Source: Aphrocallistes beatrix (lineage: Eukaryota; Porifera; Hexactinellida; Sceptrulophora; Aphrocallistidae). Taken from it: DNA of 64,000 nucleotides. Positions 1 through 64,000 of the stretch are shown here, in pieces; positions within the stretch are counted from its first letter, which is position 1, and each line of letters opens with the position of its first letter. Both the position numbers and the translations under genes were made by a program. The stretch covers positions 2,728,001 to 2,792,000 of the forward strand of contig OY725497.1 of NCBI GenBank assembly GCA_963281255.1. Direction: 5' to 3'. The notes under the pieces were generated by a model. It made no database searches. It was not told where the DNA came from and saw nothing but the letters and a program-made list of their open reading frames with translations.

Positions 1-715
1 CAATCATTCAGCACATATTATTAACTTAGAGCACTAATTATTAAACATAAAGGTACAAAAATATGATTGTATTAGAAATAATCTGAATTGAGATGTTATC
101 ATATTAGTTTGAATCATTTGATGTTGCAATGGTATCTTAGCTCTGAGCCATTAAGAGATATATGTAACATCCTAGTACTTCCACCAACTAATGATCTAAT
201 GAATGAGATGAAGTTCATCATTACAACCTTCTAGTAAAATAAGATCAGGTTAATGGAAATTAGAGACTATTTTGGTCTCAAAAAGGTTTAGAAATGCTTT
301 AAGAGTCAAATTAAGATTGTAATTCAATAATGTGGTTTATTTTAATTAGTATCAACCCTTCATTCAAGTGCTGTGATATCAACGGTAGCAACATTTCCTA
401 TTACCGCGAGAAACGCGACACGTGAAGCAACAAAAATGGATGTAAAGAATTCACAGATTTTTAGGAAGTCAGTAGAGTTCAGAGGTTCGGCACGACTTCC
501 CGTCTGCTGTTCCGAGCAGACATAAATTTAATTTAGGCTAGCATAAGACTTATTCGTAGTTACTAAGTTTAGTTTCCACAATGTTATTATTGTAAATTTC
601 AGGGTACAAAGTATTACGAACTTCAGTGAACTCGCAATTGCAACTTATGCTGAAAAACAAGATTTTTCAGGTGATAGATGAACTTAATAGAAATGTAACA
701 ACAAAGCAATCGAAC
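1..715. other. No exon recognised; kinesin intron or 3' flank
   Basis: This stretch lies 3' of the last recognised kinesin exon on the minus strand. The exon at 716 ends in a splice donor, so the gene continues to the left. I see no further exon here on either strand. The short open frame opposite the kinesin exon is an antisense shadow. Confidence 0.5.
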
Positions 716-3700
716 CTGTGTATCCATCAGCTCGTCGTACAAATGCTTATAGACTTCAGCCTGTTTTTTCTGCTCATCCAACTCGTTTCTAGCTCCGTCA
801 AGCTCCTTCTTCATCAGGGCGGTTTGCTCTTCCACCATTTCCTTGGCAATCTGCTCTCCTTGCATCCTTACCAACTCGTCCTGTGCATAACCATAGTCGC
901 ATGTGGTCATCATGGAGACCATGGAGGAGGGGGTGGAGGAACGCTCTCCCTCGTTGTTTGAGAAGTAGTCGCTAGAGGGAGAGGAGGGCCTGTAGTAGGG
1001 ATCCAGCATATCTTCGGGTTGATGATTGGGATTCCAGTTGCCAGTTGAGGAACCATGAGATCTGCGCGATTTCTGTACATTTTTCTGATTCAAAGTATAA
1101 TCTGCCTTTGCGCTAGAATCCAAGAAAGTAAGCACTGAAGAACGGTGCTTCTTGGCTTCCTAAAAGAAATAACAATTAAAATGTATATTTCTGAATAAGC
1201 AAGTACTATACTTGGAAAGTATGGCACTTAGTTACCATCACAAACCTCAGGATTGTTAAATCTGAATACGTGGTGTACCCCCAGTATCACACGGGATCCC
1301 TGTTTCAGCTCAGTTGACTCCCCTATTCGATTTCCATTCACAAAGGTGTTAGATCCAGGTTGTGGTACCAGACGAACTTTGGACTTCACATTCTCGAAAT
1401 GGCAATGTTCAGGAAGAATGTAATTTCCGTGGAGATTTATGTCGCATTTTTCACTCCGTCCAACGCTGGTAATTCCCTCCTTGAGGTAGTAAATGAGACA
1501 TTCGCTCATGAGAGGATCTTCATTCAGGTTCACAAGGTGAGGCGTGTTCTTCGGAGAGAACACTCCCTTCACTGTCTCGATCCCGTCTTCCCCCACGCTT
1601 AGAGCAATCCCCAAGTTATGCATGTAGTTATCTGTCTCGGTCTTGTGTTTTTCTGCCTAACGAATGAAGGAAAAGTTCAAATAAAAAATAGAATATGTGT
1701 ATCCAGAATGTGCAACTAAGTATTACTTACCTCATCGAGCTTATCCTTCCAATCCTTCGTCAGTTCATCCATCAGCTTCTGAGACTCCTTTATTTGTTCG
1801 GCCGCTGCTTCTGCTGAGATACTAACACTAGGACTCCGTACCATGTTAGATTGGATCTGTGTCAAATTTTCTTCTTCTTTCTCAATTTCTTCAGTTGAGT
1901 CCTCTTTCTTTGGGATTCCATCTGAAATAGACACGTTTGGGTTCTTCGGTGTAGACGCAGGGGTCATGCCCTTTCCTCCTTTCGCAACAGAGCCAGGTGG
2001 TCTCGATATATCAAGTCCGAGACTCTTGACCTAGACAAATAAAACGTAATTATACGTATATGAATCAGAAATAATCCTACTAACCAAAGATATACTTCCT
2101 TATTTTAAGACACAAGCAGAGAGATATCTGAAACTAGTCTATTCTTATCTCGCATTTGCATTAATCATCTTCTCCAATCGGAATGAGCAGGTTAGCTTCA
2201 GTTATTTACCTCATCGAAGAGGATGCATACAATACGTGTGTACTTAGTCACAAAACTGCACATCGATGTAGAAGATATGAAATACTGTGTGCAATACGTT
2301 AAATAATACAAGTTAGGGGTGAAGCAGCTAGGGAGGGACAAGTTCTTGTTGATATTCACACAGAGTAGTTCTAATAGTAGAATAACTAGATCTATATTCT
2401 GCAGTCTGAGTCACTTGACGCCACGCAGTTGAACTTGCCTTCAAGAATACTGTAGATTCCACATACTATGAGTAATTCTAATCACGACGCTCTCATTAAC
2501 TGTTTTACACTTTCCTTTCTAGGAAAGGCAATCAACTCTTTTACGAGAGGATTCATCTAGCATATTGTCGAAATGAATCTATTGATCAAATGCAATTTGC
2601 ATTTCTATGTTTCAATAGTATGCAGCGCTGTGAGATATAGAGAGTATCCTAATCTCGTCTCGAAATGTGTCAGAAAGCAACAGAATAGAATATTGAGATG
2701 ATACGTAAATAGTTGGAACCAGGGGCGGCGCCAGCCTCAAAACCCTGGTGGGGCGAAGCGTGGGCGGGCCGATTTCCGATGGGGCGAATCAATTTCCCTT
2801 TGTTTATCAAAATCGCTGAGACACTTGAAATTCCCGTAATTATTCAACATTTTTTATATAAATTTTAGTCATACGCTCATACCCACATAAATTTTATAAG
2901 TTATCCTTACAAGTTACTTAGAATGCAAATTACAATGGTGTGTGCATAGAAAACAGTAAGCGCCGTGTACGGATAAAGATACCTCGTGGCATATGCGACA
3001 TGCGGATCTGATTGCATGTTCATCAGGCATGTTCGTCTGCATGAACATGCAAGACATGAAATATTGCGCAGTATTTTCAAGGAGATGAACATACAGTCAG
3101 TTTCGCAATTACATCCCGACATTTCTGTCATGTGAGTAGCTGTAGCAATTAATCAGGGACATTACAGCATCGTACCGGTGTATACATACATAATATCAGA
3201 ATTTTTGACTAAAAATTAAAAATTAAATTAAAAATAAATAAATCTCGCCCCACCTCTGGTGGGGCGGTCGCCCTACCGCGCCATACCCTGTCGTCGCCAC
3301 TGGTTGGAATACATACTTAGGTATTGAAAGCTCCCGAATGGTAGGTCTAGCCTGAGTGTGAGTATGAATAAACAATATTCAAATTCGTGATCGACTAACC
3401 TTTTCGACGAGATCTTCCTGAATAATGATCTGCCTCAGCTTTAGGATCTCCTCCTTGAGTAGCCGGATCATGCGGGCATTGGGGTCCTCATTCACCATCG
3501 CCTTACAAACGATCTGTTTCGCTCTGTCTGCGAACCTGAGCGTACTGAGAGTTTCCTCGTAATTAATATCTGCCGGACTTAGCGCAGCTACCATCGAAGT
3601 CTTGCTGTTCCCACCCAGACTCTCCTTCAGGATGTAGGTCAAGACGGAGTCCCTGAATGGGGGCTTCTCCGCTCCTTTCTTGCCTAAGTCAGCCAGTGCG

Positions 3701-4691
3701 TGTATAACTCTCCCAAGTGTGGTGAGAGATTTATTAATTTCCGCGCCTTCTTTCAGTCGATCTCCAGTGGCGCCTGTGCTATCCGCTCTCTCACTCCCCG
3801 CCAGGTCTACAAGGCTGATCTTTGAAACCTAAAAAATTGAAGAATCAATATAATCCTAAATGGAAGAAAAGGGTTTTTAGAAGTGATTTTCTACCTTCTC
3901 GCCCCACATTGAGGAACTATCGTCTTTCTCACTTTGTGAAAATATCAATGTGAATACAGCGTGACTCCGGCTGCTCACTGCGTTCATGTCAGTCGCAGCC
4001 ACAGTCCGAGTCTTGTTCCCCAACTCCATGAGGTCGTTAATCTGTTTGTAATCAATTACTGGTAACTTCAGGAGGCCCTCCACGTAAGGGCCGAGTGCGG
4101 GATGCTCTCGAACTTTCAAATTTCCTTTGTTCTTCGGATTCAACAAGTCTTTCACTTTTTCACAGTAAATCTCGAAATAACTGACCTAAATACATTTGTG
4201 AGTATGGTTATATAGAAAAAATGCATTACATAAATTAATGGAATTATATAAAATTAAATTGATCATAATCTAACCTCGACTTTAAATTTCTTTTCTTCAT
4301 TAGTTAAGAATACAATTTTATCAAACAGCTCCTCACAAGTTCGCGGGATGATACCACGCTGATCATGACCGGGAGCTCCTAACATCGTGTACGATTTCCC
4401 AGAACCAGTCTGGCCATAGGCGAAAATGCAAGTGTTATACCCGTCGAAGGCATGTCCTAACATGTCCCTCCCTAAGTCCGTCTGCACCATATCCTGATTA
4501 GCATACTGGGGCTCAGAGGAGTCCATACTCCAGTAGGAGTAGTCGAAAGTAAATGTCCTCGTGTCCTTCTTGTCCCTGGGATTGGTGATTCCTGTCGATT
4601 TACCTTTCATCTGTATCACATTGAAAGAATTGTTCTCCTTTTCTCGGGAATTGAAAGGGCGAACCCTAACGGCGATCTTCACACCGCTCAT
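716..4691 (-). CDS. Kinesin-3 family motor (KIF1/KIF28-like), partial, at least 6 exons
   Basis: This is a microtubule plus-end motor of the kinesin-3 (Unc-104/KIF1) class. Exons read 4691-4275, 4185-3895, 3828-3400, 2030-1731, 1656-1246 and 1159-716, all with GT-AG borders. The frame is continuous through every junction. Exon 1 has the [16 protein letters not shown] start and the P-loop [11 protein letters not shown]. Exon 2 has the switch I region (NAVSSRSHA). Exon 3 has switch II ([10 protein letters not shown]) and the neck. Exon 5 encodes an FHA domain (phosphopeptide binding) with GRSEKCDI and FVNG. Exon 6 is a serine-rich linker followed by a coiled coil. I take the ATG at 4691, because the codon upstream in frame is TTG. 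The 3' end ends in a donor, so tail exons lie outside the window. Four introns are 66-89 bp; the fifth (2031-3399) is 1.37 kb and swollen by a MITE. KIF1 versus KIF28 is not decided. Confidence 0.93.
2720..3302. mobile_element. hAT-type MITE in kinesin intron
   Basis: The ends are CAGGGGCGGCGCCAG and, on the other strand, CAGTGGCGACGACAG. They are flanked by GTTGGAAC (2712-2719) and GTTGGAAT (3303-3310), an 8-bp target duplication with one difference. The element is 583 bp, has no credible coding frame, and sits inside kinesin intron 4. It is related in its ends to the 51743 element. Confidence 0.8.
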
Positions 4692-6463
4692 TGACAATGA
4701 GTTCCTAATAAGTACGTGTTATTGAGAGTTGTGAGTGAAACAGCATAAATTTCGGGTAGCAATAAACAGCAGATGATATGATTATCCAGAAGAGATTTGA
4801 TTGTCGTTTAGATTAATTGGAAATAAACAATATGCTGTAGCTATTTATACAATTAGTTTTCAGCTAATATATAGCCATACACTTGGTAGATAATGCAGCC
4901 CATTATATGACATACAAGTACATAAAGCCTATAAGAAATTTCAAAAGCAATGTCGGGCACTGCACAATGATAAATAGCAACAATGGCCTTGAACGTCTCA
5001 GATATCCTGATATATCTTGTGCCAACCAATTACAGAGAATGTATGAAAGTAGGGTTGAAATGGGAAATATTAATTCCATGTTTGCATGATTAAATAAATA
5101 TGGCTGCATATTGTGTATCTAGGGTGAAAGCATAATAACATTACTTTATTAATGATAAAATACGATTGAGCTGATTAGCTCAAGAGTCATCAATAACGTT
5201 AATTATAAAATATAATCTCCATATGTAACATATAACGAGTGTCACCAAACAAGAATAGTAATTATATACGCATTGGTTTTAGATTCTGTGGTTGCTTCAT
5301 TACTGTACGTTGCTAAAATTTGCGAAACACCTGTTCGAGAACTATGAAATATGTACAGGTTGATCATACTGATACTTGGATACTACAAATTCGATGCTAT
5401 GCTTTGGTTCATTGAAATGCTAAAACTTGCGAGGATTGCAAGTACAGAGAGAGGAGTTCAAATTCGCTCGTTGATAATATAGTCAGTCAAGGAGTAATCG
5501 ACGAAAACCCGAAAAATATCTAAACAAGACCAAATATCAGTAAAGATAGTCAAAGGCATCCTTGAAAACATATCAAAAGTCCAAGAAAGTTCCAATTTCG
5601 AAAGACAAATTTTCTGTTAAAAATGACATCGTAGTATATCCAACAAAATATGTGGATTTTAATCTTAAAATCAATAAAAATGAGCTTTAACATCAATAAT
5701 AAAACTCAACAGTACATTTTCGAACTTCATACGTTTATTTTGACCCGATTCTGAAAATTATTTTTTTGAGAAATTTTCTTAAAAATATTCAATTTCGGCG
5801 ATTTTCTGCTTTTGGCAAGGGATATCTCATAATCCAAGGTTTTAGCTCAAATATTGTATTATAAAGCTATAGGAAACTGCTGTTTTTAATCGCTAAGGCT
5901 AAGCTCTATCACTTATAGTTTTAAAGTTATGGTATTTCAACGGACCGCTAAATGAGGATATTTTGTCCGTCTTACGTGATCATTGGGGTTATAACTTTTG
6001 AATGGATTGTTCGATTTAAAAAATATTCTCTTCTATGGATCTAGCGAGTTTTATTTGACATTGTATTAGCATAGAATATCTAAAATTGCTTGATATCACC
6101 AATTCTAAGTAATTCCAAAGAGAATTGTCTTCCGAAATTTGGATATTTTGGACTTTTGATATGTTTTCAGGAATGCCTTTAACTGGCCTTACTGATATTT
6201 TGGCCTTTTTCGGAATCTATTTTGGGTTTTAAACTTTTAATGCATTTTTGAGGATTGACCCTGACCTGGACTAATATGAAATCGGTCATCATCCAGATTG
6301 TGAACCCCCTGGTATATAAATCTATAAACTTTATTTGCTTTACTTTATAATTGGGGAGGGGGGGTAAAATTTTACGCAGATGTCGTGAAAGATGCCCCTC
6401 TCGTGAAAAAAACAAGCCTCACCATGGATATTTTGATTATCATACATTCTATCCCGCTATTAA
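4692..6463. repeat. Intergenic; imperfect inverted arms about 5515-5600 and 6138-6205
   Basis: There is no gene here. The sequence around AGGCATCCTTGAAAACATAT (about 5555) returns inverted around 6155 (ATGTTTTCAGGAATGCC). This suggests an old fold-back element of roughly 0.7 kb. At about 6350-6440 there is a degraded match to the element at 44121-44526 (GTGAAAAA/CCATGGATATT words). Confidence 0.5.
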
Positions 6464-7445
6464 TCCTTACTATTAAAACTCGATTAATGTGTGTATATAG
6501 TATATGTAACGAATTGATTAAAGAAACTACCAGCCACAGATGGCTATGATTCCACTAAGTTCTGACCTGAGACGAATATGTCGATTCATCATGGAATTAT
6601 GACGTCATTGTCACCTTTCCCATAATTAGAAATTTCAGTGTTTCGACTATAACTCAAGCCATTTTAGGTGATAGATGGCTGAAATCTTAATAGAATGTGC
6701 ATAGGCGTAGGAGTAGGTGCGGCAGGTCCGACTTTGGCCGGACCACTTTTTTGGGCAAGGATCAGATGGTCCGGCTTTTGGCCGGACTTCTTTTTTAGCC
6801 GGTCCGGCGGGTCCGGTTTTTGGCCGGACCATGAATTTTCCTATTTGCTGACTTATTAGTTTGTGCTATTGCATTCCAATGTATGTATATCTTTTGTCTG
6901 ACCTTATTTATCAAGTTTGCTAGCTGAATTATCTCTCTCAATGGCATCTAATAAATTTTGTAGTAGCGAACACCGAATGGATATTTTTGGTACATTTTCA
7001 AGTCAAGACATGTAACTTAGTATTTATATAATCAATACTGTAATGTGATTATTTCTCTAATATTATAAATTTTATTTTTATTGGACAAATGATATAGCAA
7101 AATTCCGAGTCCAACTCATGGTTTACATGTTTTTAGCCGGACCACTTTTTGAGTCAGTGCTACGCCACTGAATGTGTATATTAATATATCACAAATACGA
7201 TACAACTCTCATTAAAAAATGATGACTCATCACTCTGTTATGACGTCGTCATTAGGGGATTTTTTAAAATTGCCAAATTTCGTGATTTTTCGAGTGATAT
7301 CGATTATAACAGTAAGACAGACGCATTTAGAGCGGTTATCTACCCTATAATTAATCAATGTGAGTTTAGGCGCCCAAAGGGCGCCTCCGTCGGACACAGT
7401 ATCCGCTAGCCGCGCAGTGCAAGAATGCGAAGCGCGCTTGTTAGA
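6464..7445 (+). mobile_element. MITE, TCCTTACT family, with a nested insert
   Basis: It begins with the family terminus TCCTTACTATTAAAACTCGA and ends in the family's GC-rich tail (GCGAAGCGCGCTTGT), like the copy at 43362-43905. A second element, about 6700-7170, interrupts it. That insert has CATAGGCGTAG and CTACGCCACTG ends, several GGTCCGGCC-like words inside, and a 6-7 bp AATGTG flank repeat. Confidence 0.75.
6700..7170. mobile_element. Nested MITE-like insert
   Basis: The ends are CATAGGCGTAG and CTACGCCACTG, flanked by AATGTG at 6694-6699 and 7171-7176. The inside holds repeated AGCCGGACCA/GGCCGGACC words and no gene. Confidence 0.6.
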
Positions 7446-7772
7446 TACAATGTAAAAACGTAAATCATTGAATAATATACTTTCTCAACCATCCTGGGAT
7501 TTTACTTTTTATCCAGTGATTTTCGTCAAATTATGTACCCACCAATCGCTTAAGTGTAATCAAGATGGCAAATATGAATAACTTAACATTAAGGGATTAA
7601 TTTAATAGATATCAAAAAGCACACTTTTGGACGAAAATGGTGTTGAAGTTTGTAGTTCTATATCAAAGAGACTCAAAAGACCCCTTTGAGGGATTTTTTA
7701 CCCAAAAATCCCGTTTGGTTCAGTTGAAGTAGATCTTTTACAGAATTCCCAATCTCGAATAGTACTTGTAAC

Positions 7773-8061
7773 CATAGGCGTCGTAAACTTTATTTCCTAC
7801 CCTTGAACTGCCCGGCCTCAATAATCCAGGGTCGTTCAGTCAGTTAATCGGGCCGTATCTCCAGCTGATCCAGTGTTACCGTCAGCCAAATGGGCCGTGA
7901 ACCCTTGATCTACATGAGGAATTAGTAACAGCCAATTACCAGTACATAATAGCACTAAGCTTTTTACCGGGTAGCACCCGGCATTAGACCGGGTAGTACC
8001 CGGCATTCCCTCTGGGCCGCCCGGCCATTGCCGGGTAGCCGGGTGGGTTACGACGCCTATG
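7773..8061. mobile_element. MITE with 8-bp TSD
   Basis: Terminal inverted repeats CATAGGCGTCGTAA and TTACGACGCCTATG are flanked by CTTGTAAC at 7765-7772 and 8062-8069, an exact 8-bp target duplication as in hAT elements. There are tandem ACCGGGTAGNACCCGGCATT words inside. Confidence 0.8.
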
Positions 8062-8236
8062 CTTGTAACTAGGGTATTAGGATCGCACGATCATTGATCG
8101 CGATCCTATTTTGACGATCGAATGAGAATCGGCGATCTTTATTTTTTGCAATGATCGGATGGAAGATCGCGATCCTTTTCACCCCGATCATTTTTGGAAA
8201 TGTGTATTGTCTTCTCTCCTGACTTCATTAATTTAA

Positions 8237-8397
8237 CAAGCCCGCTTCGCTTGCTTGCGCTGCACGGCTGGCGGACACTTTGTGTACGCCGGAGGCTCCC
8301 TTCGGTCGCCTGAGGTCACATTGATTAATTATAAGGGAGATAAGATCTCTAAATATGTCTGACTTCCTGCTAAAATCGATACCACTCGAAAAATCAT

Positions 8398-8463
<66 letters not shown>

Positions 8464-8474
8464 AATAGTAAGGA
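8237..8474 (-). mobile_element. TCCTTACT-family MITE, short copy
   Basis: On the plus strand it starts with the family tail (CGCTTCGCTTGCTTGCGCTG) and ends TTTTAATAGTAAGGA. The central part is replaced by a CA microsatellite. Confidence 0.75.
8399..8458. repeat. (CA)n microsatellite
   Basis: About 29 uninterrupted CA units. The open frame of Cys-Val codons on the other strand is an artefact. Confidence 0.97.
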
Positions 8475-8925
8475 TATACTTTTCAAAGGTGTTAACAATT
8501 GTCTTTTTCCAGTACTAAAAAACCATTACGCATTCTGATAGCTAAGTTTAATTAGTATTTCGAATTTTAGTTTCGATAAAAACTGTGTCAAGTAACACAA
8601 ACGATCGGAAAAATGATCGAAATCGGGATCGCGATCCTTTTTGAAATTTGACTTTATCGCAATTCCAAAGTCATCTTCAAAAAGAGACAATTCTACGTGT
8701 TTCAAAGAGAGTTTTTGAAAATTTTGAATACGTTTTAAGTTATGTTGGTTGGAAGGATTTGAGGAAATTTTAACAAAATTCTACTTCAATGTTATTGAAC
8801 CAAGAGGGCTTTTAGGTGAATTCTAATAGCTCGCAAAGGAGTCTTTTGAAGTTTTTGGCACAAAAGTGCAAATTTCAACATCATTTTGGTCCAAAAGTGT
8901 GTTTTTTGGGCTTTAAATTGGCTCC

Positions 8926-10294
8926 GGCGTAATTTAGCCTTAACTGACCACTGTATTAGTATTTTGAGCAGAGGGTGGAGCGCACTCCTTTTTTATGCTC
9001 CTTTAATATCAAACTTCCAACATATTTTCTTCGATTTTAATTATATGGTTGTTAAATAGTATTAAAATTCATATCCGCAAACCACAAAATGCTTACTTCA
9101 CTACCGGTGTAGTTGGTCCGAGTTCAACCGGAAACAAGTCTTTTTAGTCATTTTAGGACAATTAATTATTAATTAATACATCTATTTCGTTCATTTTCTG
9201 ACTATTGTGGTTAAAATGTTATCAACCCAGATGATTTGAAAATTTCTAGCTCAAATCAGGCCAAATCAAGAACCGACCTTATGAAAAGCTGCAAATAGTG
9301 TCTATAGAATCGCTCCATTATTACTTCACCCCCAATTAAAGTGGTCAATTTAATGAGAAAATAATTTCTGAAATGTTTACTCCCTATTCCCCACTTATAT
9401 ACGTAGGTTCATTTGTATGCAAACGAATAAAGATGGCACAAAATTTCCCCACATAAAGAGGTCTCCATATATATACGTAGAGGTTCTACTATATTCGACA
9501 TTCTAACATTTAAATAAATTAGGGAGTCAGGGTTGGGTTCAAGTTCTTTTAAAAGTACTTTAGTACAATACTCTCAAATTTTTCAAGTACAAATACAAAA
9601 GCAAAATAGAGGTAAAATATAAGGTACTTTTTGAAGTGATCTTCGAGGTACATACGTGTATAGGTATATAAATATATTATAATTAGTACAATACACTCTA
9701 AAAATTTCGACTTTAGAATATCACATTAAATGGGCATTTTGGGTAAAAAAGCCTCTCATTGGCCTTTTGGGTGTTTTTAGTCTAGAATTACTAAATTCAA
9801 AATGGTTTTCCCCCAAAGTAGACTTTTTTCAATTTTCAAATATAGATCCTTGGAATAAGTTATAATTATGATAATATATAATATTAATATAAAGTGCCCA
9901 AGTAGTTAAGTACAATTGTATTTGAACCCAATGCTGTTGAGAATGCTACATGAGTGTACGTTGACTAAATTTTTCATGATATTCCTTCAAAATAGTAATC
10001 TCAAATTACGAAGAAATGAAATGAAATGATAGTAAATGAGATCATAAATCATCTTAATGAAGAAAATTGTTATCAATAATGAAATAAGGACCTCAACAGT
10101 TGTTGAAATAACATGAACTTTTGAAGCGTGATTCCTACAACTTCTTAGGTCACTAAAGATTAATTTTAATGAAATGTTTACACCATTCAATTTGCTTTTC
10201 AGCTGCTGATCATTGAACAAATCAATGGCGTGGCAAGTATGACCTTTTTTAATTCGCTTTGCTGGTAAGGTATAACCTGACTGTAAAACCTAAA
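8926..10294. other. Intergenic; possible element 9528-9936
   Basis: There is no gene. CAGGGTTGGGTTCAAGT at 9528 and its inverted counterpart GTATTTGAACCCAATGCTG ending at 9936 suggest a non-autonomous element of about 0.4 kb. I found no target duplication. Confidence 0.4.
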
Positions 10295-11200
10295 CCATAG
10301 CATTCTATACACTAAGGCAATGGTAATCCCTAATTTATTTGGACCAGGGATTGGTTAGTATCTTCAGACTTATTCACATCACTCACAAAATTTCTTCTCC
10401 TGTGCAAGATCATTGAAATTTATCATCGACATATATGAACAATATATACAAGTGCTTAAATCAGTATTCAAAATGTGTGTAATCATCATTATATTGTGCA
10501 ACAAGCTATAATCACGACGAATTTGTCATAATAACAATATTAATGTTTATTTAGCGTAGGAAATCTCAATTTGGACCAGTTGTAAAATATGTGGAAATTT
10601 TCATTAGAATATACAGATTCCTGCGTTGCCAAGGAAACGTAATCTGACCAACTTGGGTTATATCTCAATAACTGTAAGTGGTAAACACTAATAAATGATG
10701 TTATATGATAGGTAATAGGCGACTTCCTATTCACTAATAATATAATTTATTTGCCTAAATATTGTAGTTTTACAGTTATTGGTCAATATATTTTGATGAC
10801 ATATTGGCCTATAACTGTAAAACTATAAAATTTAGGCGAATAATTAGTGAATAGGAAGTTGCCCATTACCTATCATATGACATCATTTATTAATGTTATT
10901 GAGATATAACCCAAGTAAATAAACATTAATATTGTTATTATGACTGCGCAAAGCATGCAATAAAATTATTAAATTCGTCTTAATTATAGCTTGTTGCGCA
11001 ATATAATGATGGTTACACACATTTTGAATACTGATTTAAGCACTTGTATATATTGTTTATATATGTCGGTAATAAATTTAAATGATCTTGCACAGGAGAA
11101 GAAATTTTGTGAGTGATGTGAATAAGTCTGAAGATACTAACCAATCCCTGGTCCAAAGAAATTAGGGAATCCCATTGCTTTAGTGTATAGAATGCTATGC
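10295..11200. repeat. Long fold-back (inverted repeat) element
   Basis: The outer ends CATAGCATTCTATACACTAA (from 10295) and TTAGTGTATAGAATGCTATG (to 11200) are inverted copies. Homology runs inward to about 10770/10800 around a short loop. The left arm carries about 110 bp (10547-10660) that is absent from the right arm. No gene is present. Confidence 0.85.
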
Positions 11201-11719
11201 CTAAACATATACATATTGATCGGGGGGGATATATAGGTCATAATGTCATACTTGTTTTTTATAAAGTGGGACTATTGGTCAGCCTTTATCGACTATGAGA
11301 TTTAGTCATTAGGTATCAGGATACCTAGAATTGAGCTTAGATGAGTAGATTAGTTTCTTTTGCACACCCCATCGCATCATAGGCACCAACTCCGCCCCTG
11401 ATTATGAGAATAGATTTCCTACGGTAAGAGGCGGCGTATAGCAATGACCAATGTTCTGAATACTATATGGTTCACGATCATATAATTTAGTAGAAGACAT
11501 AATCAGGTATAAAAAGGATTGTTATTATGTATAAATGATGAAACATATTGAAGAGAGAGTATACAATACATTGTATAAAATTTTTAATCAATTAATACAT
11601 TTACTACTATGCATTGTACGATACAAAGGTACGACAAAACATTCGGCCTAGCTTCATAAGTGTTGTGCACTAATCCTGATATGGGATTCCAGATAAATTA
11701 CTAATTTCGAAATATTAAA
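11201..11719. other. Spacer, nothing recognised
   Basis: AT-rich spacer downstream of TOMM20. I see no gene or clear repeat. Confidence 0.5.
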
Positions 11720-12190
11720 TTAATCTAACGCAACGCTCTCATTTAGTCCTCTAGTATCCCCCACGGAGTGGCTAGTTTGAGCATTCAGTTGTTGGAACTG
11801 CTGCATAAACTCCAGGAATAGATCTGGGGGTAGAATCTGCCTGAATACACTTATCATCTTGAGAGGATCTGGCGCTAACTGCAAAACGTTAAGGAAGTGA
11901 TTAATGGAATTGTGTGTGTCGTTCTCCATTAGACTTGTCATGCCTTTCTCATATTCAGACTTGAGAAAGGTTTCCCTCACCACTGGATTAGAGAGATCAA
12001 TAACCATTTGCTGTTGCTGGGACGAGCTAGACTTTGTATCTTCTTGCTGCTTCAATCTTCTGTCTTTCAGTTTCTTTCTGTAATCTGGTGCTCGAGTTCT
12101 CTTATAATCAAAATAAATGCAATAACCAACAAAGGTGGAAGTTATAATCCCCAAACTGGAGAATAGTATCAATCGAAGCGTACTCGTCAT
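11720..12190 (-). CDS. TOMM20: Mitochondrial import receptor subunit TOM20
   Basis: 156 aa, one exon, ATG start. TOM20 is the outer-membrane receptor that binds presequences of mitochondrial precursors and hands them to the TOM channel. Residues 5-28 form the N-terminal membrane anchor, followed by the family signature GYCIYFDYKRTRAPDYRKKL. Then comes a basic, Gln-rich cytosolic linker and the TPR-like receptor domain (SEYEKGMTSLMENDTHNSIN). The conserved LPPDLFLEFMQQ helix follows, and an acidic/Ser C terminus. The length is close to the usual 145-150 residues. The absence of introns is not itself suspicious, because most neighbours are also intronless. Confidence 0.95.
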   Translation of the reverse strand: MTSTLRLILFSSLGIITSTFVGYCIYFDYKRTRAPDYRKKLKDRRLKQQEDTKSSSSQQQQMVIDLSNPVVRETFLKSEYEKGMTSLMENDTHNSINHFLNVLQLAPDPLKMISVFRQILPPDLFLEFMQQFQQLNAQTSHSVGDTRGLNESVALD

Positions 12191-12679
12191 TCAATCAATA
12201 TACTAGCTCTAGTGGCAAAATAATACAAAGCTAGGAAATTATCAAGTGAGCAGATGAGTAATGATTGTGTAATAACAAAAATTTAGGAAATGAGTTGTAA
12301 AGCATTCATGTAAAGTAATAAAATACAAGATATGATGCAACAAAAGAGCAAAAGAAGTTGAACCAGAAAATGCACAAAATCAAAATTCAAAGTCATGAGA
12401 TTATTATGTGGTAGTTTTTATTGGATAAGTTTTGGAAAACAACAAAAATGAAATATATAGTGACCTGTTGGTTTGAACTCAAGTAATTAAGTTAATTAAT
12501 TAATAAACAAAAGTTCTGTTTTGACACATCGCGCAACACAAAGTTGTTGATGCAACGAAAGGAGCAATCGTATCAAACGCGTGATTATTATGTGATTGTC
12601 GAGGCAAAATCCAGTGCATTAGCTAACCAACGAAACATCCCATTTTTGAAAATAAAATACTATAGGAATACGTAATACA
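12191..12679. other. Spacer between TOMM20 and focadhesin-like gene
   Basis: AT-rich, with no recognised coding sequence. It holds the TOMM20 5' flank and the 3' flank of the focadhesin-like gene. Confidence 0.5.
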
Positions 12680-15600
12680 TTATTTTAATAACAATCTGCT
12701 CTGAATTAAAATCGCCTGACCAAACAAGGCCCAAGGTTTGCTGGCAATGACACTATCCATCTGACGGATGCGGGTCAAAAAGCTGAAGGTAGTTGAGATC
12801 AGAAAAGAATCGGATTCATCACAGCTGTCTAACAACTGAGTAAAAAGAAGTAAGAATTCGTAGAGCTTCTTCATGATTGGCGTATGCGAGTTTTGGGTTT
12901 CATGTTTAGAAGTGTTAATGGCAATCGTGGCATGTGTTACATTGGATAGACATAATGAGAGATCTGAGTCTAAAGGTGTGTTGTTAGGAAGAAGTTTCAA
13001 ATGAGAAAAGAAGAGGGGACCAGATATACGAGACATCTCAGGACTGATTAGGCAGAGGATATACAATGTGTTGAATACTAGAGTGGAATGTTTCTCGAGT
13101 GTCGTAGTGGGAACTGAATCAGTTCGGTTCTGTAGCGCGGATTTCGCAACATTTAAAACTTCTAAGCACACTTGAGAACATCTAGAAATAGGGAGAGTTC
13201 GAATAATTGATAGCTGAAGAAGTATGTCTGAAAGAGGAGAAAGAGATATGCGAGTGAGTGGGGGTTGGTCTAGTAAGTATGTAATGCAAGGCCTAAGCCA
13301 AATATACTCATAGGAATGGATGAAGAGATGAACTCGAAGTAAAAGAAAGGCCTCGCCTTCTTGAGGAAGGAGTCTCTCTATGTCTTTGGGCATTAACTTA
13401 GATAAGCATTCGTCAAACAAATGGATGAACTCTGGCTTGTACAGATAGGAAGATGGAGAGCTGAGCATATATTCGAGTGATGTGATGAGGAGAGTTCTCT
13501 TGAATGCTCTCACAACTTCTGTGTCATGTTCTGTGAGCATAATGATGAGGCCTTTCAAAATACTAACAAAAAGTTGGGGATCTTGGAGTAGAGTTAGGAG
13601 GAGAGGTTTCAGAGCCAAGGGATCAGCAGACGAATCAAAAAGACACGATATATTATCTGTAACTACTTTTCTCGACTTAACTCCAATTCGATCGGGACAT
13701 ATGGCTGGATCGAGCACCCAACAGTGCAGGATATACCGAATTTGCTGGTGCTCCTGCTCCGTGGCCTGAGACTGTATCCTGAAGAGTAGCTTTAGGAGGG
13801 AGCTGTGGAGCCCATCATGTTCAGAGCTTCGTTGGAAACAAGTGATCAAGTTGGCCCATGGATAAGAGAGGAGTCGATTTCTTTTACTGGATAAGACATT
13901 GAATATCGTTTCGAACTTTAGTCGTTGGAATCCGTGGTGAATATTTCCTGAGAAAAGGGATTGCTCTATGAAAGAGAAGAGAGGTGTGAGGATGATGTTG
14001 TCGGGGAGGCGGGCGGATGAGCTGGGGGTACGAATCGTCTCGGAAAATAGAGAATAGCGACGATATATAAAGCCGAGCAAGCTAAGGGAATGGGAGAATA
14101 GGTTCTTCTTGTCTATTTTAGGAGAAATATAGTCCATGAGAGTCCGGACACCCTGCTGTAGCACCGAGTAGTGAGAGGGAGTGGGAGGGCAGGGATGTGC
14201 CTGATTGCCAAATATGGGCTGATAGGCTCCGAACAGAGCGAATATCCCCAGAAGCAGAGGAGAAATGCTCTCGAACTGATCAGGAGAGGTCTGCAACAAA
14301 GATCTGAGCTGAGATAAATATTTGTGAATTAGCAGCTGGGCGGCTACGTGTCCGGAAGTGGCGGTGCGAGAGAGGAGGATGCCAGCAGCTGAGTGCAGAC
14401 AGGAGTCGGGAGCTGCTTGCGAGGAGAGTTTGAGGAAAGTGCTGATAATCTGGTCGCACTGCTGGAGAGATATCTCTCGATGGGAATAAAGTCTGCAAGT
14501 CAGGACAGAACAGTTCATCGCTGCAATCTCAAAAGGTTGAGCGCGAGGGAACTCTTGAGCTGTGAGAGTCTCTAATGACTCCTGTTGTTTGCGCCGAATA
14601 AGAGTGACATCATCTCTGAGCAAGATATAAGCGAATTGGCCGGGATACCTTGCTTCTTGTATCTGTTGAGTACACCGCTTGCAAAGCTCAGCCAACTTAC
14701 GACTGGAAGGCCCTTCTTCCAGCAGATAAGTATCTTTAGTTTGTAGAATAGAGGAGAGAGTGAGTGCGTATAGGATGTCCAGCTGATGGGAGGAATGTTG
14801 GGGAGAATTCCACGCTCTGATGTATAAGTTTAGTGTATTCGCGCTGAAGTTCTGCTTCAAATGAGCTACCATCACTCCGCCTAGCACGCCGAGACCGAGA
14901 TAAGCAACTTCATTAACGGCAGACAAGTCTTGAGAGAAAGACAAAGTTTGAGCTGCAGGGAGAGGAGCGTATGAGTCTGTGGAGGGGAAGAGGTGCGTAG
15001 AGGCGGAGATTAGAGAGTTGATCAGAGCTTGTATGGAGGACTGCAGGCCGGATGAATGTAGCTCTCTAACATTGAGAGCAAGACCTATCAGGAGCCACAT
15101 GACCCCCTGGGGGTTGCGGGAACAGGTGAGGCGGTCTAGGATCGGGAAGAGAGACGCTACAGGAGAGGGGAGGGTAGTTGACGATATGACGTCAGACATA
15201 AATAGCTGCAGACCGTGAATGAACACCAGGAATGAGTTAATATCGGAAGGAGTTAAGGCAGAAGTGGGAGGTGTTGGGGAGAAGAGGAGAGAGCGAGAAA
15301 ACAGCTGGAGATACTGCTGGCACAGATTCTCAGGAGCTGGAGAGCTACCCCACAGCTCTCTACCCAGGAACAGGATAGAGACAGCTTGATGCGGAGACAG
15401 GGATAAGTCGGATATGTCTGTCCGGTGCGTGAGCTTAGGCAGATGAGAAGTGAGGAGCTTAGCAGTGCTTCTAAGGGCCGCTTCTCCTTTCTCCGCCTCC
15501 TGCTTGTGCTCTCTTGGAAAGACGGAAGACGAGGAGGAGAGTTCATCGTCCAACCAGTAAGAGAGGAGTCGCGAGAGAGCTGAGCTGCCCTCGAACTCTG

Positions 15601-17875
15601 AACGAGGTGTGAAATCTATTCGCAGAATGAATGAGCAGAGAGCCGCGCACTGGTTCCTGCTCCTCCTATCAGGAGACAAGTCCAGACTGTCAGGAAGGGA
15701 GAGCAGGGCTCGCAGTGAAGGAGAAAACGGCTCCAGAAGGACAATGTCCCGAGGGGAAGTCTCTGAGAGTGCCGAGAGTGCGGCCGCCTGTACCAACTCA
15801 TCGGAGTGCGCGAGCAGAGCGAGTTGCTGCTGGACACACTTACACAGAAGCTCCTGATCCCGCGGGAACTCCAGCTGAGTGTGAGAGAGGGAGAACAGCT
15901 GGGCTGCTCTGCGCGCGATGTGCGCTTCCCAGTGAGCAGGGGACCCTGACCCCACAGAGGCGAAGAGAAGACGCAGGGCGTGTGTGTATTCAGTAGCACC
16001 TGCTTCGACTAGGCTCACAAGAGCTGAGAGCCCGATACATGCAAACAGAGGGTCTCTGCACTCGACCAGGTCCGAGACCAGTGGGAGCATCTCCTCCCCG
16101 TGCACTGCGGCTCTGTCCCGACACACGTCCAGGATAGAGAGAGACCTCGCCAGGGACCAGTCCAGCGAGGAGGGAGTGCAGAAGTGAATGAGCTGCTTGA
16201 GGTGCGGGAATACGGCGTCGTGCCGCTTCCAGAGGGAGACCAGCGCTCTGAGGAGAGGGGGCAGCAGGGCGGGCGTGTCTGAGAGGGAGAGGAGAGAGCG
16301 AAGCAGCAGAAGGACACAGGCTGGGTGCGTGGAGAGGGAGGAGAGGGTGTGCAGGGTGAGGGCGGCCAGCTCAGGATATGGGCACCTGTCCATGGCTATC
16401 ATTAAGCAAGCGATGAGCGGCGGGGAGAGGGAGGGCGTGGAACGGACTAGCAGGGAGATTAATCGCAGGAGTTGTTGGATGGCTCTGGTGCTGGATGAGG
16501 CGCTAGTTGAGCTGTCAGACGTGAACTCCGTCAGGAGGGAGGAAGCAATACAAGAGAGGAGTGGAGGAGATTCATAGTCAACTGTAGCTTGAGACAAGAA
16601 TACGATCGTGTCTTCACACCAGGCGGTGAGTAGGGAGATGTGGCACAGAAGTAGGGATCGAGAGAGGAAGGAGAAGAGGCAGAGATCCCCCTGGTAGACT
16701 CCTGCGTCGCACGATATGGAACTAGCAGATTGAACCTGTTCGATGGTCCCGCTGCCTCTCTGCGACCTCCTCGGAGCAGAGAGCAGAGACTGGAGAAGGA
16801 GAGAATATCTCGAGGCGATGTCTGGTCTGATGCGCTGCAGGCCGAGCTGAGCACTGAGCAGAGGCAAGAGCAGCAACGATAGGGAATCCCGCGATGCGGC
16901 AGGCACGGAATCCTGCTGATAGGTCTTAACTACGAGTTCTACAATGTCTGTCAGCTGAGTGGCCAGCGGTGTGAGAAATGGGCTGAGGAGGGAGAGAGCA
17001 AGCCACGGGATAATGCTGATATTGAATAGAACATCGGGTTGTGAGGTGAACAGCCTCTTAAGCTTGTGTAAGAGGAGGGAGCAGGTGGTATGCACAGAGC
17101 AGTGAAGTAGGAAGTTGAGGGAGGACGAGATGACGTCGGAGAGGGGGGAAAGGGTTGGACAGGATAGAGAGAAATCTAACAGAGCTAGCAGGATATGGTC
17201 TGCATCGTCTGAGCAGACTACAGAAAGAATGAGGAGACGAAGTAAAGCGGTAGCTATGAGACCTGAGGAGGAGGGAGCTGATGCTACCTCCAAAAGAGTG
17301 GAGGTGAGAGAGGTTCTGTGGCGAGAGAGTCGCGGGTCTATCAGAGGGTGCAGGAGACAAGGCCAGAGCATGTGTAGAGCTGGCTGTGCATGCTGTGCGG
17401 TGAGGAGGGAGGAGATTGCACAGGTGACGGAGTCGGGGCAGTGAGAGAAGGCGAGTGCGAGAGGGTGCTGATGAGTGTGTAGATTGTACTCGGGGTGAGA
17501 ATGCTCCGAGAGCAGCAGGTCAGCCAGCAACGAGACCAGAGGAGTGGGGTGTGGACAGGTGGTTAACTTGGTTTGTAGCTGAGAGATAAGCTCCTGCGTT
17601 GCAACTAAGTCAGTCTCGTGCAAACGTCTCAGCCCCCAGCAACTAGATTCCACCGCTCCGAATTCAGTCGACTGGCAGCCTGACAGGAACAACTTGAGTG
17701 CGTGAGAGGGAGAAGGGCGAGAAGGGGGCGTTGCATCAGAGAGAGAAGAGACATCCTCGGAACTCACAGACGGATCTCTGAGCTGACGAGCAACTTCCTG
17801 AACTTGCGAGCTTAGAGAAGGAAATTGAAGAGCTGATAAGAACTGAGAACAAGAATAATGAAATCCTGATGCCAT
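12680..17875 (-). CDS. FOCAD: Focadhesin-like protein (copy A, complete)
   Basis: A single frame of 1,731 codons from the ATG at 17875; codons further upstream in frame lack an ATG. The protein is Leu/Ser-rich and reads as tandem helical (HEAT/ARM-like) repeats throughout. An N-terminal block, HTHQHPLALAFSHCPDS, resembles the HPHPL...HRPD block of vertebrate focadhesin. The length is close to the 1,801 aa of the human protein. Focadhesin is a focal-adhesion-associated protein that also stabilises the SKI complex of cytosolic RNA decay. The vertebrate gene has dozens of exons, so an intronless version is notable. The GC content and strong G/A strand bias contrast with the AT-rich surroundings. 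The assignment rests on length, architecture and this N-terminal block. Another HEAT-repeat protein is possible. Confidence 0.7.
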   Translation of the reverse strand: MASGFHYSCSQFLSALQFPSLSSQVQEVARQLRDPSVSSEDVSSLSDATPPSRPSPSHALKLFLSGCQSTEFGAVESSCWGLRRLHETDLVATQELISQLQTKLTTCPHPTPLVSLLADLLLSEHSHPEYNLHTHQHPLALAFSHCPDSVTCAISSLLTAQHAQPALHMLWPCLLHPLIDPRLSRHRTSLTSTLLEVASAPSSSGLIATALLRLLILSVVCSDDADHILLALLDFSLSCPTLSPLSDVISSSLNFLLHCSVHTTCSLLLHKLKRLFTSQPDVLFNISIIPWLALSLLSPFLTPLATQLTDIVELVVKTYQQDSVPAASRDSLSLLLLPLLSAQLGLQRIRPDIASRYSLLLQSLLSAPRRSQRGSGTIEQVQSASSISCDAGVYQGDLCLFSFLSRSLLLCHISLLTAWCEDTIVFLSQATVDYESPPLLSCIASSLLTEFTSDSSTSASSSTRAIQQLLRLISLLVRSTPSLSPPLIACLMIAMDRCPYPELAALTLHTLSSLSTHPACVLLLLRSLLSLSDTPALLPPLLRALVSLWKRHDAVFPHLKQLIHFCTPSSLDWSLARSLSILDVCRDRAAVHGEEMLPLVSDLVECRDPLFACIGLSALVSLVEAGATEYTHALRLLFASVGSGSPAHWEAHIARRAAQLFSLSHTQLEFPRDQELLCKCVQQQLALLAHSDELVQAAALSALSETSPRDIVLLEPFSPSLRALLSLPDSLDLSPDRRSRNQCAALCSFILRIDFTPRSEFEGSSALSRLLSYWLDDELSSSSSVFPREHKQEAEKGEAALRSTAKLLTSHLPKLTHRTDISDLSLSPHQAVSILFLGRELWGSSPAPENLCQQYLQLFSRSLLFSPTPPTSALTPSDINSFLVFIHGLQLFMSDVISSTTLPSPVASLFPILDRLTCSRNPQGVMWLLIGLALNVRELHSSGLQSSIQALINSLISASTHLFPSTDSYAPLPAAQTLSFSQDLSAVNEVAYLGLGVLGGVMVAHLKQNFSANTLNLYIRAWNSPQHSSHQLDILYALTLSSILQTKDTYLLEEGPSSRKLAELCKRCTQQIQEARYPGQFAYILLRDDVTLIRRKQQESLETLTAQEFPRAQPFEIAAMNCSVLTCRLYSHREISLQQCDQIISTFLKLSSQAAPDSCLHSAAGILLSRTATSGHVAAQLLIHKYLSQLRSLLQTSPDQFESISPLLLGIFALFGAYQPIFGNQAHPCPPTPSHYSVLQQGVRTLMDYISPKIDKKNLFSHSLSLLGFIYRRYSLFSETIRTPSSSARLPDNIILTPLFSFIEQSLFSGNIHHGFQRLKFETIFNVLSSKRNRLLSYPWANLITCFQRSSEHDGLHSSLLKLLFRIQSQATEQEHQQIRYILHCWVLDPAICPDRIGVKSRKVVTDNISCLFDSSADPLALKPLLLTLLQDPQLFVSILKGLIIMLTEHDTEVVRAFKRTLLITSLEYMLSSPSSYLYKPEFIHLFDECLSKLMPKDIERLLPQEGEAFLLLRVHLFIHSYEYIWLRPCITYLLDQPPLTRISLSPLSDILLQLSIIRTLPISRCSQVCLEVLNVAKSALQNRTDSVPTTTLEKHSTLVFNTLYILCLISPEMSRISGPLFFSHLKLLPNNTPLDSDLSLCLSNVTHATIAINTSKHETQNSHTPIMKKLYEFLLLFTQLLDSCDESDSFLISTTFSFLTRIRQMDSVIASKPWALFGQAILIQSRLLLK

Positions 17876-18510
17876 GTAAATAAGCAAAGCACCTACGTAA
17901 AGAAGTACATTAATTAAGTATCAGTAAATTAAATTTGTACCATTCTGAATAAAAAATCTACCCAAAGGGGAAAAAATGGAGGTCATGACATCGGTGACGC
18001 GACGACAAATTGATTATTTTGAACCAAAATTATATAAATGATAGGAATGAAAGCTTATAAATACTTCAGTCAATGAAAATCTAGCTAGAGGTTAATAAAA
18101 GTTGGAAATTACCAAAAAAGGTCTATTTTGGAGAAAAAAGCCTCACAAACTTTCAGATGCATTAAGTTAGGTATAATCACTATTAGTCAATGAAATCAAA
18201 GCCAACGCATTGCCATCGGAAGTTCATAAAAAGTGGTAAGGCTATTGCCAATATTATGTTAATCAAAAGTTGTAAGGCTCATCCACTTTATCATTTATAG
18301 AACTACAGGTAAACCTCTGAAATGCGACACTATTGGGAGGCTGCGGCAGTGCCGGATCTTCGTAGGTTGCCTCCATATAACAATAAATTATACAGTAAAT
18401 GACTTTAATTTGGCATAAAAGTTTAGAAGTAGTCACAAATACTTTTCTGGGTGCACTCCGACACCCTGAACTTAGCAAAAATCAATCTGGGAGCAGGGTA
18501 TGGATTATTT
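17876..18510. other. 5' flank of FOCAD copy A, repeated at 28720-29355
   Basis: Nearly identical to 28720-29355. From about 18307 it contains the pogo-like terminus CAGGTAAACCTCTGAAATGC, shared with 52456 and 53587. It ends in the MULE target site TGGATTATTT (18501-18510). Confidence 0.8.
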
Positions 18511-18607
18511 AAGAGTGTGAAGTTGGCAGCGAAAACAGCAGCAAATTCGAAGATTTCCTTTGGTGAAAAGATACCTTGCCAGTGGTACATTCACTATTTA
18601 CAATTAT

Positions 18608-19497
18608 TAACCAATTGAATCCTGGATGACCACATGATGACGTTGCAAAAAATGACAATTATCCGCTATTTTCTCAATAGGATCAAACTGAGCACGCTTT
18701 GAAGAGCTATTACTCGGTAACCAGCCTGCGGGGAAACATTTCCTTGTGGGTGGAGATACCTTACTTGCGGTATATCCCTTCATTCCATTTTTTAATCAAT
18801 TGGATCCCGGATGACCACATGATGACGTTGCAAAAAATGACAATTATCCGCTATTTTCTCAATAGGATCAAACTGAGCACGCTTTGAAGAGCTATTACTC
18901 GGTAACCAGCCTGCGGGGAAACATTTCCTTGTGGGTGGAGATACCTTACTTGCGGTATATCCCTTCATTCCATTTTTTAATCAATTGGATCCCGGATGAC
19001 CACATGATGACGTTGCAAAAAATGACAATTATCCGCTATTTTCTCAATAGGATCAAACTGAGCACGGTTTGAAGAGCTATTACTCGGTAACCAGCCTTGC
19101 GGGGAAACATTTCCTTGTGGGTGGAGATACCTTACTTGCGGTATATCTCTTCATTCCATTTTTTAATCAATTGGATCCCGGATGACCACATGATGACGTT
19201 GCAAAAAATGACAATTATCCGCTATTTTCTCAATAGGATCAAACTGAGCACGCTTTGAAGAGCTATTACTCGGTAACCAGCCTGCGGGGAAACATTTCCT
19301 TGTGGGTGGAGATACCTTACTTGCGGTATATCCCTTCATTCCATTTTTTAATCAATTGGATCCCGGATGACCACATGATGACGTTGCAAAAAATGACAAT
19401 TATCCGCTATTTTCTCAATAGGATCAAACTGAGCACGCTTTGAAGAGCTATTACTCGGTAACCAGCCTGCGGGGAAACATTTCCTTGTGGGTGGAGG
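18608..19497 (+). repeat. Left terminal array, five 185-bp repeats
   Basis: Units about 185 bp long (one has an extra base) recur at roughly 18627, 18808, 18994, 19180 and 19366. Each includes GACCACATGATGACGTTGCA and TGCGGGGAAACATTTCC. The units are almost identical, so the array is young or homogenised. A 62-codon frame recurs in each unit, but the inverted arrangement inside a TIR argues against coding. Confidence 0.95.
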
Positions 19498-20235
19498 TAC
19501 CTTCGAACCGACCCCACAGTATTCAGAATCAAATTAGCCCACAATACATTAACCTTATATAAAACGCACACTTCAGAAACAACTTTTTTACATAGGCTTT
19601 TTTGCGGCACTTATTCTTTGCGAATTCATCAATTACATGGAACTATTGATAACAAATTTTAATATAATGAAGTACCCCATTACCCTTCAAAAATCTTCAT
19701 ATTACTCCATTTGGGGTAATCACCCCTGGGTTGGGAACCCTTAGCTGGTATTGTATAATCGAGTATGTGCAACCTCCCCATCTTACTGTGGCGGGCCCTT
19801 TCTGTTTTGCTCTTTGCCAATCTACAAGAGATATTTCTCCTATTTTAGTAAAGTTTGATATTACTCCGGTGTATTTGTATTACTTCTTAAACTATTTGAA
19901 GTAGTCATCTACTTTTGAAGATAATTTTCTAACAAATCCTTAAAATGACAATGCTTGCAATATCATAGGTTAATTTCATCATACATTAATAACAATATCA
20001 TCATGTTGTCATTCAATTGTGGTCAAGCTAAATAAAAATAGATACTATGTATTTTGATGCTTTTATACGACTCATTTCAATAAGTATTTGTTACATATAT
20101 TACAATACATTCAAATAACTTGATGGTATATATATAATTGGAATCTATTCATTAACATAATTACTTCAAGTGTTCATTTCTTCCGATCCTTTTGCATTTT
20201 CTTGTCTGAATAAAATTTATTTCGACTTTCTCTAA

Positions 20236-20308
20236 ATGGGAAATAATCTTGATGCAATGCTGCTGCTCTTGTGTGGTGATGTAGAGCTTAACCCAGGCCC
20301 TTTAGCAC
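20236..20308 (+). CDS. Exon 1: 2A (StopGo) peptide leader of the transposase
   Basis: The ATG at 20236 opens a short hydrophobic leader rich in Leu, ending LLCGDVELNPGP-LA. GDVELNPGP matches the D(V/I)ExNPGP consensus of 2A peptides, which make the ribosome skip the Gly-Pro bond and release two products. A donor (CAC|GTAAGT at 20309) and an acceptor (TTTAG at 20374-20378) define a 70-bp intron. Splicing leaves one base of phase, which fits exactly with the transposase frame at 20379. Some 2A peptides at the N terminus of non-LTR retrotransposon proteins and of NLR-type proteins also act as exclusion or signal sequences. That role is only an analogy here. Confidence 0.85.
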
Positions 20309-20378
20309 GTAAGTTAGATCATTTCAGAATTGTCATTTAAGTATATTCCATATCTTAATCATTTAATATTCACTTTAG

Positions 20379-22722
20379 TTGCTAAGGGAAGTTTAATAGG
20401 CAAAAGCATTCCTGAAAAATTTGAACAAGCATTAGCAAGACTAAACATTCCATGGCCTGAAATCCGATCCAAGCTCAAAACATGCAATTGGCGCGATTCT
20501 ATGTCGATATGGGGTTCATTAGCTAAAATGATACTCAACAGGAATAGACCAGCATTGAGGAAAAAAATAATGCATTTTTGGAAAAATAATTCAAAAATTC
20601 AGGACAAAGTAACCTCGCTAAAAGATGCGGTAGACTTCCCCTATTGTGAGGAGATCAAATTAATTGTTAGTTTCGACAGATCTAATTTGGGTTCTCGTTT
20701 ATTTTCTACAATTCAACAATCACAAGCAGAAGAAACATATTTTAATTCACAATTATTACAACAAAGCCCTCTATCATCAAACATTATCAGTGATGAATCT
20801 GAAATTAGCATATGTGATGCTCATATTTTGGATAAGAGCTCAGAACAAACCAACCAATTTTTTCTCACCCCTCAAGAGTGGAATTGCATCAAACCAAAGG
20901 TTAGCTGTAACAAATTAAGTAATTGGACCTATGTTTTTAACCAGAAACTCAGCGTTTTTTATCCATATTGTGTTATCAAATTTCTCTATCACAGAATTAA
21001 TAGTGACTCGAAATTTCGCAATTCTCCCTTCTTATTAGCTCAAGCGGTTTGCAAGTTCAAAAATTGCATGAAATTTTCACTTTGGATAGCTGAAACGCCT
21101 AATTTCGAAGGTTTTGATAGTTTAACTGTGAACATTAACGCCCATGGCTTTCTATCAGATGAACATTTTGATCACAAAACTGCATACAGTCGTAAAATAT
21201 CAGGTGAACAGCGAGAAAATTTAGGCAGAGAGATATTAAGTAGTTCAGCCATTAATTATCACTATGATCTTTTCAAGAAGTCGGATAATTTAGAAGCTGC
21301 CCAACATGGAAATATGAGTCAATTACATTCACAATCCATCCTGAGGAAAATAAAGTCACAACATTTAGCAAAGGAGCGGTTCGATAATGACATGTGGCAG
21401 GATATTGTAATCACCAAAAAAACATATGATAGTGCTATAAAAGGGAAAGTTATAGATGGATGTATACAATTGATATCAAGGTATCCCATTGTCATACACA
21501 TGTATACCGAAGAACAGATTCTTGTCTTAAAATCGATAGCAAAGTCTAATTTAATCTTGCATTTAGATGCAACTGGATCTGTAGTTAGAAAGATAGACCA
21601 GTTTCAAAAGAAATTTTTATATTATGCTTTAACTTTACAACATCCACAAATGAAAATAAGTCCAATCCCCCTTGCTGAGATGCTAAGTAGCAACCATACT
21701 AATGTTGAAATTACATATTTTTTACACAAATGGATTTATGATGTAAAATTGATATTGAAGCACGATATCTGCCCTACTCAAATCGAAGTCGATTTTAGTT
21801 GGGCAATGTTACATAGTATCTCCAAAGTTTTTAATAAAGAACAACTTGAAGAATACCTAAATGCTAGTTGGAATCTAATCCATGCCTCCAAATCTGATTT
21901 TGATAAAGATAGAAGTGTACTTCACATACTATGTTCGGCACATCTATTACACCGAATTAGTTATAAACTTGAACGAAACATCAAACCGACTAAACATATG
22001 AAAAGAATGATCATGTATGTAATGGCTCGACTAATATCATGCACAAGTTTCAACGACTTCGAACAACTTTTCATTGCTCTCTGTATGTTGTGTTTAGCTA
22101 AAAAAACATGTCCAGAAATCAATCCTTATGTTAGCAAAATTGAAAATACAATAAATTTTAGAGAAGAAGAAGTAAACTATGAATTTGATTTCATTGATGA
22201 AATCGACGAAGAACTCCAAAATGAATTTGGAGATGGAAATACTTATAAAAATAAGTCACCTTTCGGAAAATATTTCGATAATCTGTTGAAGAACTGTCAA
22301 AATATGATTGATAAATTAGATAGAAAACATAATACAACATATTTTGAAGAAACGAAACATACTTCCTACCTGCTTTGCCTACTTTTCTCGTCACATACTA
22401 TATGCCAATTTGCCCTCTATGGAGCAGTTTGATACTAGGGCCAGTCATCTCACCAGGAGAGGCTAATGTACGACATAGTAATGCAATTGTCGAGAGTTGG
22501 ATGAAAATTGTTAAAGCAAATATCCTCAATGGCGAGACTAAACTAAGAGCAGGGGATTTCTTAAGAAAAATGCGTGAAGGCCTTGAAGGGAGGATTAGTG
22601 CTTTTACTTTTGCATTTGAGCCTCTGAGTTGCAAAATCTTCAAGAAAAGAAAGGATCAAGATACTTCATTAGTTGAAGAGACGTGGCAAAAACGCAAGGG
22701 AAACAAAAGGACATATTTTTAA
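20379..22722 (+). pseudogene. MULE-type transposase, exon 2 (one frameshift)
   Basis: The transposase body runs open from 20379, and its frame stops at 22432. Comparison with the second copy (34790-34860, 35459-35677) shows one base missing near 22376. Past that point the homologous frame continues to a stop at 22720-22722. Candidate catalytic Asp residues lie in LHLDATGSVV and IEVDFSWAML. The first is preceded by hydrophobic residues, as in MULE D1, and the second resembles the MULE D2 (TDFE-like) block. A C-x-x-H (CSAHLLHR) follows. The C-terminal part contains NAIVESWMKI and a basic tail. I identify the superfamily from these motifs, the TIRs and the TSD, not from a search. If the frameshift is a sequencing error the gene could be intact except for the stop. 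Confidence 0.75.
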
Positions 22723-23610
22723 AAAAGTATCTCTCCAAATTTACTTCGTTTTAATGCAAAAAGGAATAGCGAGAGTCTCAAACTAATATCTGAAAAATTC
22801 GAGCCTATTCCTAGCCTGAGCAAAAAAAGGTGTATTAAGCAAAGAAAAAGCAATAAAAGTAAAACAATAAAGAGAAGTCAGAAACAAATCATTGGTGCCA
22901 TAAAAACTGTTAAGGGCATTAATACAGAATTATCAAGCGATGACAGTATCTTTTTTGATAACGATCCCAAAAGCATTACATTTTACAATCACGGGAAATT
23001 TGTCCCAGTCGATCAAATTTGGCAAAAAGAAAAATGTAAGATATTTAAATTATCTTATGTTAAAGGCGGAATTTATTGTAATGAATCCAAAGAACCAAAT
23101 TTAGAAATTAGAGAATTGAGGCCTTCTAAAGAAAAAAGAATTTCTCCTGATGGGAATTGTCTTTTCAGTTCACTCTCTTATGTTATCACTGGTAGCGATC
23201 ATCTTCACAAAGAAATTAGAGAAATGTTAGTAGAAAATATGAAAGGGGATTTTAGAGAAATATGCAATAATTATTGTTACTCGAACAAAGATCTATTATC
23301 AAAAGGGCAGTGTCATTTCATAGAACAATACATTAAAGCAAGCATGATTGATCGTGTTGGCTCCTGGGGGACGGATATGGAACTATTCTTAGCTGCACAA
23401 TTGTTAAAAACAGACATTTTTGTATATCGAGATTACTTACGCAGTTGGAACAAATTTTCTGGCTATGGATTTATAAATAAGCACAGTACTCATGCACAGA
23501 CAGAAAAGAGAATCTACATCAGACTATTCAGGAATCATTTCCAACCAGTCATCAAAGTAAATTCGAAAGATCAAGTAGAGTCAGATACAGACTCTGAGAT
23601 TATAGAATAA
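22723..23610 (+). CDS. OTU-domain cysteine protease, C-terminal part of transposon polyprotein
   Basis: The frame is the same as that of the transposase C terminus and is separated from it by the single TAA at 22720-22722; otherwise it is open for 296 codons. The first part is a basic, low-complexity linker, then ITFYNHGKFVPVDQIWQKEK, also present in the second copy. The OTU domain runs from about 23140. The catalytic Cys is in DGNCLFSSL, a central GSWGTDMELFLAAQLL helix follows, and the catalytic His is in RNHFQPV. OTU proteases cleave ubiquitin-type conjugates, and OTU or Ulp1 domains are known in some MULEs and Helitrons. Both catalytic residues are present. The stop codon ends 4 bases before a MITE (23614). 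Confidence 0.85.
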   Translation, partial: KSISPNLLRFNAKRNSESLKLISEKFEPIPSLSKKRCIKQRKSNKSKTIKRSQKQIIGAIKTVKGINTELSSDDSIFFDNDPKSITFYNHGKFVPVDQIWQKEKCKIFKLSYVKGGIYCNESKEPNLEIRELRPSKEKRISPDGNCLFSSLSYVITGSDHLHKEIREMLVENMKGDFREICNNYCYSNKDLLSKGQCHFIEQYIKASMIDRVGSWGTDMELFLAAQLLKTDIFVYRDYLRSWNKFSGYGFINKHSTHAQTEKRIYIRLFRNHFQPVIKVNSKDQVESDTDSEIIE

Positions 23611-23613
23611 CAC

Positions 23614-24175
23614 CAGGGTTACCATACGTCCTTTTTTAGAAAGGACAGTCCTTCTTTTTTGCTACCTGTCCTTTTTAAAATATGCTGTCCTTTTTGTCCT
23701 TTTTTTTCGCTTTTTGTCCTTATTGTCCTTTTTTTTCGCTTTTTGTCCTTTTTGTTCTTATAAACTCATTCTTGTCCTTTTACGTTTTACTTGTAGATTA
23801 TATACTAGAATGGCTATCATAAATGATTTAGCATATTTTGGAAATCGAAACCCTAGGTGAGAATTTACATTTATGTCCGCAGCTTCACAAAAAATTCAAA
23901 CCGATATCTCTTAAACTCAGGTCTGTACACCACATACGGCCGGACACCAGCACTCATTTTAGAACTGTGCTACTATAACATTATATTGGATCAGAGATCC
24001 AATATAATGATATACCTAGAAGCACACTAAAAACATTCAAAACAATTCCTTGGGGTGCTAGCACCCAGACAGCCATTATTGTCGTTCGATACGCTCTCTC
24101 TTTACATCGTTTTTCTAAATCTTCGATCTATCCCTGAGTGTCCTTTTTTTTATGAATGAGGAGATGGCAACCCTG
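23614..24175. mobile_element. hAT-type MITE inside the MULE
   Basis: The ends are CAGGGTTACCATACGTCC and, on the opposite strand, CAGGGTTGCCATCTCC. The exact 8-bp TSD AATAACAC lies at 23606-23613 and 24176-24183. The inside has repeated GTCCTTTTT words. The TSD overlaps the OTU stop codon. Related words (GCGGGAC, GGTTGGCAAGTATGCC) occur at 58230-58460. Confidence 0.85.
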
Positions 24176-24297
24176 AATAACACAGATCCAAATCATTGTA
24201 GGCAAAGAGTTTGTATGCAAAATAGTGATAGTAGGATCTTAGTAGTACCAGTATTTAGAAAAATTTAGAAGTAAATAATATGTTTAGGTATCTTTAA

Positions 24298-24951
24298 GGT
24301 ATGCTCAGTTTGATCCTATTGAGAAAATAGCAGATAACTGTCATTTTTTGCAACGTCATCATGTGGTCATCCGGGATCCAATTGATTAAAAAATGGAATG
24401 AAGGGATATACCGCAAGTAAGGTATCTCCACCCACAAGGAAATGTTTCCCCGCAGGCTGGTTAACGAGTAATAGCTCTTCAAAGCGTGCTCAGTTTGGTC
24501 CTATTGAGAAAATAGCGGATAATTGTCATTTTTTGCAACGTCATCATGTGGTCATCCGGGATCCAATTGATTAAAAAAATGGAATAAAGAGATATACCGC
24601 AAGTAAGGTATCTTCACCCACAAGGAAATGTTTCCCCGCAGGCTGGTTACCGAGTAATAGCTCTTCAAAGCGTGCTCAGTTTGGTCTTATTGAGAAAATA
24701 GCAGATAACTGTCATTTTTTGCAACGTCATCATGTGGTCATCCGGGATCCAATTGATTAAAAAATGGAATAAAGAGATATACCGCAAGTAAGGTACCTCC
24801 ACCCACAAGGAAATGTTTCCCCGCAGGCTGGTTACCGAGTAATAGCTCTTCAAAGCGTGCTCAGTTTGGTCCTATTGAGAAAATAGCGGATAATTGTCAT
24901 TTTTTGCAACGTCATCATGTGGTCATCCGGGATTCAATTGGTTAATAATTG
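24298..24951 (-). repeat. Right terminal array, four 185-bp repeats (inverted)
   Basis: The same 185-bp unit as the left array, in opposite orientation. TGCAACGTCATCATGTGGTC recurs at about 24352, 24537, 24722 and 24908. The units vary slightly more than those of the left array. Confidence 0.95.
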
Positions 24952-25084
24952 TAAAGAGTGAATGTACCACTGGCAAGGTATCTTTACACCAAAGGAAATC
25001 TTCCTTCGACCTTTGGGCGGTAAATTATGCTATGTTGCATGGTGCTCGAATTTGCTGCTGTTTTCGCTGCCAACTTCACACTCG

Positions 25085-25267
25085 TGGATTATTTTGACCC
25101 AAAATAACCTTACTATCAAAACACGCTTAATATTTATATATAAATATGTATACAAGCGCGCTTCGATTGCATGCGCTGCGTGGCTGGCGGACACTTTTCT
25201 ATCCCCCGGAGGCGCCCTTTGGGCGCCTGGGCTCACATTGATCCTACATGGCGAAATACCTTAGGCT
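25085..25267. other. MULE right flank, identical to 29346-29528
   Basis: From the TSD onward this matches 29346-29528 almost base for base, including a TCCTTACT-family MITE variant (from about 25109) with its GC-rich tail, until the gap. Confidence 0.85.
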
Positions 25268-25467
25268 NNNNNNNNNNNNNNNNNNNNNNNNNNNNNNNNN
25301 NNNNNNNNNNNNNNNNNNNNNNNNNNNNNNNNNNNNNNNNNNNNNNNNNNNNNNNNNNNNNNNNNNNNNNNNNNNNNNNNNNNNNNNNNNNNNNNNNNNN
25401 NNNNNNNNNNNNNNNNNNNNNNNNNNNNNNNNNNNNNNNNNNNNNNNNNNNNNNNNNNNNNNNNNNN
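25268..25467. other. Assembly gap, 200 N
   Basis: Exactly 200 Ns, which is a typical placeholder length. The sequence to its right restarts in the middle of the focadhesin-like frame. Confidence 1.
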
Positions 25468-28400
25468 GATATAAGCGAATTGGCCGGGATACCTTGCTTC
25501 TTGTATCTGTTGAGTACACCGCTTGCAAAGCTCAGCCAACTTACGACTGGAAGGCCCTTCTTCCAGCAGATAAGTATCTTTAGTTTGTAGAATAGAGGAG
25601 AGAGTGAGTGCGTATAGGATGTCCAGCTGATGGGAGGAATGTTGGGGAGAATTCCACGCTCTGATGTATAAGTTTAGTGTATTCGCGCTGAAGTTCTGCT
25701 TCAAATGAGCTACCATCACTCCGCCTAGCACGCCGAGACCGAGATAAGCAACTTCATTAACGGCAGACAAGTCTTGAGAGAAAGACAAAGTTTGAGCTGC
25801 AGGGAGAGGAGCGTATGAGTCTGTGGAGGGGAAGAGGTGCGTAGAGGCGGAGATTAGAGAGTTGATCAGAGCTTGTATGGAGGACTGCAGGCCGGATGAA
25901 TGTAGCTCTCTAACATTGAGAGCAAGACCTATCAGGAGCCACATGACCCCCTGGGGGTTGCGGGAACAGGTGAGGCGGTCTAGGATCGGGAAGAGAGACG
26001 CTACAGGAGAGGGGAGGGTAGTTGACGATATGACGTCAGACATAAATAGCTGCAGACCGTGAATGAACACCAGGAATGAGTTAATATCGGAAGGAGTTAA
26101 GGCAGAAGTGGGAGGTATTGGGGAGAAGAGGAGAGAGCGAGAAAACAGCTGGAGATACTGCTGGCACAGATTCTCAGGAGCTGGAGAGCTACCCCACAGC
26201 TCTCTACCCAGGAACAGGATAGAGACAGCTTGATGCGGAGACAGGGATAAGTCGGATATGTCTGTCCGGTGCGTGAGCTTAGGCAGATGAGAAGTGAGGA
26301 GCTTAGCAGTGCTTCTAAGGGCCGCTTCTCCTTTCTCCGCCTCCTGCTTGTGCTCTCTTGGAAAGACGGAAGACGAGGAGGAGAGTTCATCGTCCAACCA
26401 GTAAGAGAGGAGTCGCGAGAGAGCTGAGCTGCCCTCGAACTCTGAACGAGGTGTGAAATCTATTCGCAGAATGAATGAGCAGAGAGCCGCGCACTGGTTC
26501 CTGCTCCTCCTATCAGGAGACAAGTCCAGACTGTCAGGAAGGGAGAGCAGGGCTCGCAGTGAAGGAGAAAACGGCTCCAGAAGGACAATGTCCCGAGGGG
26601 AAGTCTCTGAGAGTGCCGAGAGTGCGGCCGCCTGTACCAACTCATCGGAGTGCGCGAGCAGAGCGAGTTGCTGCTGGACACACTTACACAGAAGCTCCTG
26701 ATCCCGCGCGAACTCCAGCTGAGTGTGAGAGAGGGAGAACAGCTGGGCGGCTCTGCGCGCGATGTGCGCTTCCCAGTGAGCAGGGGACCCTGACCCCACA
26801 GAGGCGAAGAGAAGACGCAGGGCGTGTGTGTATTCAGTAGCACCTGCTTCGACTAGGCTCACAAGAGCTGAGAGCCCGATACATGCAAACAGAGGGTCTC
26901 TGCACTCGACCAGGTCCGAGACCAGTGGGAGCATCTCCTCCCCGTGCACTGCGGCTCTGTCCCGACACACGTCCAGGATAGAGAGAGACCTCGCCAGGGA
27001 CCAGTCCAGCGAGGAGGGAGTGCAGAAGTGAATGAGCTGCTTGAGGTGCGGGAATACGGCGTCGTGCCGCTTCCAGAGGGAGACCAGCGCTCTGAGGAGA
27101 GGGGGCAGCAGGGCGGGCGTGTCTGAGAGGGAGAGGAGAGAGCGAAGCAGCAGAAGGACACAGGCTGGGTGCGTGGAGAGGGAGGAGAGGGTGTGCAGGG
27201 TGAGGGCGGCCAGCTCAGGATATGGGCACCTGTCCATGGCTATCATTAAGCAAGCGATGAGCGGCGGGGAGAGGGAGGGCGTGGAACGGACTAGCAGGGA
27301 GATTAATCGCAGGAGTTGTTGGATGGCTCTGGTGCTGGATGAGGCGCTAGTTGAGCTGTCAGACGTGAACTCCGTCAGGAGGGAGGAAGCGATACAAGAG
27401 AGGAGTGGAGGAGATTCATAGTCAACTGTAGCTTGAGACAAGAATACGATCGTGTCTTCACACCAGGCGGTGAGTAGGGAGATGTGGCACAGAAGTAGGA
27501 ATCGAGAGAGGAAGGAGAAGAGGCAGAGATCCCCCTGGTAGACTCCTGCGTCGCACGATATGGAACTGGCAGATTGAACCTGTTCGATGGTCCCGCTGCC
27601 TCTCTGCGACCTCCTCGGAGCAGAGAGCAGAGACTGGAGGAGGAGAGAATATCTCGAGGCGATGTCTGGTCTGATGCGCTGCAGGCCGAGCTGAGCACTG
27701 AGCAGAGGCAAGAGCAGCAACGATAGGGAATCCCGCGATGCGGCAGGCACGGAATCCTGCTGATAGGTCTTAACTACGAGTTCTGCAATGTCTGTCAGCT
27801 GAGTGGCCAGCGGTGTGAGAAATGGGCTGAGGAGGGAGAGAGCAAGCCACGGGATAATGCTGATATTGAATAGAACATCGGGTTGTGAGGTGAACAGCCT
27901 CTTAAGCTTGTGCAAGAGGAGGGAGCAGGTGGTATGCACAGAGCAGTGAAGTAGGAAGTTGAGGGAGGACGAGATGACGTCGGAGAGGGGGGAAAGGGTT
28001 GGACAGGATAGAGAGAAATCTAACAGAGCTAGCAGGATATGGTCTGCATCGTCTGAGCAGACTACAGAAAGAATGAGGAGACGAAGTAAAGCGGTAGCTA
28101 TGAGACCTGAGGAGGAGGGAGCTGATGCTACCTCCAAAAGAGTGGAGGTGAGAGAGGTTCTGTGGCGAGAGAGTCGCGGGTCTATCAGAGGGTGCAGGAG
28201 ACAAGGCCAGAGCATGTGTAGAGCTGGCTGTGCATGCTGTGCGGTGAGGAGGGAGGAGATTGCACAGGTGACGGAGTCGGGGCAGTGAGAGAAGGCGAGT
28301 GCGAGAGGGTGCTGATGAGTGTGTAGATTGTACTCGGGGTGAGAATGCTCCGAGAGCAGCAGGTCAGCCAGCAACGAGACCAGAGGAGTGGGGTGTGGAC

Positions 28401-28719
28401 AGGTGGTTAACTTGGTTTGTAGCTGAGAGATAAGCTCCTGCGTTGCAACTAAGTCAGTCTCGTGCAAACGTCTCAGCCCCCAGCAACTAGATTCCACCGC
28501 TCCGAATTCAGTCGACTGGCAGCCTGACAGGAACAACTTGAGTGCGTGAGAGGGAGAAGGGCGAGAAGGGGGCGTTGCATCAGAGAGAGAAGCGACATCC
28601 TCGGAACTCACAGACGGATCTCTGAGCTGACGAGCAACTTCCTGAACTTGCGAGCTTAGAGAAGTAAATTGAAGAGCTGATAAGAACTGAGAACAAGAAT
28701 AATGAAATCCTGATGCCAT
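25468..28719 (-). CDS. FOCAD: Focadhesin-like protein, copy B, truncated by the gap
   Basis: The N-terminal 1,080 or so codons of the same protein, starting at ATG 28719 and running into the gap at 25467. It corresponds to 14622-17875 of copy A. I see only about half a dozen amino-acid differences (for example FPSLSS/FTSLSS, DIVELV/DIAELV, RSLLLC/RFLLLC, FPRDQ/FARDQ), with the frame preserved throughout. The 5' flank is also near-identical but lacks the MULE. The simplest reading is the second allele of one locus, joined in tandem by the assembler. A real tandem duplication is not excluded. Confidence 0.8.
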
Positions 28720-29528
28720 GTAAATAAGCAAAGCACCTACGTAAAGAAGTACATTAATTAAGTATCAGTAAATTAAATTTGTACCATTCTGAATAAAAAA
28801 TCTACCCAAAGGGGAAAAAATGGAGGTCATGACATCGGTGACGCGACGACAAATTGATTATTTTGAACCAAAATTATATAAATGATAGGAATGAAAGCTT
28901 ATAAATACTTCAGTCAGTGAAAATCTAGCTAGAGGTTAATAAAAGTTTGAAATTACCAAAAAAGGTCTATTTTGGAGAAAAAAGCCCACAAACTTGTTCA
29001 GATGCATTAAGTTAGGTATAATCACTATTAGTCAATGAAATCAAAGCCAACGCATTGCCATCGGAAGTTCATAAAAAGTGGTAAGGCTATTGCCAATATT
29101 ATGTTAATCAAAAGTTGTAAGGCTCATCCACTTTATCATTTATAGAACTACAGGTAAACCTCTGAAATGCGACACTATTGGGAGGCTGCGGCAGTGCCGG
29201 ATCTTCGTAGGTTGCCTCCATATAACAATAAATTATACAGTAAATGACTTTAATTTGGCATAAAAGTTTAGAAGTAGTCACGAATACTTTTCTGGGTGCA
29301 CTCCGACACCCTGAACTTAGCAAAAATCAATCTGGGAGCAGGGTATGGATTATTTTGACCCAAAATAACCTTACTATCAAAACACGCTTAATATTTATAT
29401 ATAAATATGTATACAAGCGCGCTTCGATTGCTTGCGCTGCGTGGCTGGCGGACACTTTTCTATCCCCCGGAGGCGCCCTTTGGGCGCCTGGGCTCACATT
29501 GATCCTACATGGCGAAATACCTTAGGCT
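28720..29528. repeat. Second copy of the FOCAD 5' flank, without the MULE
   Basis: Matches 17876-18510 joined to 25085-25267. The empty target site TGGATTATTT is at 29346-29355. A few substitutions and a small indel (near 28986) distinguish the copies. Confidence 0.9.
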
Positions 29529-29910
29529 CACATTGGATCCTACATGGCGAAATACCTTACATTAGTCGTTGAGACCCTACTCATATCTTTAATTAAACAA
29601 AGTTTTGCAGTGGTGGTGTTAAAATATGAATATATACTTATAAAAACCGGAAGGGATGAGATTTTGCGAAAAAATGTTGACGGTGCACATCTACACCATA
29701 ATGAGATCCTACATGAGAAATCTGGCAAAATCGGATTGTTAGATTTCGCAGTAGCGCTCGTACGGACATACACACATACATACATACGGACGGACGAGAT
29801 ACTCCGTCCATGCCATAATGGCATCTCCCTATAGGAGCTGCACTAAAAAGGTGACAATGACGTCATATTTCGAGCCGATATTTTTGTGAGGTCAGAACTT
29901 AGTGGAGCCA
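29529..29910. other. Spacer with repeat debris
   Basis: A short direct repeat of CACATTGGATCCTACATGGC words at 29500-29560, then low-complexity ACATAC/ACGGACGG runs. I see no gene. Confidence 0.5.
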
Positions 29911-30153
29911 TCCTTACTATTAAAACTCGATTATTGTTTGTGTATATATGTATATATATCAAGGTTGAAACTGCTTCAACCAAATAGCAGCGCAAGCAAG
30001 CGAAGTGCGCTTGTAGCTATAATACTCCCACATGCCAAAAATCAGCTCTCCGTGCCTGGCAGTTTCTTAAAATAAATTCGTTACAGAGATAGATAGATAT
30101 AAACAAACAAACAAACAAACAAACAAACATTAATCAAGTTTTAATAGTAAGGA
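29911..30153. mobile_element. TCCTTACT-family MITE, short
   Basis: Both termini are present: TCCTTACTATTAAAACTCGA on the left, and TTTTAATAGTAAGGA on the right after an (AAAC)n run at about 30100-30128. Confidence 0.8.
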
Positions 30154-30170
30154 TACATATACGTATATAT

Positions 30171-30851
30171 TAGGGTGCTTCAAAAAATTGCAAAGCTTGA
30201 ATCTTATGATGCACACTCTTCAAATAGTTTACCTTTACCACCAAGTGTTCACCATAAAATTTTAATGCAATTTGGAGATTGTTTAGTGGTCGCGCAGTGT
30301 AGCTTCCCCCTCGTGCTAATTTATAATGGGATATGTCAGGGTTGAGGCCAGAAGTTGTAAAAAGCGTACTTCTGACATTTAAATATACTAGTAGCTTGAT
30401 TTTTGTGATTTTTGAGGGTGGTTTTATATCAGCAAATAATACATTTTGATAACCTAGAATCTAACAATTCCGAGATACTGGTGAAAACAGTTGGGATCAG
30501 CCTTCATACTTGAAATTATTAATGATCCCAACTGTTTTCACCAATATCTCAGAACCGGTGGACTTTAGGTCATTAAAATGTATTATTTGCTGATATAAAA
30601 TCACTCTCAAATATCACAAAAATCAAGCTACTAGCATATTTAAATGACAGAAGTACGCTTTTTACAACTTCTGGCCTCAGCCCGGACATATCCCATTATA
30701 AATTAGCACGAGGGGGAAGCTACCCTGCGCGACCACTAAACCATCTCCAAATTGCATTAAAATTTTATGGTGAATACTTGGTGATGAAGGTAAACTATTT
30801 GAAGAGTGTGCATAATAAGATTCAAACTTCGGAATTTTTTGGAGCATCCTA
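30171..30851. repeat. 681-bp near-complete palindrome (fold-back element)
   Basis: TAGGGTGCTTCAAAAAATT at the left returns as AATTTTTTGGAGCATCCTA at the right. The arms of about 330 bp pair almost throughout, meeting near 30505-30530 (AACAGTTGGGATCA / TGATCCCAACTGTT). The transcript or single strand would fold into a long hairpin. It has no coding frame and sits between two TCCTTACT MITEs. Confidence 0.93.
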
Positions 30852-30858
30852 GTATATA

Positions 30859-31439
30859 TCCTTACTATTAAAACTCGATTATTTTATGTTTAGATATATA
30901 TACACAAGCGCGCTTCGCTTTCTTGCGCTCCGCGGCTGGCGGACACTTTGTGTCTGCCGGAGGCGCCCTTTGGGCGCCTGTGGTCACCATTAATTAATTA
31001 TATGGGAGATAACATCTCTAAATACGTCTGTCATAATGCTATAATCGATAACGCACGAAAAATCACCAAATTTGTCAATTTTAAAAATTTTGATGCGTAA
31101 TGATGACGTCATAACAAAGTGATTAGTCATCATTGATAGTTGCATCATATGTGAGGTATGTTAGTATACAGATTCTTTTAAAATTTCAGCCTTCTATCTC
31201 CTATAATGGCTGAGTTATGCTCGAATAACTGTATTGCTTAACTTTTAAAAATGTGACAATGACGTCATAATTCCATGATGAGTTGACATTTTGCTCTGAG
31301 CTCAGAACTTACTGGAGCCATAGCCAAAAGACTCCCACATGCCAAAAATTAGCTTTCTTCGCTTGGCAGTTTCTTCAATCAATTCGTTACAGATATATAT
31401 ATATATATATATACTTCAATCGAGTTTTAATAGTAAGGA
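30859..31439 (-). mobile_element. TCCTTACT-family MITE, full-length with both TIRs and TA TSD
   Basis: The terminal inverted repeat TCCTTACTATTAAAACTCGA is present at both ends, with TA on both sides (30857-30858, 31440-31441) as expected of a Tc1/mariner-like TSD. The inside carries a GC-rich hairpin block (GGAGGCGCCCTTTGGGCGCC), TGACGTCAT words and an AT run. This is the best reference copy in the window. Confidence 0.88.
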
Positions 31440-31819
31440 TATATATATATTATATATATATATATATATATAGTGTATATATATATGCTACGAACCTGTG
31501 TATAGCGGTCACCTTCTCAACGCGGCCAGCGGCCACCCGTTTGTAGTCCCTTACTGACCCTAAAACTGTGTATAACGGCCATCACCTTTTAACCTTTTTA
31601 TGTGTTTATTACAGGACCTGTTACAAACGATAAACAAGTTTTATATAATTACTTCAAGTAATGGATTTCTAAAAACTTGATATTTATTGCACTACGTTGA
31701 TACCTTTTGGGGATTAAGACAATCACCTGTATATAACGGTCACCTGTGTATAACGGCCAATTTTGTCCAGTCCCTTGGGTGGCCGTTATATACAGGTTCC
31801 ACTATATATATACATATAC
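31440..31819. repeat. (AT)n microsatellite and spacer
   Basis: AT-rich runs at 31440-31490. Then several copies of GTGTATAACGGCCA/TATAACGGTCACC words at 31495-31790, direct and inverted, which may be a degraded repeat. No gene. Confidence 0.6.
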
Positions 31820-32385
31820 ACGAGGGTCACTCGACAAGTTTTGAGCCTGGGGTATTTGCTTCCATTTGATTGTGTTGAAAATTCCTAGGATTATTCATCT
31901 ACCTATTATTATCTTTGGCTTTGAGTTTGATTTCAATCGGACAAGTTTCTAAAATATTATGCCACATATAATGGAGTGTCCTTGTGGACTCCGACACATT
32001 TGCAAACCATTTCCTATGGAATTTTATTTATTCTCTTTATGGAAAAATGATAGTTGGGAACAAACTTTTGATAATTCAATATTATCAATGATGTGATATA
32101 TTCACAATCCGGGGGGATTCTATGATTATCATATTTAAATTTCGTTTGCAAGACATAAATAAATGTTCAAAGATATCCCAATTCAACACTTGTGGTTGTG
32201 TTTTCATAGATGCTAATACAAAATATCTTAGACAATTTCTTCATCACAATATTTTAGAAACTTGTCCGATTGAAATCAAACTCAAAGTCAAAGATAATAA
32301 TAGGTAGGTGAATAATCCTAGAAATTTTCAACAAAATCAAACGGAAGCAACTACTCCAGGCTCAAAACATATTGAGTGACCCTTG
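31820..32385. mobile_element. mariner-like MITE
   Basis: ACGAGGGTCACTCGACAAG at the left and the inverted CATATTGAGTGACCCTTGT at the right, with the inverted homology (TTTTGAGCCTGG, GGAAGCAACTACTCCAGG) reaching further in. It is almost the same sequence as 56272-56825. The terminus resembles Tc1/mariner ends, which is a family inference. Confidence 0.75.
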
Positions 32386-32429
32386 TATATATTAATAGTG
32401 AGAAAGATTAACTGGTGCAATTGGAGTAC

Positions 32430-33249
32430 AGTTTAATAATATCCCTACTTGGACTCGGAATGTTGAAGTGAAAGTGAAAGTGAATTGAAAGTGAAAATGA
32501 AAGTGGGATTTTTCTATTTATACTTTGTACCCCAAGTCCAAGTAGGGTTTAATTAATATGCAAAGGTATTGAAAAGTGCTTTCGGACTTGTATAAAGTCC
32601 TCATCAGAAAGTTAAGGTTGATTATTATAAAAATAGAAAATGGGTAGCACTATGATTTAGATATGGAGTCCATAGGTATGAGGGTCCTAGTCCTATGTGA
32701 CGAGATGGGTTGTTCTGCAAGTTGTACTGCTTGGTAAGAGCTGGTGGGGTCGTGAGTAATGAAATTAGTTTCTGAGTGTAGGGTTTTAAGCTTAAGAATT
32801 GCTTGGCGTTCCAGGGATGTATCCATCCTGGTGGGAGTTTGGTACTCAGGGCGATGGTTTTAAGTACTTGCCATCTGAGTTGGAGGCAGGCCCGTAAATG
32901 GGCCCATATGCGGTGATTTGAAGGTGTCTGTTTTATAATATGCTTGGTAGCGGCGGTTTGACCGACGTAGCATAGATTGGGGACATAGGGGTGGTGTAAT
33001 AAATAAATAATTCTAAGATTCCAGCAGGGTTCGAAGGGGAAGTGGAGATTTGTGTGAAAGAGTTGGTCGTATGACTCACAAGTGCGGCATCTTTTCTTAC
33101 AGGTGAAGTGGTAGTGGTCCTTTAATAGGCGGGGGAAGCTGCGAGAGATGGCAGATTCAAGTGGGGCGAGGGGGATTTTAGTAACCAAATGGAAGGGAAG
33201 TTTGGTAATGGGTGCGAGTTGCTGGACTGTTGGTATAGTTTGGGAGTAG
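32430..33249 (-). mobile_element. Penelope-like element, 3' part with GIY-YIG endonuclease
   Basis: The minus-strand frame 33243-32625 is open across a CCHC-like finger (CKKRCRTC). It then has a GIY-YIG-type domain (IYLLHHP...LCYVGQT, then a conserved R/H helix). RT and GIY-YIG together define Penelope-like retroelements. The RT half lies at 41349-42374, beyond the gypsy insertion. On rejoining the flanks, the two frames differ by one base, so this copy is already decayed. A hammerhead core follows on the 3' side. Confidence 0.85.
32579..32607 (-). ncRNA. Hammerhead ribozyme core of the Penelope-like element
   Basis: Reading the minus strand: CTGATGA (32607-32601), a perfect 6-bp stem II GGACTT/AAGTCC with a TATAC-type loop, then GAAA (32583-32580). 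These are the invariant parts of a hammerhead. Penelope-like elements are known to carry hammerheads in their terminal repeats, often with a weak stem III. I could not settle stems I and III or the UH cleavage site, so activity is unproven. Confidence 0.7.
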
Positions 33250-34860
33250 TGTGATGTAGTTAGTTAAAATTGGTATTGGTGATAAACTTATGGTTCCTGG
33301 ACGCCAAAAGCTGATCAAACAAAACATTTTTTTCTCAATCCTGAAGAGTGGGATTGTATTAAACCGAAAACTGGGTGTAACAAATTGGTTCCTAATTGGA
33401 CATATACTTTTAACCAGAAACTCTCGTGTTTATTCCCTTACTGTGTCATCAAATTTTTATATCACCGAATTAATAGCTATTCTGAATCTCGGAATTGTCC
33501 TTTTATAACAGCACAAGCGATGTGTAAATTTAAAAGATGCTTCAAATTTTCAATTCGGATTGAAGAAATGCCTAAAGGAAAATCTGAATACGTATCTGTG
33601 GAAGTATTAGCTGAAGGTAATCTTTCAAATGAACATTTTGATCATATAACTGCACATAGTCGCAATGTATCAGGTGATCAACGAGAAGAGTTAGGAAAAA
33701 AGGTAGCTTGCAGTTCTGCAATAAATTATCATTATGATCTCTTCAAAAATTCACAAAGTTTAACAGTTGCAAAGCATGGAAATTTGAATGAATTACATTC
33801 ACAAGAAGTTTTACGGAAGGTAAAGTCACAATATATGGAAAAGCAGCGATTCACTGATGATGTGTGGCAGGATATAATTGTAACCAAGAAATCTTATGAC
33901 AGTACTATTAAAGGAAAAGTTCTAAACGGCTATATTCAAATGACATCGAGATATCCACTTATAATTGTGAGGAACAATTAGTTTTTTTGAAGTTAATAGA
34001 AAAGTCCAAGTTGAAGTTGCATTTAGATGCAACAGGTTCTGTTGTCAGAAAGCTAGATCGTGATGAGAAGAATTTCTTATACTATGCTCTAACCTTACAA
34101 CATCCAATAGCGAAAATAAGCCCAATTCCCCTTGCTGAGATGCTAACAAACGAACAAACAAATGTTGAGATTACACATTTTTTAAACAGATGGTACTACG
34201 GTGTGAGAAGGATATTGAACCGGGATATTTGCCCTTCTCAAGTCGAAGTAGATTTCAGTTGGGCATTGTTGCATAGCATTTGCAAGATTTTTAACCGACA
34301 ACACCAGAAGATTATCTTAATACTTGTTGGCAGTACATACAAACCTCTCAAACCGAAAAGTATTGGGATAAAAGTATACTTCATATATGTTCAGCTCATT
34401 TAATGAACCGTATTAGTTATAAACTTGAACATACGATGAAAATCAAGAAATCTATAAAAAGAATATTTATGTTTTTAATGGCAAGATTGGTAGCATGTAC
34501 AAATATTGGTGAATTCGAGCAACTTTTCACTGCGCTATGTATGGTCTGTTTGGCAAAAAGGATGTACCCAGAGATTCAACAATATATTTCTAAAATTGAG
34601 AAAGCTATCAAGTCTAAAGAAGAAGATATCGATGAGGACTTTGATTATATCGCTGAATTGGATGAAGAACTCACTAATGATGCAATAGTTATAAAAGTAA
34701 ATCGCCATTTGGGAGATATTTTAACAGTGTGTTAATTAAATGTCAAGAACGAATATATCATTTAGAAATACTGCATAAAACAACTTCTCTTGAAGAAAAT
34801 GATAATTATTTCTTACCACGATTACCAACTTTTTTAGCAACACATTATATCCCAATATGC

Positions 34861-35450
34861 CAGTGTTCCGCAAACCCCCATTTGCCGGCCGCATGCGGCC
34901 GGAAAATTTCTTCAAAACAAAAAAAGTTTTACAGAATATGTATTTTCGAATTGAAGTTTTCTGTAGTAGAATACACATCAACCCAAACTAAAAAATATTG
35001 CTCGAATTGTCCTTTCAATGTTTGGCTCGACTTATAATTGTGAGAGAACTTTTTCTGTATTAGGTACAAGTAATATAAAAAACAAGCACAGAAATAGACT
35101 GTCAAACAATCACACTTCAGAATTAGTGAAGGCTGCAGTCACAAATTTTGAAACTGAATATGGGAAAATCATCTCATCTGTTCAAGTCCAGGTTTCCCAT
35201 AATCGTAATTAATGTATTGTTTGATTCCAAAAAGGCAGTTTTGTACTAATTCTCCACTGTCTTAGAATATTATTTGTATGTAGTTTATAGATTAGAGATT
35301 AAAATCAACGTAATACATTCTGTATGCTATAAAGGCACTCTATCCTAATCAGGAACAAATTAAAGGAAATTTGCCAATTTTTAATGTGGCCGGCACAGCT
35401 GTGGGTTAAATAAATTTGGCCTCGAGATTTTAAAAGGTTGCGGAACACTG
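34861..35450 (+). mobile_element. hAT deletion derivative with exact 8-bp TSD
   Basis: The termini are CAGTGTTCCGCAA and GGTTGCGGAACACTG, and the TSD CAATATGC is at 34853-34860 and 35451-35458. The inside (35018-35212) encodes the end of a hAT transposase, the dimerisation region with FGSTYNCERTFSVL and RNRLSNNH. The rest of the transposase is gone. Confidence 0.92.
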
Positions 35451-36320
35451 CAATATGCCCTCTTTGGACCAGTTTGATTTTAGGTCCAGTTATGGCACCA
35501 AATGAAAGTGACGTAAGATCTAGCAATGCCATTGTTGAAAACTGGATGCGAATTCTGAAAATCAATATTCTTCAAAATCAAACTAAATTGAGGCCAGGCG
35601 ATTTCTTGAGAAAAATACGTGAAGGATTGGAAGGAAGAATTAGAGCATTTGGATTTGCATTTGAGCCTCTCAGCTGAGCTCCAAGATACTGAAAACTAAA
35701 GTTCCTCGTAAAATTAAGGATAATAGATTAGCAGAAGAAATCTGGCAAAGGCGAAAGAAAAATAAAACTACATATTTTATGACAACTAATTCTCAAATGA
35801 CTAGTATGCTTACGCAGAATATAACAAATAGTGAAAAACATGGTAGCAAATCCACTAAAAAGGCCGAAATTCAAAAATCAGTAGGTAAGGCTTTTGGTAA
35901 TAAACGAAATCCAATTATTGAAAAGCAGACAAAATCGATAATTCTTAAAGACCAGTCGTCATTAAAGAAGATGTATACCTCAGCACCTGCTATCGTAAGT
36001 TGTATCAATAGTGAAGTTTCAGGTGATTCTTCTCCACTTGATATTACAATGCAAGAAGTTACGTATTATGATCACGGTGACTTCTCACCAGTAAATCAAA
36101 TTTGGCAGAGAGAAAAGTGTAAATTCTTACAGCTAACATATGTGTGTGGTGTTCTTTACGAGAATTAATCAGCGGATAAAAACTCGCAAATTCGCGAGTT
36201 AAGGCCTTCGAAAGAAAAAAGGATGGAAATTGTTTATTCCGGTCAATCTCATATATTATAACTGGGAGCGATCATTATCACCAAGAAATCAGAGAAGTAT
36301 TGGTTCAAAATATGAAGGGG

Positions 36321-36668
36321 AAATCCATAAAATGGTTAAAGTTTGCAAAGTCATCACGAGATGACCAAGTGGCAGATTTAGTTGATATTTTAATAAAACA
36401 ATATACCATAGGTATTCTTTACTTGTGTGAAAGGAATTCTTCATGTCCCTACTGGTTTCCAAATAATCGGACATAAAAGTGCACACAGTATCGGAAAAAA
36501 CAGAAAAATCCATAAAATGGTTAAAGTTTGCAAAGTCATCACGGGATGACCAAGTGGCAGATTTAGTTGATATTTTAATAAAACAATATACCATAGGTAT
36601 TCTTTACTTGTGTGAAAGGAATTCCTCATATCTCTACTGGTTTCCAAATAATCGCACACAAAAGTAGA
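36321..36668. repeat. Right terminal repeat of MULE copy 2, about two 185-bp units
   Basis: AAATCCATAAAATGGTTAAA recurs at 36321 and 36506, a period of 185 bp, the same as in copy 1. The sequence has diverged strongly but still aligns in patches (GCAAAGTCATCA, ATATACC...GTAT). Confidence 0.85.
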
Positions 36669-36843
36669 TTTCGCTGCCAATTTCACTCTCGTCGACTCCC
36701 AGACCTATTTATGCTAGTTTACTTCGTACTATTCAGTTTTGTTACTTGCTATTTAGTTACTTCATAGTATCAACTTTCTACTATACTCTACTATTTTACA
36801 TAAGTAACAAAACTCCTCTAAACTCTTTACCCAAGAATTCTGG

Positions 36844-38120
36844 ATGGCAACAGCATTTGGAAACTTGATTATACCTCCTCTTCTAAAGAACAATACGATA
36901 ACGGAATGGGAGCACTTCTTTAGAGCAGGGGTGACGACTCTATTAATTCAGGAAGGAGGAGAAAAGTTGGCGATTAGGTTGTTGCCTGCGTACATTTGTA
37001 GAAGACCTGCGGAACTTGAGGTTGTTCGCGAGGTGGTTGAAGAGGCGAAGACATTTGACGAGGCTTTCGAAATACTCCGAACTTTGGACCCACCGAAGGA
37101 CAAGACCCACGCCATGGTATCGCTTTGTAGGCTAGACTGGGCCCCTGGGGGTTTAGTTGATGATTTTTCTACGAGTTAAAAATGCTAGCAAGTCGTGCTC
37201 AAGCCCCTTTGAATATGGTATGTACCTTACTTCCTGCCCAATTACCTGCCCCACTTCAAGGACCCATCAAAAATTGGTTGGCTACAAGAGAAGAAATCGG
37301 TCCCAAAGAAGCTCGTAAATTCATTGATTTTGTTCGACAGTCTCTGAGCGAAAAAGGAGTCCCGCTGGACAAAGGAAATCGGGACTTTTCACGCGTTTGT
37401 GTGTTAAAAGAGGAAGCACTAGAGAGCCAAATAAACGAAAAGAAGCAGAGAGAGGCATCTAGTTGTAACACTGAAACTCTGGATATTTCCGAGCATCCAG
37501 AGAAGAATATACAAACGTCTAAAGATAACGTAAATACGATCCGCTACCAAAACCAAAGAAAAGGATTTAGGCGACAGACTCGAGGGACGGACGAGAAGAG
37601 TCCGCTTGTTATGAACTCACATAAATCGGGATGCTTTATATGTGGAATCCAAGGGCATTTTGCTCGTTCATACCCTGATCAATTTTGTCAGCAATGTGGG
37701 AAGAAGGGCCACCACTGGAGAGACTGCAGAACTGGTAAGTGGGTGTTATTAGCAAATACGACTGCATCTCAGCGTGCTAGTGAGTCAGGAGTTGTTGTGC
37801 GAATTACTCTGAACGATGTTCCAATCGTAGCTTTGCTTGACCCGGGTGCACAGCCAAGCATAGTGGATAAGGGAACTCTAATTTCCATTGGAGTTGAATT
37901 TCTCTCTTATCCAGGACATATTCATGGTGTAGGTTCGACCCCGGTAGCGACTCTAGGAAGAGTTCAACTTGTTATTAGCATTGGTCGGGATTATTCTATT
38001 AAACATATATTCCTCATTATCGATACCAACGATTCTACAATTATCTTAGGGAGAGATTTCTTGTCACGATTTGATTCAACTGAATTCGATTGGGGGAATC
38101 ATAGAATCCGGGAACAGTAG
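36844..38120 (+). pseudogene. gypsy gag and protease, frameshifted
   Basis: The Gag capsid region is 36844-37179, and a second frame (37182-38120) continues it. Two zinc knuckles are present. The first has Tyr where its last Cys should be (CFICGIQGHFARSY), while the second (CQQCGKKGHHWRDC) is complete. The retropepsin has ALLDPGAQP where D-S/T-G-A is expected, and a normal IILGRDFL. The altered active-site triplet suggests a dead protease. Confidence 0.85.
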
Positions 38121-38187
38121 CTCCCTACTGAGGTAACTCTTCATGGAGGACCAATATTAGCACGTGCAATGGTGCTAAAAAGCGTGG

Positions 38188-39793
38188 TTGATGGTTGATG
38201 AAGAAGTTTGTCCAGCCCGTCAGATGTGGGACATCAACCCTGAGTTGGATTTCAGACAACATCAGGCACTAAACATTTTGATAAAGTATGCTGAAGTATT
38301 CGCGAGGGATCCTAAAAAGCCAAAGGTCACACATTTAACTGAACATGTGATAGAGACAGGAAGATCTTGTTAAGTCTAAATACCTTAGAGTTGACCCTTG
38401 GACAGAAGAGGAGATAAACAAACAGGTCGATCAGATGCTTTCGAACGGGGTGATACAGCAATCGAACTCCCCCTGGGCAAGCAGGATCATTTTAGTCGAG
38501 AAAAAGGATGGCGCTAAACGCTTTGTTGTTGATTACCGCTCACTCAACGATTGTACGAAGATTCTTATTCTCTGCCAGAGATGCGAGACATTTTTGATAA
38601 GCTAGGAAACAGTCAGTTTTACTCGACACTGGATGGCGCCAGTGCGTATTGGAGCATACCAATCTGTCCAGAAGATATCGAAGAAACTGCATTTGTTACT
38701 CCAAGAGGGAAATACGAATTTCGTGTAATGCCTTTTGGTTTATGTAACGCCCCATCAACATTTCAGCGTGTAATAGACCAGGCCTTAAAAGGAGTTGTTC
38801 GTGCTCTGCCATATATAGATGACACCCTCACTCACTCGCCCACGTTTGAGGAACACCTTTGTGATCTCCAACTGACTTTAGAATGTTACCGCATTGCAGA
38901 ACTCCAATTAAGAAGAGACGAATGCCACTTCGGGCCTTCGGCTATAGGGAAGTCGGATTCCTAGGACACATTTTAAATAGAAATGGAATCGCGACTTTGC
39001 CTGCAATCGTGAGCAAGATAGAAAATCAGGCCAGACCAACTAATGTTAAGCGGTTGTACTCCTTTTAGGCCTAATAAATTACTACAGGGAGTTCCTTCCA
39101 AAGATGGCTGATATCGCTACTCCGCTGTATCGACTTACGAAGAAGGAAATACAGTGGAACTGGAGTCTAGATTGTGAGGAAAGTTACCAGACTTTGTGTG
39201 GAGCACTATCAGACAACCCGATTACTTTAAGCTACCCGGATTGGTATCGGCCGTACTACGTTGAAGTGGATGCCTCTGGATCAGCAGTCGGTGGGGTCTT
39301 AGCTCAAAAGGACGGCGAAGGAAGACTACGACCCATCTCATTTTTCTCTTCTCAGCTGAACGAAGCTCAAAAGCGCTATAGTGCTGGGAAACGGGAGGCA
39401 TGGGCCATAATAGCCGCCGTTCGTAAATGGCGCAAGTATTTACAGGCAGCTCCAGGAATCATCATCCTGTCTGACCATAATCCTCTTGTTTGGATGAGGC
39501 ACCAGAGGGACCCTAGGGGCAAGTTTGCCCGCTGGTTAATGGAATTAGAAGGTTTGCGTTACGAGATTCAGTACAGAAAAGGATCTGAAAACCTGGTAGC
39601 GGACTATTTAAGTCGAAGTGCGAGTACCTATGATTGTGACATCAATAATGATTGTGAGCATTTTGAACGAAATATTTACCATGCTAAGGAAGAGGAAGAG
39701 TCTACATTTACTCAGTACTTACGTAAGGAACAGAATGATGACCCGGTCATTTCGAAAGCGCTCTATGAAATCGAAAGTGATGGCACTATTTAG
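38188..39793 (+). pseudogene. gypsy reverse transcriptase and RNase H, frameshifted
   Basis: RT blocks are split over frames at 38188-38373, 38551-38964 and 38883-39068. They include MPFGLCNAPSTFQR and the catalytic YIDD (PYIDDTLTH). The RNase H frame 39104-39793 has YVEVDASGSAVGG and a LSDHNPLVWM block. Confidence 0.9.
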
Positions 39794-39820
39794 ACTGGTC
39801 AATTCAAGAAGTACTCTCAG

Positions 39821-41063
39821 ATGAAGGTTCGTTTCGGGTTACTCTATAGGGGACATAAAATTGTCGTACCTAAACGTTGTCGGGAAAAAGTTTTGAATCA
39901 TGTTCACAATTCAACTCATGTTGGCGTCCAAAGAACATATGAATATTTTACGCAGGAGATTTTTTTGGAGAGGTATGTTCTTGGATACTCAAAGTTTTTG
40001 CAAAGGTTGTGAGATCTGCTTAAGAAGTAAACGTTCTTATGAGAGGAGACAGCCCCTTAAACCTTTTAAGTTGCCCTACAATTTCCACGTGCGCTAATTG
40101 CGATGGATATTGCATATTTGCCATGGACTTCTTGTGGATATCGCTATGTATTAGTAATTGTGGATCTCTTCTCGAAGTATATGGAAGCCATTCCGATGAA
40201 GGATCAGGAAGCTGTTACGGTTGCGGAAGCGCTGGAATATGGTTGGTTCAACAGATACGGGTACCCGTTAGCCCTGCTTTCCGATCAAGGCCGTAACGTA
40301 GATGGGGTATTAGTAAGAGAACTGAGTGCGAAGTATGGCATTACTAAGTTACATTTAAGTGCTTACCATCCTGAGGGTGATGGTGAGGCCGAAAGGACAA
40401 TCCAGTCATTTAAGCAGACTATGCGCTGTATCCTAGAGGAGAGACATATATCTAGCACAAATTGGCCGAAGTTAACACAAGAAATTGCCTTCATTTGCAA
40501 TTCACAAGTAAACGCTAGTTCTGGATTTACTCCACAAGAAATCATGTTTGGGGAGAAATTGCGCTTAAAAATTGATACTATTATTCCTTCAGATAAACAC
40601 ACTTCCTATCCCGATACTGGCTCTTATTGTGAGGCTCTTAAGTTCAAGAATATCGAACTTCAGGATAGAGTAGCACATAATATTGGTAATGCGCAAGAAA
40701 GGATGAAAATGAGTTTGATAAGCTAAATCAAGTAATTTCGCGTCTGGAGATTGGGTTTTGGTGAAGGATGAAGCTAGAGCTAACACCCTTGCCCCACTCT
40801 TCTTAGGTCCATGGTTAGTTGTGGAAAGACAGGGCGTGAATGTTCATCTAATTAACCTTAAAACAAAGAGAAAGCGAATTGTACACCTGAATCGTTGCAA
40901 GTTATCACCTAACAGAGATTCGTTGGAAGAGTCCGATGAGTTTAGCCTGTATGCTGATAGCCCATGCACTCTGATTATCACGGTCATGAATTGGAGATGG
41001 TCGACGAACATGTATCCGAGGAAGCGAGTGAATATGCAGAGCTGGAGTCAAATAGCGGACTAA
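39821..41063 (+). pseudogene. gypsy integrase, frameshifted
   Basis: The zinc-binding HHCC region is split over two frames (39821-40012, 39900-40097; ends CEICLRSK). The core at 40103-40726 keeps Asp in MDIAYLP, Asp in LLSDQGRN and Glu in GDGEAERT, the D,D,E triad. A basic C-terminal part follows in another frame (40758-41063). Confidence 0.9.
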
Positions 41064-41348
41064 GATCTACCAGGGTGAGAAGAGAACCCGATCGATATGG
41101 TGATATGGACGTGTATTGGCACAACAAAGGAAATCAAGGAACGGAAGGGATGAAAAGAGGGAATTTTGAAGGGGAAGGTGAATTGTGATGTAGTTAGTTC
41201 GAATATTAGCTTCGTGGGGGGTCGCTGAATTAGTCTCGACTCCCAGACCTATTTATGCTAGTTTACTTCGCACTATTCAGTTTTGTTACTTGCTATTTAG
41301 TTACTTCATAGTATCAACTTTCTACTATACCCTACTATTTTACAGTAG

Positions 41349-42374
41349 TTATAGTAGGTAATGGGGAATGTGTCCTTGGGGGGGTTTTGTCTGTGGTTGT
41401 GGGGAAGTAGAAAAGGTCGGTTATAGCCGCGACTATATCAGAAGGGTTGTATCCAGCCCTTAAAAGAGCAGGGAGATACTTTTCGAAGTAATTTTGTAAG
41501 GCTTCTTTGGGGTGGGAGGCTAGTGAGGATGAGCGGTGAACTGGGGCTTGGTAGGATTTAGCAATTTGCTTGCGTGAGGGGTGGTTAGAGGATAGGTGGA
41601 TTGGAGCGGGCTGTAAGGATTGAGTTATAGGGATGATTGAGTGAATGGATGGGTCGTAGTAAATGTCTTGGGTGCGGTTCGAGGGTCCTTGTTCTAAGAC
41701 ATAGGATGAGAGGATGTCTGGTGCCGGTGGTATCGGAAAGGTGGCAGCTACGTCATCGAAATATAAGGTTAGGATTTCTCCAGGTGGGGGAGCATAATCT
41801 CGGAGTAGGTATGTAGTAGCCATTCGTGAGAGTTCTGGGGCTAGGGGGAGTCCCATGGGGATTCCAAGGGTTCCATGGGTATAGATATGAGTGCCTTCTG
41901 TGACATAATTTAGGGAAAGGAGGCCTTTAAGAAGGGGGATCATGTCTGATCCTGGATTGGAGTGCTCGAAAGCTTCAATAATGAGATAGTGGGGTGTAGT
42001 GGGATAGAATCTGACTATGTCATAGCAGAATAGTTCGGCAGGAGGCTTACGAAAGAATAGCATATTGGTGGCTTCCATTAACATCTTGAACTAGGTAGGG
42101 TGATTCTTCGATGATTGGGGTAATTAAAGGGCAGAGGTAAGAGGATGCGAGGGTGGTTTGTGGGATACGATTGGGCGAGTGAAACTGCAAAGTGCTTTGG
42201 TGGTGAGATTGATGACGAAGATTCCGGGTCGATCCGGAGATACCAGGAAGGATGTTTTGTGAGTTTTGAATTTAAAATAAAAGGTGGGAGGACGGTCATC
42301 CATTTTCGACTCTAAGTTAGGATTTAGGTCGGAGAGGTGGTGCCTAAGGGCATGAATATCGTTATGAAAGATGC
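41349..42374 (-). mobile_element. Penelope-like element, reverse transcriptase part
   Basis: On the minus strand, 42387-42124 encodes an N-terminal RT block (PPTFYFKFKTHKT). After frame changes, 42084-41349 encodes the catalytic palm. It has DIVRFYPTTP (motif A), GIPMGLPLAPELSRM (motif B, close to the Penelope GxxMGxPLSP) and LYFDDVAATF (motif C, YFDD). The 5' end is cut off at about 42374, against a TCCTTACT-family tail. Confidence 0.85.
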
Positions 42375-42437
42375 CTCTGGCGGACACAAAGTGGCTTCCA
42401 GGCGCTCAGCGCAAGCAAGCGAATGCGATTGTATATA
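42375..42437. mobile_element. TCCTTACT-family MITE tail fragment
   Basis: CTGGCGGACAC...GCGCAAGCAAGCGAATGCG words match the GC-rich tail of the family. Confidence 0.65.
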
Positions 42438-42509
42438 GATAAAATGAGTGAAGTTGTAGACTTAGAGTGAACTTTTCCAGGCAGTTAAAAATTTCAAGTT
42501 TATATATTA

Positions 42510-42800
42510 AATATTATTAATTAATTTGATGAATAATATATTAAATAATGGACACAAATATTTTTGGACATATTTGTGCGTTTGCCAGACAGTATCGCAT
42601 CTCGGAGGTAATTATGCATTGAAAATGTCAATCCGGAGTTTACATCACTGCCGTACTTCGGAGGTTGTCGTATTTAGAGGTCCCGTATTTCGGAGGTTCA
42701 AGATGTATTATTTATATCGGAAAGTCAATTGGGAGAATGGTTTCGTGCCGTATCTCAGAGGTTGTCTTATTTCATAGGTGTCGCTTTTAGAGGTTTACCT
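42510..42800 (-). mobile_element. pogo-like repeat fragment
   Basis: Ends TTAGAGGTTTACCTG, the inverse of the CAGGTAAACCTC terminus at 52456 and 18307. Much of the inside matches 53090-53270 in inverse orientation (GTTTGCCAGACAGTATCGCA). Short open frames here are spurious. Confidence 0.65.
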
Positions 42801-43361
42801 GTAATACAATTTATTAAAAAAGTGGTAAGGTCATGGCCTTACCAGCCGCCCCGCTTCATAAGACCATGCAACTGTAATGCTAAATGCATGGATTCTGATT
42901 GGCCAATCCATGAAAGGTTCAAATCTCCACCATATAAGGAATATATGGTCCAAATTTGGTGTAATTTAGTCTTATATGAATTCCAGGAGCGAGCAGATGA
43001 ATGTACGTATCTTACACCGATCATGCCATAAGGCATTTCATATACAAGGAGCTGCACTAAAAATGCAGCTCAGGGCAGCATGATAGCTTCACGAATGCTC
43101 TTGTATTCGATGGAAGGTATTCATAGCTCCAATGTTCAGTGTACAATACTTACTAGTCGCATTGTAATTCAAAGCCAATATACGAGTTATCGTGTTTTAA
43201 AGTTAAAGGCCCCCATTTCCCGGGGTGTTTAACTTTAAAACATCATAACTCGCAAAAACCTCGTATCACGATTCTGAGAAACTGAGGTGAAAGCCAAGAC
43301 AGTGAATTACTAGCGACTAGAATGGAAGAATGATTGCGATCAAACGATTGGCATATACACA
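42801..43361. other. Spacer with inverted words
   Basis: GTTTTAAAGTTAAA and TTTAACTTTAAAAC (43192-43246) form a hairpin inside a weakly palindromic stretch (about 43090-43320). No gene. Confidence 0.5.
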
Positions 43362-43905
43362 TCCTTACTATTAAAACTCGATTAATGTTTATTTATAGAT
43401 ATACATATATATCTGTATCGAATTGATTGAAGAAACTGCCAGGAGCAGAAAGCTGATTTTTGGCACGTAGGAGTCTTTTGGTTATGGCTCCACTAAGTTC
43501 TGACCTCAGACAAAAATGTCGACTCATCATGGAATTATGACGTCACTGTCACCTTTTTTTATAATTAGAAATTTCAGTTTTTCGACTATAACTCAGCCAT
43601 TTTAGGTGATAGAAGGCTGAAATTTTAATAGACTGGTATATCAATATATCTCACATATGATATAACTATAATCAAAAAAGGATGACTCATCACTCTGTTA
43701 TGATGTCATCATTACGCATCAAAAATTGACAAACTGACAAATTTGATAATTTTTGAGTGATTTCGATTATAGCAGTAAGACAACGTATTTAAAGATGTTA
43801 TCTACCTTACAATTAATCAATGTGAGCCTAGGCGTCCGAAGGACGCCTCTGACGGACACAATGTCCGCCAGCTCCGCAGCGCAAGCAAGCGAAGCGCGCT
43901 TGTAT
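43362..43905 (+). mobile_element. TCCTTACT-family MITE, right TIR missing
   Basis: It has the left terminus TCCTTACTATTAAAACTCGA, the internal TGACGTCA and TGATGACTCATCACTCTG words, and the tail GCGCAAGCAAGCGAAGCGCG. It lacks the second terminus, as does the copy at 6464. Confidence 0.8.
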
Positions 43906-44120
43906 ACTATTAAGATTGTCAGCATATATTTTGCATGAGGTAGAGGATCTTAACATAACATACCAAGGTGGCCAGACACAACGCTAGTGATATTGCAATG
44001 CTTGACTAGTTTATATCCGCGCTCTTTTAATATATCCACTATTTTGGGTTGTGATTAAATAGCCCCAGTGGTTTATTTGGGTCCTTCATAGGGAGTTGGT
44101 ATTCCTGAGCAGATAGACCT

Positions 44121-44526
44121 GTTGCATGAAAAAATGCCCCCACCATGGATATTCATGTAATATGGGGTGGGGGCAAAATTTAATGGAGTTAGCGTGAAAA
44201 ATTGCCCCCCCCGTGAAAAAATGCCCCCACCATGGATATTCTTGAGTTTAACACTAAATATTGCTGATACTATTTATATACGATACATTTATGAAAGTGA
44301 TTGTTATTACTTCACACGACTAGTTTGTTGATTTGCAATGCTTTAGTAAACGAATAGAAGCCAAATAGCATTCAAAATGTTTTGTATAAGCATTGGCATA
44401 CTTTAGAATATCCATGGTGGGGGGCATTTTTTCACGGGGGGGCAATTTTTCACGCTAACTCCATTAAATTTTGCCCCCACCCCATATTACATGAATATCC
44501 ATGGTGGGGGCATTTTTTCATGCAAC
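44121..44526. repeat. Fold-back element with near-perfect arms, TSD AGACCT
   Basis: GTTGCATGAAAAAATGCCCC at the left and its inverse at the right. The arms of about 120 bp are almost perfect (CCACCATGGATATTC, CTAACTCCATTAAATTTTGC). AGACCT is repeated at 44115-44120 and 44527-44532. A degraded relative is near 6350-6440. Confidence 0.85.
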
Positions 44527-44532
44527 AGACCT

Positions 44533-46695
44533 ATAAAATGTACTATTTACCTATGGGTTTTCCATATCTAGTAATCGATTAATGAACCCAAAATACTTGT
44601 CTGGCTTCAGAGGTTTGAATTATGACGTCATTTTATTTTTTACACACCCATTATTTAATTTTCTCTTCTGTTAAATATTTTATTATTTTACATACACATG
44701 TATATATGATCAAAGTCAGCTTCTATTAGCATATACACAACCTAAATAACCAAATTACGACCCATAAGTGCCATATTAACGCTTTATACTAAGTGAAATA
44801 TCAAGATTTTGGGGCAGAGTCAACGAATTTTTCTGGTTATAAAGGTGGCATTTGGTCACCCTTACATTACATATTCCTAATATGCCCTATTTGATCACAA
44901 TGGCTTGCATACTAAAGTCCTTCGGTAGCTCGAGAGGAGTGGGTCGCTCTGGCTAAGAAGACTGAAACAATTGTAGATGCATGGAATTAAAAATCTTGTT
45001 TAAAAATCATTGTCTAGTGACATTTCAGGTTGAATCAATCCTAAAACTATCGTAATGATTTTAAGGTTAGTTGGGATCATGGATGTTTTGTTTCCATAGA
45101 TATATCAGACTCAGCGATTATTTTTTCCGCTAGAATTCGCTTCTATGCGGGTTGCGCTGATGGAATTGAATAAAATGTTTTGTTTTCCCATTCTTCCAAT
45201 TTCTTTAGCTTTTTCGAACAATCCCTGGTCGATTTGAGAATATTGAATTTCTGCCGAATAGGTTCATATTCATTCTCTCTATTTGAAATTATTCCATAAA
45301 TGCCTTAGCAGCCTCACGTATGCATTCCTTAGTTGTGAGGTAATCCCAAACATCTCGATTATTCATTTTGGTATAGAGAAAAGCTTTTGGCCTTAATAAA
45401 TAAATAGCATTTATTTGTATGTAATATTGATGGCGGCCATTTATATACTGAAATATTTCCATTTGCGCGGGGCTGGAAAGTGGTTAAGATTCAAGTTAAT
45501 TGGTTAAACTTTAGATAAAAATAGGACTACTAACACGACACGACACCACAAGATTACGAACTACCAATGCAAGGAACTTAACAGTTCGGACACTCAGCGA
45601 ATCATACAATTCAGTGAATATTATATTGCAAGTCAATCAATTATATTGGCGTATTCAACAGTTTTAGAATTAGTTAAACTATAATTACACACTGTGAAAG
45701 TCTCAACTCATTCTGATATAAATCAAACGAGTAACATGAGTTTGAAATGATGCGTGATTTTGAAACCACAAAATTTCTCAAACTACACGTATATTTAGCC
45801 ATTCAACTGTATAATCTGTATTATATTTCTAATTCTACTCGGAATTTTTAACTGCGAATACGGTTACCTAGGTTCTAGAGTATGCTGAACACGATAAAAA
45901 CTTTTTGCAGATCAGAAGAGGTGAAAAAATTGACCAACTCCCTGTCAATAAACAACTGTGAGCTAGCCCATTGAGTTAAATATCTTATCTATTATTTTTT
46001 AGAAAACATTCCGGGGCATCGAGATATCATATGTCATATTCTTTTAGTTAATTATTTTCTGTCTATCAGTTTATAGGTATAGTATGGCTTACAGTATATA
46101 GAAGTCGAATTAATTCCTAACTTAACCCTATTATTGTAGTTTGTCAGATTAATTTTGGCAACGTTGAAATGTCTGTATAGCGTGTAGCAAAGATTTGTAT
46201 CAGTTGGTAATAAATTAGTAACATTTATAGCATGAATTGCCTTTCGCCATGTGGCATGTATGTAGATGCACTGATATAGGGCCAAATGATCATTTTTTAG
46301 TTTCTCGAACGTATTGGGGTTTTGAATCTAAACGACCCTAAACGACCGCTTCGCCCCTTGGATGCTTAATCACTCCTGCACCATCCAAAACTTTCACCCT
46401 CCCAAAGATTTTTGGATAGATCCACCCCTGATGCAACGCCTGCGGGCCGATGATAAAACTCGGATGGCCCCGCGTGCAACTCTGACCCATACAGCTCCTG
46501 TGAGAAATATATAATTGATAGTCTTATTAACAAGTAAATGGGCAGAAGAAAAAAGAAAATATCTCAATCAGAAAATACAAATACGTATCAAAATACGTAC
46601 ATATTACTTGAATGACATGTGAAAATAATCTATCAAAATCACACCAGAGCAGTAATAGAATGCATATACTGAGTATAGCTATACTGCATTCACAC
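44533..46695. other. Long spacer, nothing recognised
   Basis: AT-rich, with no supported gene on either strand and no clear repeat. The short frames here lack motifs. Confidence 0.5.
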
Positions 46696-48777
46696 TTAAT
46701 AATAGTCTGTGAAAAGGAAGTCGTAGCAGCATTCCGCATCAATGTCCTGAAGGTCTGCCGGGTTGGCGAGTCCGCTGTCGAGCCATTTATTGAAGAGAGA
46801 GTTAGAAGTATCTGGCTGAGGAAGGACGGCGGGAAGTTCTGGGAACAGGTGGGGAATGGGAGCAGCAGTTGGATCGGTTAGGATATTCAACATGTCAGGT
46901 TGTCCAGTAGTGGGGTCACAATCGGAGCCTTGTCCTGAAGAGAGGTTAGTGGAGGGCTCGGGAAAGGTAGGGAGCTTAGGCTCGAAGGTATAAGCAGCGT
47001 CGTTGGGAATAAAATCGAATCTAGAATTTGAACCAATATTATATCCATCGTTACATGAGCTGCTAAAGTAAGGAATGTCAATCGATTCCATTTCATTAGG
47101 CTCGTTGTAGTAGGGGAGAGCAGCAGGGGAGTTGGGGAAGAAGGAATTGTTCAGGTAGGGAGAGTCTATAAGTGCTTGATCTTGCCGGTAGGGGTAGGCA
47201 GGTGTGGGCACATTAGGGTAGAAGTTAGGTGGATGAGTAGGATCAAACGGCCGCTCGTAATCCGGATCTCTCTCTGGCGAAGTTTGAATTCCTATCGTCC
47301 TGGTAGTCATGGTTGAAACTGATCTCATCTCTGGAGCAGGGGCGGGTGGACTGTGCCCGTGGTGGTGGGAGTAGTAGGGCTGCGAAGAAGAGGGCAGGAG
47401 TTGCGAGGTAGGAGGCCTAACAGCGGACTCAGTTCTCAGACGTTTTGTGTCTGGGGAGACAGAGTAGTTAGAGTTAAGGGATTGCGCCTGAATCGGATTG
47501 TCTTTGGAACGCTTCGACCTTGGCGGGGCCGGACTATGATGAGGAACAGAAAATCTCTGCTTGGGAAGGAGGTCTCTTATCAAATTGATTGTATCGTTCA
47601 TATCGCTCTTCTTCTCTTTCTGCTCGTGGAAGTCCTTTATCTCCATGAGCGCAGCTTTTTGCATCAGATCGAGAGACGTGAGGCCTTTCTCAAAAGAGAA
47701 ATTGAATTGCTTGAGGCAGACCGCCTCGACCAGAGGATTGTGGTGCGTTTTGAGGTACCTGTGCTTGAGGGCTGTGTCTGCCGTGATCCTCTCCTCGGGA
47801 TCTAGCGCCAGCATCTTGTCCAAGAGGCTGATGGACTCCTTCGGAGCCGAGGGGAGAAGAGAGGGGAAATGAGTGCGCTTTTGTTCAGGAAGTGATTGGA
47901 TATACTTTCTCACCTTTTCAGACTGCACCCGCTCTAAGAGAGGCTTCTTGGGGGTTCCAGTCACACTCAAGATAAGCTGGAGCTCGTTGAGGTAGGAAGT
48001 GCCAGGGAATAGGGTCTTCCCGTTGATCAGCTCTGCGATGATGCAACCGAGCGACCACACATCTAGCGCACAGGTGTGCGGCCCCACGTTCATCATGAGC
48101 TCCGGCGCACTGTACCACTGCGTGGCTATGTACTCCGTCATGGTGTTGTCAGCGCGCGAGCAGACGAAGTCAGGACGTTGAGACTTGACGTCCCGAGCAA
48201 GGTTGAAGTTGCCTATCTTGATGTTACAGTTCTCATCCACCAAAATGTTCGAAGGTTTCAAGTCTCTGTGCACGATGTTACCCGAGTGAATGTACTTGAG
48301 AGCTTTGAGGATTTGGTAGAAGAAGTACTTGATGTGATCGTCAGTCAGCTGATTCGAGTTGATCACCTTCTGAAGGTCTGTCTGCATTAAGTCTAACACG
48401 ATGTATATGTCTTTTCCTAAGCCACTTGGGCGTAAAAAGTCGCAAGCACAAATGATATTTTCATGATCAAAATGTGTCAGTATTTTAATCTCCCGAAGCG
48501 CTCGCTTGGCGCTTAACAGCTGACTGAACGGATCAGGCATTTTCTTGATGGCTACTTGCTTCCCAGTCAGTGTGTCGGTAGCTGAGCAGATAACGCCGTA
48601 CGCCCCCATCCCTATGCTAGATTCAGGCTTATAGCGAGATTCCACGATAAACGTCACTTCCCTGTTTCCGTGTTTTATCTTGTAGCGCTTGAGCTGAGGA
48701 CGAGAGTCCAGCAAACTCTTGCCAGCTGCGGTTTGACTCACTTCCTTCTCATCGAATTTTCTGACAAGAGACGCCAT
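46696..48777 (-). CDS. ERK5-class MAP kinase with degenerate DFG motif
   Basis: 693 aa in one exon; ATG at 48777, preceded in frame only by TTG. The kinase domain is about residues 49-355. It has the Gly loop GMGAYG, VAIK lysine 78, catalytic loop HRDLKPSN (170-177), activation-loop TEY (214-216) and a MAPK C-lobe (LDVWSLGCIIAEL, YIQSLPEQKRTHF), closest to MAPK7/ERK5. Two things are odd. The Mg-binding DFG reads NFN (190-192, in IKIGNFNLAR), and the usual TRWYRAPE reads TQWYSAPE. The Asp-to-Asn change normally abolishes catalysis. A long Pro/Ser-rich tail ends in an acidic-aromatic segment (DLQDIDAECCYDFLFTDYY), reminiscent of ERK5's C-terminal transactivation region. It may be a pseudokinase or scaffold. 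Confidence 0.9.
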   Translation of the reverse strand: MASLVRKFDEKEVSQTAAGKSLLDSRPQLKRYKIKHGNREVTFIVESRYKPESSIGMGAYGVICSATDTLTGKQVAIKKMPDPFSQLLSAKRALREIKILTHFDHENIICACDFLRPSGLGKDIYIVLDLMQTDLQKVINSNQLTDDHIKYFFYQILKALKYIHSGNIVHRDLKPSNILVDENCNIKIGNFNLARDVKSQRPDFVCSRADNTMTEYIATQWYSAPELMMNVGPHTCALDVWSLGCIIAELINGKTLFPGTSYLNELQLILSVTGTPKKPLLERVQSEKVRKYIQSLPEQKRTHFPSLLPSAPKESISLLDKMLALDPEERITADTALKHRYLKTHHNPLVEAVCLKQFNFSFEKGLTSLDLMQKAALMEIKDFHEQKEKKSDMNDTINLIRDLLPKQRFSVPHHSPAPPRSKRSKDNPIQAQSLNSNYSVSPDTKRLRTESAVRPPTSQLLPSSSQPYYSHHHGHSPPAPAPEMRSVSTMTTRTIGIQTSPERDPDYERPFDPTHPPNFYPNVPTPAYPYRQDQALIDSPYLNNSFFPNSPAALPYYNEPNEMESIDIPYFSSSCNDGYNIGSNSRFDFIPNDAAYTFEPKLPTFPEPSTNLSSGQGSDCDPTTGQPDMLNILTDPTAAPIPHLFPELPAVLPQPDTSNSLFNKWLDSGLANPADLQDIDAECCYDFLFTDYY

Positions 48778-49186
48778 CAAATAGAAAGGAATGTACTAGC
48801 TAGAATTGTTTAAGCTATCCAATTACCAAAAACAATAATCTGTCAGATAACCAGTCAAAAAGAATTAATTGAACACATTGGTAAGATCGAATTTCCAGAG
48901 TAAAATTGTATACAATTATGTCTAAGCATTTTACTACGTATATGGTGTCCAGGAAAGTTCAGGCCTTTTCGGAAAAAAAGTTAAATGTCTAGGTTTTGAG
49001 AGGAATTCCTCTGGTCACCCCTAGATTTTAACATCAGTTAAAACTAGGTCTCGATCCAGGTCTTTCTCTTCAGATTCTATTTCTACTAATACCTACTAGT
49101 TTCGAAATTTAGAAGTGCGATCTGAAAACCAACAAATTCATGTCATGCAGTTCTAGAAGAATGATTAGATACTCGTAATGTAATAG
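48778..49186. other. 5' flank of the kinase gene
   Basis: No gene or clear repeat is seen. It is the likely promoter side of the kinase. Confidence 0.4.
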
Positions 49187-49287
49187 ATCAGACGGAGTTG
49201 AGGCAGGGGGGGGTTGTGGAGTAGAACTTTATTAGGTGATGTTTTCCAAATGTAGATTTATGGGTGTCATAATAATAATATAAATGT

Positions 49288-49288
49288 A

Positions 49289-49371
<83 letters not shown>
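49288..49371. repeat. (ATT)n microsatellite
   Basis: About 28 TTA/ATT units in the left arm of the inverted-arm element. Confidence 0.97.
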
Positions 49372-49372
<1 letters not shown>

Positions 49373-50440
49373 GGGGTATCCAGGCATGAGGAATTCGTTT
49401 AGATCACTTTGGAACCATGAATTTCATCGTTAAGGTAGTTAAGGCGGCATTAAAGAGATGGCGTTAGCATTATTTCCAATTTATGCTATACATCCACTAT
49501 AAGCAAAATTTAACGCCAACTAACCCTCTTAGCATTGCTGAACAGACTCTTTTCCATGGACTATTTATTATTAAGTCTATGTCTTAGTTTATCTGATACA
49601 TTTCTCAGCCGGCCCGAGGATACTTCGCCTTTTAAAGGCGTCATCGGGTCAGTGATTAAAACCCTACCCGGTCTGTGTATAATACGGTAAGAATATTCTT
49701 CCAACTCGAGGATCCAACGGGCAAAAGTCCTACTGGGTCTTTCTGGTTATGGGGCCATTTCAGTGGAGTGTTCCATAATCAGCTCAACCTCGCCTGTTGC
49801 TTTCAAGTAATGTCCTACTTCTGGCAGGCTGTACTAACGCCCATGCAGGGTCTGGCGCTGCCATGCCTCCAGCTGACCCACAGAATAACTTCTTTGGGTC
49901 GAACTAAGTGTCGAAGAAAAGAAATGAATCGGACGTAGCTCTCTGCTTGATCTGTCCCTCTGAGATAGTTCGCGGTAATTTCCGTAGAGCTAGCGCAAGC
50001 TTCGATCGAAAAACTCCTTCCCCAATCTGGGAAGCTAGCACTACTGGTTCTTTGACTAATTTATACCGTAGAGAATCGAATGCTTGAGAGCATCCCTATG
50101 CCTAGACCATCTCCACTCTGCTCCTTTTCTTGACAGTTCATAAAGTGGGCTTGCTATTTGTGCCATGTGCGAAATGTATGTTCTGGAAAAGTTGACAGCG
50201 CCCAGAAATTGCTGTCAGTAAGATTCCGTAGTACTGGGAATTTGACTAGATTCTCCGAGGAAATGGCATCGGCCTCCTTCCAGCCCTGAAACCACCACTT
50301 GTCCCAAGAATTCTAGCTGCTTCGGAAGAACTGGCATTTCTTGAATTTGACATGCAGACCTGCTTGTTGGAGACGGACGAGTACGGCTCTTAATTCTTGC
50401 ATGTGTTGCTCGAAGTCATTTGAGTATTATATGCAATCGT

Positions 50441-50696
50441 CAATGTAAGACTCAGTACGACTCAGCCCTTGCAAGGTATTATCCATTAGATGTTGGAAAA
50501 TTGCTTGAAGGCTGACCAACCCAAAGAGCATGACGGTTATCACGAATAATAATAATATACATTTATTTATTATTATTATTATATTATTATTATTCGTGAT
50601 AACCGTCATGCTCTTTGGGTTGGTCAGCCTTCAAGCAACTTTCCAACATCTAATGGATAATACCTTGCAAGGGCTAAGTCGTACTGAGTCTTACAT
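50441..50696. repeat. Palindrome with (ATT)n centre
   Basis: CAATGTAAGACTCAGTACGA at the left returns inverted at the right. The arms of about 110 bp meet at an AT/ATT run near 50570. The arms are gypsy RT sequence, so the same RT piece appears once on each strand. Confidence 0.92.
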
Positions 50697-51742
50697 TGTA
50701 TTAATCTGGGTATTAATTTCCCCTTGCCAATGCGGGGGGGCATTTGCCTTGGCCTGGATTTGCACGGTGCAGCATTTCCTGTGTCTATTGCGTACGCGTA
50801 TCTTGGGGTGCGTCCTGATTTGTCGTTAAATATTCCTTCAAATTTCTACGAAAGTATCGTGCTGCTTCGGATTCGAGTCCGTTTGGTATCCGTCTGCAAC
50901 TTGCCTTTGCGAATGACTATCAATAAGTTTTATCACCCGGGGCCTAGCGAGCGGTTTTCCTTCAATGCCCCTTCTTAAATTTCGATGACGGAACTACCCA
51001 GCGTAATAGTCCTGCTTCCTAGTCAAAGATAACCCGACCGAACAATCTAAGGAATTGGCTGCCTAATAGCAGTGCTCGTTCTTCTTCTACGACTGTATTT
51101 GCACCCAGCACGTTTCCGTCTCCAGCTCTAACGGGATTTCAACGGTGCCTACGATGGTGATAGGGACCCCTCCGACGCCATAAGCCAGTCCAACACCAAC
51201 ACCTGACATACCTAGCTCATTCATAGTCTGTATGTCCTTCACTTTTACTTTGGCTCCTGTATCTAACAATGCACGAACCGCAAGCCATCGACACTTTAAC
51301 TGCAGTGGAAGCTGAATCCTCACCCATTAGTTCATCCATCTTTTTCACGTAGTCCCTTCCTCTGCGGTTGGCATTCCGTGGCCACTCCACATCTGAACTA
51401 GGACAGTTGGGCGCATCATGTCCTCTACTGTGACAGGCGCACACGCGATCTGGGCACGCTGTTATCAAGTTGTTCAAAGTAAAATAAAGAACAAGCAATG
51501 ATATTTAAGAATTTGCTAATTATAACCTAAGAGTTTAATTTAATAATGTATGGTTTGCATTATATACATTATTATAATCATTAAATATGATGATGACATC
51601 AACATTTTGATGGCACATTAGCCACTTCAACGATCACTCGAAAGGTATTTTAAAAATATTCTTCGTATCTGAAAAGCATTTAAAAGTCTGTTCGGCAATA
51701 CAAGTTGGCGTTAAATTTTGCTTATAGTGGATGTATAGCATA

Positions 51743-52029
51743 CAGTGGCGGCACCAATTTCCGACAGGAATACATGCGTCATTCATTTGTCCATGCCTTC
51801 GCACTATTTTACTAGGCTTCTATTATATCGATAAACAGGTTTCTCTAATTCAATAGTGTACACCAATATTTAAGTGTAATTACATACAAATATAAATAAA
51901 TCAATTGTTGCTACAAATGTCTTTAATGATTAGTTCTCATTGGCGGGTAATCTGTACCAAAAAAATGTTGGTGCCCCACTGGAAATGATGTGTGCCCCCC
52001 CAGTGGCGGCGTCCTGGCGCCGCCTCTGA
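51743..52029. mobile_element. hAT-type MITE with exact 8-bp TSD
   Basis: The ends CAGTGGCGGCACCA and (other strand) CAGAGGCGGCGCCAGG are flanked by ATAGCATA at 51735-51742 and 52030-52037. It is inserted in the right arm of the inverted-arm element and is similar at its ends to the kinesin-intron MITE at 2720. Confidence 0.88.
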
Positions 52030-52455
52030 TAGCATAATTAGAAAAAATGTGAACGCCATCTCTTTAATGGCGCCTTAACTACCTGAACGATGAAATTCAC
52101 GGTTCCAAAGTGATCTAAACGAATTCCTCATGCCTGAATAGTGAATACCCCTAATAGTTTGGTATGTACCTATAAGAGCCATTCATTGTGTGTCTGAAGT
52201 ACAATTTTCAAGCCTCGTTTCCGCCTTCAGGGACACCCATAAATGCTAGGGTAAATTTTCAGATAAAATCCCATATTTGGTAAACGCAGCGGGATGGCCT
52301 GTTTACCAATGTTTTCTTGTTCAGGAAAGTATTCTACATTAGAAAAACATCACCTAATAAATTTATAGTCCACAGCTCCCCTACCTCACAGCTCACACTC
52401 CATCTGGTCTAGAATTATCACTAAATAATTGTTTTTAAAATCACCAATTCATATA

Positions 52456-53587
52456 CAGGTAAACCTCTAAAAGCGGCACCTCTGAAATATGACAACCTCC
52501 AGATACGGCACAAAACAATTCTCTCGATTGACTTTCCTCTATAAATACAGTCCACTTCCGAAAATCGGGCTCCCTTAAACCGGGGCGCATCCGGGAAATA
52601 TGGTCGTGTTATATACAAATTACTCTCGGAAACCGGGGCGAGTTTGGATGATATTTTTCTTTACAAAATTATGTTTTTAGTTTAAAACATTCCATTTGTA
52701 TATGCTTAATGTATGAAGAGTTGTTACACAGCATTTATGGGTGTGGGTGCCACGATGAATTAGAGTCAAAGTACAATTTTTTACTGTCATCAATGTAATG
52801 CCTATGAGACAGACTGACTGTGTACTATGTACATACGTATGTACTATACAAAGGCGAAACAACAGGTTCGGCGGGTATGTGAGAGCCGTGTAACTTTTTG
52901 CAGTGGTCTTACTATAGCATAATGATTGAGGATGCTTGTTTACACGGACCCAAGATTATTTCCCTTAAATGCTTTGTTTTTGTCACGAGCTATACTGACT
53001 TGACGCAGTACATCTAATCACTCGAAAACCGGGGCGCCCAGCTCTGGTCCCGAGGTGCCCCGGTTTTCGGAAGTGGACTGTAATAAATCGTGATCCTCCA
53101 AAAATAAGGCAATTAAGTGAACTCCGGATTGATATTTTCAATGCAAAATTTACTCCGAAATGCGACACTGTCTGGCGAACGCACACTTGTGTCCAACAAA
53201 TATTTGCGTTTATTAATTCATATATTATTCATCAATTTAATTAACAATAGTTAATATATAAACTTAAGGAATATCTAAAATATCTAACTGTCTAGAGAAA
53301 CCACTCGAAGTTAGGGAGTTTACAACTTCCTTCATTTTATCTATACACGTAGTATATTTTAGGTTCAAACGAACAGTAGACACATGGTTTACCTCTAATC
53401 CATACCCGGCTTCCCGATTGATTATTTCGTTGAGTTCAGGGTGTCAGAATGCACGCAGAAAAGTATTTGTTACCTTTATTCCGAATTAAAGTCATTTACT
53501 ATATCATTTATTGTGATATGTGGCAACCTCTGAAGATCCGCCACAAGCGCTGCTCCCAAAAGTGTCGCATTTCGGAGGTTTACCTGT
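52456..53587. mobile_element. pogo-like MITE with a second pogo-like element nested in it
   Basis: CAGGTAAACCTCTAAAAGCG at the left and its inverse GCATTTCGGAGGTTTACCTG at the right. The right part matches 18307-18480 and 29150-29330 in inverse orientation. A separate element (52548-53080) interrupts it. Confidence 0.7.
52548..53080. mobile_element. pogo/Tigger-like MITE, TA TSD
   Basis: The terminal repeats CAGTCCACTTCCGAAAATCG and GGTTTTCGGAAGTGGACTG are bounded by TA on both sides (52546-52547, 53081-53082). Repeated CCGGGGCG words lie near both ends. No transposase is seen. Confidence 0.82.
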
Positions 53588-53633
53588 GTGTATACTGTAT
53601 AAAAATTTCTAAATCAAAATAGGGAATTTTACA

Positions 53634-55490
53634 CTAAGCAAGTCTCTGTATCCCTCTAACCTTGAGAGACCATTGCAACAGAAATTTCCTATCCCCAATT
53701 TCCGGGAATCGGGAGTCACGAGCTGTCAGGTCCTCACTCAGCTTTTCATATTTCGAATTCGCTATTTCTAAAAGTCTCCGCTTGTCCAGATCACCTGCAA
53801 GAGGACCTTTGCGAATCCGCATGATGAACTCCTTCTCCTCTCCCGAAGGACGGAGAGGGGGGATCTCACCGCACATCAGTTTACTCAGCAGTCCGAGCTT
53901 GTGGAATGCTTGATAGAACAGTTTCCGCTCTTTCTTAGGATCGTCAGCGTACTTGCCATTCTCAATCGGCTTCAGATGCGTTCTGATAAAACCAAAGAAC
54001 TGAGTTATTAGCTTTTCAGTCACCAGCTTGTGTCGGTTGGCGCGCAACTCCTCCCAGAACGGAGCTGCGTAGTCCAGCTCATCATTCAGCAGCAGCTCAA
54101 ATATGGGAATGGAACCCTTCAGAAGTTGCTCAATGAAGAGACGCAGTTCGTAAGCGCAGAATTCTACCTCAACCTCTTTCCCTCTGTGCTCTATCGACTC
54201 TTTAGGCGCGGACAAGAAAGAGAGGTACTGCTGGGTAGGGAATGTGTACACTACGAGGTAGTCTATGTCGCTGGAAGGGAGGTTGAGCCCGTAGCTGAAG
54301 CTCCCGCAGCGAGTAAGCATCAGAATCTGAGAACTATCTAATCTCTCCATCCCTCCACCCACCTGCTCTGCAACCTGACTCAGGAACTGCAGGCGGGCGG
54401 GGGCGGGGGAGAGGGGAGGGCTGAGAAGAGTGTCCTGTCTCCTAAGCTCCGCGAGCCAGTCGCCCAGGAGAGTGAGGAGAGGAGGGGGCACTTGGGAAGG
54501 AAGTTTGGATACATTTGGCTCCAAATTATCTTTTAACTCGAGCAGGTGAGTTAAGATAGTCTCCCGCGAAATTTCCGCCCTGTGAGAATCTGTCAACCTC
54601 TGCAGAATCCCTTCCAGCTGTGGCAAATCGCCCGCAGTCACCGGGTTCTTCTCAAAGTCCCGCCAGACCATGAGAGGCAGTCCCTCACTAACACAAAGGG
54701 CGTGAAAGAGCAGACGATACGAGTCAGACAATTTATCAATTGTGGCGTCTTCCCGGAGAACAAATCGTTTTATATCTTTTCGGAATTTGGCAACGGTTCC
54801 GTAGGATTGTCCTAGGCATTTTCTAGCGAAATTTACAGTAATCAGTTCCGATTGTTGCAGCTTTCCTCTCAGCTGATCAAACTCTGGAGAGGATAGAACG
54901 GCAGACTCGAGGGGCGAGAAGAGCGCTTCCAGGAAACGGACATTTCCTTGTCTTATTTGGTTGCAAAAGTGGCGTACCTCCACAGCTATCACAAACTCTC
55001 TGTCTAACACTTCGTGTTGTTCCCTCTCGCTCTGGGATAGGAGGGTGAAGAAGTGCTCATCCAGCCCAACGTAAACAACGAACAACACATTCCGCGAGGA
55101 CTGGGACGATATCTCCGAATGAATGCTGGCAAAGAAAGGACAGGTGAGGAGACAAGAAAAAATAGGTTTCTTCCAAAAAGGAGCGAAGCATTGGTTAATC
55201 CAGTCAACAAGACGACTCTTGAATTCTCCTGAAAGGGAGGAAGGGGTGTGTGCACGAACGTCCCAGTGGAACTTGCTCAACAGCTCCTCATTCAAAGGGA
55301 AGGGGTTGTAAGGAGCGAATGTTCCCTCTAGCTTGCTCTTCTGCTCCTTCAGAGAATCTAAGAGTGCGTATCCTTCCTTCAAATCCATGTTTCCATTTCC
55401 TTCCTGCAGCAGGTGTTGAGGCTCCAGGGCTCGGAGGATATTGTGCTGTGTGTGGATTGCACGAGTAGCAAGATGTAGGACATCAGCCAT
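53634..55490 (-). CDS. RlaP-like nucleotidyltransferase-fold protein
   Basis: 618 aa from the ATG at 55490; upstream in-frame codons lack an ATG, and a TCTGGCAG just before could be a splice acceptor for a short 5' exon. The C-terminal half shows a polymerase-beta-type nucleotidyltransferase signature. It has RCGSFSYGLNLPSSDIDYLV (G396-S397; acidic pair D408, D410), a third acidic candidate in EVEFCAYELR, then helices typical of the RlaP/YcgL family (FIEQLLKGSIPIFELL, KLITQFFGFIRTHLKP). The N-terminal half (1-390) is helical and unrecognised. RlaP-type proteins are best known from bacteria and phages, and their substrate is unclear. The metal-binding residues are present, so activity is plausible. 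I do not assign a substrate. Confidence 0.75.
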   Translation of the reverse strand: MADVLHLATRAIHTQHNILRALEPQHLLQEGNGNMDLKEGYALLDSLKEQKSKLEGTFAPYNPFPLNEELLSKFHWDVRAHTPSSLSGEFKSRLVDWINQCFAPFWKKPIFSCLLTCPFFASIHSEISSQSSRNVLFVVYVGLDEHFFTLLSQSEREQHEVLDREFVIAVEVRHFCNQIRQGNVRFLEALFSPLESAVLSSPEFDQLRGKLQQSELITVNFARKCLGQSYGTVAKFRKDIKRFVLREDATIDKLSDSYRLLFHALCVSEGLPLMVWRDFEKNPVTAGDLPQLEGILQRLTDSHRAEISRETILTHLLELKDNLEPNVSKLPSQVPPPLLTLLGDWLAELRRQDTLLSPPLSPAPARLQFLSQVAEQVGGGMERLDSSQILMLTRCGSFSYGLNLPSSDIDYLVVYTFPTQQYLSFLSAPKESIEHRGKEVEVEFCAYELRLFIEQLLKGSIPIFELLLNDELDYAAPFWEELRANRHKLVTEKLITQFFGFIRTHLKPIENGKYADDPKKERKLFYQAFHKLGLLSKLMCGEIPPLRPSGEEKEFIMRIRKGPLAGDLDKRRLLEIANSKYEKLSEDLTARDSRFPEIGDRKFLLQWSLKVRGIQRLA

Positions 55491-55861
55491 TGTGCCTGCC
55501 AGACGTAAGTAGGGCAATGGAAGTCCCAGGCTATAATATTTCTCAATATATTACAATTAAAACTATTGAAAGCCCATCACAGACGTGCAGGGGGATGAGA
55601 ATGTGCTTCCACATTTTGGGGATGAGACAATATTTAAGTTACACACTCCCATTCCGTCTGTGAAGGGCTTTTAATTCGCTACTAATTTGTTGTATAATAC
55701 ACTTCTACGATAAAACGTGGATTTTATACTTTCGGTGTGTCGCATGACATCAGCATGCTGACGTTAGCATAGTATTGTAGAGTCATCATAAGTTGATTCT
55801 ATCTCTTATTTAACATTCGTGAGTTATTAGCCTTTAAAGTTTTTGAACCAGAAGTCATTTA
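55491..55861. other. Spacer, nothing recognised
   Basis: Inverted GAAAGCCCATCACAGACG / CCGTCTGTGAAGGGCTTTTA words (55569-55672) indicate a small hairpin repeat of about 105 bp. No gene. Confidence 0.6.
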
Positions 55862-55893
55862 TCCTTACTATTAAAACTCGATTACATAATGTT

Positions 55894-55948
<55 letters not shown>

Positions 55949-56060
55949 GTAACGAATTGATTGAAAAAACTGCCAGGCACAGAAATATGATTTTTGGCAT
56001 GTGGGGGTCTTTTGGCTATGGCTCCACTAAGTTCTGACCTCAGACGAAAATGTCTATAAT
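55862..56060 (+). mobile_element. TCCTTACT-family MITE fragment with (AT)n
   Basis: Left terminus TCCTTACTATTAAAACTCGA, then a pure AT run (about 55896-55940), then the family's CTGCCAGGCACAGAAA and GCTCCACTAAGTTCTGACCT words, truncated at about 56060. Confidence 0.8.
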
Positions 56061-56271
56061 TATTAAATAATTTACAAGAGCGCATAACTCGCCATATGAG
56101 ACCTGATTAAAACATAAAGTGTTCTACTCCGTAACGAATTCACATTTTTGTCTGAGGTCCGATTGGAGCTGTGTACAAAATATTCCGGAATGTCAATATT
56201 CACTTTTTTTCGCTTCGCAGTTTCCAATATATTCCGCACAGACATAGCCCACATCTAGTAAACTCACTTCT
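56061..56271. other. Spacer, nothing recognised
   Basis: Short AT-rich interval between two elements, with further words related to the TCCTTACT family (TGTCTGAGGTCCGATTGGAG). Confidence 0.4.
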
Positions 56272-56825
56272 ACGAGGGTCACTCAATATGTTTTGAGCCT
56301 GGAGTAGTTGCTTCCGTTTGATTTTGTTGAAAATTTATAGGATTATTCACCTACCTATTATTATCTTTGACTTTGAGTTTGATTTCAATCGGACAAGTTT
56401 CTAAAATATTGTAATGAAGAAATTGTCTAATTGTATTAGCATCTATGAAAACACAACCACAAGTGTTGAATTGGGATATCTTTGAACATTTATTTATGTT
56501 TTGCAAACGAAATTTAAATATGATAATCATAGAATCCCCCCGGATTGTGAATATATCGCATCATTGATAATATTGAATTATCAAAAGTTTGTTCCCAACT
56601 ATCATTTTTCCATAAAGAGAATAAATAAAATTCCATAGGAAATGGTTTGCAAATGTGTCGGAGTCCACAAGGACACTCCATTATATGTGGCATAATATTT
56701 TAGAAACTTGTCCAATCTAACTCAAAGCCAAATATCAAGTAATAATAGGTAGATGAATAATCCTAGGAATTTTCAACACAATCAAATGGAAGCAACTACT
56801 CCAGGCTCAAAACTTATCGAGTGCT
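56272..56825. mobile_element. mariner-like MITE, second copy
   Basis: Starts ACGAGGGTCACTCAATATG and ends near TTATCGAGTGCTCAATG. Its interior is an inverted near-copy of 31820-32385, including the GGACACTCCATTATATGTGG block. The right end is degraded. Confidence 0.75.
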
Positions 56826-56921
56826 CAATGTTAATTACTACTAAATTTTAAGCAACAATGTTTAATATTTTTGTAAATCTTAGAAATCTCATAGTCATTT
56901 AAATACATACTTTTCGATTTG

Positions 56922-57659
56922 TTAATAAACCGAGCGAAAAAACTGTTCCATATCTTCATAGAAATCAGACAGTACTACTGTAGCAGCGATGTCTCCGGGC
57001 TTTAGTAATGGATCAAGTTTTTTAGCCAAACTGTACCCTTGTCTAGCGATAACGTAATCCTGAGCTAGCAAGCTCTTTGCAGCACAAAAGTCTCCAGATC
57101 CGTCGCCTACGTATATCACTCTCAAACTGGATCTGTCTAGTCCAGTAGATGCAATGTGTTCACTCAAAGTTCTCTCTTTGCACATATTGGAGGGAGATAG
57201 TGGGCAGGTGGTATTCTGATGGAATTCTTCTATCTCAAGCAAACTATCCCCGTTGAAGCTAGCTGGGTTGGTGTAGAGTTTAGAGAAGTAGTTTTCAATA
57301 CCATGAGCCTTCAGGATAGACTTAATGAAGACTGTGTTTGAATCTGAAATTATAATTATTTCTGTTGAAGATTTATCCGAAAGGAATTTTAGAGTTCTTA
57401 ACCTCTGCTCGGGGATTTGAATATTCTGCATATGTGCAACTATTTGATCAGGAGAAAAGTTATCCTTGTGTATGCGTTTAAATAAAAGCCTCATACATTC
57501 GGTCCACCCCATACCCTCATGCCTCCATTTCGAAAAATCATCTTTCATTCCTTTCTCTGGAGATATTCCTTGAATATAAGTATCAGTGTTACAATCTATT
57601 AGGGTGTAATCAAAATCAAATGCGACCAGGGTAGAACTGAATGGGTTAGAGTCGGCCAT
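56922..57659 (-). CDS. PHOSPHO2: PHOSPHO2-like HAD phosphatase
   Basis: 245 aa, one exon, ATG start. It belongs to the HAD superfamily PHOSPHO subfamily (phosphoethanolamine/phosphocholine or pyridoxal-5'-phosphate phosphatases). HAD motif I is VAFDFDYTLIDCNTD with both catalytic Asp residues. Motif II is IIISDSN, followed by the family-typical YTNPASF. Cys/His residues come next (HQNTTCPLSPSNMCKE). The VGDGSGDFCAA block is motif IV, normally GDGxND; here Ser-Gly-Asp replaces Gly-Asn-Asp. A Lys (KRTL/CKER region) serves motif III. The length fits the family (about 240 aa). It is likely cytosolic, with no signal peptide. Substrate choice between PHOSPHO1- and PHOSPHO2-type cannot be settled here. 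Confidence 0.9.
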   Translation of the reverse strand: MADSNPFSSTLVAFDFDYTLIDCNTDTYIQGISPEKGMKDDFSKWRHEGMGWTECMRLLFKRIHKDNFSPDQIVAHMQNIQIPEQRLRTLKFLSDKSSTEIIIISDSNTVFIKSILKAHGIENYFSKLYTNPASFNGDSLLEIEEFHQNTTCPLSPSNMCKERTLSEHIASTGLDRSSLRVIYVGDGSGDFCAAKSLLAQDYVIARQGYSLAKKLDPLLKPGDIAATVVLSDFYEDMEQFFRSVY

Positions 57660-58918
57660 TTGTTTTGAAATGAACTATAGGAAAATATAATCATTAATAA
57701 TCCATTCTAAAAATGGAGTCGACAGACTGATAGTGCAGCTCCATTAAGTGACTCGTAGGACACGAAATGTAAATCTAATACATCTGGAAATATTCATTCA
57801 TTTTAGAATACTAAATTTGAAATTTACATAATGAAATATCAAATACAAGCGCGCTTCGCTTGCTTGAGCTGCGCGGCTTGCAGATATTGTGTGCCCGCAG
57901 AGTCGCCCTATGAGCGCCTGGGAATATCAAAGAAACGGTTGATTGGTTCTAATTCTACTAAGGATTGATGGAATGTCATTTATCTACGGTTAATCATGAA
58001 TTCAGAACTAGAGAAGAAAAATTAGGTTCATGATAAAAGGAATTTACTGAATCAACTAATCCTGAGTGTAATTTATGTAATGTCAATTTCTACTTTAAGG
58101 CTGCCATCAGAAGTAAAATAAACTCATTGAGGGGATGGGAGTGTACTTCCAACAAATTGTGAAAATACCATGTGAAATGTTAAGCTATTTAGTTACTGTA
58201 CCCGTTTTTAGATTTTCGAACCAAGCTGGTGACCGGTTCATATATCCAACCTGAGCCATGATAAGCGGGACGTAGCGTTGAATTTCGCGGGACAAAGCGG
58301 GACGCAATAGAAAAGTACTATACATAGAATATTAAAAAGTGAGACAAAATGGGGAAATTTCATGTAAAAGCGGGACACTCGAGAAAATGAGCTCAATAGA
58401 AGAGTGAAAAAGGCTGGATATCCCGCCAAAAACGGGACAGGTTGGCAAGTATGCCGGTTGAATAAATTTTTTTCAATATAATGTTACTACATTCCTGCGT
58501 TGCCATGGGAAAGCATTTAGTCAGTTGAGGCCATATCTTGGAAATCGTAACTTCCAGCAGGCTTTCAAATTTGATCTTATTATATGGTTGATTTTATTAA
58601 TATGGAAGTGCAGGAAAAGAGATTCTGATGGACGTATATTATTTGTCACTGGTTCGGTTTATAGATTTACTAGAGTATGAAGATGATAGTTAATTTCTTG
58701 TTGTAGTTAATTCGATATAATTATGTGTGTTCGCGTTCAACGAGATCAAATCTGACTGATAGAATGATAATTAAATAATATCAGTGTAAGTGCAAATAAA
58801 ATAAAATATATATATATACGTAACAATAAATAAACATCAATTCTTCCCTTCAAAATAAATATATAACTCAAAATAAATAAAAAGTGAAATGTGGATGAAG
58901 TTCAAATATATACAAATT
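57660..58918. other. Spacer with repeat fragments
   Basis: A TCCTTACT-family tail fragment lies at about 57845-57922 (AAGCGCGCTTCGCTTGCTTG). At 58230-58460 there are repeated AGCGGGAC words ending GGTTGGCAAGTATGCC, resembling hAT-MITE ends. TTCCTGCGTTGCCA at 58492 recurs at about 10617. No gene. Confidence 0.55.
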
Positions 58919-61573
58919 CTAACTGAAACTTGAGTCATCGTCTACATCGCTATTTTGAGTAGAGCAAGCCGTTCCATTCCTACAACCAGACCGGAAGTAA
59001 GAATAAGTGTAGGCACGAGTAATGTTGAACAGATTTTCCAATCCATCTCCACTCAATTTCTTTCTCCTCTGTTTAAGTTTCTCCATCTGCTTCATCGATA
59101 ATTGTATTTTCAAATTCGTCCTTCGTTGCTCTCTTATTCTGTTCATGCGCACCCCGTACGAGGATGCCAGGTGGCGATGCAGATGTCTGCTCCCGCGTTC
59201 TCTCTCCCTACTCCTGCTGCTCGGATGATCACGTCGCTTGGAGTTATTTCTCGAGGCTGAACATTCTCTTGACTCGCCGCGAGTAGCCATTTTGTTGTAG
59301 AAATCAATCCCAAACACAAGTTCGTCGATGAAATTATCAATGAATGAAGGCGTGATAGGGTTGCCGCTGTCACTGTCACCGGAGGATGACGAGCAATGTG
59401 AAGAACCGACTACCCGACCGTCATCTTTATCTTCAGAATGTGTGAAAGGGGAGCCTCTAAGAGATTGACTCACTTTGGAGTGGATGACTTCCTTGTTCAG
59501 CAGAGAAGTGTCCTTGTTTTCAAAGTGCGGGTTGGCTGACACACGCCATTTAACTGGAACCTCTTTAAAAACCAGATTCCTCTTATCTTTACGACGACTG
59601 ATGGGAGGCAAAGTTTGTTTGTCTGTTAAATAATTCAAGTCTCTTTCTTGATAATTCATAATTTCATTCAAAGAATCATTTTCCTCTCCTCTCAGATCCC
59701 TCGAAAACGGAGTGTCGGATACCTGGACGAGTGGATTCAAGTTCAATTTTTGAGATTGTGGAGAAATTGGTTGATCTATAATTGAAATTTGATTGATATC
59801 GGACGAGGATTGCAAGATAGACGGAGTGTTGATAACATCCGTGCTAGGAGAGTTTTGTGTGTATGAAGCATCGTTTGAAAAAGGGTTTATGTTAGATGGG
59901 TGAGATTGTATGAGAGGTGTATTGTTAGAATGGAATTCTGTCGCTGAAGATTTGATAATAGAATGGGACATCCCATTAGGAGATTTTTGAAGAGGAAAGG
60001 GGTTGGAATTAGAAGGAGATCTTAGTATCTGAAATGAACTGGAATTAGAAAGAGATCTTGGTATCTGAAATGAACTAGAATTAGGAGATCTTGGTCTCTG
60101 AAATGAACTGGAATTAGGAGATCTTGGTATCTGAAATGAACTGGAATTAGAAATAGATCTTGGTATCTGAAATGAACTAGAATTAGGAGATCTTGGTCTC
60201 TGAAATGAACTGGAATTAGGAGATCTTGGTATCTGAAATGAACTGGAATTAGGAGATCTTGGTATCTGAAATGAACTGGAATTAGGAGATCTTGGTCTCT
60301 GAAATGAACTGGAATTAGAAGGTCTTGGTATCTGAAATGAACTAGAATTAGAAGGAGATCTTGGTATCTGAAATGAACTGGAATTAGAAGGAGATTTTTT
60401 AACATAGCAAGTAGATTTAGAGGGAGGAGATTGGATAATATCATAGTCTGTTCGACTGTTCCATAAGATAGGAGAAGGGGGAACGGGAGTACTTTTATAT
60501 GAATCGGCTCTTGTAAAAACAAATTGGTCCGATCCAGGAGAGGAGTGGGGTGGCGGAGAGTAGTTCTCATATCCTGAGTTGTTAGGGGCTCTCGTGTAAA
60601 GCTGATCCAAATTAGAGTAAGCAGAGGGTGCTAAGGTGCGAAATGAAGAATAGGGATCCACTGGTTTGGAAGGAGATAGGCAGGGCATTGATAGTGAGAG
60701 AAGAGAGTGATTAGCGAAATTAGAATGGCCAATCAAATAAAGTTCATTTTTAGTTATATCCGTCGGCTTCCTCCTGCCGTGTAGACAGACCAGTCTGTTA
60801 TTCCAACAAGATACGTACAAGTTTGGGAATGTTTTGGGATGAGGAGCGTCCATCATCTCCAGCTCTATGTTAGATACATGGCAGGACCCATGTTCCTGTA
60901 CCTTATACCTATGCACTTGAAGAGAAGGCCTGTTGAAGCGAGGAAACAGGTAGGAAGGGTGAGTAGATATGACACCCTGTGCATCAGGAATCGACATGGA
61001 AAATAGGCGAAGTTTGGTCAGTTGTCTGCTCGCCTTAGGAGGGGCGTGGGAGAGTATAGGCTGTAACGACTCATCCAAGAGGAAAGGAAAGTTTGCGTTG
61101 TTGAGTTTATTGTTCGATGAATGCGATTGGGCTAAGCATTTATTTTCAGAATTTTCTATTAGGTTAATTCTTACTGACTTTGGAGTGACAGCCAAATGGT
61201 ACTGCTGTTCTTGACTGCGGATGCTAGAGAAGGATCTGATAGGTGGGACTGGGAGCTGCTGGTGGAGGGGTGGCTGAGAAACCTCTTCTCTAGGATGTAC
61301 TAAACTATAAGTAAAAGTTTGTTTGAGTTTGTCCCTAGTCTGCTTGTAAGAAGGCGAAGCGTAGAGCTCAGATCGCCATCTATGGAGCGGGGGAGAAGGC
61401 GTATTTAGAGAGAGCGACAGGAGGTTAGGTTGATTCTTGGAGATCTGAGTGTTGTACTCGTCCGAGGAAGTAGATCGAAAGGGGTGAAGAGGAGCATAAG
61501 GTTGTGCCTCTATTAACGTATTTCGACAAAATTTTGATGTAATTTGAGGAAGTGAGAGAATGTGAGGTTCCAT
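58919..61573 (-). CDS. Unrecognised Ser-rich disordered protein with NSSSFQ repeats
   Basis: 884 aa, one exon, ATG start; I do not recognise the family. The protein is rich in Ser, Pro and Asn and appears mostly disordered. Residues about 390-530 hold eleven tandem copies of an 11-13-residue unit, SPNSSSFQIPR or SPNSSSFQRPR (DNA repeats at 60025-60400). Each has an SP and an R-S/P setting that proline-directed or basophilic kinases could phosphorylate, which is inference only. The C terminus has an RS/RE-rich stretch (SSRSRERERGSRH) and a basic helix (QMEKLKQRRKKL), suggesting nuclear location or nucleic-acid contact. Codon usage and the sustained frame outside the repeat support a real gene. 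It could alternatively be the product of a fast-evolving lineage-specific gene. Confidence 0.75.
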   Translation of the reverse strand: MEPHILSLPQITSKFCRNTLIEAQPYAPLHPFRSTSSDEYNTQISKNQPNLLSLSLNTPSPPLHRWRSELYASPSYKQTRDKLKQTFTYSLVHPREEVSQPPLHQQLPVPPIRSFSSIRSQEQQYHLAVTPKSVRINLIENSENKCLAQSHSSNNKLNNANFPFLLDESLQPILSHAPPKASRQLTKLRLFSMSIPDAQGVISTHPSYLFPRFNRPSLQVHRYKVQEHGSCHVSNIELEMMDAPHPKTFPNLYVSCWNNRLVCLHGRRKPTDITKNELYLIGHSNFANHSLLSLSMPCLSPSKPVDPYSSFRTLAPSAYSNLDQLYTRAPNNSGYENYSPPPHSSPGSDQFVFTRADSYKSTPVPPSPILWNSRTDYDIIQSPPSKSTCYVKKSPSNSSSFQIPRSPSNSSSFQIPRPSNSSSFQRPRSPNSSSFQIPRSPNSSSFQIPRSPNSSSFQRPRSPNSSSFQIPRSISNSSSFQIPRSPNSSSFQRPRSPNSSSFQIPRSLSNSSSFQILRSPSNSNPFPLQKSPNGMSHSIIKSSATEFHSNNTPLIQSHPSNINPFSNDASYTQNSPSTDVINTPSILQSSSDINQISIIDQPISPQSQKLNLNPLVQVSDTPFSRDLRGEENDSLNEIMNYQERDLNYLTDKQTLPPISRRKDKRNLVFKEVPVKWRVSANPHFENKDTSLLNKEVIHSKVSQSLRGSPFTHSEDKDDGRVVGSSHCSSSSGDSDSGNPITPSFIDNFIDELVFGIDFYNKMATRGESRECSASRNNSKRRDHPSSRSRERERGSRHLHRHLASSYGVRMNRIREQRRTNLKIQLSMKQMEKLKQRRKKLSGDGLENLFNITRAYTYSYFRSGCRNGTACSTQNSDVDDDSSFS
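60025..60400 (-). repeat. Coding minisatellite, 33-39-bp units
   Basis: Eleven units of AGATCTTGGTATCTGAAATG with AACTGGAATTAG, arranged in higher-order pairs (IPR and RPR variants). Unit-length differences are always multiples of three, so the frame is kept. This is evidence of selection on the reading frame. Confidence 0.93.
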
Positions 61574-61947
61574 AAGCTAGAACGAACAAAATTATCGTAA
61601 AACATATAATTACTCACATTTTTTAGAATACGTATTTGCTAGATATGCATATCCTTAATTTAAAGCCTGGAACACAGAGTTGCACGCGGCCCGCAATTTT
61701 AAGTTAACCCGGCCCGCGGCCCGCAACTAAATTATTCGGCCCGCAAGAAGCCCGCATAAATATTTTTGGCCCGCAAGAAGCCCGCATAAATATTTTTGCC
61801 CGCTTTGTAAGTTATAAACTATAAACATAATAAGTAGACTAAATATTCATGTTTCAAAATGTGCCAAGTCCTGCTCGATGAGCAGCTGCTATAAATTCTA
61901 ATGAACTGACATATTTTGGTGAAAGAAGCGACCTTCGTGAGGTAATA
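61574..61947. repeat. hAT terminal region with GGCCCGC repeats
   Basis: The motif GGCCCGCAAGAAGCCCGCAT occurs twice in tandem (about 61738-61800), with further GGCCCGC words from 61690. Such GCGGCCCGC words are typical near hAT ends, and similar ones occur in the 34861-35450 hAT element. This probably belongs to the 61948-63486 element. Confidence 0.6.
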
Positions 61948-63486
61948 TCAGTCAGGTGTGTGAAAAGTCACGTTCGGATTGCGCGGAAGTGGCCGGACAG
62001 CATAGAACATGTCGAGCCAGTATTCCCAAGATGGGAAAGCGGTGTTGGACTGTGGCACAATAGGCCACGGGATCTTCTTCATCATAATCTGATGCAACTC
62101 CACCATTGATATATATATGTCATACTCTTGCTGCAAGTTGAGCGTTGTATCCCCTAAGTGCATTACAGGTTGGACTTTGTCCCGCATAGTACCAAAGAAT
62201 GATTTTCCTTTTTTTTGAGGTGGTTCTTCTGTTTCTGCCTCGGTAATTAATGGGAGTGGAGATGCTGTTTCACTGCTGGTTTGTGCGAGTGTCTCAAGCC
62301 ATCCAGGGAGGTCTTTCAGTAGATTTCTTTTGAACTTCCTGTCCGCTGGGGTCATCTCAAGACTGTCCAGATCTTCGTGGGTGGCCATAGCGGAGAGCTT
62401 ATAATATGACGGGATTACAAGATTTATTGTTGGACGCGTGTTAAACTGTAGGTTCTCAAAGACACAATTAAACACTTCCGTCACATCTCTGATTTTCTCG
62501 TTCAGCTCTTTGTCGACAGCAGCCAGAAGAGGTAATTTAACCCTCTCAGTTAACTTCTCCGAGAGTTTAGTATAGCTCTCGTGGATGCTGTGCGCACGAT
62601 GGTTAATAGAAGTCCATGGGCGGGTGTTACCTCCATGCTTAATTGAGACAGGAAGTGTTTCTTGTATTCCTGTAGCTTGCTTGACATATTTACAGAGATT
62701 TGCGACTGCGTCTTCATATTGTTTCACTTCGGGAACCTGACGCTGGGTTTCCTTGTAGGCGTCTGCGAAAACTGTGTGTATGCGATGACATATACAGTCA
62801 AGCCTGGGAGAATCTCGCAATCCAGAGACCATGTTGGAGCCTTTGTCAGTAACAACAGGTGCAGAAAAGCTTATCAGGCCGTACTCCTCTGTTATTTGTT
62901 TGAAGTGTCTCAAAATATTGTCACCTGTATGGGAGTCGGTCCCGAAGTGTTCCACCGCTAAGAGACAGTGCTTCAATGTGAAATCCTTACTCACCCAAAA
63001 TGCGTGCACCTCGCAAATGGTTGATGACTGGTTGAAGTATAAAGTATGGCTTCCTTTGTTAACGAACATGGTGATGTGTTGATCAAGGAATGAATCGTAT
63101 TTTGCAAGGACCTCCATCACTCCTAGATAATTACCATTACTTGGAGTTCGTCTTTCCCTCTCAACGGGAGACCCCGTTCGCTAAGAAATGTTATTACAGA
63201 TACCGCACGCTCTATCACTTTGCGTCAATACTGTCGCATAGTCTTCGGCTGGCAATTCTTGGGATCGTGATTGTAAGTTAAATAATGTGTCTAGTTTAGG
63301 AAGTTTAGACGTTTCTTGTTTCTGTTGCTCTTCGCGAAGGTGACGTTCTTTTCTTTTAGTTGCCCCCGACTTGTGAATAGGATGCATTACTGAGAAGTGG
63401 AGAATATATTTAGACTCGAAAAATTCAATGTAAAAGTAGATCACAGGACTAGGCTTGTTTCTTTTAAAGGTGTGCTGTCTATTCAT
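61948..63486 (-). pseudogene. hAT (DUF4371-type) transposase, frameshifted
   Basis: Minus strand. 63486-63181 carries the N-terminal HPIHKSGATKRKERHLREEQ block, typical of DUF4371 hAT proteins. After it, FLSERGLPLRGKDE lies in one frame and GNYLGVMEVLAKYDSFLDQHI in another, so there are at least two frame changes between about 63200 and 63120. 63120-61948 is an open 390-codon stretch with the catalytic-core VVTDKGSNMV (hAT 'TDxxxNM' block) and CICHRIHTV (hAT C-x-x-H). The final hAT dimerisation motif is not evident; the frame ends EYWLDMFYAVRPLPRN. It is a decayed transposon gene, not a host gene. Confidence 0.85.
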
Positions 63487-64000
63487 TGTATCATTGTTAT
63501 TGCTTCACTGTTCAAAATTAATTAACCTTATCATTGTTATTGCTTCACTTCAAACTCGATTAAACAATCATTATCATTGTTATTGCTTCACTACTCAAAC
63601 AATATAATGTAACAAATTTCTAATACAAATATTACAGCTTTGTATAGGCCCCCGGGCGACCGCCCCATCCGTCCCCCCCCTTAATCCACCACTGCTCACA
63701 GTATAATAACCAAGGATGTAGTAATAGCCCAATGGATTAATAAACGATCAGCTTAAAATAATTAACCATGTAGAATAGACCTTATTACCAGCAATATAAA
63801 TATGGCATCAAAGTACGAGGGGATATCGTAAAGTTTTAATTATCACCCGGAGGTTATTGAGCTATGTCGATGACATTTTGTCAGTGTAATCACTGGTCCT
63901 TAAGCCCATCATACACGATGCAACTTTGTTGCATGCAACTATTGCATACAACTTTGTTGCATGCAACAAGTCAACATACACAATGCAACAATGTTGCATG
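63487..64000. repeat. Spacer; TTGCATGCAAC repeats at the right edge
   Basis: GTTATTGCTTCACT with ATTATCATT recurs three times (63490-63600). From about 63915 to the edge, GATGCAACTTTGTTGCATGC and related palindromic words repeat. This looks like the subterminal part of another element that continues beyond the window. Confidence 0.6.

What the first reader, a model, noticed from the sequence alone, without database searches (positions are those of the whole stretch)
20236..20400. 2A StopGo peptide spliced onto a DNA transposase
Seen: an ATG-started leader ending CGDVELNPGP, a perfect D(V/I)ExNPGP 2A consensus, followed after two residues by a GTAAGT donor. A 70-bp intron restores the transposase frame exactly. 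Known: 2A peptides occur in picornavirus polyproteins, in some non-LTR retrotransposon proteins and in some animal NLR-type proteins. I do not know of one reported at the N terminus of a MULE transposase. The chance of the nine-residue match plus an in-phase splice is very low.
Basis: partly seen in the sequence, partly recalled or inferred. Interest (0 to 1): 0.92.

Follow-up and report, generated by a model that had tools for sequence, protein, structure and literature searches.

The report
StopGo 2A leader on DNA transposase
A clade of cut-and-paste DNA transposons in what looks like a glass-sponge genome carries a short first exon that encodes a virus-like 2A "StopGo" peptide, so the transposase is probably made as a separate protein behind a short leader; I met no report of this pairing in the papers I could search.

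Summary
Exon 1 (20236-20308) encodes MGNNLDAMLLLLCGDVELNPGPLA and is followed by a GTAAGT donor. A 70-bp phase-1 intron joins it in frame to the transposase. The host genome (100.5 Mb; nearest named relative Oopsacas minuta) has 30 exact D(V/I)ExNPGP-coding sites against 0 for the reversed pattern. All 30 have a phase-1 GT donor 2-3 codons later, and 25 of 30 have this transposase downstream on the same strand. They form six sequence lineages differing by synonymous codons. The four placed in a tree fall in one transposase clade. That clade also holds a lineage reading NPGS and one with no 2A found; a few decayed copies have lost NPGP too.

The element (18511-25084) has a 10-bp target duplication, shown by an empty site in the window. 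It has long inverted repeats with 185-bp units, a DDE transposase whose predicted fold is nearest ISCth4 (IS256, a Mutator relative), and an OTU domain. "MULE" is supported, although Pfam does not detect it.

Splicing and skipping are inferred, not measured. Best reading: StopGo separates an N-terminal leader from the transposase. A 2024 review lists 2A in viruses, non-LTR retrotransposons and NLR proteins. A key 2025 survey could not be read.

The parts
18501..18510 (.). left copy of 10-bp target site duplication TGGATTATTT
   Evidence: empty site at 29346-29355 has one copy
25085..25094 (.). right copy of target site duplication
18511..25084 (+). whole transposon
   Evidence: bounded by the target duplications; absent from the 99.5-99.6% identical duplicate at 25468-29528
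18513..18550 (+). outer part of left terminal inverted repeat (38 bp, perfect)
25046..25083 (-). outer part of right terminal inverted repeat
18607..19503 (+). inner left inverted repeat: 4.8 tandem copies of a 185-bp unit
24302..24945 (-). inner right inverted repeat: 3.5 tandem copies of a 185-bp unit
20236..20308 (+). exon 1: ATG-started leader MGNNLDAMLLLLCGDVELNPGPLA plus one base
   Evidence: identical in 6 of 6 family-A copies
20278..20301 (+). 2A/StopGo core DVELNPGP; predicted skip between Gly (20296-20298) and Pro (20299-20301)
20309..20378 (+). 70-bp phase-1 intron, GTAAGT...TTTAG (inferred)
20379..22432 (+). exon 2: transposase, open until the stop at 22430-22432 that follows a frame change near 22350-22360
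21566..21568 (+). predicted catalytic Asp 1 (LHLDATGS)
   Evidence: nearly invariant in alignment A1; lies in the fold-matched region
21791..21793 (+). predicted catalytic Asp 2 (EVDFSW)
   Evidence: consensus of A1; my assignment
22492..22494 (+). predicted catalytic Glu (SNAIVESW), in the shifted frame of this copy
   Evidence: consensus of A1; my assignment
22723..23610 (+). C-terminal part with OTU-like cysteine protease domain
   Evidence: PF02338 E 3.7e-10; same reading frame as the transposase in L059, L048 and L055

Best explanation
The locus is a Mutator-like DNA transposon whose transposase gene begins with a separate small exon encoding a leader that ends in a 2A/StopGo peptide. The mRNA is spliced at a phase-1 intron (inferred). 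When the ribosome reaches NPG|P it releases the 21-residue leader and goes on to make a free transposase-OTU protein starting with Pro (inferred from the motif). Molecules that fail to skip keep a leader that is hydrophobic in some lineages and might be misdirected away from the nucleus, so the 2A would set the share of active transposase (speculative). The exon was probably gained once, in the ancestor of one transposase clade, and later weakened or lost in two lineages.
For: 30 exact 2A-coding sites in the genome, 0 for the reversed pattern. 25 of the 30 have this transposase within 1.5 kb downstream on the same strand. Phase-1 GT donor at all 30. Phase-1 acceptors leading into the homologous N terminus for families A, B, C, D and F (several AGs qualify in each, the choice is mine). 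Across the lineages the codons of E, N, P, G and the final P vary synonymously. Family-A exon 1 has 0 of 73 variable columns in six copies against 6 of 71 in the intron (Fisher p 0.013; with 100 bp of 5' flank added p 0.002, or 0.004 without the rearranged copy L019). Exon 2 before its first Met has dN/dS about 0.14 between A and B. One copy of family C (L011/L059) has both an ATG-started 2A leader and a 1044-aa ORF with OTU. Placed 2A lineages sit in one clade (93/100), and the neighbouring family G starts directly with Met. The leucine-rich run ending in G before D resembles motifs 2 and 6 of PMC12846837, of which motif 6 was assayed as active (sections 9 and 10 read).
Against: No RNA or translation data. 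Family D reads NPGS in 7 of 7 loci read, two of them (L048, L050) with undisrupted 1095-aa frames. The last residue is almost exclusively Pro in viral 2As; Met and Trp were about 90% active or more in assays, Ser is not among those reported. Family E, five 100% identical copies, has no 2A in about 3.0 kb upstream. So 2A is not indispensable for transposition in this clade. Looser searches found 12 further leader-like sites without NPGP: the 7 of D, two B-type (NPGS, NPDP) and three others (NPRP, NPEP, NPE-stop). Exon 1 of A is not significantly less variable than the start of exon 2 (0 of 73 against 5 of 118, p 0.16), and family B shows no leader-intron contrast. Several B and C copies have lost the leader frame or start. 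In B, C, D and F a Met lies near the start of exon 2, so internal initiation is possible there. L015 could not be tied to the family.
Confidence: 0.65

Rival explanations
1. The 2A leader is real and translated, but its main role is that of a signal or leader peptide; skipping is weak or incidental, as with recoding-type signal sequences of sea urchin NLR proteins.
For: Leaders of C and the DIESNPGP lineage are strongly hydrophobic (maximum 10-residue Kyte-Doolittle mean 3.0 and 3.5; 3.2 for the sea urchin leader). Roulston et al. (PMC4981915, abstract, passages and two sections read) show that an N-terminal 2A can be both signal and recoder. Family D keeps the leader but reads NPGS.
Against: The exact NPGP is kept in six lineages through synonymous change, which a plain signal would not need. 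A nuclear transposase gains nothing obvious from secretion. Leaders of A, B, F and D are less hydrophobic (2.2, 2.0, 1.4, 0.9).
Confidence: 0.18
2. The 2A exon is a short upstream ORF or non-coding remnant and the transposase starts at an internal Met in exon 2.
For: Met codons lie near the start of exon 2 in B, C, D and F; database gene models start at internal Met (P0001, P0007).
Against: Families A and E have no Met in the first 40 or so codons of exon 2; in A the coding-conserved stretch precedes its first Met. The donor is in the same phase at all 30 sites.
Confidence: 0.11
3. The 2A stretch is an inserted viral fragment or chance motif with no function.
For: 2A motifs are typical of RNA viruses (PMC12846837). 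Some copies have lost NPGP.
Against: Same place and donor phase in diverged lineages; 25 of 30 sites precede this transposase; 0 control matches.
Confidence: 0.06

Closest known systems
2A in APE-type non-LTR retrotransposons (Odon et al. 2013; known here only from citations, paper not held)
   Same: 2A peptide encoded by a transposable element of animals
   Different: Here the downstream protein is a DDE transposase of a DNA transposon with target duplication and inverted repeats; no reverse transcriptase or endonuclease domain in the two element ORFs scanned, and the 2A lies on its own predicted exon
N-terminal 2A signal sequences of Strongylocentrotus purpuratus NLR proteins (Roulston et al. 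2016, PMC4981915)
   Same: Short leader at the extreme N terminus ending in D(V/I)ExNPGP (22 residues in A, 36 in C, 26 in sea urchin), with a hydrophobic run
   Different: Downstream protein is a transposase-OTU protein, not an NLR; activity untested here
Viral StopGo/2A with leucine-rich upstream motif (Li et al. 2026, PMC12846837)
   Same: Leucine-rich run, (S/C)G, then D(V/I)ExNPGP
   Different: Leader peptide of only 21 residues at the start of a DNA transposon protein, not a polyprotein junction
Mutator-like elements, including Foldback and Rehavkus types (PMC6446971, PMC3169594, passages read)
   Same: 10-bp target duplication, long composite inverted repeats, DDE fold nearest IS256/ISCth4
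   Different: No detectable Pfam MULE match in this protein, C-terminal OTU domain, 2A exon

Membership tests
StopGo/2A peptides | core (D/G/C/N)(V/I)ExNPGP | tested here: met
   DVELNPGP at 20278-20301; five other variants in the genome. Not met in family D, NPGS in 7 of 7 loci
StopGo/2A peptides | one of the upstream contexts that support activity (here leucine-rich, G before D) | tested here: met
   LLLLCG in A; LLSG, IICG, LQCG, LSCG, and LICG or YICG in the others; by eye like motifs 2 and 6 of PMC12846837, motif 6 assayed
StopGo/2A peptides | ribosome skips the Gly-Pro bond | not testable with these tools
   needs translation assay
Mutator-like elements (MULE) | 8-11 bp target site duplication (PMC6446971) | tested here: met
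   10 bp, single copy in empty site; one element only
Mutator-like elements (MULE) | terminal inverted repeats, often long | tested here: met
   38-bp perfect outer arms plus 185-bp tandem arrays in inverse orientation
Mutator-like elements (MULE) | DDE RNase H transposase of the IS256/MULE type | tested here: met
Mutator-like elements (MULE) | sequence match to the MULE transposase profile | tested here: inconclusive
   none in the window protein or its 17 companions in A1 at E<=1; sub-threshold PF10551 match E 0.034 in distant relative P0027
2A-bearing non-LTR retrotransposons | reverse transcriptase/endonuclease in the same element | tested here: not met
   no such domain in the two element ORFs scanned or in three intact relatives
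Sea urchin type NLR 2A proteins | NACHT domain downstream | tested here: not met
Recoding-type signal sequences | unskipped product enters the secretory pathway | not testable with these tools
   hydropathy only

The most novel reading that the evidence does not exclude
A clade of animal DNA transposons uses StopGo as a built-in dosage and targeting switch. Skipping frees a nuclear transposase, while non-skipping sends the fusion to membranes. Point change of the final Pro (family D) or loss of the exon (family E) would then be alternative regulatory states, a natural series for testing why a mobile element would want 2A at its very N terminus.
Probability: 0.25. Interest if true: 0.85.

Novelty: new variant of a known kind. 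Interest (0 to 1): 0.7.

Why it matters
Cellular 2A use is described as rare (PMC12846837, passage). A 2024 review lists it for non-LTR retrotransposons and some NLR proteins (PMC11512398, passage). Finding it as a recurrent, predicted-spliced leader exon of cut-and-paste transposons would extend StopGo to another class of mobile element. The same clade holds intact, point-changed and 2A-less lineages, a ready comparison for what an N-terminal 2A does.

Tried and rejected
Chance motif: rejected. Viral insertion: unlikely, because place and donor phase go with the transposase. 2A inside a retrotransposon: no such domain in the element's scanned ORFs; gypsy-like ORFs (37164-40726) lie outside it. 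Other 2A users in this genome: among the 30 strict sites only L015 is unassigned; L008 and L018 show degraded remnants similar to the transposase N terminus by my reading, and L022 and L035 align with family B. Looser patterns gave 41 places (reversed control 1) and 42 (control 1). Of the 15 distinct places beyond the strict 30, six were read, eight, and one (C15:328187, whose pattern holds a stop) was not read. A 2A split by an intron would be missed. Starting from the transposase instead: of the 30 best loci, 13 show E-x-N-x-GP, 6 NPGS and 11 neither within the locus; three of those 11 (L046, L047, L066) have a strict site 1.6-3.4 kb upstream. The other 42 of 72 matches were not examined for 2A one by one. 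Homologue search with residues 1-60 of the spliced protein: 30 candidates, none at E<=10, so conservation of the leader in named species is untested. Profile search of solved structures: nothing at E<=1. Leader exon of family E: no convincing candidate. Literature: searches returned, by their listings, no paper on 2A in a DNA transposon; I opened only a few of the papers listed, and not PMC12359172 nor most of the listing. Rao 2025 (Cell Reports) and Odon 2013 are not held. Whether P0001 occurs in this genome stays untested.

Full report
What is there. Exon 1 is 20236-20308, the 2A core DVELNPGP is 20278-20301, and the intron is 20309-20378 in phase 1. No other NPGP match occurs in six frames of the window.

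It recurs. The window lies in a 100.5-Mb genome of 28 contigs. The pattern for D(V/I)ExNPGP matches 30 places and its reversed control 0; my own arithmetic gives about 0.2 expected by chance. At all 30 a GT in phase 1 stands 2 or 3 codons after the final Pro (29 by script, L035 by reading), where local GT frequency predicts about 10%. In 25 of 30, tblastn finds this transposase downstream on the same strand within the 1.5 kb held. Four had no hit (L008, L015, L018, L035) and one (L022) only an opposite-strand hit upstream. L022 and L035 align with family B. L008 and L018 look like decayed relatives by eye. L015 is unassigned. Starting from the transposase, 13 of the 30 best loci show E-x-N-x-GP, 6 NPGS and 11 neither within the locus; three of the 11 have a strict site further upstream.

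Lineages. The 30 sites form six lineages: A (window, DVELNPGP, 6 sites), B (DIELNPGP, 10), C (DVEVNPGP, 9), F (DIEANPGP, 2), DIESNPGP (2) and DVETNPGP (1). Family D reads DIETNPGS in 7 of 7 loci. Family E, five identical copies, shows none in about 3.0 kb upstream but has a phase-1 acceptor at the same place. Across the six lineages and D, the codons for Glu, Asn, Pro, Gly and the last Pro vary, synonymously except for the Ser of D. The strict search demanded the motif, so I also ran looser patterns. They added the seven D sites and five leader-like sites that have lost NPGP: two of type B (NPGS, NPDP) and three others (NPRP, NPEP, NPE-stop). They also gave GDFETNPGL without a clear donor, one match that looks like chance, and one not read. 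So 30 of 42 leader-like sites keep NPGP.

Coding evidence. In six family-A copies exon 1 has 0 of 73 variable columns, the intron 6 of 71, the nearest 100 bp of 5' flank 11 of 100, and the start of exon 2 5 of 118. Fisher p is 0.013 against the intron, 0.002 against intron plus flank (0.004 without L019, whose distal flank is rearranged) and 0.16 against exon 2. The copies are related by descent, so p is indicative only. In B there is no contrast (8 of 64 against 13 of 119 columns, one copy dropped); in C it is not evident either (3 of 54 against 8 of 147, two copies dropped; gap columns included). Between A and B, 29 codons that precede the first Met of A's exon 2 give dN/dS about 0.14 with nearly saturated dS, so translation must begin upstream. 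In-frame acceptors leading into the homologous N terminus were found for A, B, C, D and F, several AGs qualifying in each. For L013, L020, L008, L018 and L015 the same script found none, and for L031 only later ones. Copy L011/L059 of family C combines an ATG-started 2A leader with an undisrupted 1044-aa frame.

The element. The window itself holds an empty site: 14624-18510 plus 25085-25267 equals 25468-29528 at 99.5-99.6% identity. Single-copy TGGATTATTT at 29346-29355 is doubled around the element. The element is thus 18511-25084 with a 10-bp duplication, inserted after the two stretches parted. Its inverted repeats have 38-bp perfect ends and arrays of 185-bp units. The duplicate lies beside a 200-N gap and may be the other haplotype. 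The window transposase is broken by a frame change near 22350-22360 and a stop near 22722. L059 (C), L048 (D) and L055 (E) have undisrupted 1041-1095-aa frames ending in OTU domains.

History. In a tree of 24 proteins, A, B, C, F, D and E fall in one 15-row group (support 93/100, one value short of the program's mark). G, I, J and Oopsacas minuta lie in its 7-row neighbour group. G begins with an in-frame Met at the homologous place. One gain, then loss or change in D and E, is the simplest reading; the root is a midpoint and the outgroups have long branches. The DIESNPGP and DVETNPGP lineages are not in the tree.

Host. A MAP kinase gene of the window is 62% identical over 96% to Oopsacas minuta and 47% over 56% to Ephydatia muelleri, so the host is probably a glass sponge.

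Mechanism. The leucine-rich context ending in G before D resembles a class of 2A assayed as active (PMC12846837, sections 9 and 10 read). Sea urchin N-terminal 2As act both as signals and as recoders (PMC4981915, abstract, passages and two sections read). By analogy, the leader peptide would be released and the transposase freed. Why a transposon would do this is open: removal of a hydrophobic leader, dosage control and dual fate are all possible. Families D and E show that 2A is not essential.

Noticed in passing
window 14624-18510 + 25085-25267 versus 25468-29528, gap 25268-25467: A stretch of about 4 kb is present twice, 99.5-99.6% identical, beside a 200-N gap; it may be two haplotypes joined in the assembly and supplies an empty site for the transposon.
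   Followed up: partly
window 33286-36168: A second, broken relative of the same transposase that starts abruptly near 33286; no 2A motif occurs near it.
   Followed up: partly
G000 C4, C6, C7 (two), C15: L054-L058: Five copies of family E identical over 4944 bp with a 1041-aa ORF, suggesting very recent activity; their first exon was not found.
   Followed up: partly
G000 family D, L048-L051, L060, L063, L080: Leader reads NPGS instead of NPGP in all seven loci read; two of them (L048, L050) have undisrupted 1095-aa frames: a natural point change of the StopGo site.
   Followed up: yes
L073, L076, L077, L078, L079: Leader-like sites that have lost NPGP (NPGS, NPRP, NPE-stop, NPEP, NPDP); whether a transposase follows was not checked.
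   Followed up: partly
window 37164-40726: Fragments of a gypsy-like retroelement (aspartyl protease, RNase H, integrase core).
   Followed up: no
window 60022-61576, minus strand: ORF with many near-identical repeats around PRSPNSSSFQI.
   Followed up: no
window 53634-55550, minus strand: 638-aa ORF with a predicted RlaP/nucleotidyltransferase domain (PF10127).
   Followed up: no
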